A stretch of 38,135 nt of DNA from NCBI GenBank assembly GCA_020059745.1, contig JAGVBK010000002.1, positions 168,301 through 206,435 on the forward strand. Direction: 5' to 3'. This stretch comes from Candidatus Shapirobacteria bacterium. Its GTDB lineage: Bacteria; Patescibacteriota; Microgenomatia; UM-FILTER-40-11. This document shows, one piece after another, positions 1 through 38,135 of this stretch (the stretch's first letter is position 1; each line of letters starts with the position of its first letter). The translations under genes were made by a program, and so were the position numbers. The notes under the pieces were generated by a model. The model was not told the origin of the DNA. It made no database searches and saw only the letters and a program-made list of their open reading frames with translations.

Positions 1-30
1 TAGGACTAATCCTAACGCTCCTCGGCAAAA

Positions 31-234
31 TTAGTCAGTAACGCAGGCAAAGGGATAAGGTTCCCTTGGCAAGGAAGGAAGGCTATTCTCCGCTGCCTTG
101 GGCAACCTTGGACACCCGCGACACTGATTGAGACAATCCGCACCGTTGTCCAACTGTTTGATGCAGCAATCCAAAGGACTACCGCACGGTAAACTAGGAA
201 CCCTGACTTCCCCGGTTCTAACCAGAACCTTCAT
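31..234 (-). CDS. Small cysteine-rich protein, unknown function
   Basis: A 67-residue protein that I do not recognise. It carries six cysteines in its middle, arranged CGSPLDCC and CLNQCRGC, plus one near the C-terminus. This spacing would suit a small metal-binding or disulphide-rich fold. There is no signal peptide or membrane segment. The ATG at 234 is preferred over an in-frame GTG at 243 because a strong Shine-Dalgarno (AAGGAGGTG, 241-249) lies 6 nt upstream of it and would overlap the GTG. A good sigma-70-type promoter lies further upstream at 290-319. Codon use is less A-rich than in the neighbours. The promoter plus ribosome-binding site are the main reason to believe the gene. Function is unknown. 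Confidence 0.55.
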   Translation of the reverse strand: MKVLVRTGEVRVPSLPCGSPLDCCIKQLDNGADCLNQCRGCPRLPKAAENSLPSLPREPYPFACVTD

Positions 235-289
235 TCCCCCCACCTCCTTATGGGCTAACTTGATAGCGCCATTGCAATCAAGTAGGCAA

Positions 290-319
290 ATTTTAAAAAA
301 AATGAAAAAACTGTGTCAA
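290..319 (-). promoter_or_regulatory. Promoter of the small cysteine-rich gene
   Basis: On the minus strand, a perfect -35 TTGACA (319-314) is followed by an 18-bp T-rich spacer and a -10 TAAAAT (295-290). A leader of about 50 nt follows and ends in a strong Shine-Dalgarno. Read directly from sequence; not tested. Confidence 0.55.
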
Positions 320-388
320 GTTTACCGATAAGGAATGGTATAATTAAAATGGCGGAATTTGAGAAACTTTTTTAAGGTTTAGCTTTTT

Positions 389-973
389 TCACTCTTCTCC
401 AACCATAAGCATCTCTTCTACTCTTTTGTATTGCGTGATCTCGTCATTCTTAAACCAAAGCTCTATTTCAAGCTCAGCTTCTTCAGGAGCACCTGAAGCA
501 TGAATCAGGTTATAGACTGACCTTCTTTTAACATTGGAAAGAAAAGGCGAATCAAAGCTGTAGTCGCCTCTAATGGTTCCTGGCTGGGCTGATTGGGGAA
601 ATGTACTGCCAACCATTTTTCTGACGATAGAAACCGCTCCAGGCGCTTCAAGAATCATTGCTACCACTGGTCCTTCGGTCAAATACTCAACGTTCCAACT
701 TTGCACCATCTCTCCTATTTCCTTGTTGGACATTTTGTTAATTTCTTCTCCCGGATCATAGCCTTGCTCCTGATAGAATTCCTTAAGTTTTTTACCGACA
801 TTTTCAAACCATTCATCACTATAACCGTAGTGCTTAGAGGCAAATTCCTTGTCAACTTTTACCATTTTCATTGCCACCAGCTTAAGCCCGGCTTTTTCAA
901 ACCTGCTTATGATCTCACCAATTAAGCCTCTTTTAACACCATCAGGTTTAACTAAAACAACTGTTCTTTCCAT
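389..973 (-). CDS. ndk: Nucleoside diphosphate kinase (with insertion)
   Basis: Transfers the gamma-phosphate between nucleoside triphosphates and diphosphates in the cytoplasm through a phosphohistidine. The N-terminus TVVLVKPDGVKRGLIGEI is the family signature. The catalytic histidine is H158 in NLIHASG, followed by the conserved EEAELEIELWF segment. At 194 residues it is about 45-50 longer than a typical bacterial NDPK. The extra length is a charged insertion around residues 52-92, between the HYGYS segment and YLTEGPVVAMI, i.e. near the Kpn-loop side of the fold. The usual HGSD is HASG here. It has a Shine-Dalgarno (AAAGGAG, 978-984), unlike many genes in the window, and its own promoter. 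Confidence 0.95.
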   Translation of the reverse strand: MERTVVLVKPDGVKRGLIGEIISRFEKAGLKLVAMKMVKVDKEFASKHYGYSDEWFENVGKKLKEFYQEQGYDPGEEINKMSNKEIGEMVQSWNVEYLTEGPVVAMILEAPGAVSIVRKMVGSTFPQSAQPGTIRGDYSFDSPFLSNVKRRSVYNLIHASGAPEEAELEIELWFKNDEITQYKRVEEMLMVGEE

Positions 974-1007
974 AAAGCTCCTTTTTAAAAAAAATTATGA
1001 TAGAAAG

Positions 1008-1036
1008 ATTTTAGCACTCAAAAAGCCCTGAGGCAA
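1008..1036 (-). promoter_or_regulatory. ndk promoter
   Basis: On the minus strand: -35 TTGCCT (1036-1031), 17-bp spacer, then extended -10 TGC-TAAAAT (1016-1008). About 34 nt separate the -10 from the ndk ATG, leaving room for the Shine-Dalgarno. Confidence 0.5.
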
Positions 1037-1043
1037 GAAAGAT

Positions 1044-2411
1044 TTAGTCTACTCTTTTGACATTTTCCTTAGGCAGCCAGCCGGTTAAGCCAATTGGAAG
1101 CTCCACCCGATACCAGCGGGAAACTTCTTCCAAAACTGTAAACTGCTCACCTTCAGTGGCAGAATAAACAACTTTTGATTCAAGCTCCGGTTTTTCGTAA
1201 ATGTGGTAAAACTTTTCTCCCGCTTCGTCTTCAACCACCAAAGGAATGAACTTTTCCACATTGGGCTCACTTGTTTCAGCTCCCGCCACCTCAGGAGCTG
1301 CTTCTGCCTGGGCTTCTTCAACAGGTTCTGTTTCCTCTCCCATTATTCTTCCGCTTTCCTCCTTAGCTAAAGGAGCAGTCTCCTCACTTCCTTTGTTAGT
1401 TAAAGATAAGACCAGAAGTGTCACCCCTACCGTAAGAGAGATAAGCAAAATCCCAGCAGCAGAAGCAAAAAGAATAATTTTCTTTTTCTTGTCTTTTGTT
1501 TTAAGAGCAAATAAGGTTAAGCTGATAACTATTGCAGTGACCAAAAGCCCGGAAACTAAAGGCAAGACCAGCTTTTTAGGAACAGAGATTTTTTTGACTA
1601 CATCGGCAATTGAAGCTGACTGCTTTTTTTCTGCCTGAGGAACTGCTCCCAAAATTCTGAAAACAACTTTTTCCTCCCTTAAAACCTTGCTTCCTAAAAA
1701 TACTTTTACCACGCCAAAGTATTCTCCCTGAGGCACGCTTGGCCTGAACCTGGCAAAAACTTCCTTCGTTTCCATCTCGGGAATTGAGTCAACAACGTCT
1801 GACTCGATTGTTTCCAGGTGTTTACTGTTAAGATCAGTGATGGCAATCTCTGCTCTTGGAGAAGCAGGGGTGTTACCCCTGTTTTCTATTAAAAGGGAAA
1901 CTTCCAAAAGCTGGCCCGGCTTAACATCCTCTTTAACCGTAATTGCCCTTACTAGAAGATCGGCTAAGCTAATCTCTGTAGTCACCAAATTAACCTCAAG
2001 CCTGGCTCCCTTAACCACGGAAACCCCACCTTCTTCCGGACCGCCGGCATTGTGGGCCTTAACCCTTATGGCACCGCTGTACCTTTTGTAAGGTGCGTCC
2101 TCGGGAATATCAAAAATGGCTTTCATCTTGTAAATCTTCTGGCCCTTTTTAAAGATAAACTTGTTCCCCGGTTCAAAAGTAATCCACTGGTTCATCTCCT
2201 CAAGGTCCGGCTCAACCACAATCTCAAGGTCTTCAACGGGATCAGAACGGGAAAGAGTGATCTCTTTAACAAAATAGGAGCCTGGTTTCAGATATTCGTT
2301 TTTAATAATGGCCGGAGAAACACCAAAGCCTGCCCAGGCTTCTTTTGCAAAAACAAAGAGAAGTAATAAAAAGGAAATAGGAAAAGCTAGTTTTTTTATT
2401 TTTTGTTTCAC
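1044..2411 (-). CDS. Exported DUF916-like membrane protein with C-terminal SH3 domain
   Basis: A 455-residue exported protein. Residues 1-27 form a signal peptide ending AWAG. Residues 28-270 hold two beta-sandwich segments: a DUF916/WxL-interacting-type domain (FGVSPAIIKNEYLKPGSYF) and a CARDB-like domain (IENRGNTPASPRAEI). Two membrane helices follow (about 281-304 and 312-338), then an E/A/P-rich linker and a bacterial SH3 domain at about 390-455 (VYSATEGEQFTVLE ... WYRVELP ... GWLPKENV). The predicted topology puts both ectodomains outside. SH3b domains usually bind cell-wall polymer, so it could tie the two large exported proteins encoded upstream to the envelope; that is inference. The start is GTG at 2411, with no clear Shine-Dalgarno. 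Confidence 0.75.
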   Translation of the reverse strand: MKQKIKKLAFPISFLLLLFVFAKEAWAGFGVSPAIIKNEYLKPGSYFVKEITLSRSDPVEDLEIVVEPDLEEMNQWITFEPGNKFIFKKGQKIYKMKAIFDIPEDAPYKRYSGAIRVKAHNAGGPEEGGVSVVKGARLEVNLVTTEISLADLLVRAITVKEDVKPGQLLEVSLLIENRGNTPASPRAEIAITDLNSKHLETIESDVVDSIPEMETKEVFARFRPSVPQGEYFGVVKVFLGSKVLREEKVVFRILGAVPQAEKKQSASIADVVKKISVPKKLVLPLVSGLLVTAIVISLTLFALKTKDKKKKIILFASAAGILLISLTVGVTLLVLSLTNKGSEETAPLAKEESGRIMGEETEPVEEAQAEAAPEVAGAETSEPNVEKFIPLVVEDEAGEKFYHIYEKPELESKVVYSATEGEQFTVLEEVSRWYRVELPIGLTGWLPKENVKRVD

Positions 2412-2448
2412 CTTATTTATCCATTATATATATTTAAACCAAATATAC

Positions 2449-4161
2449 CTACCAGTTTGCCGTTTCCCCCAGTTTGGCGGTAATGGTATTTTCTCCGGTA
2501 AAAGTCCCCGGCGGCGTACCGTCAGGAATTAAAAGCCCCCAATAGGTGCTTTTTGTCTGTGGAGTGCCAGAACTGGTAGTTTTTAGACAGTTAAGCTCCG
2601 CTTCGTCGGCTATTCCTGTCAGTGCCGTGGCTCCCCCATAGCCTGTAGCCGAAGATAAAGCCCACTTTTGGCTGCCAACGGCAATAGTACTTCCGGCACA
2701 TCCCGGGTAGTCAGTGCACATATTTGTACCAGAAAGCTCTTGGTCAAGCCCAACATTGCCTGTTGCTGTCACTATTGTAGTTGTTGAAGACATATCATTG
2801 GTTTGACCTACCGAAAGATTGCCGTAACCAATGGAGGCAGTCACATCAAAAGCAATAAGAGTATTCATCTCAACTCCGGTTGTTACCTCAAGGTTGTGAG
2901 CGACGGCATCGTCGTCAGTCGCTTTTATCGTGTCTTTCCAAGTTGAATCCGGATATTCTGTGCTTGCGGTGGTCGGGTCAGCATGATACTGAACATTTAC
3001 CGTACACTCGTAACCAACGCTTGCATCTGTTCCCCCGACGCAAGTATTTCCGGCAACAACCTCTGTACAAGAAATTTCAGCATAGCAGTTATTGTCATCG
3101 TCTTCAGCATTAATGTCGCACGCACTATAGCCTAAATCCGAACGGTAAAGGCTGGCAATTACCGAGGAAAGATCAGAACATCCATTGTTATCGGTTATTG
3201 TTGCCGTTAAAGCTACTGCCGTAGTGGTGTTTTCCGTTAAAGTAATATCACTTCCTCCGTTTACTGTGACCGAACTCACCACCGGCGCCACATTATTAAC
3301 CGTATAACTGCTGTCTGTCTCCTGGTTGGCTGAAGCGCCTAAGCCGTGGTTATCAAACAAGTACGCATAAGCGCTGTAAGACTGGTCTGCTGTTCCAACT
3401 GGAATTTGATACGAACAGCTTGGGTTGTTGGCAACCGCCGAGCTTGAACAATAAGTATCCTCTACTCCTCCGTCACAAGCCGTACCGCTTAGGCCTGCCG
3501 TTTTACAAATAACCAGAGTAATCGTGTCGGCGACCGTATCTTCATCGTTATCTAAAGTTGAGCTATTGGTTGTCCAGGTAACCGTGTGGCCAGGGTCGGT
3601 ACCGCCTACACCAACCGTATTGTTAATTGTATTTAAAATCGGCGGGTGGTTTACCTTAAAAGGAGAGCCTGTATCCCCGCTTCCGGTTGAAAGCCCGGAA
3701 CAGGCTGAAGCGCCATTATGGTCACATACATAGGCTACCCAGTCGTTGCTTTCCGCATCCCCCTGCAGTGCCGTATGGCTACAAGTAGCGTCTTCCCCGC
3801 TGGCAGTGGGATCGCTTACGCACCAAGCTCCTGCGGTACAAGTTGGCTGACTATTGTTGTTAGCAGTAATTCCTGTCCCTTTACAAATAGCCAGGTAATA
3901 ACTGTCTCCGTTTGAATCAGACCCTCTGGCCTGGAAAGTAACCTGCTCACCAACATCGGTCGGGCTGGTACCGCTGCTTTCCGGCGTTTCAAAGGGAGTA
4001 ACTGTAAAAGAAGGAGCAGAGTTGCCCACCGTAACCGAAGTAGAAACTGTTTCAGAGTCCTGGGCTAAAACTACCTGGTAAAAACCGGAGTTTAAAATTA
4101 AAAGAAAAGTTCCGGTTAAACGGAGAACATAAATAATTTTCTTTAACTTTTTGCGGTACAT
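2449..4161 (-). CDS. Exported Ig-like surface protein, paralogous to the C-terminus of the giant protein
   Basis: A 570-residue exported protein rich in Ser, Thr, Gly, Asp and Cys. An N-terminal signal peptide (about 1-33, ending VLAQ) is followed by Ig-like/cadherin-like repeats with paired cysteines (YLAICKGTG ... LVICKTAGL). The last ~270 residues resemble the end of the 2777-residue protein next door: shared elements are VNGG, LYRS, NNCY, HADPT, IKATD, MCTDYPxCxG, YWGxxIPDG and a terminal G-x-N-x-I-x-A. This points to a shared surface-sorting or assembly domain. There is no catalytic motif. The ATG at 4161 has no Shine-Dalgarno and lies 12 nt after a good -10 box, so the leader would be very short. 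Confidence 0.7.
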   Translation of the reverse strand: MYRKKLKKIIYVLRLTGTFLLILNSGFYQVVLAQDSETVSTSVTVGNSAPSFTVTPFETPESSGTSPTDVGEQVTFQARGSDSNGDSYYLAICKGTGITANNNSQPTCTAGAWCVSDPTASGEDATCSHTALQGDAESNDWVAYVCDHNGASACSGLSTGSGDTGSPFKVNHPPILNTINNTVGVGGTDPGHTVTWTTNSSTLDNDEDTVADTITLVICKTAGLSGTACDGGVEDTYCSSSAVANNPSCSYQIPVGTADQSYSAYAYLFDNHGLGASANQETDSSYTVNNVAPVVSSVTVNGGSDITLTENTTTAVALTATITDNNGCSDLSSVIASLYRSDLGYSACDINAEDDDNNCYAEISCTEVVAGNTCVGGTDASVGYECTVNVQYHADPTTASTEYPDSTWKDTIKATDDDAVAHNLEVTTGVEMNTLIAFDVTASIGYGNLSVGQTNDMSSTTTIVTATGNVGLDQELSGTNMCTDYPGCAGSTIAVGSQKWALSSATGYGGATALTGIADEAELNCLKTTSSGTPQTKSTYWGLLIPDGTPPGTFTGENTITAKLGETANW

Positions 4162-4173
4162 ATACTATATATA

Positions 4174-4203
4174 ATTAAATACTTTCTTAAGAAAAACTGT
4201 CAA
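4174..4203 (-). promoter_or_regulatory. Promoter of the 570-residue surface protein
   Basis: On the minus strand: -35 TTGACA (4203-4198), 18-bp spacer, -10 TTTAAT (4179-4174). The start codon follows after 12 nt, so the mRNA leader would be about 5 nt. Confidence 0.5.
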
Positions 4204-4211
4204 TAGCCAAA

Positions 4212-7200
4212 CTAGCTGCCGTCATCAGCGGTAGCTAAAATATCATTTCTGCCGATGTAAGAGCCGGTCTCCTTAATGTCTGGAATACTAATTCCCCAGT
4301 AAAGTGTTCCTGAAGAATCAGAAGGAGAAGTTGTTGGTTTGGTAAGGTTAATCTGAACCCTGGCCTCAGTACCCGAAAGACTAACTCCGTCGCCGAAAGT
4401 AAAGGTATTAAGTGAATACTGCTGGTTGGCTACGGTAATCATGTAACCAGTGCAGGTGGGATAATCCGTACACATATCATATCCGGAAACCATCATGTCA
4501 AGGTCAAAGTTGCCGGTATTGGTTATGATTGTTTGCTTGTTTGAGGTACTGTCTCCGGGCAAAAGCGAGCCATAATAAATTGACTCGTCAATACTTAGCG
4601 CTACCAATGAGTTTAAGTCTACCGCGTCAACCCCGCTATAATTCTCCCCTGTTTCTGTATAAGTGTCGGTTGCTTTTATCCAAGCCCGCCAGTATTGAGC
4701 TTCGTAAGTACTGCCCTCATCGGTGGGGTCGGCGTGGAAAAAGACATCAACAGAACAGGTGGCAGTGCAAGTATTTCCCGAACAATCAGTCAGTGAGCAG
4801 CTTGCATCTGAATAGCAGTTATTATTATCCGGAGTACAAGCTTCTGCCCCGGAAACGCCTGAACGGTAGAGCTTGCCGACAACGGTACTTATTTCCTCAT
4901 AACCGCCCGGGTCGGTGACCGAAGCTGTCCAACCCACCCCAACCGTAGTTCCTTCAATCGGCTGAATGTTTTGCCCTCCATTAAGAATAATTGATAAAAC
5001 CGTTGGCTCGTCGTTCATGGAAAATTCCTGAGTTGAGGACCAAACCCCTTCCGCATCCGAGTTATCCCAAAACTTAATCCGCCAATAATAAGTAGTATTG
5101 TCTGCCAAGGCAGAACCATTATAAATAATGTCTCCGCAACGGCTGTTCTCGTTGCAGGCGGTAATTCCTGTTTTGGTGCTGTCCCACATTTCCGCCACTG
5201 CCCAATCAGTATCAGTACCAACCTGAAGTTGGTAGTAAACTGCCGTATCTGAGGTATCAGGGTCGTCAAAAACAGCAGAAAAGGCCGGTGTGTGATCTAT
5301 AAGCCCGTATACCGGGCTGGTTTGGCCGGTTTGGGCATTATCGTTGTTGGCATGAGGTGTCTGGGGCGCACTTGGAGCTTCATTGCTCACACTGGCAACT
5401 GTTGTTAAAGCAGCCACATTGGTATAAGAGTTAAGGCCGCTGCCGGCATTGGCCACTCTAAAGCAGTAGGTAGTGTTTCCTGAAGCGTTATCCGTTATCT
5501 GGAAATTGTATTCTGCCTCAGTATACTCGTCATTTAAAAGAGAAATTGAATTTGTCTGACTTGAAGGATACTCAACCATTTTTCCTGAAACAAAAGTTGA
5601 TGCAGAAGAAGTAAGTTGGGCTGTGGTGGTATCCTGGTCGGAAAAATTGGTTGAAGTTGCCATAACCGCAACTGCGCTTCCTGCTGTGGTCGGAACATCA
5701 GAGAAACTGCCTGAGGAAACTGCCTCACAGCTGGCAGCTGCGCCTTTGGCTGCCACCTGAAGTCGCAAGTTAACAGTAGTTCCTAAGCCAACATTCTTTA
5801 CAGAAGCGCGCATCCTAATGTTTTCATTCTTTGCCACATCAGTGATGGCAGTGTCCTCATCCCCCTTCCAGGTTGCGTTCGCTGGCTGGCTTGTTTCTGT
5901 CCCTATCTGGGCTGTCGGTTCTATTGAAGCATATTTTCTTATTCTTATCCAGTCTACATAGACAGTGTGAGAATATCGGGATTTGTTTGTCACCACTATT
6001 CCAAAATATTTTGAAGTTGGCAGCGAAAAAAGCGTATAAGTCTTATCTGACCAGGTAGCACTAAAGTTTGTGCCGTCAGTACTTCTTCCTGACTTTTGAT
6101 TTGGGCCTGTATACCAGGAATACCTTTCCCATAAAAAATTAGAGGGGTTATTATCGTCTACAGACGAACCACCACTATCATCCATAACGCCATTAGTACA
6201 CCGCACTAAAGTATATCCCTGAGTGTCAATCCCAAATATTCCATTAAATCTCTGGTAACGGAAAAGATATTGATTACCCTCACCGGTAACGCCATCAGCA
6301 CAAAGACCTGAAGGATTTGCCATATCAGAGACAACATAGTTTTGCTGAATTACCTCGGCATACGTCCCCATGTCGTTAAATACACGGTCTGAATAAGCTT
6401 CAATAATGTGATCTGAAAAGGAAAAGGTATTTTTACTCATAATTCCCCTGTACTTAGCGGTAGAAGCACTCCCTGTGTCGGTAACCGAAATAGTTAAAAT
6501 ACCGTTAGAAACCGTCATTGTTCCATAGCTATTGGGGTTGTAATCGTTCCATTTGTTTGTGTCTATTGACGAACCGGTAAAATCATCAAAAAGCTCAAAA
6601 GTATTATCACCGTTGGCAGTACTACCGGCCTCTGAATTGCCGTAATAAAAATAAATGTCTTTGCTTGAGGTTGCCGGAAGAGAGGGAATCTTTACCCAAA
6701 CCCTGGTTGAGGTGGTGTTGCAGCCATATTCAATCCAGTGGTTTATCAAAGTAGTCTGGTCGTTGTCAGTGAAACGCATGTCAGCGCAGTCACTTCTTAA
6801 TTTGCCCTCACTTACTAAAGCACTTGTATTAAGAACAAAGGAAACCTGAAAATCAGACAAGGCACCGTTTGAATTGCCAATGTTAATTGATTTCCTATAG
6901 TCCCAACTGTCGTTATACCAGGTTCCCCCTACTCCATGAGACTCTCCACCGTCATCATTTGACCAACGGTAATGAACCTGGGTCAGGGTGGAAATGCACA
7001 TTCCTTCGTTAATTGTCCAGTTGGTGTTGCCAACATTATCTTCAGTTGAGTTGTCTGCCGCCAAAGCGACAACGGCGTTTGAATCCTCAACATCTGCATA
7101 ATCAATATCAGCCGAGCCGGTGACATTAATATCCCACTGGTTTCCGTCAGTAGTTGAGTCTAAAAATACTCTGCCGGTAGTACAGTTTGTTCCCTGAACA

Positions 7201-10200
7201 CTGAAAGTCCCTCCTACTCCGGTCATTTCCGTCTCATCAAATTTCATTTGTTTTCCAGCCGTGGCAATGGTCAGATTATGAAAAGGCTGAGTTGAACCAA
7301 CCCCTCCATACCAGATATTTGAAGTCTTGGTACTGTCGTCAAAAATTACTGTTCCCGAATTAGCAGTAAAGGTGCCATTATTGGTGAAATCTCCAGCAAT
7401 GGTAAGGGAATTTGAGGCGTGGGCTTTAAACGAACCACTGCTGGCAATGGTTATGTTACCGTTAACATCCAAGACCGCTGAATTCACCGAAGCATCGGCG
7501 GTGGCCATGACATCTGCTGATGTAACAGTTGGTTCTGTTGCCACTAAGTCTCTTAGGACAACATCATCATAATAGGAATTAAGCGCCGCGGGAGTTTCTC
7601 TTGCAGAGAGACCAATATAGCCACTGATATAGGTAGTGTCTGCTGAAGTAAAAACCTGGGTTCCATCATGGGTAACTGTTAAACCAGTACTTAAAGATTT
7701 AACCTTATAAGTGTGATAGCTTGTATCAAGAGAAATATCATATTTCCCAAGTTCGGTTTCAATACTATTAACCCATTTGTAAAAAGTGAAAGTAGTTGGA
7801 ACGCTCCAGCTAATATAAATTGGCATGTAATAACCACTCCTTATCCTGTCGTAGCTGGTGCCAACAGCTCCGTCCCAGTTAACTGCAATTTCAATATTTT
7901 GGGATTTTTTAGCCCTGACACTTACTTCATAACCAGCTGAAAAAGTAGTAGCTGACCTTAAATAAATTCTGTTAATTCCATCAGAAGTAATTTGTATCTC
8001 CTGATTGATTTCTGCAATACTTCCTCCACCGCCGCTAACGGTTTGCCATTTGTTTGAATCTATATTGTTATCACTAAAATCATCTGAGAATCGGTATACA
8101 TTGTCTTTATTGGAAGGCGGCATCCCCGCGCTTGCATATCCATAATAAAAATAATATTTAGAACTGCTTGAGCTTGCGCTAATGTCCTCCTGAAGCTTAA
8201 ACCAAACTTCAATACTTGTCGAAGTAAAGCTCACTAAATCCCGGTCAAGTTCAGTCCAAATACCATTGTTGTAGAAAATAATCCTGAAATCATTACCAGT
8301 CGAAAGAGAATTATTGTAAATTGCAGCTGCTTCATCTCCAGAGGCAGAATATTTAACCGAATAACCGGCAGAAACACCATTACCAACGGCAGTTGTTACT
8401 GTCAGTTGCTTGCTGTAACTGTAATTGCTGTCCCAATATGTTGAGGCGACATTTAAGTCGTTGTTAACTGTAGTTGTGCCGCTAGCAAAATTATGAGTGC
8501 TAGCGCCCGCTGGTTTTACGCCTAAATTATAGTAAGTTGCTACGGTTACATTTGTTCCATTTCCACCAGTGTAATTAACCGTTGAAGTATTGGCAAGAAA
8601 TATTCCTTTAGAAGTGAGATTGAAGGGTGTTCCTTCCCCTGATAAAGTTAAAGTATAAGAAGAAGCATCTAGAGTATCAGAATTAGTAGAGGAATCGTTA
8701 CCGACAGTAAAAGTGCCACCGATATTAACATTTCCTCCCAAGGTATATGTTGCTCCGGCTCCGGCCTCAGCGCTGGTTCCTACCCCTAGGTTAAAATAGG
8801 TTGCGGCAGCGATAGTTGTGGCTGCCGGAGCAACATAGTTGATAGTTGAATTTGAAGCATTAAAAGTTCCTCCATTAACACATAAAGGCATCACCGTTCC
8901 CGGGGCGTCGGTGCAAGTCGTACCAATACCCGAACCGGTTAAAGAAACCGTATTTGATTCCGGATTAAAAGTCCCACCTACACCGATTGAGGGGACTGTC
9001 ATATTTCCTCCGGGTGTGTAGGTTTTGCCTGGGGCAACCACTATTTTATTTCCCGAATTAACAGACAAAACCCCTCCGGTAACGGTGAACTGAATGTCTG
9101 AATCGCAGCCGGAATCACAAGTTTGAAGATTGGCATTTGTAACAGGACCCGAATCTTCGTGTGTTAAGAGTATCCTGTTTTGATACAAAGAAGTTGAAAT
9201 ATCAGAAGTAGTGTTAGACGCTCTGGCAACCGTGACTGCTTTTTCGGTTTCTCCATCAATAAATACTGTCACTACATCGCCAGCACTGCCAATAGTAACA
9301 TTACTGACGCTAAAGCTTCCGCCGACTCCGGTGCAAATACCGCTATAACTGCCGCTTCCGCCTACTCTTACGGAAACAGTCAGGTTGTTTACAGAGCAAT
9401 CATAAGTACTCAAACCCTCATCAGAATATATCACTCCTGAGACAGTTATCCCGGAAAGACTTGGAGTAAAAGGCGAACCGCTAACAGTAACGCCAGCATC
9501 ATAATTTCCATTACTGTCTTTCTGGAAAATTTTATAAGAGTAAGTGGTACCGTTTGAAACCGACGAGTCAGTACAATTAACTGAGGTAGAACTTGAATCG
9601 CCTGTCCTTACACAGGCAACCGTAGCCGTGCTGATAGTGTTACCAGCCGTATAATCTTGCCCTTCAACCGGAACTTCAGCGCCGGAAGAACCGGCAGTCC
9701 AGCGAAGAACTACTGAGCGGGAGAAATCAACACTTGAAGAAGTTGTCCAGTTAATTATCACTTGAGCATTACCAGCGCTTCCTGAAGTTGAAGTGGCGCT
9801 TCCAGGAGAAAGGTTGTCAATGGTAACCGTAGCGCTATCCGTATCTGTCCCGGCATGGGTTGTATTGGAACCGGTCCAGCTGGTAACTGTCCCTGTTATG
9901 GCATACTCTCCGCCCGGAACCACGGGCATATCCCCGTGGGCTTTAGGCGTAATTCTAATTTTATAAGTAGTGGCGGTAGTACCAACCGACAAACTGCATC
10001 CGGTAAAGTTAAGAGTCGTACTTGAAGGGTTAGTAAGGGCAGTACACTGGGCTACATTGCTTGAGTCGGTAATATCTGCCTGGCCGATTCCTGTGTAAGA
10101 GTTTAAGGTTGCGGTAACCGCAGTAATGGTGTCGGTGCCGGTATTGGTGGTAAAAGTAAAAGCGTCCAAATCAGTAGCCGAGCCGCCAGGGGCAACCGTT

Positions 10201-12545
10201 GAGTTGCCGGGGTCAGTTCCGTCTCCGAGAGTGGTTGTAGCCACCGCCACATCCAAGCTTGCATTATCAATCCAAGCATTGCAGGTTGCATTTTTGTGAC
10301 CACCCGAAGTTACAGACAGTTGAAAACGAAAGTTGTATTGACCGGTTTCCGTAAAGAAGGAGGAAATATCCTGATTGCTAACTTGCGTCCAGCTAGCATA
10401 GGCAGTTGAATCATTGTACCAAAGCTCACTGTAGCTACTTGGCGCAGAAGGCTTAGCCGCATAAACAGAAACCCTGTTAACTGCACAATCGCGAACCGAG
10501 GAAGTTTTCTGGTAATAAAGGCCAAAGGACACTGTGCTTCCGGCAGCAATTGAACTTGAAATGGTCTGGGTAGCTGTCGCTGTTTGCGAAACCCCATTGC
10601 CTGCAGCCGTAGCATGAATTGAACCGGCCGAGTCCTGATAAGTGGAACTGTCATAAACTGAAGAAGAAGGAGAAAGCGTCCAGCCGGTATAACCGCCGGT
10701 AAAAGAAGGATTAGTTAAAAGCTGGGCGTCATTAGCAATCTGCCACTGGCGCGTCTCCTGAAAAGCAGTCTCTTGTTTATTGGAGTTTGGAGTTTGGGAT
10801 TTAAATGTTAGCGGTCCTAATAAATAAAACTGCGGGCTTATATCCGGGCTGTCAAACCAGTAACCCAAAGAAAGCTTTTCTCCTTTTTTGACCGAGACCT
10901 TCCAGGAAATAACTTTTACCCTAGTCCCCAAAGACATTCCCAAAACATTACTTTCCCCGTTTGAGGCAAGATAAGTTTGAGGGTCAACCTTGCCAAAGTA
11001 ACCATTTTCAAAGTCGGCCCCCTTGGGTCTTAAGCTAAAATGCAAATGAGGGCTGGTAACAAAACCAGTGCTTCCGGAAAGGGCCACAATCTCTCCTTTT
11101 TGTACTTTCTGGCCTTTTTCAACCTTAAACTCGCTTAAATGGCCATAGTAGCTTCTGCCCCATTCATGTTCTATTATCACCGTGTTGCCATAATCAGCCC
11201 ACTGGGCTTTTATCACCTCACCGCTATCGACTGCTAAAACTTCCGTTCCTTCGGGAAGCGCATAATCAATGCCATCATGGCCAATTATCCCGAAACTTTG
11301 CATCTTTTCGTTTATTTCCTCGCTATCTGACAGTTCACCAAAGCCAAAACTCTGCTCGTACTCGCCCTCAAAGGGTAGCTCTATTTGATAGGTGTTCTCG
11401 ATTTCTTTTATTTCAACACTGTCATAACTTTGGTTATTTTCTGCCGGGAAAATCTCAAAGTCATAAGGCACTGTTTCTTCTACCACCCCTTCAAAGTCCT
11501 CATTGGCTGTAATGTAAAAAGTGACCGGGTATTTTTTAGGCGGGTAAACTCTGGTAGCGCTGTCTCTTGCCACATCAAACTTGACGGACTCCCTCACCTC
11601 AAAGCTGTCTTTAACTTCAAGTTCTCCGTTCTTTGTTTCTGCTAGCAATCTAAGGTTGTAAGCACCAATGCCTTCGGTCTGATAAAAAGCTTCATAATCC
11701 GGCTTGTATGTGTAATCATGAATAAAGCACTCAGGGTTAACGGTAATGGTATTGTCTTTGGTGGAAAGAACAGTTTCCTTTCCTTCAGGAGAGATGATAA
11801 AAAGCTTTAATCTCGCGTCGCAAACCATATTGCCTTCCTCGTCTAAAACCGCCATTGCCAAAGAGGCTTTTTCTCCTGGCAGATAAATTGATTTTTCCGT
11901 GTTTATCGCCAAAACTCCCCATAAAAACTCGCTTTCCAAAATCCTCTCCCCCTCTTTGGTGGTTATGGTCACAAAAAACTTTCCCGGCTTAAGGTTCGTG
12001 TTACCTATAGCTAGTTTTAAAACCCCTTCTTTTGTTTCTTTTTCGACCTGTATCTCCTCGCCGCCTGTCCTTTTAACTTCAACATCAAGATCCTCTCCGT
12101 AATAATCCCTTAACAAAATATCAACTGTTTTGCTCGCTTCAAAATTATTTGCAGCCAGCAAAGGCTTAAGAGTTTTTTCTATTTCACCTAAAACCGCAGT
12201 TGGAGTTGCTTCTGGAACCGGAGATATAAAATCAGTTAAAACCGGCTCTGTTGGAGTTGGCGTAGGCGGAAGTGAAATTTCAATTTCGGGAGGAAAGGCT
12301 GAAGAAGTTGAATTTTGCTCGGGAAAAAGTTTATCAAGGCTTTCCGCAACTGCTGAGGAAGTGGCAATCTCCTCAGCATACAAAGAAGCAACCGGAGAAA
12401 GGCTTTGGAGGATAATCTGGACAGCAAGAAATAAAGCAATCTTGGCTCTGGGCTTTAGTCTTTTTTGTCTTTTTGCCAATGAATACCACCACGCTTCCGT
12501 CTTTTTCTGCCGTTTTTTGGGCAAGAAAACGGGCATGGTTCTCAC
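4212..12545 (-). CDS. Giant multidomain surface protein with M23 peptidase and two DUF2341 domains
   Basis: A 2777-residue exported protein. A basic N-terminus leads into a hydrophobic export segment at about 33-55 (IALFLAVQIILQSL). An MG2/macroglobulin-like segment follows (INTEKSIYLPGEKASL). An M23 (LytM-type) peptidase lies at about 395-520 with the metal residues HDGID (about 423-427) and HLHF (about 499-501), so it looks catalytically intact. After that come Fn3/Ig-like repeats, a long G-G-T-F-rich beta-helix-like stretch, DUF2341 domain 1 (about 1375-1660), DUF2341 domain 2 (about 1880-2220), more Ig/Fn3 repeats and a C-terminal domain shared with the 570-residue neighbour. Likely a fibrous adhesin that also cuts peptidoglycan of self or host; function is inferred. 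The GTG at 12545 (or ATG at 12536) sits 7 nt after a -10 box. Confidence 0.85.
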   Translation of the reverse strand: MRTMPVFLPKKRQKKTEAWWYSLAKRQKRLKPRAKIALFLAVQIILQSLSPVASLYAEEIATSSAVAESLDKLFPEQNSTSSAFPPEIEISLPPTPTPTEPVLTDFISPVPEATPTAVLGEIEKTLKPLLAANNFEASKTVDILLRDYYGEDLDVEVKRTGGEEIQVEKETKEGVLKLAIGNTNLKPGKFFVTITTKEGERILESEFLWGVLAINTEKSIYLPGEKASLAMAVLDEEGNMVCDARLKLFIISPEGKETVLSTKDNTITVNPECFIHDYTYKPDYEAFYQTEGIGAYNLRLLAETKNGELEVKDSFEVRESVKFDVARDSATRVYPPKKYPVTFYITANEDFEGVVEETVPYDFEIFPAENNQSYDSVEIKEIENTYQIELPFEGEYEQSFGFGELSDSEEINEKMQSFGIIGHDGIDYALPEGTEVLAVDSGEVIKAQWADYGNTVIIEHEWGRSYYGHLSEFKVEKGQKVQKGEIVALSGSTGFVTSPHLHFSLRPKGADFENGYFGKVDPQTYLASNGESNVLGMSLGTRVKVISWKVSVKKGEKLSLGYWFDSPDISPQFYLLGPLTFKSQTPNSNKQETAFQETRQWQIANDAQLLTNPSFTGGYTGWTLSPSSSVYDSSTYQDSAGSIHATAAGNGVSQTATATQTISSSIAAGSTVSFGLYYQKTSSVRDCAVNRVSVYAAKPSAPSSYSELWYNDSTAYASWTQVSNQDISSFFTETGQYNFRFQLSVTSGGHKNATCNAWIDNASLDVAVATTTLGDGTDPGNSTVAPGGSATDLDAFTFTTNTGTDTITAVTATLNSYTGIGQADITDSSNVAQCTALTNPSSTTLNFTGCSLSVGTTATTYKIRITPKAHGDMPVVPGGEYAITGTVTSWTGSNTTHAGTDTDSATVTIDNLSPGSATSTSGSAGNAQVIINWTTSSSVDFSRSVVLRWTAGSSGAEVPVEGQDYTAGNTISTATVACVRTGDSSSTSVNCTDSSVSNGTTYSYKIFQKDSNGNYDAGVTVSGSPFTPSLSGITVSGVIYSDEGLSTYDCSVNNLTVSVRVGGSGSYSGICTGVGGSFSVSNVTIGSAGDVVTVFIDGETEKAVTVARASNTTSDISTSLYQNRILLTHEDSGPVTNANLQTCDSGCDSDIQFTVTGGVLSVNSGNKIVVAPGKTYTPGGNMTVPSIGVGGTFNPESNTVSLTGSGIGTTCTDAPGTVMPLCVNGGTFNASNSTINYVAPAATTIAAATYFNLGVGTSAEAGAGATYTLGGNVNIGGTFTVGNDSSTNSDTLDASSYTLTLSGEGTPFNLTSKGIFLANTSTVNYTGGNGTNVTVATYYNLGVKPAGASTHNFASGTTTVNNDLNVASTYWDSNYSYSKQLTVTTAVGNGVSAGYSVKYSASGDEAAAIYNNSLSTGNDFRIIFYNNGIWTELDRDLVSFTSTSIEVWFKLQEDISASSSSSKYYFYYGYASAGMPPSNKDNVYRFSDDFSDNNIDSNKWQTVSGGGGSIAEINQEIQITSDGINRIYLRSATTFSAGYEVSVRAKKSQNIEIAVNWDGAVGTSYDRIRSGYYMPIYISWSVPTTFTFYKWVNSIETELGKYDISLDTSYHTYKVKSLSTGLTVTHDGTQVFTSADTTYISGYIGLSARETPAALNSYYDDVVLRDLVATEPTVTSADVMATADASVNSAVLDVNGNITIASSGSFKAHASNSLTIAGDFTNNGTFTANSGTVIFDDSTKTSNIWYGGVGSTQPFHNLTIATAGKQMKFDETEMTGVGGTFSVQGTNCTTGRVFLDSTTDGNQWDINVTGSADIDYADVEDSNAVVALAADNSTEDNVGNTNWTINEGMCISTLTQVHYRWSNDDGGESHGVGGTWYNDSWDYRKSINIGNSNGALSDFQVSFVLNTSALVSEGKLRSDCADMRFTDNDQTTLINHWIEYGCNTTSTRVWVKIPSLPATSSKDIYFYYGNSEAGSTANGDNTFELFDDFTGSSIDTNKWNDYNPNSYGTMTVSNGILTISVTDTGSASTAKYRGIMSKNTFSFSDHIIEAYSDRVFNDMGTYAEVIQQNYVVSDMANPSGLCADGVTGEGNQYLFRYQRFNGIFGIDTQGYTLVRCTNGVMDDSGGSSVDDNNPSNFLWERYSWYTGPNQKSGRSTDGTNFSATWSDKTYTLFSLPTSKYFGIVVTNKSRYSHTVYVDWIRIRKYASIEPTAQIGTETSQPANATWKGDEDTAITDVAKNENIRMRASVKNVGLGTTVNLRLQVAAKGAAASCEAVSSGSFSDVPTTAGSAVAVMATSTNFSDQDTTTAQLTSSASTFVSGKMVEYPSSQTNSISLLNDEYTEAEYNFQITDNASGNTTYCFRVANAGSGLNSYTNVAALTTVASVSNEAPSAPQTPHANNDNAQTGQTSPVYGLIDHTPAFSAVFDDPDTSDTAVYYQLQVGTDTDWAVAEMWDSTKTGITACNENSRCGDIIYNGSALADNTTYYWRIKFWDNSDAEGVWSSTQEFSMNDEPTVLSIILNGGQNIQPIEGTTVGVGWTASVTDPGGYEEISTVVGKLYRSGVSGAEACTPDNNNCYSDASCSLTDCSGNTCTATCSVDVFFHADPTDEGSTYEAQYWRAWIKATDTYTETGENYSGVDAVDLNSLVALSIDESIYYGSLLPGDSTSNKQTIITNTGNFDLDMMVSGYDMCTDYPTCTGYMITVANQQYSLNTFTFGDGVSLSGTEARVQINLTKPTTSPSDSSGTLYWGISIPDIKETGSYIGRNDILATADDGS
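10780..10807 (+). repeat. Heptanucleotide repeats inside the giant surface gene
   Basis: Four 7-bp units in register: TTGGAGT, TTGGAGT, TTGGGAT, TTAAATG. In the protein they encode TPNSNK-like residues near position 580-588, just after the membrane-proximal region. Same style as the units in the M18 gene and argS. Confidence 0.7.
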
Positions 12546-12552
12546 TTAATCT

Positions 12553-12582
12553 AATATAGGCAATAATAATAGGCCAAGTCAA
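12553..12582 (-). promoter_or_regulatory. Promoter of the giant surface gene (leaderless start)
   Basis: On the minus strand: -35 TTGACT (12582-12577), 18-bp spacer, -10 TATATT (12558-12553). The GTG start is 7 nt downstream, which is the expected transcription start, and no Shine-Dalgarno is present. Confidence 0.5.
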
Positions 12583-12653
12583 TACTATATTAAGAAGAGT
12601 TTGAGGCTAAAACTAGTTTAAAAGAAAATAATCTGAAGAATTTTTAGGTGTTT

Positions 12654-13634
12654 TTAACTTATAGCAGAATTTTTAACCAAGGAAAAGACCGAAAACCAAA
12701 AACCTACCACAAAGCTGTCAAAGCTGGCCAAGCGGTCAAGGAAAGCTTCCGGTAAGCTCAGTTTTTTTTCAACATCAGGAAAGGAAAAAGCCACTTTTTT
12801 TGGCGATTCCTCGTAAAAAATTAAGTTCGCCTCACTTTCCTCTCCCAGCACTGTCAAAGCCTCGTTTTCCTCGACCACGGGTTCCGGCAAAATCAGGTAA
12901 TTTGCCGAAGTTGACTCTTTTAAGATATTTGTTCCCCTGCCGTCGTTAACAAGCACCATCGAAGAAGGAAGAAACTCAACCGTAAGAATCCCCGGCCTTT
13001 TGCCCTTTAAAAGAACCTTGCCAAAAACTCCTTCCGGCCCCTTAAAGCCGGGGTTAGGCAACCCGCCGGAGAACTTAACATAGCCGGCTTCGTTATTAAT
13101 CTCCTTTTGGATAAAAATACTGGCAAAAGAGCCTTCGGTTGAAATATCAACTACCTCGGCTAATTCTGGGTCAAAAGAAATGATTGCCTGAACCGCATTT
13201 ATAGGCAAGTTAATATTCGCGACTTTAATTTCCAAAGGAAAAACCTCGCCCAAACGGTACTCGCCCTTAGGGCTAATCTCAAAAACCGCTGATTTCGGAG
13301 CCAAGGGATAGCCGAAATCTCTTAAAGCCAGGCTTTCAAGCCAGACAAAAAACAAAGAAAAAAGGAAAAGCAAAAAGATTAAAAAAGCCCGGGAAGAAAA
13401 CCAGTAAAGCCTGCCTTGCGCCCAAGGCCGGTTAATTGAAGCAACCCGGCAAAGAAGGCATCTTTTTCTGGTTAAAGAACAAGCCAAACAACGGCCTTTG
13501 TTTAAAAAATAAAACAAAGGAAATAAAAGAAAAAAGAAAAAACCCAAAAAAGCGTATAAATGGATAAAAACCCAAGTTAAAAAAGCTATGAAAACAAAGC
13601 TCGTTAAAGGAGTGATTTTCTCAAAAAACTTCAT
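12654..13634 (-). CDS. Membrane-anchored cohesin-like protein
   Basis: A 326-residue protein. Residues 8-45 are strongly hydrophobic (one or two membrane helices). Residues 49-62 hold a CxxC-x6-CxxC cluster (CLAC ... CLLC) that looks like a small zinc ribbon. Another membrane helix lies at about 82-104. Residues 117-248 match the cohesin beta-sandwich: FPLEIKVANIN, AVQAIISFDPELAEVVDIS, VKFSGGLPNPGF and VFGKVLLKGKRPGILTVEF. Cohesins bind dockerins tightly, and the gene directly upstream encodes a dockerin-like protein 14 bp away. Likely operon with the two genes before it. The protein would hold the dockerin partner at the outer face of the membrane (inference). Confidence 0.75.
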   Translation of the reverse strand: MKFFEKITPLTSFVFIAFLTWVFIHLYAFLGFFFFLLFPLFYFLNKGRCLACSLTRKRCLLCRVASINRPWAQGRLYWFSSRAFLIFLLFLFSLFFVWLESLALRDFGYPLAPKSAVFEISPKGEYRLGEVFPLEIKVANINLPINAVQAIISFDPELAEVVDISTEGSFASIFIQKEINNEAGYVKFSGGLPNPGFKGPEGVFGKVLLKGKRPGILTVEFLPSSMVLVNDGRGTNILKESTSANYLILPEPVVEENEALTVLGEESEANLIFYEESPKKVAFSFPDVEKKLSLPEAFLDRLASFDSFVVGFWFSVFSLVKNSAIS

Positions 13635-13648
13635 AAATGTAAGACTTC

Positions 13649-14629
13649 TTACTTTCCTATATAATACATTAAAATCGAGAAATCAATCAAGTTGCAAATT
13701 CCGTCTCCGTTAAGATCGCATTTTTCTTTTGCCGTTTCCTGCCTTTTTTGCTCTTCAATCCCTGCTTCACTTAGTTCACGAATATACTCTTTCCAACTTT
13801 CCGCCCAAACCTGAACCACCTTAAAAACTTCTTTTACCTCAATCTTACCGTCATTGTCAAAATCAAAGTGCTCTTTTATTGGCGCAGGCAAAGGCGCACT
13901 TGTTGGTTTAGGAGTTACTGAAACAGTTAATAAAGGGGTTAAGATAGAAGTTGGTACGGAAGTGGCTGTCGCCGCTGAAGTTGGCGCGGGAGTTGCAGTC
14001 GGAGCAGTAGTGGTAGTAAAGGTTTTTTCTCCACTGGCTTGGCTTGTGTAACTGCCCAAGGCGGCTTTTACATAAACCCTGTAACTGCTACCAACGGTAT
14101 GAGTATCAGTATCATAAGTATATTTATAGTATCCAAATGCATCAGAACTGGTGGACCCCGCCAAGCTATCGTTTACATAAACAGTAACTGTTGAAGAAAT
14201 CGGGGCATATCCGAAAACATCAACCGTGTCTCCCTTGGCAATTTCGGTGCCTGAAATTGAAATTGTAGGAGGAAGAATTACATTGCTTAGAATGTTGTCT
14301 ATTCCCCGCTCCAGGGTCAAGGTGTGGGTTGAGGTTGAGGTAGTAAGGTTGTCGGCGTCAACTCCGTAAAGGCCGATACTGCGGACTCCGGACTCCTGGG
14401 CAAAAAGCTCTTTTTCAAAATTACCCAAAGCATCAGCTGTAACCGTGCCAATAACAGCTTCGTTTTCCGTCACCGTGATGTAAGCCCCGGGAAAGGCTTT
14501 TCCGGAAACAATGAGGATGGTATCCCCCACATTGACAGACACATCAACAACTCTGTCTTCCGCCCAAACTAAGCTGGCTCCAAAAAATAAAACCAAAAGT
14601 AAAATTTTAAGGCTTAGAATTTTTTTCAT
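13649..14629 (-). CDS. Exported Ig-like protein with C-terminal dockerin-like domain
   Basis: A 326-residue exported protein. Signal peptide 1-23 (ending VWAED). Two beta-sandwich repeats follow: VSVNVGDTILIVSGKAFPG..., and ILPPTISISGTEIAKGDTVDV..., which resembles a segment of the protein encoded at 32613-33542. A Thr/Pro/Ala/Ser-rich linker covers about 205-250. The C-terminus (about 255-326) carries two calcium-loop motifs, DFDNDGKIEVKE and DLNGDGICNLIDFSILMYYIGK-type, as in type I dockerins. The loops are separated by a charged helix of about 35 residues, longer than in a classical dockerin. The start overlaps the upstream DUF916-like gene by 23 bp, so the two are translationally coupled. 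Its likely partner is the cohesin-like protein encoded immediately downstream. Confidence 0.75.
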   Translation of the reverse strand: MKKILSLKILLLVLFFGASLVWAEDRVVDVSVNVGDTILIVSGKAFPGAYITVTENEAVIGTVTADALGNFEKELFAQESGVRSIGLYGVDADNLTTSTSTHTLTLERGIDNILSNVILPPTISISGTEIAKGDTVDVFGYAPISSTVTVYVNDSLAGSTSSDAFGYYKYTYDTDTHTVGSSYRVYVKAALGSYTSQASGEKTFTTTTAPTATPAPTSAATATSVPTSILTPLLTVSVTPKPTSAPLPAPIKEHFDFDNDGKIEVKEVFKVVQVWAESWKEYIRELSEAGIEEQKRQETAKEKCDLNGDGICNLIDFSILMYYIGK

Positions 14630-15470
14630 TTTTTAAAAACAGCAAAGTTAAAAGACTAATTAAAAATCCTAAAAAAGCAAGTTTAAGAGGAAAAGCGAAA
14701 AACAAAGTTTTAGCGCTCTGCCCTCCTGGCTTAAGATCAAGCTCAAGCCGGTATAATCCTAAAAGAAATTTCTTTTCCCAAGTGAACTGCCTTTCCACCG
14801 TATCTCCGGGCAGAATGTTGCCAAAATTAATCTCAATTTCACCGATTTTAAATCCCAAAGCTGATTTAACCGTTATTTTCCCTAAAGGCCGAAGGTGCGT
14901 TTTGCCCTCATTTTTAAGCTTAACCGTAAAAGAAACAGGCCCGGCTTCATAAATGGCTTTTTTAGGCTTAAAATTTAAAACCGACAGCTTTTCCTCCGCT
15001 TCGCCGGAAACCTTTAAAAAAACCAGGCTGCCACCGATTTCATTAACCCCAACCACTTTATCTTCATGCTCTTTCTTAAAGGCCACTGAGCCAAAGTAGC
15101 CGCCCGGCTTGGCGCTTAAAGGCACTTTTATTTTAAAGCTAACCATTCTTATTCCTCCGGCAGGAATTAATATTTTTTCAGACTCAACCGAAACCCAAGA
15201 GCTTAGAGGGTAAAAAGAGCTATCTTTGGTTAAAGAAACAACACCATTGGCTTGGCCGGATACCAGGTTTTTAACTACGGGGATAAGTTCAACTGGAGTT
15301 GAGCCGTAATTGTGTACTCTTATGACATTTTCTATTTCGTCTCCTCCGTTGGCGGTAATTTCAAAGGAGGCTGGTTTAAAAGAAAGACCGGTATAGGAAA
15401 AAGAATGAGCCTTTTTTAAAGGCAGAAAGAAGAAAAAGATAAAAAAAATTAAAAAACAAACTTTTTTCAT
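14607..15470 (-). CDS. Exported DUF916-like (WxL-interacting type) membrane protein
   Basis: A 287-residue protein with a signal peptide (1-23), two beta-sandwich segments and a C-terminal membrane helix (about 263-280) followed by a short basic tail. The first segment (FKPASFEITANGGDEIENVIRVHNYG ... IPAGGIRMVSFKIKVP ... KPGGYFGSVAF) is the DUF916 pattern. The second (FTVKLKNEGKTHLRPLGKITV) is its usual partner domain. DUF916 proteins in Gram-positives work with WxL proteins to build surface complexes. Here the neighbours are a dockerin-like and a cohesin-like protein, so it may serve the same assembly. It is the first gene of the three-gene cluster; no convincing promoter was found upstream. 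Confidence 0.75.
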   Translation of the reverse strand: MKKVCFLIFFIFFFFLPLKKAHSFSYTGLSFKPASFEITANGGDEIENVIRVHNYGSTPVELIPVVKNLVSGQANGVVSLTKDSSFYPLSSWVSVESEKILIPAGGIRMVSFKIKVPLSAKPGGYFGSVAFKKEHEDKVVGVNEIGGSLVFLKVSGEAEEKLSVLNFKPKKAIYEAGPVSFTVKLKNEGKTHLRPLGKITVKSALGFKIGEIEINFGNILPGDTVERQFTWEKKFLLGLYRLELDLKPGGQSAKTLFFAFPLKLAFLGFLISLLTLLFLKNEKNSKP

Positions 15471-15593
15471 AGCAGGTTAAATACATGATAGAGCTTAATT
15501 TGGAAAATTTAAACCAAGACAAAAAATAGCCGATTCTTAGCCTTTTTTTAAAGTAAGTCCTATAATTCTAATCGTAATTAGTCTTATAGTGTG

Positions 15594-17018
15594 TTATGAA
15601 GAAAGAAATGCTTGGTAGGCCTCAAAGCAGGAATAAACATCAATTTTTGAGCTGATTTCAAAGGGAGAATGCATAGAAAGAATCGGCGGCCCAGCATCCA
15701 CTACATCCATATTATGCCTGGCCAGAAAGACGGCGATTGTGCCACCGCCACCAAGGTCCACTTTTCCTAAGCCCCCAGTTTGCCATAAAACGGCTTTTTT
15801 ATTAAATATCCTTCTTATCTCCCCTAAATACTCTGCTGAAGCCTCGCTGGTGCCGCTCTTGCCTCGGCGGCCACAATATTTTTCAACTGCTATACCGGCT
15901 CCCAGGCGGGCAGTGTTTTGGGGGTCAAAAACAGAAGTATAATCTGGGTCATAAGCCACAGTCACATCCGCAGAAATGGCTTTTGTAGCAGAAAGACAGT
16001 CTCTTAAAAGATTTTCGTCGTGCTTACCCTCTTCCAAAAAAAGCATTTCCGAAATAAAGTCAGGAATAAAACTGGAAAGGCTGCCTGTGTTTGACTCGCT
16101 GCCGGTTTCTTCTTTGTCGGCAAAAACCAAAACAACTCCTTGCCCAAGCTTTTCTTCGTCCAGAGAAAGCAAGGCCTGAAGCGAGGTAAAAGCACAAACC
16201 CGATCATCTTGTCCGTAACCGCCAATCATTGAGGAATCAAAACCTAAATCCCTAGCTTTTCCTGCCGGCACAATCTCAAGGTCCGCGCTTACCAAATCTT
16301 CTTCAATAATCCCATACTTTTTATTCAAAAGTTCCAGCACCCCCAATTTAACGAGATCTTTTCCTTCCTCGGATTTAGAGTTTAGAGTTTTGAGTTTAGA
16401 GTTTGAAGTTGGCACACTGCCAACTACCACATTCATTTCCTCTGCTTCAACTGCTTCTTCCAATTTTTTCTCCATTTGCTTGGCAGAAAGATGGGGAAGT
16501 AAATCAGTTATGGTTAAAACTGGCTCGTCTTCTTTTTCTCCAAACTTTATTTCTACTTTTTGGCCATTTTCTAAAACCACTACTCCGTGAATGGCCAAAG
16601 GCATTGCCGGCCACTGGTATTTTTTAATGCCACCATAATACTGGGTCTTAAACCAGGCAATTTTTTCGTTCTCATAAAGCGGATGGGGCTTTAAGTCAAT
16701 CCGGGGTGAGTCGATGTGGGAAAGAACCATTTTAATCCCCTCCTTGACCGGCTTTTTGCCGAAAATTCCTAAAACAATGCTTTTGTCGCGGTTGACTTTA
16801 AAAACCTTTTTTGGTTTATTTTGCGTATAATCTTTGGCGTCAATTTCCACAAAGCCTTGTTTTTCGACAATCCTTCTTAATGTTTTCACCACTTCCCTTT
16901 CTGTCTTATTTTCCGAAATAAAGTACTTATAATCTTGAGCAAAAGAAAAAACTTTATTAATTTTTTCTTTGTCCCAAGATTCAAAACCAAATTTTCTTTC
17001 GTGTTTAAGGGAGTTCAT
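15594..17018 (-). CDS. M18 family aminopeptidase
   Basis: A 474-residue zinc aminopeptidase (M18, aspartyl aminopeptidase-like) that removes N-terminal residues from peptides in the cytoplasm. Visible metal and active-site segments are SHIDSPR (H101), GQDDR (D271), DKEETGS (E303/E304), VAYDPDY (D357) and SMHSPFE (H450). Length is normal for the family. The start lies 1 bp after the stop of the M16 peptidase gene, so the two are probably co-transcribed and coupled. Residues about 203-216 (TSNSKLKTLNSKSE) are encoded by heptanucleotide repeats and are not expected in the family. A free-living role in peptide salvage fits the reduced metabolism of CPR bacteria. Confidence 0.93.
   Translation of the reverse strand: MNSLKHERKFGFESWDKEKINKVFSFAQDYKYFISENKTEREVVKTLRRIVEKQGFVEIDAKDYTQNKPKKVFKVNRDKSIVLGIFGKKPVKEGIKMVLSHIDSPRIDLKPHPLYENEKIAWFKTQYYGGIKKYQWPAMPLAIHGVVVLENGQKVEIKFGEKEDEPVLTITDLLPHLSAKQMEKKLEEAVEAEEMNVVVGSVPTSNSKLKTLNSKSEEGKDLVKLGVLELLNKKYGIIEEDLVSADLEIVPAGKARDLGFDSSMIGGYGQDDRVCAFTSLQALLSLDEEKLGQGVVLVFADKEETGSESNTGSLSSFIPDFISEMLFLEEGKHDENLLRDCLSATKAISADVTVAYDPDYTSVFDPQNTARLGAGIAVEKYCGRRGKSGTSEASAEYLGEIRRIFNKKAVLWQTGGLGKVDLGGGGTIAVFLARHNMDVVDAGPPILSMHSPFEISSKIDVYSCFEAYQAFLSS
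16373..16407 (+). repeat. Heptanucleotide repeats inside the M18 aminopeptidase gene
   Basis: Five consecutive 7-bp units in register: ATTTAGA, GTTTAGA, GTTTTGA, GTTTAGA, GTTTGAA. They keep the reading frame open and encode the low-complexity segment around residues 203-216 of the peptidase. Confidence 0.8.
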
Positions 17019-17019
17019 G

Positions 17020-18291
17020 TTAGGAAATAAGCTCTAAAAATCTTTTTTCGTCTTCATAAGGCCCGATCACTGCCAGATTAATTTTGTTTTCATCAAATAC
17101 CCGATTAGCCACTCTTTCAATATCGGAAGTAGTGATTTTTTCAATCTTTTCAAAAACCTGGTCCGGAGTTTCAATCTCTCTCTCCAAAAGCAGTTTTTCA
17201 GCATACCAACCAGCTACTGAACGGCTGTTTTCAAGCCTCAGAGCTAGCCTTCCTTTTAAAAACTCTTTTGCTTTTTTAAGCTCGTCCTCAGAAACATCGC
17301 CCTTTTTGACTTTGCCGAATTCTTCAAGCAGGACTTTTACCACCTCATTTATTTTATGAAGGTTTACCCCGGCCGAAGCGGCAATAAGCCCGGTCTCCTC
17401 AAAATAATCAGTGCTTGAACGCACATAGTAAGCCAACCCCCTTCTTTCCCTTACCTGGATAAAAAAGCGACTGCTCATTCCTCCGCCTAAAATAGCGCTA
17501 GCCACATTTAAGGCTGTTTTATCAGGATCATGAAAGGAAAAGGCCGGGTAACCAAGGTAAAGATGGGCCTGGTCGGTTTTTTTGTTTAAAACCTTGACCC
17601 TTGGTTTTTCCTGGCTGCCTTCAAATTTCTCGAATTTTTCTTTTTCGCCTTCAACAATGGAAGAAAAATACTTTTCTGAAAGCTTTTTTGCTTCTTCTTC
17701 TTTAAAATTGCCGGCAATTACCAAGACCATGTCTTTAGCCTGATACATTCTTTTGGTATAGCTTAAAAAATCTTCTCTTTTAATATTAGATACAGTTTCT
17801 TTGCTGCCGGCAATTGACCAGCCCAAAGGCGTATCTCCAAACATAACATCATAAAAAACATCGTCAATTTTATAAAGCGGCGTGTCTTCGTAAAGGTTAA
17901 TCTCTTCAATAATGGTTCCTCTTTCCCGGTTAATTTCTTCTTCGAGATAAAGCGAGTTTTTTAAAGTATCACTTAATATATCAAAAGCTAGCTCAAGATG
18001 TCGGTTTTGAATTTTAATGTAATAGCCGGTGTGGTCTTTGCTGGTAAAAGCATTGTTCTCTGCTCCCACAGAATCAACCAGAGAAGAAATCTCAAAAGCG
18101 CTTGGTCTTTTCTGGGTGCCTTTGAAAATCATATGCTCTAAAAAGTGCGAAAGACCGGCTTTTTCTTTGTCTTCATAGCGGCTGCCAGCACCCACTAAAA
18201 CCAGAACTGTGGCTGAAGAAATTCCTTCCATCGGCACGGAAACCACTCTTAATTTGTTAGGAAGCGTAAAATTAGTGTAGTCTGAAAGCAT
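17020..18291 (-). CDS. M16 family zinc peptidase (processing-peptidase-like)
   Basis: A 423-residue peptidase of the pitrilysin/mitochondrial processing peptidase family. The inverted zinc motif HFLEH is present (H49, E52, H53) and the third ligand falls at E129 in TIIEEINLYED, with the 76-residue spacing typical of the family. The second half (LGGGMSSRFFIQVRERRGLAYYVRS) is the usual C-terminal substrate-binding repeat. There is no signal peptide, so it is probably cytoplasmic. Directly upstream of and coupled to the M18 aminopeptidase gene; the pair may act in sequence on peptides. The ATG lies 7 nt after an extended -10 box with no Shine-Dalgarno. Confidence 0.93.
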   Translation of the reverse strand: MLSDYTNFTLPNKLRVVSVPMEGISSATVLVLVGAGSRYEDKEKAGLSHFLEHMIFKGTQKRPSAFEISSLVDSVGAENNAFTSKDHTGYYIKIQNRHLELAFDILSDTLKNSLYLEEEINRERGTIIEEINLYEDTPLYKIDDVFYDVMFGDTPLGWSIAGSKETVSNIKREDFLSYTKRMYQAKDMVLVIAGNFKEEEAKKLSEKYFSSIVEGEKEKFEKFEGSQEKPRVKVLNKKTDQAHLYLGYPAFSFHDPDKTALNVASAILGGGMSSRFFIQVRERRGLAYYVRSSTDYFEETGLIAASAGVNLHKINEVVKVLLEEFGKVKKGDVSEDELKKAKEFLKGRLALRLENSRSVAGWYAEKLLLEREIETPDQVFEKIEKITTSDIERVANRVFDENKINLAVIGPYEDEKRFLELIS

Positions 18292-18298
18292 AGAACTG

Positions 18299-18307
18299 AT
18301 TCTACCA
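18299..18307 (-). promoter_or_regulatory. Extended -10 promoter of the M16 gene (leaderless)
   Basis: TGG-TAGAAT on the minus strand (18307-18299), then 7 nt and the ATG. No clear -35 and no Shine-Dalgarno. Confidence 0.45.
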
Positions 18308-18532
18308 CCTAAAAAGCCAAAGATAAAGGGAGACCTTCTCTATTTTTTTAAAAGTCTGCGTTTTGCAAACATAGCACATATTTTTTACTCCCCTGTTTTT
18401 AGCCTAACAGCGCACTTTTTTATCCTTTTTAAAAGCGGTTAGGTGTTTTTGGGATTTTGACGGTGTTAAAAAATTTAACTCAAAATTTTTACAAATTTTC
18501 GGGTATTCTTCGGAGGGGATTTTTTTGGAGTT
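18308..18532. other. Intergenic region between argS and the M16 gene
   Basis: About 225 bp with no open reading frame I would support. On the minus strand it contains A/T-only dyads, for example GTTAAA-TTT-TTTAAC around 18463-18478, which could act as a weak terminator after argS. No G/C-rich terminator stem followed by a T-run was found. Confidence 0.3.
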
Positions 18533-20269
18533 TTACATCTTTTCCGGAGTTTCAATTCCCAAAAGATTAAGACCGTTTTTAAGGATCTGGCCGACAGCAC
18601 TTGTCAGAATAATTCTAAATCTTTCATTTTCTCCGCCAATGACTTTTTCTTTTTCATAAAAAAGATTAAACTTTTGGGCAAGGTCAAAAAGAAAGTTACA
18701 CAAAAGGTTTGGTGAAAAATTTTTAGCCGCCTCCTCCACTACCTCAGGAAAACGGTAAAAAGATCTCAAAAGCCGCCACTCTTCTTCTGAAACCTTGTCC
18801 TCTTCAACTTCAGCCGGTCTTCCTTCTTCAGGGTACTCGGTCTGGGCTTTTCTTAAAATGCTCTGTGCCCGGGCGTAAGTATACTGAAGATAGGGGCCTG
18901 AATTGCCGGATAAGCTTAGCATCTGATCCCAGTCGAAAATAATGTCTGTTCTTGGATTTTGTTTTAGGTCGTTATATTTAATAGCGCCAATGCCGACTTT
19001 TTTAGCAATTTCCTCCCTTTCTCTGCTTAATTGAGCCTCGTTGCCATTTGCCCCGGTAATCAGGCTTTTTGCCTTTTGGATTGCCTCGTTTAAGACTTCC
19101 TCGAGGTGGATGGTGTCACCTTTTCGGGTTGAAAATTTGCCTGTTGGCCACCTGATTAAGCCATGAGCAACATGGATAAAATTTTCTTTTTTAGCATACC
19201 CAAGCATTTGGGCAACTTCAAAAACCTGCTCAAAATGAAGCTTTTGGTCAGCGCCGACTTCATAAATGTAAAGCTCAGGCTGCCACTGCTCTTTTCTGAA
19301 CTTAATGGTGGCTAAGTCCCTTAAAAGATAAGTGGTGGCTCCGTCTGACTTTTTAAGCATGGCCGGGACCGGGCTGCTTGGTATCTCAACCACTAAAGCA
19401 CCCTGGCTTTCTTTTAAAATTCCTTTTTCTTTGGTGTCATTTAAAACAGCTTCCATTTTGTCAGTATAAAAGCTCTCGCCGTAAGCATAATCAATATCAA
19501 CACCCAAAAGCTCGTAAACCCGATTAAATTCTTTTAACGAGGTTTCTACCACCGCCTGCCAGATTTCCCTAACTTCTTTATCGCCTTCTTCAAGCTTTTT
19601 AAAGAGTTTTCTTGCCTCTTCTTCCCTTTCCGGATTATCTTTGGCTTCTTCATGGAACTTAACATAAAGTTTTTCTAGATCCTCAATGGAAAGCTTGCAT
19701 GGATTAGCATTCTCTTTTTTAATCTGATAAATTAGCTTGCCAAACTGGGTACCCCAATCACCTAAGTGGTTATCGCCAATAGTTTCAAAGCCCAAGTGTT
19801 TATAGAGGTTATATAAAGCCTGGCCAATGTTGGTAGAGCGCAAATGGCCAATACCAAAAGGCTTGGCAATATTAGGAGCAGAATAATCAATGACCACGGT
19901 TTTACCCGTACCTTTAATCGAAGAGCCGTATTTTTCCTGCTCATCTGTCACCTGTTCAAGTTCTCTGCTAAAAGCAGAAAAGCTCAGCCAAAAGTTAATA
20001 AACCCAGGACCAGCTACTTCTACCTTTTCCACAAAATCAGGAGTTCCCATTTCCCGCCATTTTTCAACAATAATCCCCGCCAACTCTTTCGGATTCTTAA
20101 ATTTAGGGTTTAGGGTTTGGAATTTTGAGCTTACTAGGGCAATATTAGTTGAGTAATCGCCAAAAATCGGTTCTGCCGGGTGCTCAAACTTGATTTTTTC
20201 CTCTGTTATTTCAAGCCCAAGCTCGCTAGTAACTTCCAAAAGCTCGTCAATCAGTCTTTCTTCAAACAT
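18533..20269 (-). CDS. argS: Arginyl-tRNA synthetase
   Basis: A 578-residue class I aminoacyl-tRNA synthetase that charges tRNA-Arg. The N-terminal Add-1 domain (about 1-115) is followed by the HIGH-type motif FGIGHLRST (about 138-146), the catalytic core (GDNHLGDWGTQFGKL, HGLIRWPTGKFSTRKGD as KMSK region) and the helical DALR anticodon-binding domain, which begins near SGPYLQYTYARAQSIL. The ATG overlaps the stop of the tRNA-binding-domain gene (TAATG), so the two are coupled. Residues 47-60 of the Add-1 domain (SSKFQTLNPKFKNP) are encoded by heptanucleotide repeats and look like an insertion relative to the family. Confidence 0.97.
   Translation of the reverse strand: MFEERLIDELLEVTSELGLEITEEKIKFEHPAEPIFGDYSTNIALVSSKFQTLNPKFKNPKELAGIIVEKWREMGTPDFVEKVEVAGPGFINFWLSFSAFSRELEQVTDEQEKYGSSIKGTGKTVVIDYSAPNIAKPFGIGHLRSTNIGQALYNLYKHLGFETIGDNHLGDWGTQFGKLIYQIKKENANPCKLSIEDLEKLYVKFHEEAKDNPEREEEARKLFKKLEEGDKEVREIWQAVVETSLKEFNRVYELLGVDIDYAYGESFYTDKMEAVLNDTKEKGILKESQGALVVEIPSSPVPAMLKKSDGATTYLLRDLATIKFRKEQWQPELYIYEVGADQKLHFEQVFEVAQMLGYAKKENFIHVAHGLIRWPTGKFSTRKGDTIHLEEVLNEAIQKAKSLITGANGNEAQLSREREEIAKKVGIGAIKYNDLKQNPRTDIIFDWDQMLSLSGNSGPYLQYTYARAQSILRKAQTEYPEEGRPAEVEEDKVSEEEWRLLRSFYRFPEVVEEAAKNFSPNLLCNFLFDLAQKFNLFYEKEKVIGGENERFRIILTSAVGQILKNGLNLLGIETPEKM
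20100..20127 (+). repeat. Heptanucleotide repeats inside argS
   Basis: Four 7-bp units: AATTTAG, GGTTTAG, GGTTTGG, AATTTTG. They encode the KFQTLNPKFK segment of ArgS and keep the frame. Related in sequence to the intergenic arrays at 20681 and 32479. Confidence 0.75.
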
Positions 20270-20628
20270 TAAAAAACTCCTGTTCCGGGTGGAACTTTAT
20301 CCTGCGGTACTAAAAGGACAATTTTTTCAAACTCGCCTTCGCCTTCAACCGCCATAAGAACCATGCCTTCACTTTCCTTTCCTGCCATTCTTTTTGTTTC
20401 CAGGTTAGCGAGCACTAAAACCTGAAGCCCGACAATTTCCTCCGGCTTAAAAAAATTTTTAATCCCAGAAAGAATGGTTCTTTTGCCTTCGCCAACCGGC
20501 GGATCGCCCAAGTCAACGCTTAACTCCAAGAGCTTCTCGCTTCCCTCAACTTCTTTAACTTCCAAAACAGTGCCAATCCTTAAGTCAAGCTTGCTGAAAT
20601 CAGAGTAAGAAATAACGGGTTTTTCCAT
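20269..20628 (-). CDS. tRNA-binding (OB-fold) domain protein, MetRS C-terminal type
   Basis: A 119-residue protein made of a single EMAP-II/Trbp111-like tRNA-binding OB fold. Diagnostic segments are FSKLDLRIGTVLEVKEVEGSEKL near the start, TILSGIKNFF in the middle, and NLETKRMAGKESEGMVLMA. In many bacteria this domain is the C-terminus of methionyl-tRNA synthetase or the CsaA/Trbp111 homodimer. Here it stands alone and is coupled to argS by an ATG/TAA overlap, so it may help deliver tRNA to ArgS or to a MetRS encoded elsewhere (inference). Confidence 0.88.
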   Translation of the reverse strand: MEKPVISYSDFSKLDLRIGTVLEVKEVEGSEKLLELSVDLGDPPVGEGKRTILSGIKNFFKPEEIVGLQVLVLANLETKRMAGKESEGMVLMAVEGEGEFEKIVLLVPQDKVPPGTGVF

Positions 20629-20634
20629 GAATTT

Positions 20635-20643
20635 AGTATAGCA
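20635..20643 (-). promoter_or_regulatory. Extended -10 promoter of the tRNA-binding protein/argS pair (leaderless)
   Basis: TGC-TATACT on the minus strand (20643-20635), then 6 nt and the ATG. No Shine-Dalgarno; -35 not convincing. Confidence 0.5.
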
Positions 20644-20680
20644 TTTTCTCTGCCAAGGCTAAAGGTGATAAAATGCATCT

Positions 20681-20764
20681 AATTTTCAAATTCCAATTTA
20701 CAATTTACAATAAATTTACATTGACTCATTGAAATATTAAAACATTCAATTCTGCCGACAGGCA
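20681..20764 (+). repeat. Heptanucleotide repeat array upstream of the TsaC-TsaE gene
   Basis: Units TTTTCAA, ATTCCAA, TTTACAA, TTTACAA in register (20683-20710), then CATTGAA/ACATTCAAT elements and a small palindrome TGCC-GACA-GGCA (20753-20764). The first 20 bp are identical to 32479-32498. The array also contains a possible promoter for the next gene: TTGACT (20721-20726), 18 bp, TTCAAT (20745-20750). Confidence 0.7.
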
Positions 20765-20782
20765 AAACTGAAAATTAAGCAA

Positions 20783-21940
20783 ATGCGAATATTTAAGTTA
20801 ACTTCGTCTAACCGCCAGGAAGTTATCAGTCAAACTTTAGCCGTGCTGAAATCCAGCGGCTTAGTTGTTTTTCCTTCTGACACGGTTTATGGGCTTCTTG
20901 CTGACAGCCAAAACCCCGAAGCTGTTTCCAATCTTTTGGAATTTAAAGAAAGAAAGCCGGGCCAGGCTATATCTATTTTTGTGGCTGATAAAGAGATGGC
21001 GGAAAAGCATGTCATTCTTAATCAAAATGCCTCAAATATCTTTGAAAACTTACTTCCCGGGCCTTTTACGGTCATTTGCGAAAGCAAAGGTCAAACTGAT
21101 CCCAGGCTTGAAGCAGAAAATAAAACCTTAGGAATAAGACTGCCCGATTTTCCTCTAATCATCGAGCTTGTCAAAAAGTTTGGGAGACCCTTAACCGCCA
21201 CCTCTGCCAATTTAAGCGGCAAGCCCTCCGTCTATTCAATTCCCGCTCTTCTTAAAACCCTAAGCCATGCAAAAAAAGAGAGACTAGGCTTAGTTGTTGA
21301 TGCGGGAAAGCTCCCGCCCAATAAGCCCTCAACAGTAATTGATACCACTACAGGACAACTAAAAACTTTAAGAGCCGGCGACCTGCTTCCGGAAACTCCT
21401 AACTCTTTAATAAGCAATTCAGAAGAAGAAACAGACAAGTTTGCTCAATTCATGGCGACAAAATTCATCAAAAAAATGCCTGGCAAAGCAATTATTTTTA
21501 TGCTAGAAGGCCCTTTAGGGGCCGGGAAAACTGTTTTTGCTAAAGGCTTAGCAAAAGCCCTGAAAATAAAAGAAACAGTGACCTCGCCTACCTTTAACAT
21601 ATGTAATGAATATGTTTTTAGAAAAAACCCTCAAGATAACACCTCCTTGATAACTTCTGATATGGAAAGTCATTGTCAAAGTAATAGCAAAATAAATAAA
21701 AATGTATCATTCAAGTTTATCCATTGCGATTTTTACCGCTTGGAGGCCAAACAGGAGTTTGAAGAACTTGATTTTTTCAAAGAGGTCTGTTGCGGAAATG
21801 TTTTTGTCGTTGAATGGCCAGAACGAATTCCTGCGGAAATTATTTCCGCATTAAAAAATAGTGCGGAAATCGTATATTTGCGGATAAAATATTCTGGAGA
21901 AAACCAAAGAGTTATAGAATGGGGAAAATCCGCGCGTTAA
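20783..21940 (+). CDS. TsaC-TsaE fusion, threonylcarbamoyl-AMP synthase plus ATPase for tRNA t6A
   Basis: A 385-residue fusion of two t6A-synthesis enzymes. Residues 1-205 are the YrdC/Sua5 domain, which makes threonylcarbamoyl-AMP from threonine, bicarbonate and ATP: VVFPSDTVYGLLADSQNPEAV, GPFTVICESKG, LGIRLPDFPLI and TATSANLSGKPS. Residues 210-385 are TsaE: Walker A GPLGAGKT (243-250), the switch VTSPTFNICNEY (about 266-277), HCDFYRLE (314-321) and VVEWPERIP. The TsaE half has an extra polar stretch of about 30 residues (about 280-308). tsaD lies 1.4 kb downstream on the same strand; no TsaB is in the window. ATG at 20783, no Shine-Dalgarno. Convergent with the HIT gene (10-bp gap). Confidence 0.93.
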   Translation: MRIFKLTSSNRQEVISQTLAVLKSSGLVVFPSDTVYGLLADSQNPEAVSNLLEFKERKPGQAISIFVADKEMAEKHVILNQNASNIFENLLPGPFTVICESKGQTDPRLEAENKTLGIRLPDFPLIIELVKKFGRPLTATSANLSGKPSVYSIPALLKTLSHAKKERLGLVVDAGKLPPNKPSTVIDTTTGQLKTLRAGDLLPETPNSLISNSEEETDKFAQFMATKFIKKMPGKAIIFMLEGPLGAGKTVFAKGLAKALKIKETVTSPTFNICNEYVFRKNPQDNTSLITSDMESHCQSNSKINKNVSFKFIHCDFYRLEAKQEFEELDFFKEVCCGNVFVVEWPERIPAEIISALKNSAEIVYLRIKYSGENQRVIEWGKSAR

Positions 21941-21950
21941 TCAGCGGTAA

Positions 21951-22316
21951 TCAGGTGTTTCTAATTCTTTCAGCAACTTCTGAAAACTCTTCTTTTTTCT
22001 GCTCTTTATCATAATGAGGAATTAGGTGGACATGGGCGTGGGGTACATCAATTCCCAAGACTTTCATTTCCACCCAAAGAGGGCTTAAAGCTTTTTCTAT
22101 CTTTTTTTCAACTTCCCTTATCTTTTCAAAATACCCGCCGAAGTTCGGAACTCCCCAAACCCAGCGATAATGTTCCTTAGGAATCACCAGCGTGTGGCCA
22201 TCGGCCTGAGGGTTAATGTCTAAAAAAGCTAGGTAGTTTTCATCCTCCCAAACTTTATGGCTGGGAATTTCGCCTCTAACTATCTTGCAAAAAACACAGT
22301 CTTCTATTAAACTCAC
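21951..22316 (-). CDS. HIT family nucleotide hydrolase
   Basis: A 121-residue histidine-triad protein (HinT-like) that hydrolyses nucleoside phosphoramidates or related AMP conjugates in the cytoplasm. The triad HAHVHLIPH is at 93-101. The N-terminal [30 protein letters not shown] is the canonical start of the family, with a zinc-type CxxC at 7-10. Length is normal. The start is GTG at 22316, 6 nt after an extended -10 box with no Shine-Dalgarno. Divergent from the sigma-factor gene, with 36 bp between the two starts. Confidence 0.93.
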
Positions 22317-22322
22317 AAATAC

Positions 22323-22331
22323 ACTTTAGCA
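22323..22331 (-). promoter_or_regulatory. Extended -10 promoter of the HIT gene (leaderless)
   Basis: TGC-TAAAGT on the minus strand (22331-22323), then 6 nt and the GTG start. No Shine-Dalgarno. Confidence 0.45.
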
Positions 22332-22352
22332 CAATTCTCCTGCCCTCATAAA

Positions 22353-23321
22353 ATGACAAGCATAGAAAGGTTTAATCCCCAGGATAAAATGATTCTTCGA
22401 AAGCCGCAGGGAAGACAAGAAAGGCAAGATAGTGGAATTAGTTATCCTCTTCATACCCTTGTCAGCCAATATCCTCCCCTTACAAAAGAAGAAACCCTAA
22501 AAAACCTTGAAATAATTAGAAAAGGCAGAAAGGCAGCTTCTTTGCTTAAAAACGAGGTTGAACTCGGCCCTGAACAAAGAAGCAGGCTTGAAGAACAGCA
22601 AAAAGAAGGTGCAATAGCTAAAGAAAAAATTGTTCTTCATTTTACCCAGCTTGTGCTGGGAAAAGCAGCCAGGCGCCAGTCCTTGGCAAAAGCCAGTATT
22701 CTCGATGTTAATGACCTTTTCCAGGAAGGAACAATTGGACTGATGAATACTCCGGAAAAGTTTGATCCTGAAAAAGGAAGTTTTCCCTGTTATGCAACCG
22801 CTGCTATTATCCAAGGAATAAACAGAGCGATTGAAAACCAGGGAGAACTGGTTCGTACTCCTGTTCACGGTCATGCCAAGCTCACAAAAATAAGAAAAGC
22901 TCAAGAGGTTCTTCAGCAAGATCTGAAAAGGTCTCCTTCAATTGAAGAACTAAGTGCAGCCACCGGTATAACAGTTAAAACAATTTTAGCTTTGCTTAGA
23001 AACTCCCAAAAACCAATTTCCCTGGAAAAAGAAGTTGGCGACAAAGAAAGAGTGCTTGGCGATTTAATCCCCGACCCCAAGGCAATATCTCCTGAGGTAA
23101 TCGTACTTAAAAAACAAGAAAGACAAGAGGTAAGAAAAGCCCTTGACTGTCTTAACCAAAGAGAAAAAACAGTTATTTGCCTCCGCTTCGGCTTTATTAC
23201 CGGAGAACCCCTTACCCTTAGGGAAGTTGGCCGTCGTCTTGGTTTTTCTGCAGAATGGGTAAGATTGACTGAGGCTGAAGCCTTTAAAAAACTTAAAGAA
23301 AAACTACCAATTGAAGCATAG
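22353..23321 (+). CDS. RNA polymerase sigma-70 family factor (divergent)
   Basis: A 322-residue sigma factor with regions 2, 3 and 4. Region 2: ILDVNDLFQEGTIGLMNTPEKFDPEKGSFPCYATAAIIQGINRAIE. Region 3: LVRTPVHGHAKLTKIRKA and RSPSIEELSAATGI. Region 4: ALDCLNQREKTVICLRFGF and LREVGRRLGFSAEWVRLTEAEAFKKLK. The region 2.3/2.4 segment reads YATAAIIQGINRAI where primary sigma factors have YATWWIRQAITRAI, so both promoter-melting tryptophans are replaced by alanine. There is no region 1.1. It is therefore more likely an alternative sigma than the housekeeping one. The ATG at 22353 has no Shine-Dalgarno; an in-frame ATG at 22389 is an alternative. Confidence 0.9.
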   Translation: MTSIERFNPQDKMILRKPQGRQERQDSGISYPLHTLVSQYPPLTKEETLKNLEIIRKGRKAASLLKNEVELGPEQRSRLEEQQKEGAIAKEKIVLHFTQLVLGKAARRQSLAKASILDVNDLFQEGTIGLMNTPEKFDPEKGSFPCYATAAIIQGINRAIENQGELVRTPVHGHAKLTKIRKAQEVLQQDLKRSPSIEELSAATGITVKTILALLRNSQKPISLEKEVGDKERVLGDLIPDPKAISPEVIVLKKQERQEVRKALDCLNQREKTVICLRFGFITGEPLTLREVGRRLGFSAEWVRLTEAEAFKKLKEKLPIEA

Positions 23322-23357
23322 TCCTACTTGGTTGTGCTTCAAATTACCTTTTTTCCC

Positions 23358-23366
23358 TGTTAAAAT
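23358..23366 (+). promoter_or_regulatory. Extended -10 promoter of tsaD (leaderless)
   Basis: TGT-TAAAAT followed by 6 nt and the tsaD ATG. The same nine bases at the same spacing occur before the gene at 32613. Confidence 0.5.
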
Positions 23367-23372
23367 AGCTTC

Positions 23373-24398
23373 ATGTTTGAACCGACAATTCTATCCATTG
23401 ACACTTCTTGTGATGAAACCTCAGCTGCAGTAACCAGCGGCCGGCGGGTGCTTTCCAATGTAATCTCCTCACAGGTAAACCTGCATAAAAAATACGGCGG
23501 CGTTTACCCGGCTTTAGCCAAAAGAGCCCACCTGGAAAGAATCGACGCAGTTGTAAATGAAGCTTTTAAAAGAGCCGGGAGACTACTGCCTCTTTCTGCT
23601 GTTGCCGTTACCCAAGGCCCGGGACTGGCTATTGCCCTGGAAGTGGGTATAAAAAAAGCCAAAGAAATAAGCCTTGAGCACAACTTGCCCCTTATTAGCG
23701 TTAACCATATGGAAGGCCACATCTACTCCACTCTTAGCCAAAACAAAAACGGTAATCCTAAAAGAGAAGTAGTGTTCCCGACCCTTTGCCTTCTTGTTTC
23801 CGGCGGCCATACCCAGCTTGTTTTTATGAAAGCTCACGGCGAATTTGAGCTTATTGGCGAGACTTTAGACGATGCTTGCGGCGAGGCTTTAGACAAAGCT
23901 GCTAAAATTTTAAAGCTTGGCTACCCGGGCGGCCCGATAATTGAAAGGCTCAGCCAAAGAGGAAAACCCGTTTTTCCCTTTGGCCGGCCATTAAAAGAAA
24001 GAACTGACCTTAACTTCTCCTATTCGGGCTTAAAAACTCAGTTTCTTTACCTGGTTGAAAGCTTAAATGAAAAAGATTTTGGCAAAAATATTGCTAATCT
24101 TGCCGCCTCTTTTCAAGAAGCAGCTTTTGAACAACTCACTCGTAAAACATCGTTTGCTATCAAAATATATCAACCAAAGACTTTGCTTTGTGGCGGCGGA
24201 GTGATTGCCAACCAGTATTTACGTTCGCTTTTAAGAAAACTTGGTAAAAAAGAAAAAGTTCCGGTTTTTTTCCCGCCGACAAATAAACTCATAGGCGATA
24301 ATGCGGCTATGATTGGCGTGGCTGCTTATTTTAAGTTCCAAAGAAAAGAGTTCAGTAACCCTGAAAGTCTTGACCGGCTACCCAGGCTTTCTTTCTAA
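23373..24398 (+). CDS. tsaD: tRNA t6A threonylcarbamoyltransferase TsaD
   Basis: A 341-residue ASKHA-fold enzyme that transfers the threonylcarbamoyl group to A37 of ANN-decoding tRNAs. Motifs: ILSIDTSCDETSAAV at the N-terminus, metal ligands in SVNHMEGH (H112, H116), nucleotide-binding LVSGGHTQLV, and CGGGVIANQYLR plus LIGDNAAMIG toward the C-terminus. Length is normal. It works with TsaC and TsaE, fused and encoded 1.4 kb upstream, and with TsaB, which is not seen here. Convergent with the comEC metallo-beta-lactamase gene, with only 6 bp between stops. Confidence 0.97.
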   Translation: MFEPTILSIDTSCDETSAAVTSGRRVLSNVISSQVNLHKKYGGVYPALAKRAHLERIDAVVNEAFKRAGRLLPLSAVAVTQGPGLAIALEVGIKKAKEISLEHNLPLISVNHMEGHIYSTLSQNKNGNPKREVVFPTLCLLVSGGHTQLVFMKAHGEFELIGETLDDACGEALDKAAKILKLGYPGGPIIERLSQRGKPVFPFGRPLKERTDLNFSYSGLKTQFLYLVESLNEKDFGKNIANLAASFQEAAFEQLTRKTSFAIKIYQPKTLLCGGGVIANQYLRSLLRKLGKKEKVPVFFPPTNKLIGDNAAMIGVAAYFKFQRKEFSNPESLDRLPRLSF

Positions 24399-24404
24399 GT
24401 CCTC

Positions 24405-25301
24405 CTAAAAACTGTAGCTTACACTTCCCTCTTTGTCTGTTCTTCTTATCCTTACTTTATGTTTCTCTAAAAGTTCCAAAGTTTCTTTGGCTGGATGGCC
24501 AAAAGAGTTCTTCCCTACTGAAATAACCGCCTCAACAGGGTTAACTTCTTTTAAGAATTCTTCGGTTATCCCTGTTTTTGAACCATGGTGAGGAAACTTT
24601 AAAAGATCCACCTTTTTTAAGTCATTAAACTTAAGAATTTTGTCCTGAACACGGCTGTCGGCATCACCCATTAAAAGAAATTTCCTGTTCTGATATTGGA
24701 CCAAAATAACTAAAGAAAAATCATTTAAATTAAGCTTTTCTTTGCTTGTTCCCAAAACCCGGTTTTGTGTTAAAGCTTTAAGTTCTTTTTCTCCCAGCTT
24801 TGCTGAAACAAAACCCTCTTCAGGCCAAAGCACGCTCAAATACGCATCTTGGAACCTGATTTTTTTGCCTTGAAAAAGGCTAGTGACCTTTAATTCTTCC
24901 CCTTGTTTCGCAGTATTTTGCAAGTGCTTAAGCCTTATCAGTAAAGCTTCGTAAGTGCTTGATCTTCCGGGCACCAAAGAGTCGAAAAAATACCTCACTT
25001 TATATTTGTCTAAAACTGAGACAAGGCCGGTTAGGTGATCATTATCAGGATGGGTTAAAAAAACAGCTTCAATGGTGCGGTCAAAAAAGGGCATGTTTTC
25101 AGAAAGACAATCAAGAACTTTTTCATCAGGCCCTCCATCAATAAGCGCCTGGGAAAAACCTTTTTTAAGTAAGACTCCGTCCCCTTGTCCTACATCGCAA
25201 ACCACAAGGTGAAAGCGATTGTCCGGCAGGGAAAAAGCAGCAAGCCAGACAAATAAACAAAGCAGGGAAAGAACAAAAATTGAGATTTTGTTAAAACGCA
25301 T
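24405..25301 (-). CDS. ComEC-type metallo-beta-lactamase domain protein
   Basis: A 298-residue protein equal to the C-terminal hydrolase part of ComEC. One membrane helix (about 5-25) is followed by the MBL fold: VCDVGQGDGVLLKKG, the metal motif FLTHPDNDHLTG, LLMGDADSRVQ, and FPHHGSKTG. In full ComEC this domain degrades the incoming non-transported DNA strand outside the membrane. The ATG overlaps the end of the comEC membrane gene by 11 bp in the +1 frame. Together the two would rebuild a standard ComEC. The overlap contains TTT-TAA-C, a sequence that could allow a +1 slip. Confidence 0.9.
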   Translation of the reverse strand: MRFNKISIFVLSLLCLFVWLAAFSLPDNRFHLVVCDVGQGDGVLLKKGFSQALIDGGPDEKVLDCLSENMPFFDRTIEAVFLTHPDNDHLTGLVSVLDKYKVRYFFDSLVPGRSSTYEALLIRLKHLQNTAKQGEELKVTSLFQGKKIRFQDAYLSVLWPEEGFVSAKLGEKELKALTQNRVLGTSKEKLNLNDFSLVILVQYQNRKFLLMGDADSRVQDKILKFNDLKKVDLLKFPHHGSKTGITEEFLKEVNPVEAVISVGKNSFGHPAKETLELLEKHKVRIRRTDKEGSVSYSF

Positions 25302-26496
25302 TGGTTTTAAAAACCGACTTTCTTTTTGCTTTTAAAAGCAGGCTTAAAAGTATAATGTAATAACCCCAAAAAAGCCAAGGCTGAAAAACCGTAAACTGAA
25401 CCTGAAAAAACTTTATACTGGCAGAAGCGTTTATGATCTGCTCAATATAAAAAAGCAAAGGAAAAATAAGATAAGATGGGATAATTGCCAAATTTGTCCA
25501 CAAAAGCCCGGTTAAGCCAATAACAAAGCCTGCTTCAAGGATAAAAGGAATCGGCCACAAAATAAGCAAATTAACAAAAGGTGAAGCTAAATTAAGCTGA
25601 CCAAAGCTGCTAATTAAGACCGGCAGTGTGGTTATTTGGGCAGCTATAGTTGAAGAAAAGTTACTGTTTTTAAAAAGGAAAAAGCCTGAGCTTTTCAAGC
25701 AAGGCTGGACAAAAACCAGACCGGCAGTGGCTAAAAATGAAAGCTGAAAGCCAATATCCCAAAGCAAAAAGGGCTCAAAAAAGAGCATGAGCCCGGCAGT
25801 AAGAAAAAGAACCCGACCCGAACTGGTTTTCCTGCCAATGATTTGGCCAAAATATACTAATGTGGCCATGACCGCAGCCCTGACAATCGGCGGGTTAAAA
25901 CCGCTCATAATACTGTAAAACCATATCAAAATAAATAAAAATAAGATAGCTTTTTTTCTCTTAAAAAAGAGGGTTAAAAAAGAAAGGCAGCCTTCAGAAA
26001 CCATGGCAATGTTCATTCCCGAAGCCACCATAATGTGAAGCGTGCCTGTTTGTTTGAGCTTCTCATAAAAGGAGAAGGAAATAAGCTTTTTGTCTCCCAA
26101 AACAATGCCGGAAACAATGCCGTCAAAAGGCCTGGGGAAAACAGAATTAAAAACATGCCTTAGTTTTTGCCTTAAATTAATAGCCGGGTTTTGTCCTTTT
26201 TTTTCGCTTATAAGCTCAATTTGAGGATAAGAAAGAAAATAACCAGCCTTATCCGCTTGTTTTATCTCCCCTTTTATAGTGAGCTTCTGACCAAAATCAT
26301 ACTCCGGATAGCGGCCAGTAAGAATCTTAAATCTTCCTACCTTAAGAAACTGAGAGTTGTCAAGAATTTCCGGCTCGCTTGACAAAACAGTTGTAATCTT
26401 AACCTTGTCTCCTTTTGAAAAACTCTTTTCATTCCAAAACAAAAAACGAAGCGAAAGTAAAATAGCCAAAAGAAGAAAGACTGCGTTTTTTGCCAT
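25291..26496 (-). CDS. comEC: ComEC membrane channel part (competence domain)
   Basis: A 401-residue polytopic membrane protein, the DNA-uptake channel of natural competence. A short N-terminal OB-like segment (TTVLSSEPEILDN ... LTIKGEIKQADK) is followed by the competence domain: FDGIVSGIVLGDKKLIS, TGTLHIMVASGMNIAMV (signature), FNPPIVRAAVMATLVYFGQIIGRKTSSGRVLF and DIGFQLSFLATAGLVF. It stops after the last membrane helices and lacks the MBL domain, which is encoded by the next, overlapping gene. The ATG overlaps the comEA stop (TAATG). Order comEA-comEC-comEC' matches classical competence operons. Confidence 0.93.
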   Translation of the reverse strand: MAKNAVFLLLAILLSLRFLFWNEKSFSKGDKVKITTVLSSEPEILDNSQFLKVGRFKILTGRYPEYDFGQKLTIKGEIKQADKAGYFLSYPQIELISEKKGQNPAINLRQKLRHVFNSVFPRPFDGIVSGIVLGDKKLISFSFYEKLKQTGTLHIMVASGMNIAMVSEGCLSFLTLFFKRKKAILFLFILIWFYSIMSGFNPPIVRAAVMATLVYFGQIIGRKTSSGRVLFLTAGLMLFFEPFLLWDIGFQLSFLATAGLVFVQPCLKSSGFFLFKNSNFSSTIAAQITTLPVLISSFGQLNLASPFVNLLILWPIPFILEAGFVIGLTGLLWTNLAIIPSYLIFPLLFYIEQIINASASIKFFQVQFTVFQPWLFWGYYIILLSLLLKAKRKSVFKTNAF

Positions 26497-27089
26497 TAGT
26501 AAACCTTTATCTCGTCTTTAATCGCCTCCCAGACATTGCTTTTGACAATCTTTTTTTCCAAAAGCTCTTCCGGCTTTTGATAAGGTCTGCCTTCAATAAT
26601 CTTTTTAGCAGTCGCCTCCCCAACTCCCCACAAAGTATCAAGCTCCGCCACCGACGCAGTGTTTACATTGATTTTTGAAGGCAAATCAGGCAAATTAGAC
26701 GAATTAGACAAATTCGATAAATTCGATAAATTCGAAGACTCGGCAGGAATAAAAATCTTGGTTCCATCCTCAAGTTTCATGGCCAGGTTTATATTTCTTG
26801 AAACCCATTGCCTGTCTGCTTTAGCAGTATAGCCGCCCCCCTTAATAAGCAAATCATTCACCCGACTGCCAGATTTAAGCTCGTAAACGCCAGGATTTAT
26901 CACTTCTCCAGCAATCTCAGCTATCAAAACCTCGTTTTCGTCCACTTGCGGCTCTTCTTCAAAAATTTCAACCTCTGTTTTCTCGGTTAAAGAAGAAATT
27001 TTAAAAATTAAAAAACCGGCACCGATTAAAAAAACACCAGCCAAAAATAAACCTAAAGCTTTGTTTTTCCCTTCTGCCTCTATTTCCAT
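26496..27089 (-). CDS. comEA: ComEA-like DNA receptor
   Basis: A 197-residue membrane-anchored DNA-binding protein for transformation. One membrane helix at about 12-30 (LGLFLAGVFLIGAGFLIF), an SLBB domain at about 53-115 (VLIAEIAGEVINPGVYELKSG ... IFIPAE), a Ser/Asn/Leu-rich linker encoded by 9-bp repeats, then a helix-hairpin-helix pair (INVNTASVAELDTLWGVGEATAKKIIEGRPY). It passes double-stranded DNA to the ComEC channel encoded downstream. First gene of the operon; a 12-bp inverted repeat overlaps its probable promoter. Confidence 0.93.
   Translation of the reverse strand: MEIEAEGKNKALGLFLAGVFLIGAGFLIFKISSLTEKTEVEIFEEEPQVDENEVLIAEIAGEVINPGVYELKSGSRVNDLLIKGGGYTAKADRQWVSRNINLAMKLEDGTKIFIPAESSNLSNLSNLSNSSNLPDLPSKINVNTASVAELDTLWGVGEATAKKIIEGRPYQKPEELLEKKIVKSNVWEAIKDEIKVY
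26683..26736 (+). repeat. 9-bp tandem repeats in the comEA linker
   Basis: Six 9-bp units: AAATCAGGC, AAATTAGAC, GAATTAGAC, AAATTCGAT, AAATTCGAT, AAATTCGAA. They encode SNL/SNS/PDL triplets in the flexible linker between the SLBB and helix-hairpin-helix domains. Unit number could change without a frameshift, so linker length may vary between strains. Confidence 0.75.
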
Positions 27090-27092
27090 TTT

Positions 27093-27127
27093 TTAATTAC
27101 ACTACCTTCTTTATATAGTGTAATTAA
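27093..27127. promoter_or_regulatory. Inverted repeat upstream of comEA, operator candidate
   Basis: Perfect 12-bp arms TTAATTACACTA (27093-27104) and TAGTGTAATTAA (27116-27127) around an 11-bp centre. On the minus strand the dyad covers a plausible -10 (TATATA or TATAAA), with a weak -35 TTTAAA 17 bp upstream, just before comEA. A repressor binding here could control the competence operon; an RNA hairpin is the alternative. Confidence 0.4.
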
Positions 27128-27166
27128 TACCACATTTAAAACAGTTTTTCCTAAAAGTATTTTTAA

Positions 27167-27195
27167 TTGAATTTTTTTTTATTATTAACTACTAT
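27167..27195 (+). promoter_or_regulatory. Promoter of the kinase-like membrane protein (leaderless)
   Basis: -35 TTGAAT (27167-27172), 17-bp spacer, -10 TACTAT (27190-27195), then 7 nt and the ATG at 27203. The TTG of the -35 box could be mistaken for a start codon 12 codons upstream. Confidence 0.5.
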
Positions 27196-27202
27196 TTATT
27201 TA

Positions 27203-27931
27203 ATGCCCCAAAAAGATAACCAAAACCGCCAGCTTTTTTTAAACGCTTTTTTCTTGGTCTTAGCCATATTCCTGGTCCGCATGTGGTCTCATTCCCCTTT
27301 TTCGAAAGAGTATGATCTTTTTTTAACCTGCTTAATTGTTTTTGCCTATTTTGTTTACCGGATTTTCTTTAGTACTAAAGAAAACCTGGGTTTTGACACC
27401 ATCTTTTTTACCGTTATTATCCTTTTTATCCTCTCTTCTACCGGCGGCCTTAACAGCTCTTTTTTCTTTTTGCTTTATTTCCTTCTTTTCTTGGCTGCTT
27501 TTTTCTTAAACCCGATTGTCCTTTTTGCCCTGACTTTTTCATTAGTTGCTTATTTTACAAATGAGCTTAACTCCCTTCATGGCGGGCTTCAGCTTTTATC
27601 TCTATTTCTAATCGCGCCTTTGGCAGTGTTTTTTAGCAAACAATACTTAAAGCTCCTTGAAAGCCAGAACAAAATTAAAGTCCTGAAAACAAAAGAAAGC
27701 AAGCTTGGAAAAACCGTCAGTAAAGAAGAAACCGATTCCCTTTTCTTTCTTTCCTTAAACTTTAAACAAGGGCTTTTAAGCATTATTCACGAAACAAGCG
27801 AGCTTCTGGCTGATTTAGGCAGTTTTAATCTCAGCCAAAAAGAAAAACTGCAAAAAATCCATAAAAACGCTAAAGAGCTTTTAGAGTCTGGTAAAAAATT
27901 GCAAGAAAAAATAGATAAAGAAACAGATTAA
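27203..27931 (+). CDS. Membrane sensor resembling a histidine kinase without its ATPase domain
   Basis: A 242-residue protein with about six membrane helices in the first 150 residues. The phrase SSTGGLNSSFFFLLYFLLFLAAFFL is typical of sensor kinases with integral-membrane sensory regions. A coiled-coil signalling helix follows (about 152-185), then a helical hairpin (about 185-240) that resembles a dimerisation/phosphoacceptor domain: LNFKQGLLSIIHETSELLADLGSF, with a histidine in the IIHE context. It ends there, with no N, G1 or G2 box and so no ATPase domain. It could be a regulator, a phosphotransfer partner or a truncated kinase. I chose the ATG at 27203 over an upstream TTG because the latter is the -35 box. 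Confidence 0.6.
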   Translation: MPQKDNQNRQLFLNAFFLVLAIFLVRMWSHSPFSKEYDLFLTCLIVFAYFVYRIFFSTKENLGFDTIFFTVIILFILSSTGGLNSSFFFLLYFLLFLAAFFLNPIVLFALTFSLVAYFTNELNSLHGGLQLLSLFLIAPLAVFFSKQYLKLLESQNKIKVLKTKESKLGKTVSKEETDSLFFLSLNFKQGLLSIIHETSELLADLGSFNLSQKEKLQKIHKNAKELLESGKKLQEKIDKETD

Positions 27932-27949
27932 TAATGTAACAATGGTTCA

Positions 27950-28714
27950 ATGGAACATTCAATGAAAACTGTAAATTGTAAATTGAAAATTGCATTCGCA
28001 ATCTTGTTACTTGTTACTTGTTACTTGTTACATATAAAACCTGCTTTTTCCAAAATGGTTTCTGAGGATTACGAACTGCAGATGCCAAACCTTAATTTTT
28101 CCTCAGGCAACATGTCTTCATCGGGAATTAATCTGGGTTTTACCGGCGGTCAAACCGCTTCCGGCGAATACAGCCGCGACGGCTACAAGCTTTTGGCCGG
28201 GTTTTGGTATCTTAAAACCATTATCCCTTTTACTTTTACTGTTTCTAATCAGGTAATTGAATTCGGCAGTCTCTCTGCGGGAGTGCCAAGCCTGGCTACT
28301 ACAACCTTAAGTGTCTCCTGCGGCGGTGCCGGCGGGTACCAGGTCACTGCCCAAGAAAACCACCAACTAATGGCTTTTTCAACCGGAGGCTTAATTGCCG
28401 ATACCACCGGCGATAGTGGTGATATTACCTACTCCAATGCTGGGCTTTGGGAAAACAATACTACCTATGGCTTTGGTTATACCATGCATGGCCAAGATGT
28501 TCCTACTCCCTTTCCCACAGCCTCGCCTGCCGGCAATTATTATAAACAGTTTGCTGACGCTTCAAACAGCGAAGGCCCGGAAATCATTATGTACTCAGAA
28601 AGCGTTGGCAAAAACCGTACGGCCACAGTTACCTATAAAATCAACATCTCTGCTTCCCAACCTGCCGGAAGATACCAAAATGTTATTACCTACATTGCCA
28701 CACCGACTTATTAG
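27950..28714 (+). CDS. Exported WxL-like surface protein
   Basis: A 254-residue exported protein. Signal peptide about 1-33 (or from M5), ending KPAFS. Much of it is encoded by repeats: residues around VNCKLKIA by TAAATTG units and the hydrophobic core LLLVTCYLLH by four CTTGTTA units. Residues 38-75 hold a short Gly/Ser-rich segment (MVSEDYELQMPNLNFSSGNMSSSGINLGFTGGQTASGEYS-type). The C-terminal domain (about 85-254) is a beta-rich unit ending AGRYQNVITYIATPTY, which closely parallels the end of the protein encoded at 30118-31497 (SGLYRTALTYVATPTF). This ending resembles Gram-positive WxL domains. It would pair with the DUF916-like protein at 29085-30065. Confidence 0.7.
   Translation: MEHSMKTVNCKLKIAFAILLLVTCYLLHIKPAFSKMVSEDYELQMPNLNFSSGNMSSSGINLGFTGGQTASGEYSRDGYKLLAGFWYLKTIIPFTFTVSNQVIEFGSLSAGVPSLATTTLSVSCGGAGGYQVTAQENHQLMAFSTGGLIADTTGDSGDITYSNAGLWENNTTYGFGYTMHGQDVPTPFPTASPAGNYYKQFADASNSEGPEIIMYSESVGKNRTATVTYKINISASQPAGRYQNVITYIATPTY
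27972..28030 (+). repeat. Two heptanucleotide arrays at the start of a surface gene
   Basis: TAAATTG, TAAATTG, AAAATTG (27972-27992), then four perfect CTTGTTA units (28003-28030). Both lie inside the signal-peptide coding sequence. The 19-bp sequence attgtaaattgaaaattgc (27975-27993) recurs exactly at 29134-29152 at the start of another exported gene. Confidence 0.8.
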
Positions 28715-28747
28715 CATTAATAATTTTCAATTTACAATAAATTTGCA

Positions 28748-29080
28748 ATGACTCAATTTACAAATAAATATAATCTTGAAGAAAGAACAGCTAAGTTTGG
28801 AGAAAGTATCATTAACTTCTGCAGAAACCTTTCTCAAGACAATATTTCTTCTCCTTTAATAAACCAGGTTGTACGCTCTTCAACCAGCGTCGGGGCAAAC
28901 TATAAAGATTTTGAAAATAAAATTTTTATATGCAAGAAGGAATCGCAAGAAACAAAACACTGGCTAAGAATGCTTGCAAATTGCTTTCCTGACAGAAAAG
29001 AAGAAATCAGAAAACTTTGGACAGAGGCCCAAGAATTAACCATGATTTTTCAGAAGATTACCAGTAGTTTGAATAAATGA
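28748..29080 (+). CDS. Four-helix-bundle protein (S23/IVP family)
   Basis: A 110-residue protein of the four-helix-bundle family known from 23S rRNA intervening sequences and from Avd-like proteins of diversity-generating retroelements. Family features: YNLEERTAKFGESIINFCRNL, VVRSSTSVGANY, FENKIFICKKESQETKHWLRML, and a final helix LWTEAQELTMIFQKITSSL. Between GANYK and DFENKI it lacks about ten residues (EAD.A.SKK-type) that are usual in the family, so helix 2/3 is shortened. No retroelement reverse transcriptase or rRNA gene is nearby. Despite the S23 label it is not a standard ribosomal protein. Confidence 0.8.
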   Translation: MTQFTNKYNLEERTAKFGESIINFCRNLSQDNISSPLINQVVRSSTSVGANYKDFENKIFICKKESQETKHWLRMLANCFPDRKEEIRKLWTEAQELTMIFQKITSSLNK

Positions 29081-29084
29081 TTAA

Positions 29085-30065
29085 ATGAAGTATTTAAGGA
29101 AAAGCCCCGCGAAGCTTGAGCGAAGTGGGATAAATTGTAAATTGAAAATTGCGTCAATATTATTAATCATACTCACTCTAATTGCCAGGCCCGCAAAAGT
29201 TTATGGACAAAGCTTATCTTTGTCCATTTGGCCGCCGCTTCTTGAAATAATGATTCAGCCCGGCCGGACAGTCACCCATGTTTACCGACTGACAAACAAC
29301 TCTGAGCAAGAGCTTTTGGTAACCCCTTACCTTTTCGCTTTTGAGCCTTTAAATGAGTTTGGACAGATAAAAATAAAAGAGTTATCTGCTACCGGTGGTC
29401 AGCAATCAGGAAATTTTTTCTCTTTTGAGTCCAGGGAAAAGTTCGGTGAGCCTTTCCCTGTTCCGATTAATACTACCAAAGAACTGGTGCTAAAAATTCA
29501 TATTCCTCCGGAAACTTCTGAAAATGATTATTATCATACCCTTCTTTTTTCCACGGCGGAAACTGCTTTAGAAAAAGAAGGAGCAGAAGGAAAAGCCGGT
29601 TCTGTTACCCAAATCGGCAGCAATATCCTCTTAACTGTTTCCAAAAGCGGCAAGCCTGAACTTTTGGCCAGGATTGCCAAGTTCTCCGCCCCTTTTTTGA
29701 TTGATTCTTTTTCTGAGACAAACCTGGAGCTTATTCTGGAAAACTGGGGAAAAGCGTTTTGGAAACCTTTTGGAAAAATTGAAATTACCGGCCTTTTTAA
29801 TCAAAAAGAAGAACTTAAGGTGCTCGAACAAAATGTTTTGGCAGGATCAATGCGCAAAATAAATCTCGAACCTTTTTCTCCCAAAATTCCTCTTGGCCCT
29901 TTTAAGGCAAAACTTGTTTTCTCGCCTAACGAAAACGGCCAGAGCCTAAACGAGGAGGTTGTTTTTTGGTACTTTCCTTTTAAGGTGGTAATTTCTGCCC
30001 TAATCTTTCTTTTTGTGTTTTTCCATGTAAGAAAACTGGCAAAACGAAGACAAAACAGCTCTTGA
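29085..30065 (+). CDS. Exported DUF916-like membrane protein
   Basis: A 326-residue exported protein. The first 23 residues (MKYLRKSPAKLERSGINCKL...) are encoded by repeat DNA, and the hydrophobic export segment IASILLIILTLIARPAKVYGQ follows. Residues 43-185 form a DUF916-type sandwich (LSIWPPLLEIMIQPGRTVTHVYRLTNNSEQ ... TTKELVLKIHIPPETSENDYYHTLLF). Residues 190-290 form the second domain (LELILENWGKAFWKPFGKIEITG). A C-terminal membrane helix (about 301-319) is followed by a basic tail. Starts 4 bp after the four-helix-bundle gene. Probably served the WxL-like proteins on either side. No Shine-Dalgarno; GTG/TTG alternatives are possible, because the native start may have been replaced by the repeat. 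Confidence 0.75.
   Translation: MKYLRKSPAKLERSGINCKLKIASILLIILTLIARPAKVYGQSLSLSIWPPLLEIMIQPGRTVTHVYRLTNNSEQELLVTPYLFAFEPLNEFGQIKIKELSATGGQQSGNFFSFESREKFGEPFPVPINTTKELVLKIHIPPETSENDYYHTLLFSTAETALEKEGAEGKAGSVTQIGSNILLTVSKSGKPELLARIAKFSAPFLIDSFSETNLELILENWGKAFWKPFGKIEITGLFNQKEELKVLEQNVLAGSMRKINLEPFSPKIPLGPFKAKLVFSPNENGQSLNEEVVFWYFPFKVVISALIFLFVFFHVRKLAKRRQNSS
29104..29137 (+). repeat. 34-bp repeat, left copy of an inverted pair
   Basis: Thirty-four bases beginning GCCCCGCGAAGC and ending GATAAATTG, followed by heptamers TAAATTG and AAAATTG. The exact reverse complement is at 32492-32525. Contains GCGAAG twice, 5 bp apart. Read as codons it gives PAKLERSGIN at the start of the protein encoded here. 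Confidence 0.9.
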
Positions 30066-30091
30066 CAAGGGGTTGCTAACTATTATTCAAT
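30062..30091 (+). promoter_or_regulatory. Possible promoter of the 459-residue WxL-like gene
   Basis: -35 TTGACA (30062-30067), overlapping the previous stop codon, 18-bp spacer, -10 TTCAAT (30086-30091). The -10 is weak. The ATG lies 26 nt downstream without a Shine-Dalgarno. Confidence 0.3.
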
Positions 30092-30117
30092 AGATATTAA
30101 AGAATAAATAAAGCCAA

Positions 30118-31497
30118 ATGAAAAAAATCTTTTTAATCCTTATTCTTAGCGGACTTTTCCTTGCTTTTTCTTCAAACAAAGCCTATGCTGATGCCGGTAT
30201 TCTTATTAACGTAAAAGACACTATCTCTACCTCCAGGCCTTCTGCCTCAACCCCTTTAGCCGCTGACCTTGCTGTTGGCCAGGCAGCTGTCTCAATTGTT
30301 GACAACGGCAGCCGTTTTATCGCCTCTGACTCAGCTAAACTTTTAGGTGATACCTTGGAAACAATCACCATTGCTTCTATGTCAGCAGCCAGTGGCGGCA
30401 ACCGAACTTTATATTTTGCCACAAACAATACCGGTACCCACCACAAGGGAAGCGCGGTTATCGCTCCGGTTACAGCCAAACACACAATTTCTTTTACTAC
30501 CAGTAACGCTGTCCCCTCAAACGGCCGACTCCAGGTAATTTTCCCTGCCGGCGATACTACAAATGCTGCTTCTCCTTCGGCTTCCGGGTTTTCATTTAAT
30601 GGTCTTGAGAGCAGTAACATTTCTATTAACGGAGCCAGCTGCGGCAGCTGGACTATTACCCCTGCTTCAGGCTTAGTCCAATGCAATCTTTCTGTGGGTG
30701 TAAGCGCAAATGCTGAAGTAACAATCACTATCGGCAATTCAACTCCCCAGCTTATTAACCCCACAAAAGTGACTACTGCCGGAACTGCCGATCTTTGGAT
30801 TTTAACTGTCAGAACCCAGGACAGCGCGGCCAATATTATTGACAGTTCTAAAATAAAAATTGGGACTGTCGATTCGGTTGAAGTCTACGCTACGGTGGAT
30901 CCTGTTTTCACCTTTTCCATTGCCGGAATTAACAATGGATTAGCGGTTAACACCGGAAACGCTACCGGCTGCACTAACACAGAAACCATAAATACCGGCT
31001 TTAACTCGTCAGCTACGGAGGTTAATCTAGGCGCTCTGGGAAGGGATATTATTAACAGAAGCGCCCAGCTTATTACCATTACCACTAATGGCTCAGGCGG
31101 TTATGTTTTAACTGCCACCTCAAGCGGCCACTTAATTGACCCTGCTACCGGGTATTGGCTGGCTGATGCCCAAGGAACGCCAACCAACTATAATACACCG
31201 GCTCCGGCCTTTTTAACTGCCGGCACTACTGCTTTCGGTATTCACCCTTGCGGCCTTGATGTCACTACCGGAACCTGGGGATCAGGAGCTACCGGCGGAG
31301 GAGCTGGGGCCAAATATGCTAACCCCTCTCCCGTTTATTATTACAAGCTGGCTGAAGATACTGATGGTCCAGTTACAACCGATGTTACCGCTGGAAACGG
31401 CTTAATCACCGTGCAATATGCGGCCACTATTTCTGCGGTTGTTCCCTCAGGTCTTTACCGAACCGCTTTAACTTATGTGGCAACGCCAACTTTTTAA
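30118..31497 (+). CDS. Exported WxL-like surface protein
   Basis: A 459-residue exported protein, low in charge and rich in Thr, Ser, Ala and Gly. Signal peptide 1-25 (ending YADAG). Residues 26-260 hold one or two Ig-like segments (ISTSRPSAS..., HTISFTTSNAVPSNGRLQVIFPAGD...). The C-terminal ~200 residues form a beta-rich domain that ends VVPSGLYRTALTYVATPTF, the same ending as the 254-residue protein upstream. In Gram-positive csc clusters WxL proteins sit beside DUF916 proteins. The same order is seen here, with DUF916-like genes on both sides; the next starts 14 bp downstream. Confidence 0.75.
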   Translation: MKKIFLILILSGLFLAFSSNKAYADAGILINVKDTISTSRPSASTPLAADLAVGQAAVSIVDNGSRFIASDSAKLLGDTLETITIASMSAASGGNRTLYFATNNTGTHHKGSAVIAPVTAKHTISFTTSNAVPSNGRLQVIFPAGDTTNAASPSASGFSFNGLESSNISINGASCGSWTITPASGLVQCNLSVGVSANAEVTITIGNSTPQLINPTKVTTAGTADLWILTVRTQDSAANIIDSSKIKIGTVDSVEVYATVDPVFTFSIAGINNGLAVNTGNATGCTNTETINTGFNSSATEVNLGALGRDIINRSAQLITITTNGSGGYVLTATSSGHLIDPATGYWLADAQGTPTNYNTPAPAFLTAGTTAFGIHPCGLDVTTGTWGSGATGGGAGAKYANPSPVYYYKLAEDTDGPVTTDVTAGNGLITVQYAATISAVVPSGLYRTALTYVATPTF

Positions 31498-31511
31498 AAA
31501 AATTAATAAAA

Positions 31512-32468
31512 ATGAAAAAAGCCTGCCAAAAAAAGACAAAAATTAAAAAATCCCTCATAATTGCCATCATTTTCGGCCTTCTTTCCTTAATGGTCGGTTT
31601 AAGAAGAACTTCCGCCCAGACAAACCAAAGAACCTTTACTATCTCTCCTCCAACCATTAACTTTAACCTTGAACCGGGCAAGAGTGAGGAAAAAACGATT
31701 AAAATTACCAATAACTCTGCTGAGCCAATGACTTTTGTTATCGGCATTCAAGATTTTATTGTTAACGATAATTCCGGCACTCCCGAGCTTCTTCCCAGCG
31801 GCTTTAAGCCGGATAACAAATATGCTGCCTCAACATGGGCCACCGCTTATCCTGAACTGGTCACTGTTCAACCGGGTAAAACAGCCACTACCACTCTTTA
31901 CCTTCGGGTTCCGGGTAATGCCAGGCCAGGAGGAAAATATATTTCTTTAACTTTAAGACCGCTTAGTTCCGATTCTCCTGACGGCTCAGGGGCTGCGGTT
32001 AGCACTGTAATCGGCACCCTTGCCTACATTACTGTTGCCGGCGATGTTGAAGAAAAGGCCCAGATAATAAGCTTTACGGCCCCTACTCTTTCCGAGTATG
32101 GCCCAATTCCTTTTAACACAGAAATTAAAAACTTGGGCGACCTTCATATAAATCCAAAAGCAACGGTTGAAGTTAAAAACCTTTTTGGTAAAAAAGTTCA
32201 TTCCTTTGCTTTAGACAACCTAAACATTTTCCCCGGCACTTCAAGGATTTATGAAAACAACTGGGAAACAAAATGGCTTTTTGGCCGCTATACTGCCAAT
32301 CTCTCCGGTTATTACGGCCAGAATAACCAGCTTAACCTTGTGGCTCTTGCTTCCTTCTGGGTCATTCCCTACAAGCTAATTGCGATTGTTTTACTGGCTA
32401 CCGCCTTGGTTTTGATCACTGCCTTTTACCTCAAAAAAAGAAACGAACCCCAAGAGATAGAAGAATAA
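31512..32468 (+). CDS. Exported DUF916 membrane protein
   Basis: A 318-residue exported protein and the clearest DUF916 case in the window. Signal peptide 1-36 (ending TSAQT). DUF916 domain: FTISPPTINFNLEPGKSEEKTIKITNNSAEPMTF, a middle part with SGFKPDNKYAAS, then VQPGKTATTTLYLRVPGNARPGGKYISLTLRP. The second domain is at about 195-275 (FNTEIKNLGDLHINPKATVEVKNLFGKKV). A C-terminal membrane helix (about 286-306) is followed by KKRNEPQEIEE. It follows the WxL-like gene by 14 bp and is surely co-transcribed with it. Its likely role is to bind and hold that protein at the surface. Confidence 0.85.
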   Translation: MKKACQKKTKIKKSLIIAIIFGLLSLMVGLRRTSAQTNQRTFTISPPTINFNLEPGKSEEKTIKITNNSAEPMTFVIGIQDFIVNDNSGTPELLPSGFKPDNKYAASTWATAYPELVTVQPGKTATTTLYLRVPGNARPGGKYISLTLRPLSSDSPDGSGAAVSTVIGTLAYITVAGDVEEKAQIISFTAPTLSEYGPIPFNTEIKNLGDLHINPKATVEVKNLFGKKVHSFALDNLNIFPGTSRIYENNWETKWLFGRYTANLSGYYGQNNQLNLVALASFWVIPYKLIAIVLLATALVLITAFYLKKRNEPQEIEE

Positions 32469-32478
32469 GGTCCGGTCA

Positions 32479-32606
32479 ATTTTCAAATTCCAATTTATCC
32501 CACTTCGCTCAAGCTTCGCGGGGCGAGCAATTTTCATTAAATGTTTTATTGAATCAATGTTACATTGAAAATTCATTGTGAATTAAAAATTGTAAATTGT
32601 TAAAAT
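32479..32606 (-). repeat. Composite repeat block between surface genes
   Basis: Starts with 20 bp identical to 20681-20700. It then has the inverted copy of the 34-bp element (32492-32525), CATTGAA-type motifs, and at the right end heptamers AAAATTG, TAAATTG, TTAAAAT (32586-32606). The last unit forms the extended -10 box of the next gene. With 29104-29137 it brackets three surface-protein genes in inverted orientation. Confidence 0.85.
32598..32606 (+). promoter_or_regulatory. Extended -10 promoter made by repeat DNA (leaderless)
   Basis: TGT-TAAAAT, then 6 nt and ATG at 32613, exactly as in front of tsaD. An ATG at 32607 directly touches the -10 box and is unlikely to be the start. Confidence 0.45.
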
Positions 32607-32612
32607 ATGTTT

Positions 32613-33542
32613 ATGCTTCGAAAATTTATCTATGTTTTTTTAGCTTTAAAGCTTCTGAGTATTCCCTTTTTTTTCTTTCTCTTTAGGGAAAAACCCCGAG
32701 AAAGCGTTCTTTCTAGAATCACCCCGGTTTACTCGGACCCGGTTAATGTTTCCGGCCTTGTCGGCGCCGGCTACATGATTGAAAGCATCACCGGCTGGAG
32801 TTCTCCTTTTTCCGAGGTTAACCTAAGCTCGCCCAATCTGATAAGAAAAACAGTAGCTGATGAAAGCGGTTTTTTTGCCTTTTATCTTATCCCTGCTCCT
32901 GAAAATTTAGGAGAAATCTGCCTGGTTGCCCAAGATGTTAACCAACTTCCTTCTTACCCTGTTTGCCTTTCAAAAATTGAAAGAAGGGAAAACATCAAAA
33001 TTGAAAATATCTTGCTGCCGCCAACTCTTTTTTTAGAAGGAGGACAAATTATTGCCGGAAAAACCGTCAAAGCCTCGGGAATGACTTTTCCGGATACAAC
33101 TGTAGATGTTTATCTTTTTACTGAAAGAAAGGCTTCTTTAAGTGCTCTAATCCGCCAAGTAGTAAAAAGCCTTTTTGCAAAACCGGCAAATGCTTTTGGC
33201 TTGCCCGTATACCGGGTTAAGAGTAATAAAAACGGTTACTTCGAGTTTTCCCTGCCCGCTTCCTACCCCTCTCTAAACCGGATTTTTGTTGCCTCAAGCC
33301 TAACAAAAGAAAGCTTTGAAGAAAGCCACTCGCCTAAAAGCTTTACTCTTGCCTTTGAAACCATCGGTTTTTTGAAAAGTATCTTCCTTTTTCTGTTGGG
33401 CCTGATAAAAAGCATGTCTGAAGCTCTTAAGTCACCCAAAAGCATCTCATTTTACCTGATTATCCTGGAAATTCTTGCCCTGGCAGGGCTGCTTTTTTTA
33501 ATTCTGTTTGAAGGAAACAAAGCCAAAAAACAAAGAAACTAA
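32613..33542 (+). CDS. Exported beta-sandwich membrane protein
   Basis: A 309-residue protein with an N-terminal membrane or signal segment (about 3-23, KFIYVFLALKLLSIPFFFFLF), an ectodomain of about 210 residues and C-terminal hydrophobic helices (about 250-268 and 278-300) with a basic end. The ectodomain has two parts. One is a carboxypeptidase-regulatory-like sandwich (VNVSGLVGAGYMIESI ... TVADESGFFAFYLIPAP). The other (NILLPPTLFLEGGQIIAGKTVKASGMTFPDTTVDVYLF) resembles a segment of the dockerin-bearing protein (13649-14629). No catalytic motif. I do not recognise a specific family; a surface-assembly role fits the context. The start at 32613 was chosen from the promoter position. Confidence 0.65.
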   Translation: MLRKFIYVFLALKLLSIPFFFFLFREKPRESVLSRITPVYSDPVNVSGLVGAGYMIESITGWSSPFSEVNLSSPNLIRKTVADESGFFAFYLIPAPENLGEICLVAQDVNQLPSYPVCLSKIERRENIKIENILLPPTLFLEGGQIIAGKTVKASGMTFPDTTVDVYLFTERKASLSALIRQVVKSLFAKPANAFGLPVYRVKSNKNGYFEFSLPASYPSLNRIFVASSLTKESFEESHSPKSFTLAFETIGFLKSIFLFLLGLIKSMSEALKSPKSISFYLIILEILALAGLLFLILFEGNKAKKQRN

Positions 33543-33546
33543 ACAA

Positions 33547-33783
33547 GATTTACGATTTAAGACCTATGATTTATGAATAAAATAAAATCCTTTACTGATA
33601 TCAAGGCCTGGCAAGAAGGGCATAAGCTGGTTATTCTTATTTACGGTGTTACAAAGACATTTACTTAGAGGAGGAAGATTTTAATCAACTTGCAAATCAG
33701 GCAAACATTACACATCGGCTACTTCAGGGGTTAATCCAAAAATCAAAATCCTTCGTAAATCTTAAATCCTAAATCTTAAATCA
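33547..33783 (+). mobile_element. Decayed four-helix-bundle unit between inverted heptamer arrays
   Basis: Left array GATTTAC, GATTTAA, GACCTAT, GATTTAT (33547-33574); right array TAAATCT, TAAATCC, TAAATCT, TAAATCA (33756-33783). The arrays are inverted relative to each other and enclose the broken four-helix-bundle gene. Same architecture as the intact unit at 28722-29150. Confidence 0.4.
33573..33772 (+). pseudogene. Broken four-helix-bundle (S23/IVP family) gene
   Basis: The first 31 codons from ATG 33573 give FTDIKAWQEGHKLVILIY, the typical N-terminus of this family, and then hit a stop at 33666. In the next frame, from about 33662, the reading YLEEEDFNQLANQANITHRL and then LQGLIQKSKSF matches the usual C-terminal helix. 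The central two helices (roughly 50-60 residues) are missing and the two ends are out of frame. This is a deletion remnant. It belongs to a different subgroup from the intact gene at 28748. Confidence 0.65.
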
Positions 33784-33788
33784 ATCTA

Positions 33789-34214
33789 TTATTGGAAATT
33801 AACCGTTACTGTCTGGGGAATAGGAGTACCGCTGGCATAAGCTTGAATTTCGTATTTGCCTGTCATAGAAGAACTTACATCAAAAATTGCCTGCCCTAGA
33901 GTGTCAGTTTGCTGCTGAATGTCGGTAAAAGAAACACCATTGCAAGCTGCTGATTCTTTGCAGCCCACACTAACCAAAGCGTTGGCAATCCCCTTGCCTT
34001 GGCCGTCAAGAGCAAAAACAGTCACCCTAATCTTATCAAGGTTTGCTTTTGCGGTTATTGGAGAAGCAAAAACATAGGAATTTCCAGGGCTTAGCACTCC
34101 CGAACCGGAGGCTTTGCCAAAAAAATTTGTTCTTCCCGAAGAAAGATTAATAAGGATGTAAATTATTACCAAGAGGAAAACGGCTACTAAAATGAGGAGT
34201 AATGATCTTTTCAT
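33789..34214 (-). CDS. Small membrane-anchored Ig-like (Big_1-type) protein
   Basis: A 141-residue protein with one N-terminal membrane helix (about 4-24, SLLLILVAVFLLVIIYILI) and an extracytoplasmic bacterial Ig-like domain (about 50-141). The domain pattern is KIRVTVFALDGQGKGIANALVSVGC ... FTDIQQQTDTLGQAIFDVSSSMTGKYEIQAYASG, as in Big_1/invasin-like folds where TD..G.A.F..SS is conserved. Two cysteines (about 94 and 99) may form a disulphide. The ATG at 34214 is chosen because an upstream in-frame TTG at 34265 is the -35 box of a good promoter. Stands alone on the minus strand between repeat remnants. Confidence 0.7.
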   Translation of the reverse strand: MKRSLLLILVAVFLLVIIYILINLSSGRTNFFGKASGSGVLSPGNSYVFASPITAKANLDKIRVTVFALDGQGKGIANALVSVGCKESAACNGVSFTDIQQQTDTLGQAIFDVSSSMTGKYEIQAYASGTPIPQTVTVNFQ

Positions 34215-34235
34215 TTTGTTAATTAATCTAACACT

Positions 34236-34265
34236 ATTATGTAACAGCAAAAAACAAGAAGTCAA
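34236..34265 (-). promoter_or_regulatory. Promoter of the small Ig-like gene
   Basis: On the minus strand: -35 TTGACT (34265-34260), 18-bp spacer, -10 CATAAT (34241-34236). The start codon lies 21 nt downstream. Confidence 0.5.
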
Positions 34266-35081
34266 TAGGATTCTAAAAAAACAAGAAAACTTTATAAGAA
34301 ATTAACGCAAAATGTCATAATTTAGCTTTTCACAAATAAAAAATAGGTAAAAAAAGACGGTGGTTTTAAGAACATGGATAATGAAATGCTTTCGTTAAAA
34401 AAAGAAAACATGAATGTTGATAAAAAAATAAAATTGAAGCATTATCAAAGCATTTTTAAGCAAAAAAGGCCTTAGCAGTTAAAAGAATGAATTGCCATAA
34501 TCGTATAAATTATCAAGGGAATATCATTAAGTATTCGTGAAATAGCATTAACTTAAAAAAACAGTTCAATAAGACTTGGAATAAAAGAAAGGACACTCTC
34601 TTCCAAACTTAAAACAAAAAAAGCAAAAAAAATAGAGTTTAAATTAATGAAAGCAAGAAAAAAACAGCCAAAAAATAAATTAGCCTCGATAAATAATTTC
34701 CGCAAGTAAAAATAAGATAAAATAGAGACTTGATATATTTTGATGTTTAAATTTATTTATTAAATATACTTTGATAGTAGGTATTTCGTGTAAAAAGCTT
34801 AATGAAAACTGCGATACGGAAATTATTAATAATGTTTTTCGGGTTTTTTGCACTTTCTTTATCTAAAAGAAATCTACTTCTTAACTACACAAACTATATC
34901 AGTGATGTTTTCCAGCTTTGAATTAAACTAACCCTTTTTTTTACTAAGTTTTAAGAATATAACTCTACATCTACAAAAGAATGTACCTATATATCGGCAT
35001 AAAATTAAATCGATCCCCTGTTGTTATACCATTCTTTGCATTGCCTTTTCATTAAATCTGCAAATAGCCTCGAAGTGCCTG
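34266..35081. other. A-rich region without an intact gene; possible gene remnants
   Basis: About 0.8 kb of poly-A/T-rich sequence with all frames broken. On the plus strand a 33-codon reading frame from ATG 34374 ends at TAG 34473. From 34512 to 34709 another reading gives GISLSIREIAL and then GIKERTLSSKLKTKKAKK, with one internal TAA. The first part resembles a helix-turn-helix of a resolvase or transposase, and the pieces may be remains of one lost gene. From 34710 to 35081 I see nothing beyond A/T-rich sequence and, at its end, the promoter of the next gene. Confidence 0.3.
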
Positions 35082-35111
35082 TTGACACTATTTTTAAAAT
35101 TCTTTTATAGT
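35082..35111 (+). promoter_or_regulatory. Promoter of the core-binding-domain/tail-fibre operon
   Basis: -35 TTGACA (35082-35087), 18-bp spacer, -10 TATAGT (35106-35111). ATG at 35127 lies 15 nt after the -10, with no Shine-Dalgarno. One of the best promoter matches in the window. Confidence 0.6.
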
Positions 35112-35126
35112 AGATATATATATTCT

Positions 35127-35684
35127 ATGTATAATCCGTATAATTTTGAAGCTAACTCAAAAATTAAAGATTTCGACGAAATAATCGGAAAATTTAAACT
35201 TTACTTAAATACGGAAAATATCTCCAAAGGCTCAATTAGAAGCTACCTCTCAGATGCCCGTCATTTCCTTGGTTGGCTGGTTTCATTCTTAGAAGAAAAC
35301 CACATTATCGTCCCTAAAAGCCAAAAATTAAATGCTGAGTCGCTTTTGGGATTTGTCAACGAGAGGCTTTTAGAAGCCTACAAAGACTACCAACTGGGCA
35401 TTAATGTGCCGGTTAAAACAATTAACCGCCGTTTTTCAGCCTTAAGGAAGTTTGGTACCTTCTGCCAGGTTCGCTTGGATCTTAAAGTGAACATGTTTGA
35501 TACATTAAGAAATATTTCTAAAGAAGAAAAAATACCTAAAGTTGACTACCGGGTTGAAGATTTCAGGCTAGAGCTTTGGAAAAATAAAGCCAGTAAAACA
35601 ACAATTAAAAATTATTTAAACGATGTTAAACAATTTGTTTCCTGGTGCGAAACAGAAAAAGTTCAAATTATCCCTGAAGAATAA
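35127..35684 (+). CDS. Tandem SAM-like (recombinase core-binding) domain protein without catalytic domain
   Basis: A 185-residue protein made of two helical units like the N-terminal core-binding domain of tyrosine recombinases. Unit 1 (about 15-125): IIGKFKLYLNTENISKGSIRSYLSDARHFLGWL ... TINRRFSALRKFGTFC. Unit 2 (about 143-180): FRLELWKNKASKTTIKNYLNDVKQFVSWCE. The protein ends there; no RHRHY catalytic domain follows and none is in the next gene. It is therefore not an integrase. The next gene starts 3 bp later and begins with the same kind of unit, so the two products probably interact or bind the same DNA. Start ATG 35127 is set by the promoter; a TTG at 35082 is the -35 box. Confidence 0.7.
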   Translation: MYNPYNFEANSKIKDFDEIIGKFKLYLNTENISKGSIRSYLSDARHFLGWLVSFLEENHIIVPKSQKLNAESLLGFVNERLLEAYKDYQLGINVPVKTINRRFSALRKFGTFCQVRLDLKVNMFDTLRNISKEEKIPKVDYRVEDFRLELWKNKASKTTIKNYLNDVKQFVSWCETEKVQIIPEE

Positions 35685-35687
35685 ACA

Positions 35688-38135
35688 ATGGATACTGCCC
35701 AAATACTAGCCAAATATAAAGAACGCCTCGTAAAAGAAGGATTGTCCCCGGCCACGGTTGAAAGAAAGCTTTCCTCTGTGAGGGCTTATCTTTCTTTTCT
35801 TGAGTCTCAAAGACCTTCAAGCCCTCAGATTACAGATAAAGAAGTTGTTAAAAAACTTAAAGAGTTCGGAATAGAGATTCCGGAACCTAAACCTTCTTTT
35901 GTTTCCCAACTTCTTTTTGTGAGAGCTGCTAAAAAGCTCGGCAAGGCAGTTAAAGAAGCTCCAAACTGGCGCTATACCATTCCCTATAGCCTTAAGTACA
36001 AAAAACCGGTATGGCTTACAAGCTATCAAAACTCGCCTTTAAGCAAGTACATTAACTATTCTTTGATTATTATCCTTTGTGTGGCTTTGGGTATTGGCTG
36101 TTATGAAAAATTTGGTTTAAAATTTCTTGGTAACAAAGGTGGTGAGGTTTTGGGTTTACCGACTTCTACCCCCTCCTACCTTTCCTTTCAGGCAAGATTA
36201 ACCGACAATTTTGACAACCCAATTACTGTTTCCACTCATTTCAGGTTTACACTCTATTCTGACCCCACCGCATCCGGCTCTGCCAAGCTCTGGGAAGAAG
36301 CCAAATGGATTAAACCGGATAACGACGGTATATTTAATACTTTTATTGGAGATACAGTGGCCCTGGATAAAAGCATTTTCAGAGATAATACAGACCTTTA
36401 TCTAGGAGTCACTGTCAATGAAAATGAAGAAATGGTTGACCGTCAAAGAGTGGCCACGGTTGCTTATGCCTTTAATTCAGAGTATTTGCAAGGTTATGGC
36501 ATTGGTGAAAGCGGTGCTGCTGATACAAACCAGGTATTAGTGGTTAATTCAGAAGGTGACATTATTATTGCGGCTGCCAGCCCTTCCCTGCAATCAACCT
36601 CAGGCACTTTTACTATTGATGCTAAAACTATTTATTTGACTACTGCCGACAACGGAGATGTTCACTTAGACCCTGGCGGAACCGGCACTATAAACTTAAC
36701 CAGCCAAACTACATCAGGAAACGCCGTTAACGCTACCTCCTCTGCCCTAACTACTGGCAACCTTATTTACGGAGGCGTTTACAACAATAATACAGGCTAT
36801 AATTTAATTAACTTGGTATCTGGCACTGGTGCTACCTCGACTGCTAAATTTATTGTTGACGCATCCGGTAATGCATATCTTGCAGGAAATTTAGGTATAG
36901 GTGTTTCAAGCTCGATATATAACCTTGAAGTTGGTGGAACTTCCTCTTTTAACGACATTAAAATCAATGGAAGCTTGTTTGATACCGGTAATAACCCGGG
37001 AACAAACGGGTTTATCCTAAGATCTACCGGAACCGGAGTTTCTTGGAGTAATCTTTCTGATATTTCGGTTGGCAATGCCGATACTCTTGACAACCTTGAC
37101 AGTGCGGATTTTCTAAGAGCCACAGTCTCAGATACTTTTGAAAGCGGCAATACTTTAACCATAGCAGGTATACTCTCTACTACCGGCAATGCTTTTTTTG
37201 GCAACTATTCTGGAATATTGAGCTCTAGTGGCAATATGGGCATCGGAACGACGAATCCTGTGGCGAAGCTAAATGTAGTGACGGGTAAAACGTTAGCCAC
37301 AGGTGTAGCATTCACCACTTCAGACTATGTGGATACTACAACAGGATCTAAATTTGGATTTAGGTTTGGAGACACAACTGGCAATACTTATGGAGAAATG
37401 CTTGTGGTTACTGCTGGAGGTGGAGATGTTGGTAATTTGGTATTACAAGGGACAGGCGGCAACGTCGGCATCGGCACCACTGCCCCTACCTCAGGGTATA
37501 AACTGGATATAAATGGCAACTTAAGAGTTGGGTCTTCCGCTTACTTTGGCTCAACTGTTAACCTAAATAGCTTAACCGCTTCCCGGCCTTTAAAGCTTGA
37601 TGCAAATAAAAACATTGTATCTACCCAAATTGACCTTGCTTCAAGCAACGATGTAACTGGGATACTTGGAGTAGCTTACGGTGGCACTGGGATTAATGGA
37701 GGGACAGCTGCAAATGGAACCTTGCTGATAGGAAATGGTTCAGGGTATTCCCTTTCTACCCTAACCCAAGGAACAGGAATAGGAATCACTAGCGGTTCCG
37801 GAAGTATTACTCTTCATCATGCTGATACTTCTACCACCAGCTCCTCTAATAACTCAGATGGAACAGTTATCCAGGACATTACGCTTGATGGCATGGGACA
37901 CATTACCGGGCTTGGAACAGTTGACCTTGACTCAAGATATATTCAAAGCGCTGATGTTTCCTGGATACTTTCCGGAGACTCAGGCACTCCCCAGTCAATC
38001 GGCATCGGTAATACTGCCAGTGTCTTGGGAGGAGCCGGTCTTTCCTCAAGCGCTTCTGCCACTGATACCTTAACCTTAACCGTAGGAGAAGGCGTTGGCA
38101 TATCCGTTGGCCCTAATGATGTTTCCGTTAATGAG
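35688..38135 (+). CDS. Membrane protein joining a SAM-like domain to tail-fibre repeats (partial)
   Basis: Open for 816 codons to the window end, no stop. Residues 1-45 form a recombinase-type core-binding helix pair (ILAKYKERLVKEGLSPATVERKLSSVRAYLSFLES). A basic region (about 75-120) leads to one membrane helix (about 121-139, YINYSLIIILCVALGIGCY). Outside lies a domain (about 160-275) of the type YLSFQARLTDN ... LWEEAKWIKPDNDGIFNTFIGD ... LYLGVTVN ... RVATVAYAFNSEYLQG, followed by tail-fibre-like repeats: NADTLDNLDSADFLRA, GNMGIGTTNPVAKLNV, GGNVGIGTTAPTSGYKLDI, AYGGTGINGG, ITLDGMGHITGLGTVDLDSRY. The positive-inside rule puts the SAM-like part in the cytoplasm and the fibre outside. It looks like a cell-encoded adhesion fibre; no phage genes are nearby. 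Confidence 0.8.
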   Translation, partial: MDTAQILAKYKERLVKEGLSPATVERKLSSVRAYLSFLESQRPSSPQITDKEVVKKLKEFGIEIPEPKPSFVSQLLFVRAAKKLGKAVKEAPNWRYTIPYSLKYKKPVWLTSYQNSPLSKYINYSLIIILCVALGIGCYEKFGLKFLGNKGGEVLGLPTSTPSYLSFQARLTDNFDNPITVSTHFRFTLYSDPTASGSAKLWEEAKWIKPDNDGIFNTFIGDTVALDKSIFRDNTDLYLGVTVNENEEMVDRQRVATVAYAFNSEYLQGYGIGESGAADTNQVLVVNSEGDIIIAAASPSLQSTSGTFTIDAKTIYLTTADNGDVHLDPGGTGTINLTSQTTSGNAVNATSSALTTGNLIYGGVYNNNTGYNLINLVSGTGATSTAKFIVDASGNAYLAGNLGIGVSSSIYNLEVGGTSSFNDIKINGSLFDTGNNPGTNGFILRSTGTGVSWSNLSDISVGNADTLDNLDSADFLRATVSDTFESGNTLTIAGILSTTGNAFFGNYSGILSSSGNMGIGTTNPVAKLNVVTGKTLATGVAFTTSDYVDTTTGSKFGFRFGDTTGNTYGEMLVVTAGGGDVGNLVLQGTGGNVGIGTTAPTSGYKLDINGNLRVGSSAYFGSTVNLNSLTASRPLKLDANKNIVSTQIDLASSNDVTGILGVAYGGTGINGGTAANGTLLIGNGSGYSLSTLTQGTGIGITSGSGSITLHHADTSTTSSSNNSDGTVIQDITLDGMGHITGLGTVDLDSRYIQSADVSWILSGDSGTPQSIGIGNTASVLGGAGLSSSASATDTLTLTVGEGVGISVGPNDVSVNE

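Follow-up and report, generated by a model that had tools for sequence, protein, structure and literature searches.

Inverted Heptamer Arrays around Four-Helix-Bundle Genes Point to a Widespread Small Mobile Element of Bacteria

Introduction

Across bacteria, proteins that match TIGR02436 go only by the name of "four helix bundle protein" or "S23 ribosomal protein", and their annotation gives no role. The described system closest to the locus considered here is the intervening sequence (IVS) of the 23S rRNA of Coxiella burnetii, where three to four tandem heptamers, strain-variable in copy number, are found ahead of the S23p ORF, and where a segment of ~430 nt with a 28-bp terminal stem is excised by RNase III (PMC4990558, of which a part was available to us). 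In the available part of the same source, transposition of the IVS is ascribed to proposals by older authors. If TIGR02436 is the sole gene of a mobile element, many genes of this annotation would be explained, and there would be an origin for the rRNA IVSs and a source for some of the heptamer repeats between genes.

Several other systems share single traits with this arrangement. REPIN/RAYT systems and MITEs are small inverted units that are dispersed and have a single-gene relative, and their gene-less copies outnumber the gene-bearing ones. In eukaryotic foldback elements the inverted ends are composed of short tandem repeats. Heptamer repeats of cyanobacteria are known under the name STRR. 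Intergenic TAACTGA heptamers of cyanobacteria and Beggiatoaceae have been described as direct repeats (PMC4679880); the term "helix bundle" is absent from that paper, and no four-helix gene is described in the portion available to us.

Here, we analyze a four-helix-bundle gene in a window of 38,135 nt (the whole stretch of DNA under study) together with its relatives in other genomes. Our overall reading is that the gene belongs to a widespread small mobile element; no transposition step was observed.

The Element in the Window

The element and its neighbors are composed of the following parts:

27950..28714, + strand: upstream neighbor ORF; its conserved pairing with 29085-30065 marks the insertion site
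28722..28747, + strand: left heptamer array of the intact element (AATTTTC AATTTAC AATAAAT ...), period-7 score 8, with an exact 17-bp inverted partner at 29134-29150
28748..29080, + strand: four-helix-bundle gene, TIGR02436, S23p/IVP family, 110 aa, without nine conserved residues
29081..29130, + strand: spacer with the GC-rich module GCCCCGCGAAGCTTGAGCGAAGTGGG; an inverted repeat of the module is found at 32477-32524
29131..29153, + strand: right heptamer array of TAAATTG units, inverted relative to the left array, with which it pairs in the RNA fold
29085..30065, + strand: downstream neighbor ORF; the right array encodes part of its N-terminus

According to the original prediction, which was made from the sequence alone, an intact gene lies here between perfect 17-bp inverted repeats built from 7-bp units. 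The repeats (28722-28738 and 29134-29150) are exact as claimed: 17 is the longest exact inverted match of the 110-bp flanks, a length reached in 0 of 5000 shuffles (shuffled maximum, 13), and both arms are 7-bp periodic with period-7 scores of 8 and 12 as compared to 2-3 at other periods. The word "intact" holds only for the reading frame, which is open and whose product meets membership of TIGR02436 (47.8 bits, cut-off 24); because nine residues that are conserved in relatives are absent, the gene may be slightly decayed. Membership of PF05635 (23S_rRNA_IVP) was not met, with 31.6 bits, i.e., slightly below the gathering cut-off of 33.8. The AF2 model of the product is composed of four helices (mean pLDDT 91.4) and has the S23p fold, as Foldseek returned 2RLD and 2GSC at ranks 1-9. 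The DGR protein Avd (4DWL) was found at rank 12 with a probability of 0.98; the fold is thus shared, with weak HMM similarity, but Avd-like genes differ in that they adjoin a reverse transcriptase and lack arrays, and no PF00078 match was found in the genome of the window (G000).

In the predicted RNA fold of the unit, an 18-bp terminal stem closes the structure (z -2.65), and the element therefore has an IVS-like closing stem of terminal inverted repeats together with tandem heptamers. It is not located in a 23S rRNA gene; it sits between protein ORFs, and no Rfam match was found within 26000-38135. As far as the available part of the Coxiella source allows a comparison, the two systems share the protein family, the heptamers directly before the ORF and the terminal inverted stem, whereas the IVS resides in rRNA and is excised by RNase III, and the present elements are multicopy, lie between protein genes, have gene-less relatives and differ in unit from locus to locus. 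The further statement that no description of the arrangement was known is thereby narrowed: for the family in general, a literature search of incomplete coverage found no paper that ties it to inverted heptamer arrays, an absence that is weak evidence, but the available part of the Coxiella report already describes heptamers and a terminal stem at one member (PMC4990558).

With REPIN/RAYT systems and MITEs the element has in common that small inverted units are dispersed beside a single-gene relative and that copies without the gene are the more numerous; it differs by ends that are fixed in period and not in sequence, by tandem arrays, and by the lack of a Y1 transposase in G000. Of the traits expected of an IS element or MITE, a constant target-site duplication is lacking, at most 1 nt being duplicated in the gene-less insertion described below; the unit itself encodes no transposase, and of possible resident enzymes the two searched for in G000 (reverse transcriptase and Y1) are both absent. 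Eukaryotic foldback elements differ from this element, which is bacterial, lacks a transposase and has a 7-8 nt unit. The STRR and TAACTGA repeats resemble the present arrays in their 7-bp tandem units, their intergenic position and some of the groups in which they occur, from which we infer that they may be gene-less relatives. Ends that keep a period, are free in sequence and have matched arms that change together are unexpected in a transposable element, and this combination fits no mobile element known to us.

A Decayed Second Copy and Gene-less Arrays

Other parts of the window hold related features:

33547..33576, + strand: left array of a decayed second element, GATTTAN units
33573..33772, + strand: decayed four-helix-bundle gene, an N-terminal piece and a C-terminal piece in another frame, middle lost
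33756..33782, + strand: TAAATCT units that form the right array of the decayed element, which overlaps the gene at its 3' end
32477..32600, no strand assigned: gene-less array-bearing stretch whose own arms match weakly (arm score 11)
27963..28031, + strand: period-7 arrays without a gene that translate as the signal-peptide region of ORF 27950-28714
20681..20711, no strand assigned: gene-less, intergenic AATTTAC array, period-7 score 16

A broken second member between inverted 7-bp arrays had also been predicted, and this assignment is borne out. The arrays are inverted with a score of 18 (1 of 1000 shuffles), and the N-terminal piece of 30 aa and the C-terminal piece (33674-33769, in a different frame) align with a single protein from another genome, L037, at its residues 5-32 (18/28 identical) and 97-127 (18/31), respectively. 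Because the pieces match separate ends of a single protein, the middle of the copy has been lost. L037 is itself flanked by arrays of the unit of the decayed window copy (GATTTAA / TAAATCT).

Over its 48 nt, the segment 32477-32524 repeats 29104-29151, the right end of the intact element, in inverted orientation (96%); this repeat links the GC-rich module to the heptamer arm. A related GC-rich module without heptamers is found at G000:C3:299254 (L008). A TTTAGAG heptamer array (16374-16404) lies within ORF 15594-17018 on the minus strand. Gene starts with A/T-rich heptamer arrays translate as signal peptides, both in the window (27950-28031) and at the upstream ends of L279, L281 and L288; these peptides start with a Lys-rich part followed by one rich in Phe/Leu, as though gene-less units had been recruited for export.

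The genome of the window, 857 kb in five contigs, harbors five TIGR02436 genes, all five of which are, by eye, closely flanked by inverted arrays, each of its own unit. One of them, C3:59567, reached an inverted-match score of just 10 in the flank scan because its ORF end extends into the right array.

Enrichment of Inverted Arrays around the Family

An enrichment of inverted heptamer arrays around the family, which had been put forward as a check, was found in two samples. In 17 related genomes the left flank of each gene was compared with the reverse complement of its right flank, with a score of at least 14 as the main threshold; 90 places were found, of which 16 (weak, partial or long frames) were omitted and 74 were analyzed, one of these without a flank. 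The threshold was reached by 54/68 TIGR02436 genes as compared to 11/332 control ORFs, 6/106 ORFs having spacers on both sides and 9.1% of 263 shuffled pairings. At scores of at least 16 and at least 20 the counts were 51/68 vs 5/332 and 32/68 vs 2/332, respectively, and only 13/68 genes reached 14 in the direct orientation. The best period was 7 in 39/68 and 8 in 16/68 of the genes. None of five weak TIGR02436 matches (<37 bits) reached the threshold, and at least two of these are Avd-like genes beside reverse transcriptases (L023, L076).

The second sample was composed of 80 named loci, two of which were dropped, from Patescibacteria, Bacteroidota, Bacillota, Omnitrophota, SAR324, Nitrospira and others, together with one archaeal contig. 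Here, 64/78 loci scored at least 14 (18/208 neighbor ORFs; 30/307 shuffled pairings), and period 7 or 8 was best in 76/78. The same array design was observed on plasmids of cyanobacteria, Gemmatimonadota and Azospirillum. Genes below the inverted-match threshold numbered 14/68 in the related genomes and 14/78 among the named loci; exceptions include L105 and L101, where the arrays are direct and not inverted, and L103, which has no clear array. In an unbiased scan of random stretches, 7/973 ORFs scored at least 18.

A TIGR02436 match was found in 104/137 genomes of a sample of the class and in 0/14 well-known control genomes; the phage genomes searched gave no match. Copy numbers vary within one genus, with 5, 8 and 0 TIGR02436 copies in the single-contig genomes G019, G039 and G055.

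Sequence and Linkage of the Arms

The unit varies from locus to locus, while the two arms of each locus match. Common to the arms is an inward-facing YAG core: TAG is found 186 times in left arms as compared to 85 for CTA, and the corresponding numbers are 171 and 57 in reverse-complemented right arms; TAG is enriched 2.5-2.7-fold and CAG 2.1-2.5-fold over shuffles. Arrays that serve as stops in all frames were considered (99/201 inward and 58/201 outward, ~19% in shuffles) and rejected; since CAG shows an enrichment like that of TAG, a YAG core is the better explanation. The ends of the element are set by period, inverted pairing and the inward-facing core, and not by a fixed sequence.

The units co-vary with the protein (Mantel r 0.185, 0/300 permutations). 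Pairs with a protein score ratio of 0.6-0.8 share units in 28% of cases, as compared to 0.8-5% below that range. At ratios of 0.6-0.7 the arms of one locus match each other better (20.7) than arms across loci (11.8), with the higher value within the locus in 42/47 pairs; at 0.7-0.8 this linkage was not seen (18.9 vs 18.5; 5/9). That the unit follows the protein and that arms match better within a locus indicate that the arms travel with the gene and that both arms later change jointly.

Heptamers derived from the target or guided by microhomology were suggested by eye at several junctions but were not supported at seven sites, where own arrays matched the target no better than the arrays of others, and where 114-295 of 300 shuffled windows scored at least as high as the own array.

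Empty and Filled Sites

Empty sites in close relatives, the other check put forward, are present: array-free empty sites were found at most junctions examined, including that of the window gene. Among 11 other loci at the latter junction, inspected by eye, six are empty (L279, L281, L283, L286, L287, L288), three have gene-less arrays (L280, L282, L284), one (L278, from G016) harbors a gene of the GxxExxY family and one (L285) has a different upstream gene. At one junction in the class of the window (30 loci, by eye), L195, L196 and L199 are filled, and in at least five loci (L197, L206, L210, L212, L213) the genes overlap.

Insertion of whole units is also observed in cyanobacteria. Plasmids of Calothrix brevissima are filled (L096/L097), and in four relatives the genes are separated by 3 nt, without arrays. 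In Nostoc, L098/L099 are filled, L187-L189 are empty and L186 has the same left junction with arrays but no gene; within Nostoc ATCC 53789 alone, one junction is filled on plasmid a, the next one on plasmid c, and neither on plasmid b. Picosynechococcus PCC 7003 is filled and PCC 7002 is empty. Pseudanabaena L105 is filled, and its relative L227 has a short array of another unit and no gene, which indicates that arrays can arise or remain separately. The Anabaena loci L228/L229 were rejected as a filled/empty pair, the divergence being too great.

No regular target-site duplication was found; by eye, TTCTA is present at both ends of one site and no duplication at the others. The sense orientation is in modest excess (98/103 elements vs 95/110 ordinary genes, p=0.034; 23/149 were dropped for lack of a near neighbor on both sides), and the high background rate of ordinary genes weakens this orientation as an argument for an RNA mechanism. 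Insertion of the unit is intergenic and, within gene clusters, mostly in the sense orientation, with no regular target duplication.

Movement of Gene-less Units

At two sites the gene is less diverged than its surroundings: between L098 and L099 it is identical at 362/363 positions (99.7%) as compared to 82-89% in the TraM flank and 85-95% in the other flank, and between L231 and L235 at 362/366 (98.9%) with flanks at 90-93%. These same-site pairs could also be explained by recombination between plasmids. The pair L096/L097 looks, from the alignment, like recombination, because the gene and the integrase side are identical and the other side is 91%.

A gene-less unit was observed as an insertion. 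In L235, a 181-bp inverted-heptamer unit without a gene (777-957) interrupts the four-helix gene, with at most 1 nt duplicated, and L231 is the uninterrupted allele, 98.9% identical. The unit is a multicopy family of Nostocales plasmids, found at 101 places in 43 plasmid records, 26 of which cover at least 80% of the query; among the matches listed, most start and end near both insertion points. In random stretches, 43 gene-less period-7 arrays were found in 591 kb from nine genomes with at least five of the genes, and one in 260 kb from five genomes without them (G010 and G011 were counted as element-free although each has one weak match, of 23 and 25 bits, respectively); across 19 genomes, array abundance goes with gene presence (Mann-Whitney p=0.002). 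By eye, several of the gene-less arrays are inverted pairs with very short loops. Gene-less derivatives, i.e., paired inverted arrays with a short core, hence also move and multiply. This behavior is consistent with the predicted spread in trans, of which mobilization by the four-helix protein has not been demonstrated.

A Second Gene Family and Alternative Explanations

The array design had been tied to the four-helix family, where it is strongly enriched; it is not exclusive to that family, as inverted, locus-specific flanking repeats are likewise found at loci of GxxExxY (PD-(D/E)XK) genes (L302-L340 and L278). Of 36 such loci, seven were dropped (cut flanks or long fused frames), and L305, L306 and L309 were left out as partial or broken. 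Inverted flanks were found at 22/29 loci at a score of 14 and at 20/29 at 16, as compared to 20/172 and 10/172 shuffled pairings. These observations, together with the match of one member to PF13366 PDDEXK_3 (E=5.8e-33), lend some support to homing by a nuclease in trans, in which GxxExxY proteins would serve all members of the group by cutting or joining DNA, the four-helix units being passengers that reach empty alleles by recombination. Also in its favor are the elements younger than their flanks at the same site, the GxxExxY gene at the junction of the window gene in G016 and the ~0.7 kb that separate GxxExxY and four-helix genes in G008. We nevertheless consider this explanation unlikely: GxxExxY genes were found in just 5/19 relatives and are absent from G000, G004, G012 and G018, which harbor 5, 13, 7 and 6 four-helix genes, respectively, and their periodicity is weaker, with longer units and spread best periods, most commonly 10 (8/29).

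An element that moves as RNA, its stem-loop cut from the transcript by RNase III as in the rRNA IVS and returned to DNA by a reverse transcriptase supplied in trans, appears less probable still. It would account for the terminal stem of the window RNA, the sense orientation in clusters and the relation to Avd, and the available part of the Coxiella report provides a precedent for the excision (PMC4990558). However, PF00078 reverse transcriptase was found in only 4/19 genomes; it is absent from 15, including G000, G012, G013, G016 and G018 with 5, 7, 14, 10 and 6 TIGR02436 matches, and the Avd-like genes that do adjoin reverse transcriptases lack arrays. Y1 transposase (PF01797) is absent from 4/19 genomes (G000, G002, G010 and G018), and neither enzyme can be a general requirement since both are missing from element-bearing genomes. 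That the gene is not mobile at all is very improbable; on this view it would be an ordinary small gene of the host that regulates itself through operator arrays, or the arrays would be random slippage repeats near AT-rich spacers. In its favor, some genomes have many arrays near genes, L227 carries one in the absence of a gene, and the TAACTGA repeats were interpreted, in the available part of the source, as possible translational regulators (PMC4679880); against this stand the empty sites, the younger elements, the intragenic gene-less insertion with its 101 dispersed places, the restriction to periods 7-8 and arms that are both inverted and matched within a locus.

Proposed Mechanism

We favor, with a probability of roughly 0.7, a small mobile element of ~0.45-0.55 kb in which the four-helix gene lies between inverted 7-/8-nt arrays. 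Its anatomy, the insertion of whole units, the movement of gene-less units, the linkage of the arms and their co-variation with the protein rest on observation. The unit encodes no transposase, integrase or nuclease, and a fold-back element is the best remaining inference as to mechanism. The two arms would pair as single strands, in replication-exposed DNA or in a transcript, and this single-stranded intermediate is inferred, as is binding of the paired arms by the four-helix protein, which, as an oligomeric relative of Avd, could act as a nucleic-acid chaperone. The joining enzyme is inferred as well: host replication or recombination enzymes, or a nuclease in trans, would link the folded unit to its new site. 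Strand slippage in the arrays and template switching between the paired arms might keep the arms matched as their sequence drifts.

On this reading, the rRNA IVSs with S23p most likely represent members that inserted into rRNA genes. A wider view, which we hold tentatively and at somewhat less than even odds, is that these elements form an undescribed, nearly pan-bacterial mobile class, the ends of which are recognized by period and fold rather than by sequence. Its arms would be rewritten jointly, giving each copy a private heptamer; the small gene carried, for a four-helix chaperone or a PD-(D/E)XK protein, would be interchangeable or missing altogether; the rRNA IVSs would derive from the class, as would a large share of the heptamer repeats of cyanobacteria and of bacteria with small genomes; and signal peptides would repeatedly have been recruited from its A/T-rich arms.

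The filled and empty pairs make the idea testable in culturable cyanobacteria. On cyanobacterial plasmids, four-helix units are also found within CRISPR-cas operons (L105, L228 and L230; cas6/cas4, cas10/cmr3), where they could pass for CRISPR-associated genes.

Follow-up and report, generated by a model that had tools for sequence, protein, structure and literature searches.

The window, a 38,135-bp stretch of Candidatus Shapirobacteria DNA, ends with two genes on the + strand. ORF-A (35127..35684, +) encodes a cytosolic protein of 185 residues. ORF-B (35688..38135, +) encodes a membrane-anchored fibre protein, of which 816 residues are present. The contig (206435 bp) ends where the window ends, and so ORF-B is truncated and its C terminus lies beyond the sequence. 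An original prediction made from the sequence alone had described two adjacent genes 3 bp apart at these positions, and this layout was confirmed.

ORF-A comprises a complete core-binding-type unit, SAM1, and the first hairpin of a second unit, SAM2. SAM1 spans residues 14-126 (35166..35504, +) and contains the motif TINRRFSALRKF; residues 22-112 match the Pfam family Phage_int_SAM_1 with an E-value of 3e-11. The second Pfam match of ORF-A is to Phage_int_SAM_4. It falls within the last 40 residues of the protein (145-179) and covers profile positions 4-38 only. At the N terminus of ORF-B the first 123 residues gave a weak match to Phage_int_SAM_1 (E-value 4e-4, failing the Pfam cut-off) that is limited to profile positions 47-82, the second hairpin. 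Together with AF2 modeling, these matches place SAM2 hairpin 1 at residues 141-176 of ORF-A (35547..35654, +; TTIKNYLNDVKQFVSW) and SAM2 hairpin 2 at the start of ORF-B (35694..35807, +; LAKYKERLVKEGLSPATVERKLSSVRAYLSFLE).

The junction TAA-ACA-ATG (35682..35690, +) lies in the loop between the two hairpins. It reads gaa gaa TAA aca ATG, with the ORF-A stop and the ORF-B start in one frame, indicating that a single SAM2 domain is broken by a single stop. The original prediction that both genes start with a SAM-like unit is thus correct for ORF-A, in which SAM1 is whole; ORF-B has the second hairpin only. Judged from their sequences, ORF-A and ORF-B are not two SAM-starting genes, and what they encode is one domain divided over two proteins. 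These complementary halves, which the original prediction did not mention, are the most informative feature of the locus. As anticipated, a domain search detected no catalytic domain (R-H-R-Y; PF00589) in ORF-A or ORF-B, and none was found in the full-length fused relative G019.

ORF-B has a single membrane helix (36051..36107, +; INYSLIIILCVALGIGCYE), assigned from its hydrophobic sequence and from the read-through model described below, and nearly all relatives of ORF-B have a hydrophobic segment at this position. The extracellular part (36177..38135, +) begins with a YLSFQARLTD...NPIT module and continues as glycine/serine/threonine-rich tail-fibre-like repeats until it is cut by the contig end. 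One helix followed by fibre repeats is what had been proposed. The fused relative G019 (2472 residues) contains Gp34_trimer and Peptidase_S74 domains, suggesting that the fibre is probably trimeric. Neither domain was found in the B protein of G215, and the window protein stops at the contig end. Some relatives have collagen-like GAT/GPT repeats. Elsewhere in the window (4212-12545, -) a 2777-residue surface-protein ORF contains repeats as well as a stretch resembling peptidase M23 (HDGIDYALPEGTEVLAVDSG...HLHFSL).

A sigma-70-type promoter, TTGACA-18-TATAGT (35082..35111, +), matches the consensus at 11 of 12 positions. Its -10 box ends 15 nt ahead of the ORF-A start codon, leaving a very short leader. 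Promoter-like hits in the region as a whole total 5, as compared with 5.7 in shuffles. In the 60 bp ahead of A, 25.5% of 98 related loci had a promoter that matched at 10 or more of the 12 positions, mostly with the -10 box 6-8 nt from the ATG of A; the figure for shuffles was 1.8%. Shine-Dalgarno signals are rare (1/52 before A and 6/52 before B). The closeness of the promoter to A and the scarcity of Shine-Dalgarno signals suggest leaderless or near-leaderless translation, and transcripts starting at A are probably leaderless. Of the single strong promoter originally proposed for both genes, the part concerning ORF-A is supported and its extension to ORF-B is not.

Predicted fold of the divided domain

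The fold was modeled with AF2 from the window A and B sequences with the TAA codon read as Q (351 residues, 70 alignment rows). Only fused and A rows were used for the alignment, because B rows aligned with full-length rows placed hairpin 2 wrongly on SAM1. The read-through model has a pLDDT above 90 over most of SAM1 and SAM2, with SAM1 block means mostly between 90 and 98 except for one loop. The SAM2 helices are residues 141-152 and 157-176 on one side of the junction and 190-203 and 208-227 on the other, and a long membrane helix follows at 304-329. When SAM2 was modeled alone, again as a read-through chain, a four-helix core-binding fold was obtained with a mean pLDDT of 90.2 and a pTM of 0.81.

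The PDB matches of the whole read-through model are XerD, Cre, and XerA. All of the 22 top-ranked SAM2 matches are tyrosine recombinases, with probabilities of up to 1.00, and the superposition on XerA (PDB 5hxy) gives 2.1 Å over 87 columns and a TM score of 0.67; the best Foldseek E-value is 0.024 and none is as low as 0.001. Pfam, AF2, and PDB matches therefore all identify the core-binding SAM-like fold of tyrosine recombinases. The original prediction had suggested structure prediction as a check on its central claim, that a membrane-anchored tail-fibre protein is linked with recombinase-type core-binding folds. The claim is supported by the resulting SAM-like fold, with a pLDDT mostly above 90 and matches to Xer, Cre, and the integron integrase IntI. 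Since the models are of single read-through chains, they indicate that the two halves fit one another; binding in trans is what we infer from this fit.

Split, fused, and SAM1-only loci in the Microgenomates

Relatives of ORF-A are present in 25 of 59 relative genomes, and the tandem profile was matched in 233 of 372 genomes of the class, some of these matches possibly being true one-SAM recombinases at this threshold. These numbers show that the arrangement is not due to chance. In a search of the phylum (381 genomes) the tandem unit was matched in 19, all of them within the class of the window; among the classes sampled it is confined to that class (Microgenomates/Patescibacteria). The fibre motif LSFQGRLT, searched for in 84,980 species genomes, gave 92 loci, the best 80 of which carry titles that name Patescibacteria save for a few labeled only "bacterium." The groups among these 80 are Woese-, Roizman-, Shapiro-, Collier-, Levy-, and Pacebacteria and unnamed Microgenomates. 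A survey of related genomes had been recommended in the original prediction, and it showed the pair arrangement to be conserved across the Microgenomates class.

The junction was read in about 105 loci. In 53 loci from 16 families the two genes are split, and the cut always lies in one common loop, with A ending after hairpin 1 and B opening at hairpin 2. The stop codon of A is 0-18 residues beyond hairpin 1 in the 49 split loci measured, and the distance from this stop to hairpin 2 ranges from -5 to 1062 bp. The frame relation of A and B is 0, 1, or 2 in 16, 25, and 12 split loci, respectively. Among 52 loci, about half have a B start codon that overlaps A or directly adjoins its end. In several genomes unrelated genes, including a transposase-like ORF, are inserted between A and B. 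One further case beyond the 53 is G110, where a complete surface-type gene encoding 2214 residues separates A (L222:6896-7408) from B (from L222:14095); here too, A ends after hairpin 1 and B opens with hairpin 2.

Other ORFs near the junction were also noted. In L057 (G275) A and B keep both halves and are separated by an ORF similar to REP-associated Y1 transposases. L082 has a small ORF of four-helix-bundle type at this place; a similar ORF, beginning NLEERTAKFGESIINFC, occurs in the exported-protein array of the window (28748-29080, +), and this is apparently a mobile gene that inserts between surface genes. Several Roizmanbacteria-type genomes have an NYN-like ORF downstream of A and before the surface genes (L065 (G139):2465-3106; L048 (G372)). 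An intron-like insert at the junction was rejected, as the content of the gap differs among loci and includes unrelated ORFs.

In a further 35 loci from 13 families the protein is fused, with SAM1, SAM2, linker, membrane helix, and fibre following one another in a single polypeptide. The loop at the site where other loci are cut is 5-22 residues long in 27 of the 28 fused loci measured. The script placed L108 (G033, f8) among the fused loci because a further SAM unit lies upstream in it; the sequence of this locus nevertheless has a stop in the common split loop, and so the true totals are 34 fused and 54 split. Families f1 and f18 contain both states. A tree of 78 loci implies at least 8 changes between fused and split, of which well-supported branches alone force only 2. 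Sorted by named group, the best 80 of the 92 loci from the LSFQGRLT scan are all split in Shapirobacteria, fused in Levybacteria, nearly all fused in Collierbacteria, mixed in Woesebacteria, and split or single in Roizmanbacteria. There is also a third type of locus in which SAM1 is placed directly on the membrane anchor without SAM2. What is constant across the three types is the attachment of SAM1 to the fibre, either covalently or, if the halves pair, via the split SAM2. A and B thus have the hallmarks of a split-gene subunit pair, that is, complementary parts in separate ORFs that are fused in relatives.

The fused forms in 13 families also show that the window pair is not an assembly join. 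The original prediction had named fragments of an integrase joined to an unrelated fibre gene as one case that would overturn it. We rejected this case on account of the arrangement's conservation throughout the class and because the genome of the window encodes elsewhere a separate Xer-type protein of about 290 residues. Such a protein is present in every genome checked, showing that A and B are no replacement for the recombinase.

Comparison of the close split pair L103/L104 gave dN/dS ratios of 0.06 (A) and 0.11 (B, cytosolic and membrane part). By this measure of their sequences, both halves are under purifying selection. In each of the 28 genomes searched there is one complete B-type N terminus, adjacent or fused to A, and the open frames of the fibre genes in these genomes extend to 7471 codons.

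These data bear on how the split arose. In the window one frame runs through stop and restart, G002 as the nearest relative has the fused form, and the species is represented by one genome, as might be expected if a nonsense mutation or a consensus error at the TAA had interrupted a fused gene without any biological meaning. We regard this as quite unlikely, because 53 split loci in 16 families share one loop, often with A and B in different frames or with genes between them, because dN/dS is low in a split pair, and because an ATG stands right behind the stop, as it also does, in one frame, in the split relative G016. Given the fused state of G002 and the single genome, a consensus error is conceivable for the window locus only. 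Decay as a general explanation was rejected on the grounds of the fixed cut site, the retention of both halves, and the low dN/dS. The shared frame of stop and start in the window and in G016 would also fit programmed readthrough or frameshifting, by which one gene would give both a short product and a long, fused one. With all three frame relations represented, gaps of up to 1 kb with genes inside, and a start codon belonging to B itself, such recoding is hardly credible, and the variable frames and intervening genes exclude it as a general cause.

Candidate roles of the fibre root

The fixed site of the split, the fused counterparts, the selection on both halves, and the predicted joined fold all support a model in which SAM2 is a coupling. 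We consider it probable that A and B are both subunits of a single surface fibre, with A docking by completing SAM2 and thereby bringing SAM1 to the fibre root. B would be a signal-anchor membrane protein in which a single helix crosses the membrane between a short tail in the cytosol and a long tail-fibre-like shaft on the cell exterior. The cytosolic tail would present SAM2 hairpin 2, and the small cytosolic protein A would present hairpin 1 behind its complete SAM1. Union of the two hairpins would restore the full SAM2 fold as a non-covalent joint, as the model of the joined chain suggests, and the joint would fix SAM1 at the fibre's inner end. Lineages with the fused tandem have this link in covalent form, and in others SAM2 is missing and SAM1 sits straight on the anchor. 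SAM1 would most likely serve in assembly or anchoring, as a head by which fibres are gathered or held, with DNA binding as a further possibility.

A and B might instead act independently, their half domains being remnants or self-dimerizing units. The weak SAM2 motifs of Roizmanbacteria-type loci would agree with this, and A-B binding is itself deduced from the fit of the halves. However, the halves are conserved in step with the fused proteins and B-type N termini are linked or fused to A, whereas drift or loss would be the expected fate of a free half domain; we judge independence very unlikely.

SAM1 and SAM2 are basic, with net charges of about +5 and +6, respectively, in split loci outside f6, compared with about +4 for the Xer N-domain of the same genomes. 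This likeness to Xer N-domains makes DNA binding possible. One R of the SAM1 motif NRRLS..LR is nearly invariant. A point against the coupling model is that the net charges of the two hairpins showed no anticorrelation across split loci (Spearman -0.04), and charge complementarity between them was rejected. Roizmanbacteria-type SAM2 domains have lost the NY and R motifs, and both hairpins persist. Loss of the motifs with retention of the hairpins is as expected if SAM2 is a coupling and not a DNA-reading unit; the decay of the motifs also suggests that the joint in these loci is perhaps weaker or different.

The immediate neighbors of the pair are given as context and are not claimed as parts of the system. 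A small membrane protein with a Big_1/Invasin_D3 Ig-like domain (33789..34265, -; Big_1 E-value 5e-10) is encoded divergently from A and has relatives in 8 of 20 loci. The exported-protein array (27950..33542, +), with one sub-threshold match to a WxL-interacting protein, has relatives in 7-10 of 20 loci. Homologs of comEA/comEC are linked to A and B in 8-10 of 20 genomes. At a control Xer locus in largely the same genomes, neighbor conservation is equally high, and so the comEA/comEC linkage says little about function. The special tie to competence genes put forward in the original prediction was not borne out, as comparison of the A/B locus with the Xer control revealed no specific competence linkage beyond background. 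The comEC homolog of the window (24405-26496, -) is itself a second split gene, consisting, as in relatives, of two ORFs for the membrane part and the metallo-β-lactamase part.

These observations also bear on the proposal that the tandem SAM head is a membrane DNA-binding device by which the fibre root would hold on to the chromosome or to incoming DNA at sites of contact, thereby anchoring the chromosome or linking adhesion with uptake. The basic charge kept on both SAM units, the nearly invariant R in the SAM1 motif, and the presence of comEA/comEC homologs within the conserved neighborhood speak for such a device. Nevertheless, the competence linkage is unspecific by the Xer control, SAM2 of Roizmanbacteria type lacks NY and R, and the conserved R may be structural. 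We hold the device to be possible, though somewhat unlikely. A more elaborate form, a transmembrane tether in which a recombinase-derived DNA-binding head, clipped on via the split domain, holds the chromosome or incoming DNA at a cell-cell contact fibre, is doubtful. The coupling model, in which SAM2 joins A to the fibre, is the one we prefer.

Relation to known systems

To our knowledge, the mechanism by which Microgenomates, a class of tiny bacteria not yet cultured, attach to their hosts is largely unknown. The A/B locus is a single-copy, class-specific surface locus that provides giant fibre proteins together with a defined cytosolic partner, one that is easily overlooked while the halves keep the label of stray "integrase N-terminal" ORFs. 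The split SAM2 would be a ready-made natural split tag. The arrangement suggests that a recombinase fold has been recruited to a job in the cell envelope. In many lineages this recombinase-type domain at the fibre root is halved between two proteins that probably have to snap together, and we found no published description of the arrangement in the open-access literature.

SAM1 and SAM2 resemble the core-binding domains (Phage_int_SAM_1/4) of the tyrosine recombinases XerC/D/A, Cre, and IntI in sequence, predicted fold, and basic charge. Unlike these enzymes, A and B lack the catalytic domain, have the units in tandem, are attached to a fibre at the membrane, and distribute SAM2 over two genes. 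The Gp34_trimer domain and Peptidase_S74 chaperone of the fused relative and the glycine/serine/threonine-rich shaft are shared with phage long tail fibres and trimeric fibres of Peptidase_S74/Gp34 type, whereas the A/B locus is chromosomal and single-copy in its class and its fibre has an N-terminal helix anchor and a cytosolic recombinase-type root. Membrane-anchored adhesins with invasin, Ig-like, or collagen-like parts likewise display a long repetitive outside part on one anchor, and the collagen-like repeats of some relatives add to the likeness; the difference is the cytosolic recombinase-fold head coupled through a split domain. Finally, gene fission/fusion pairs are known, in which split genes encode what relatives make as one covalent chain. 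A and B are similar to them in consisting of complementary pieces from two genes with fusions elsewhere, but differ from the usual pairs in that the cut falls inside a small four-helix domain and a soluble protein is joined to a surface fibre.
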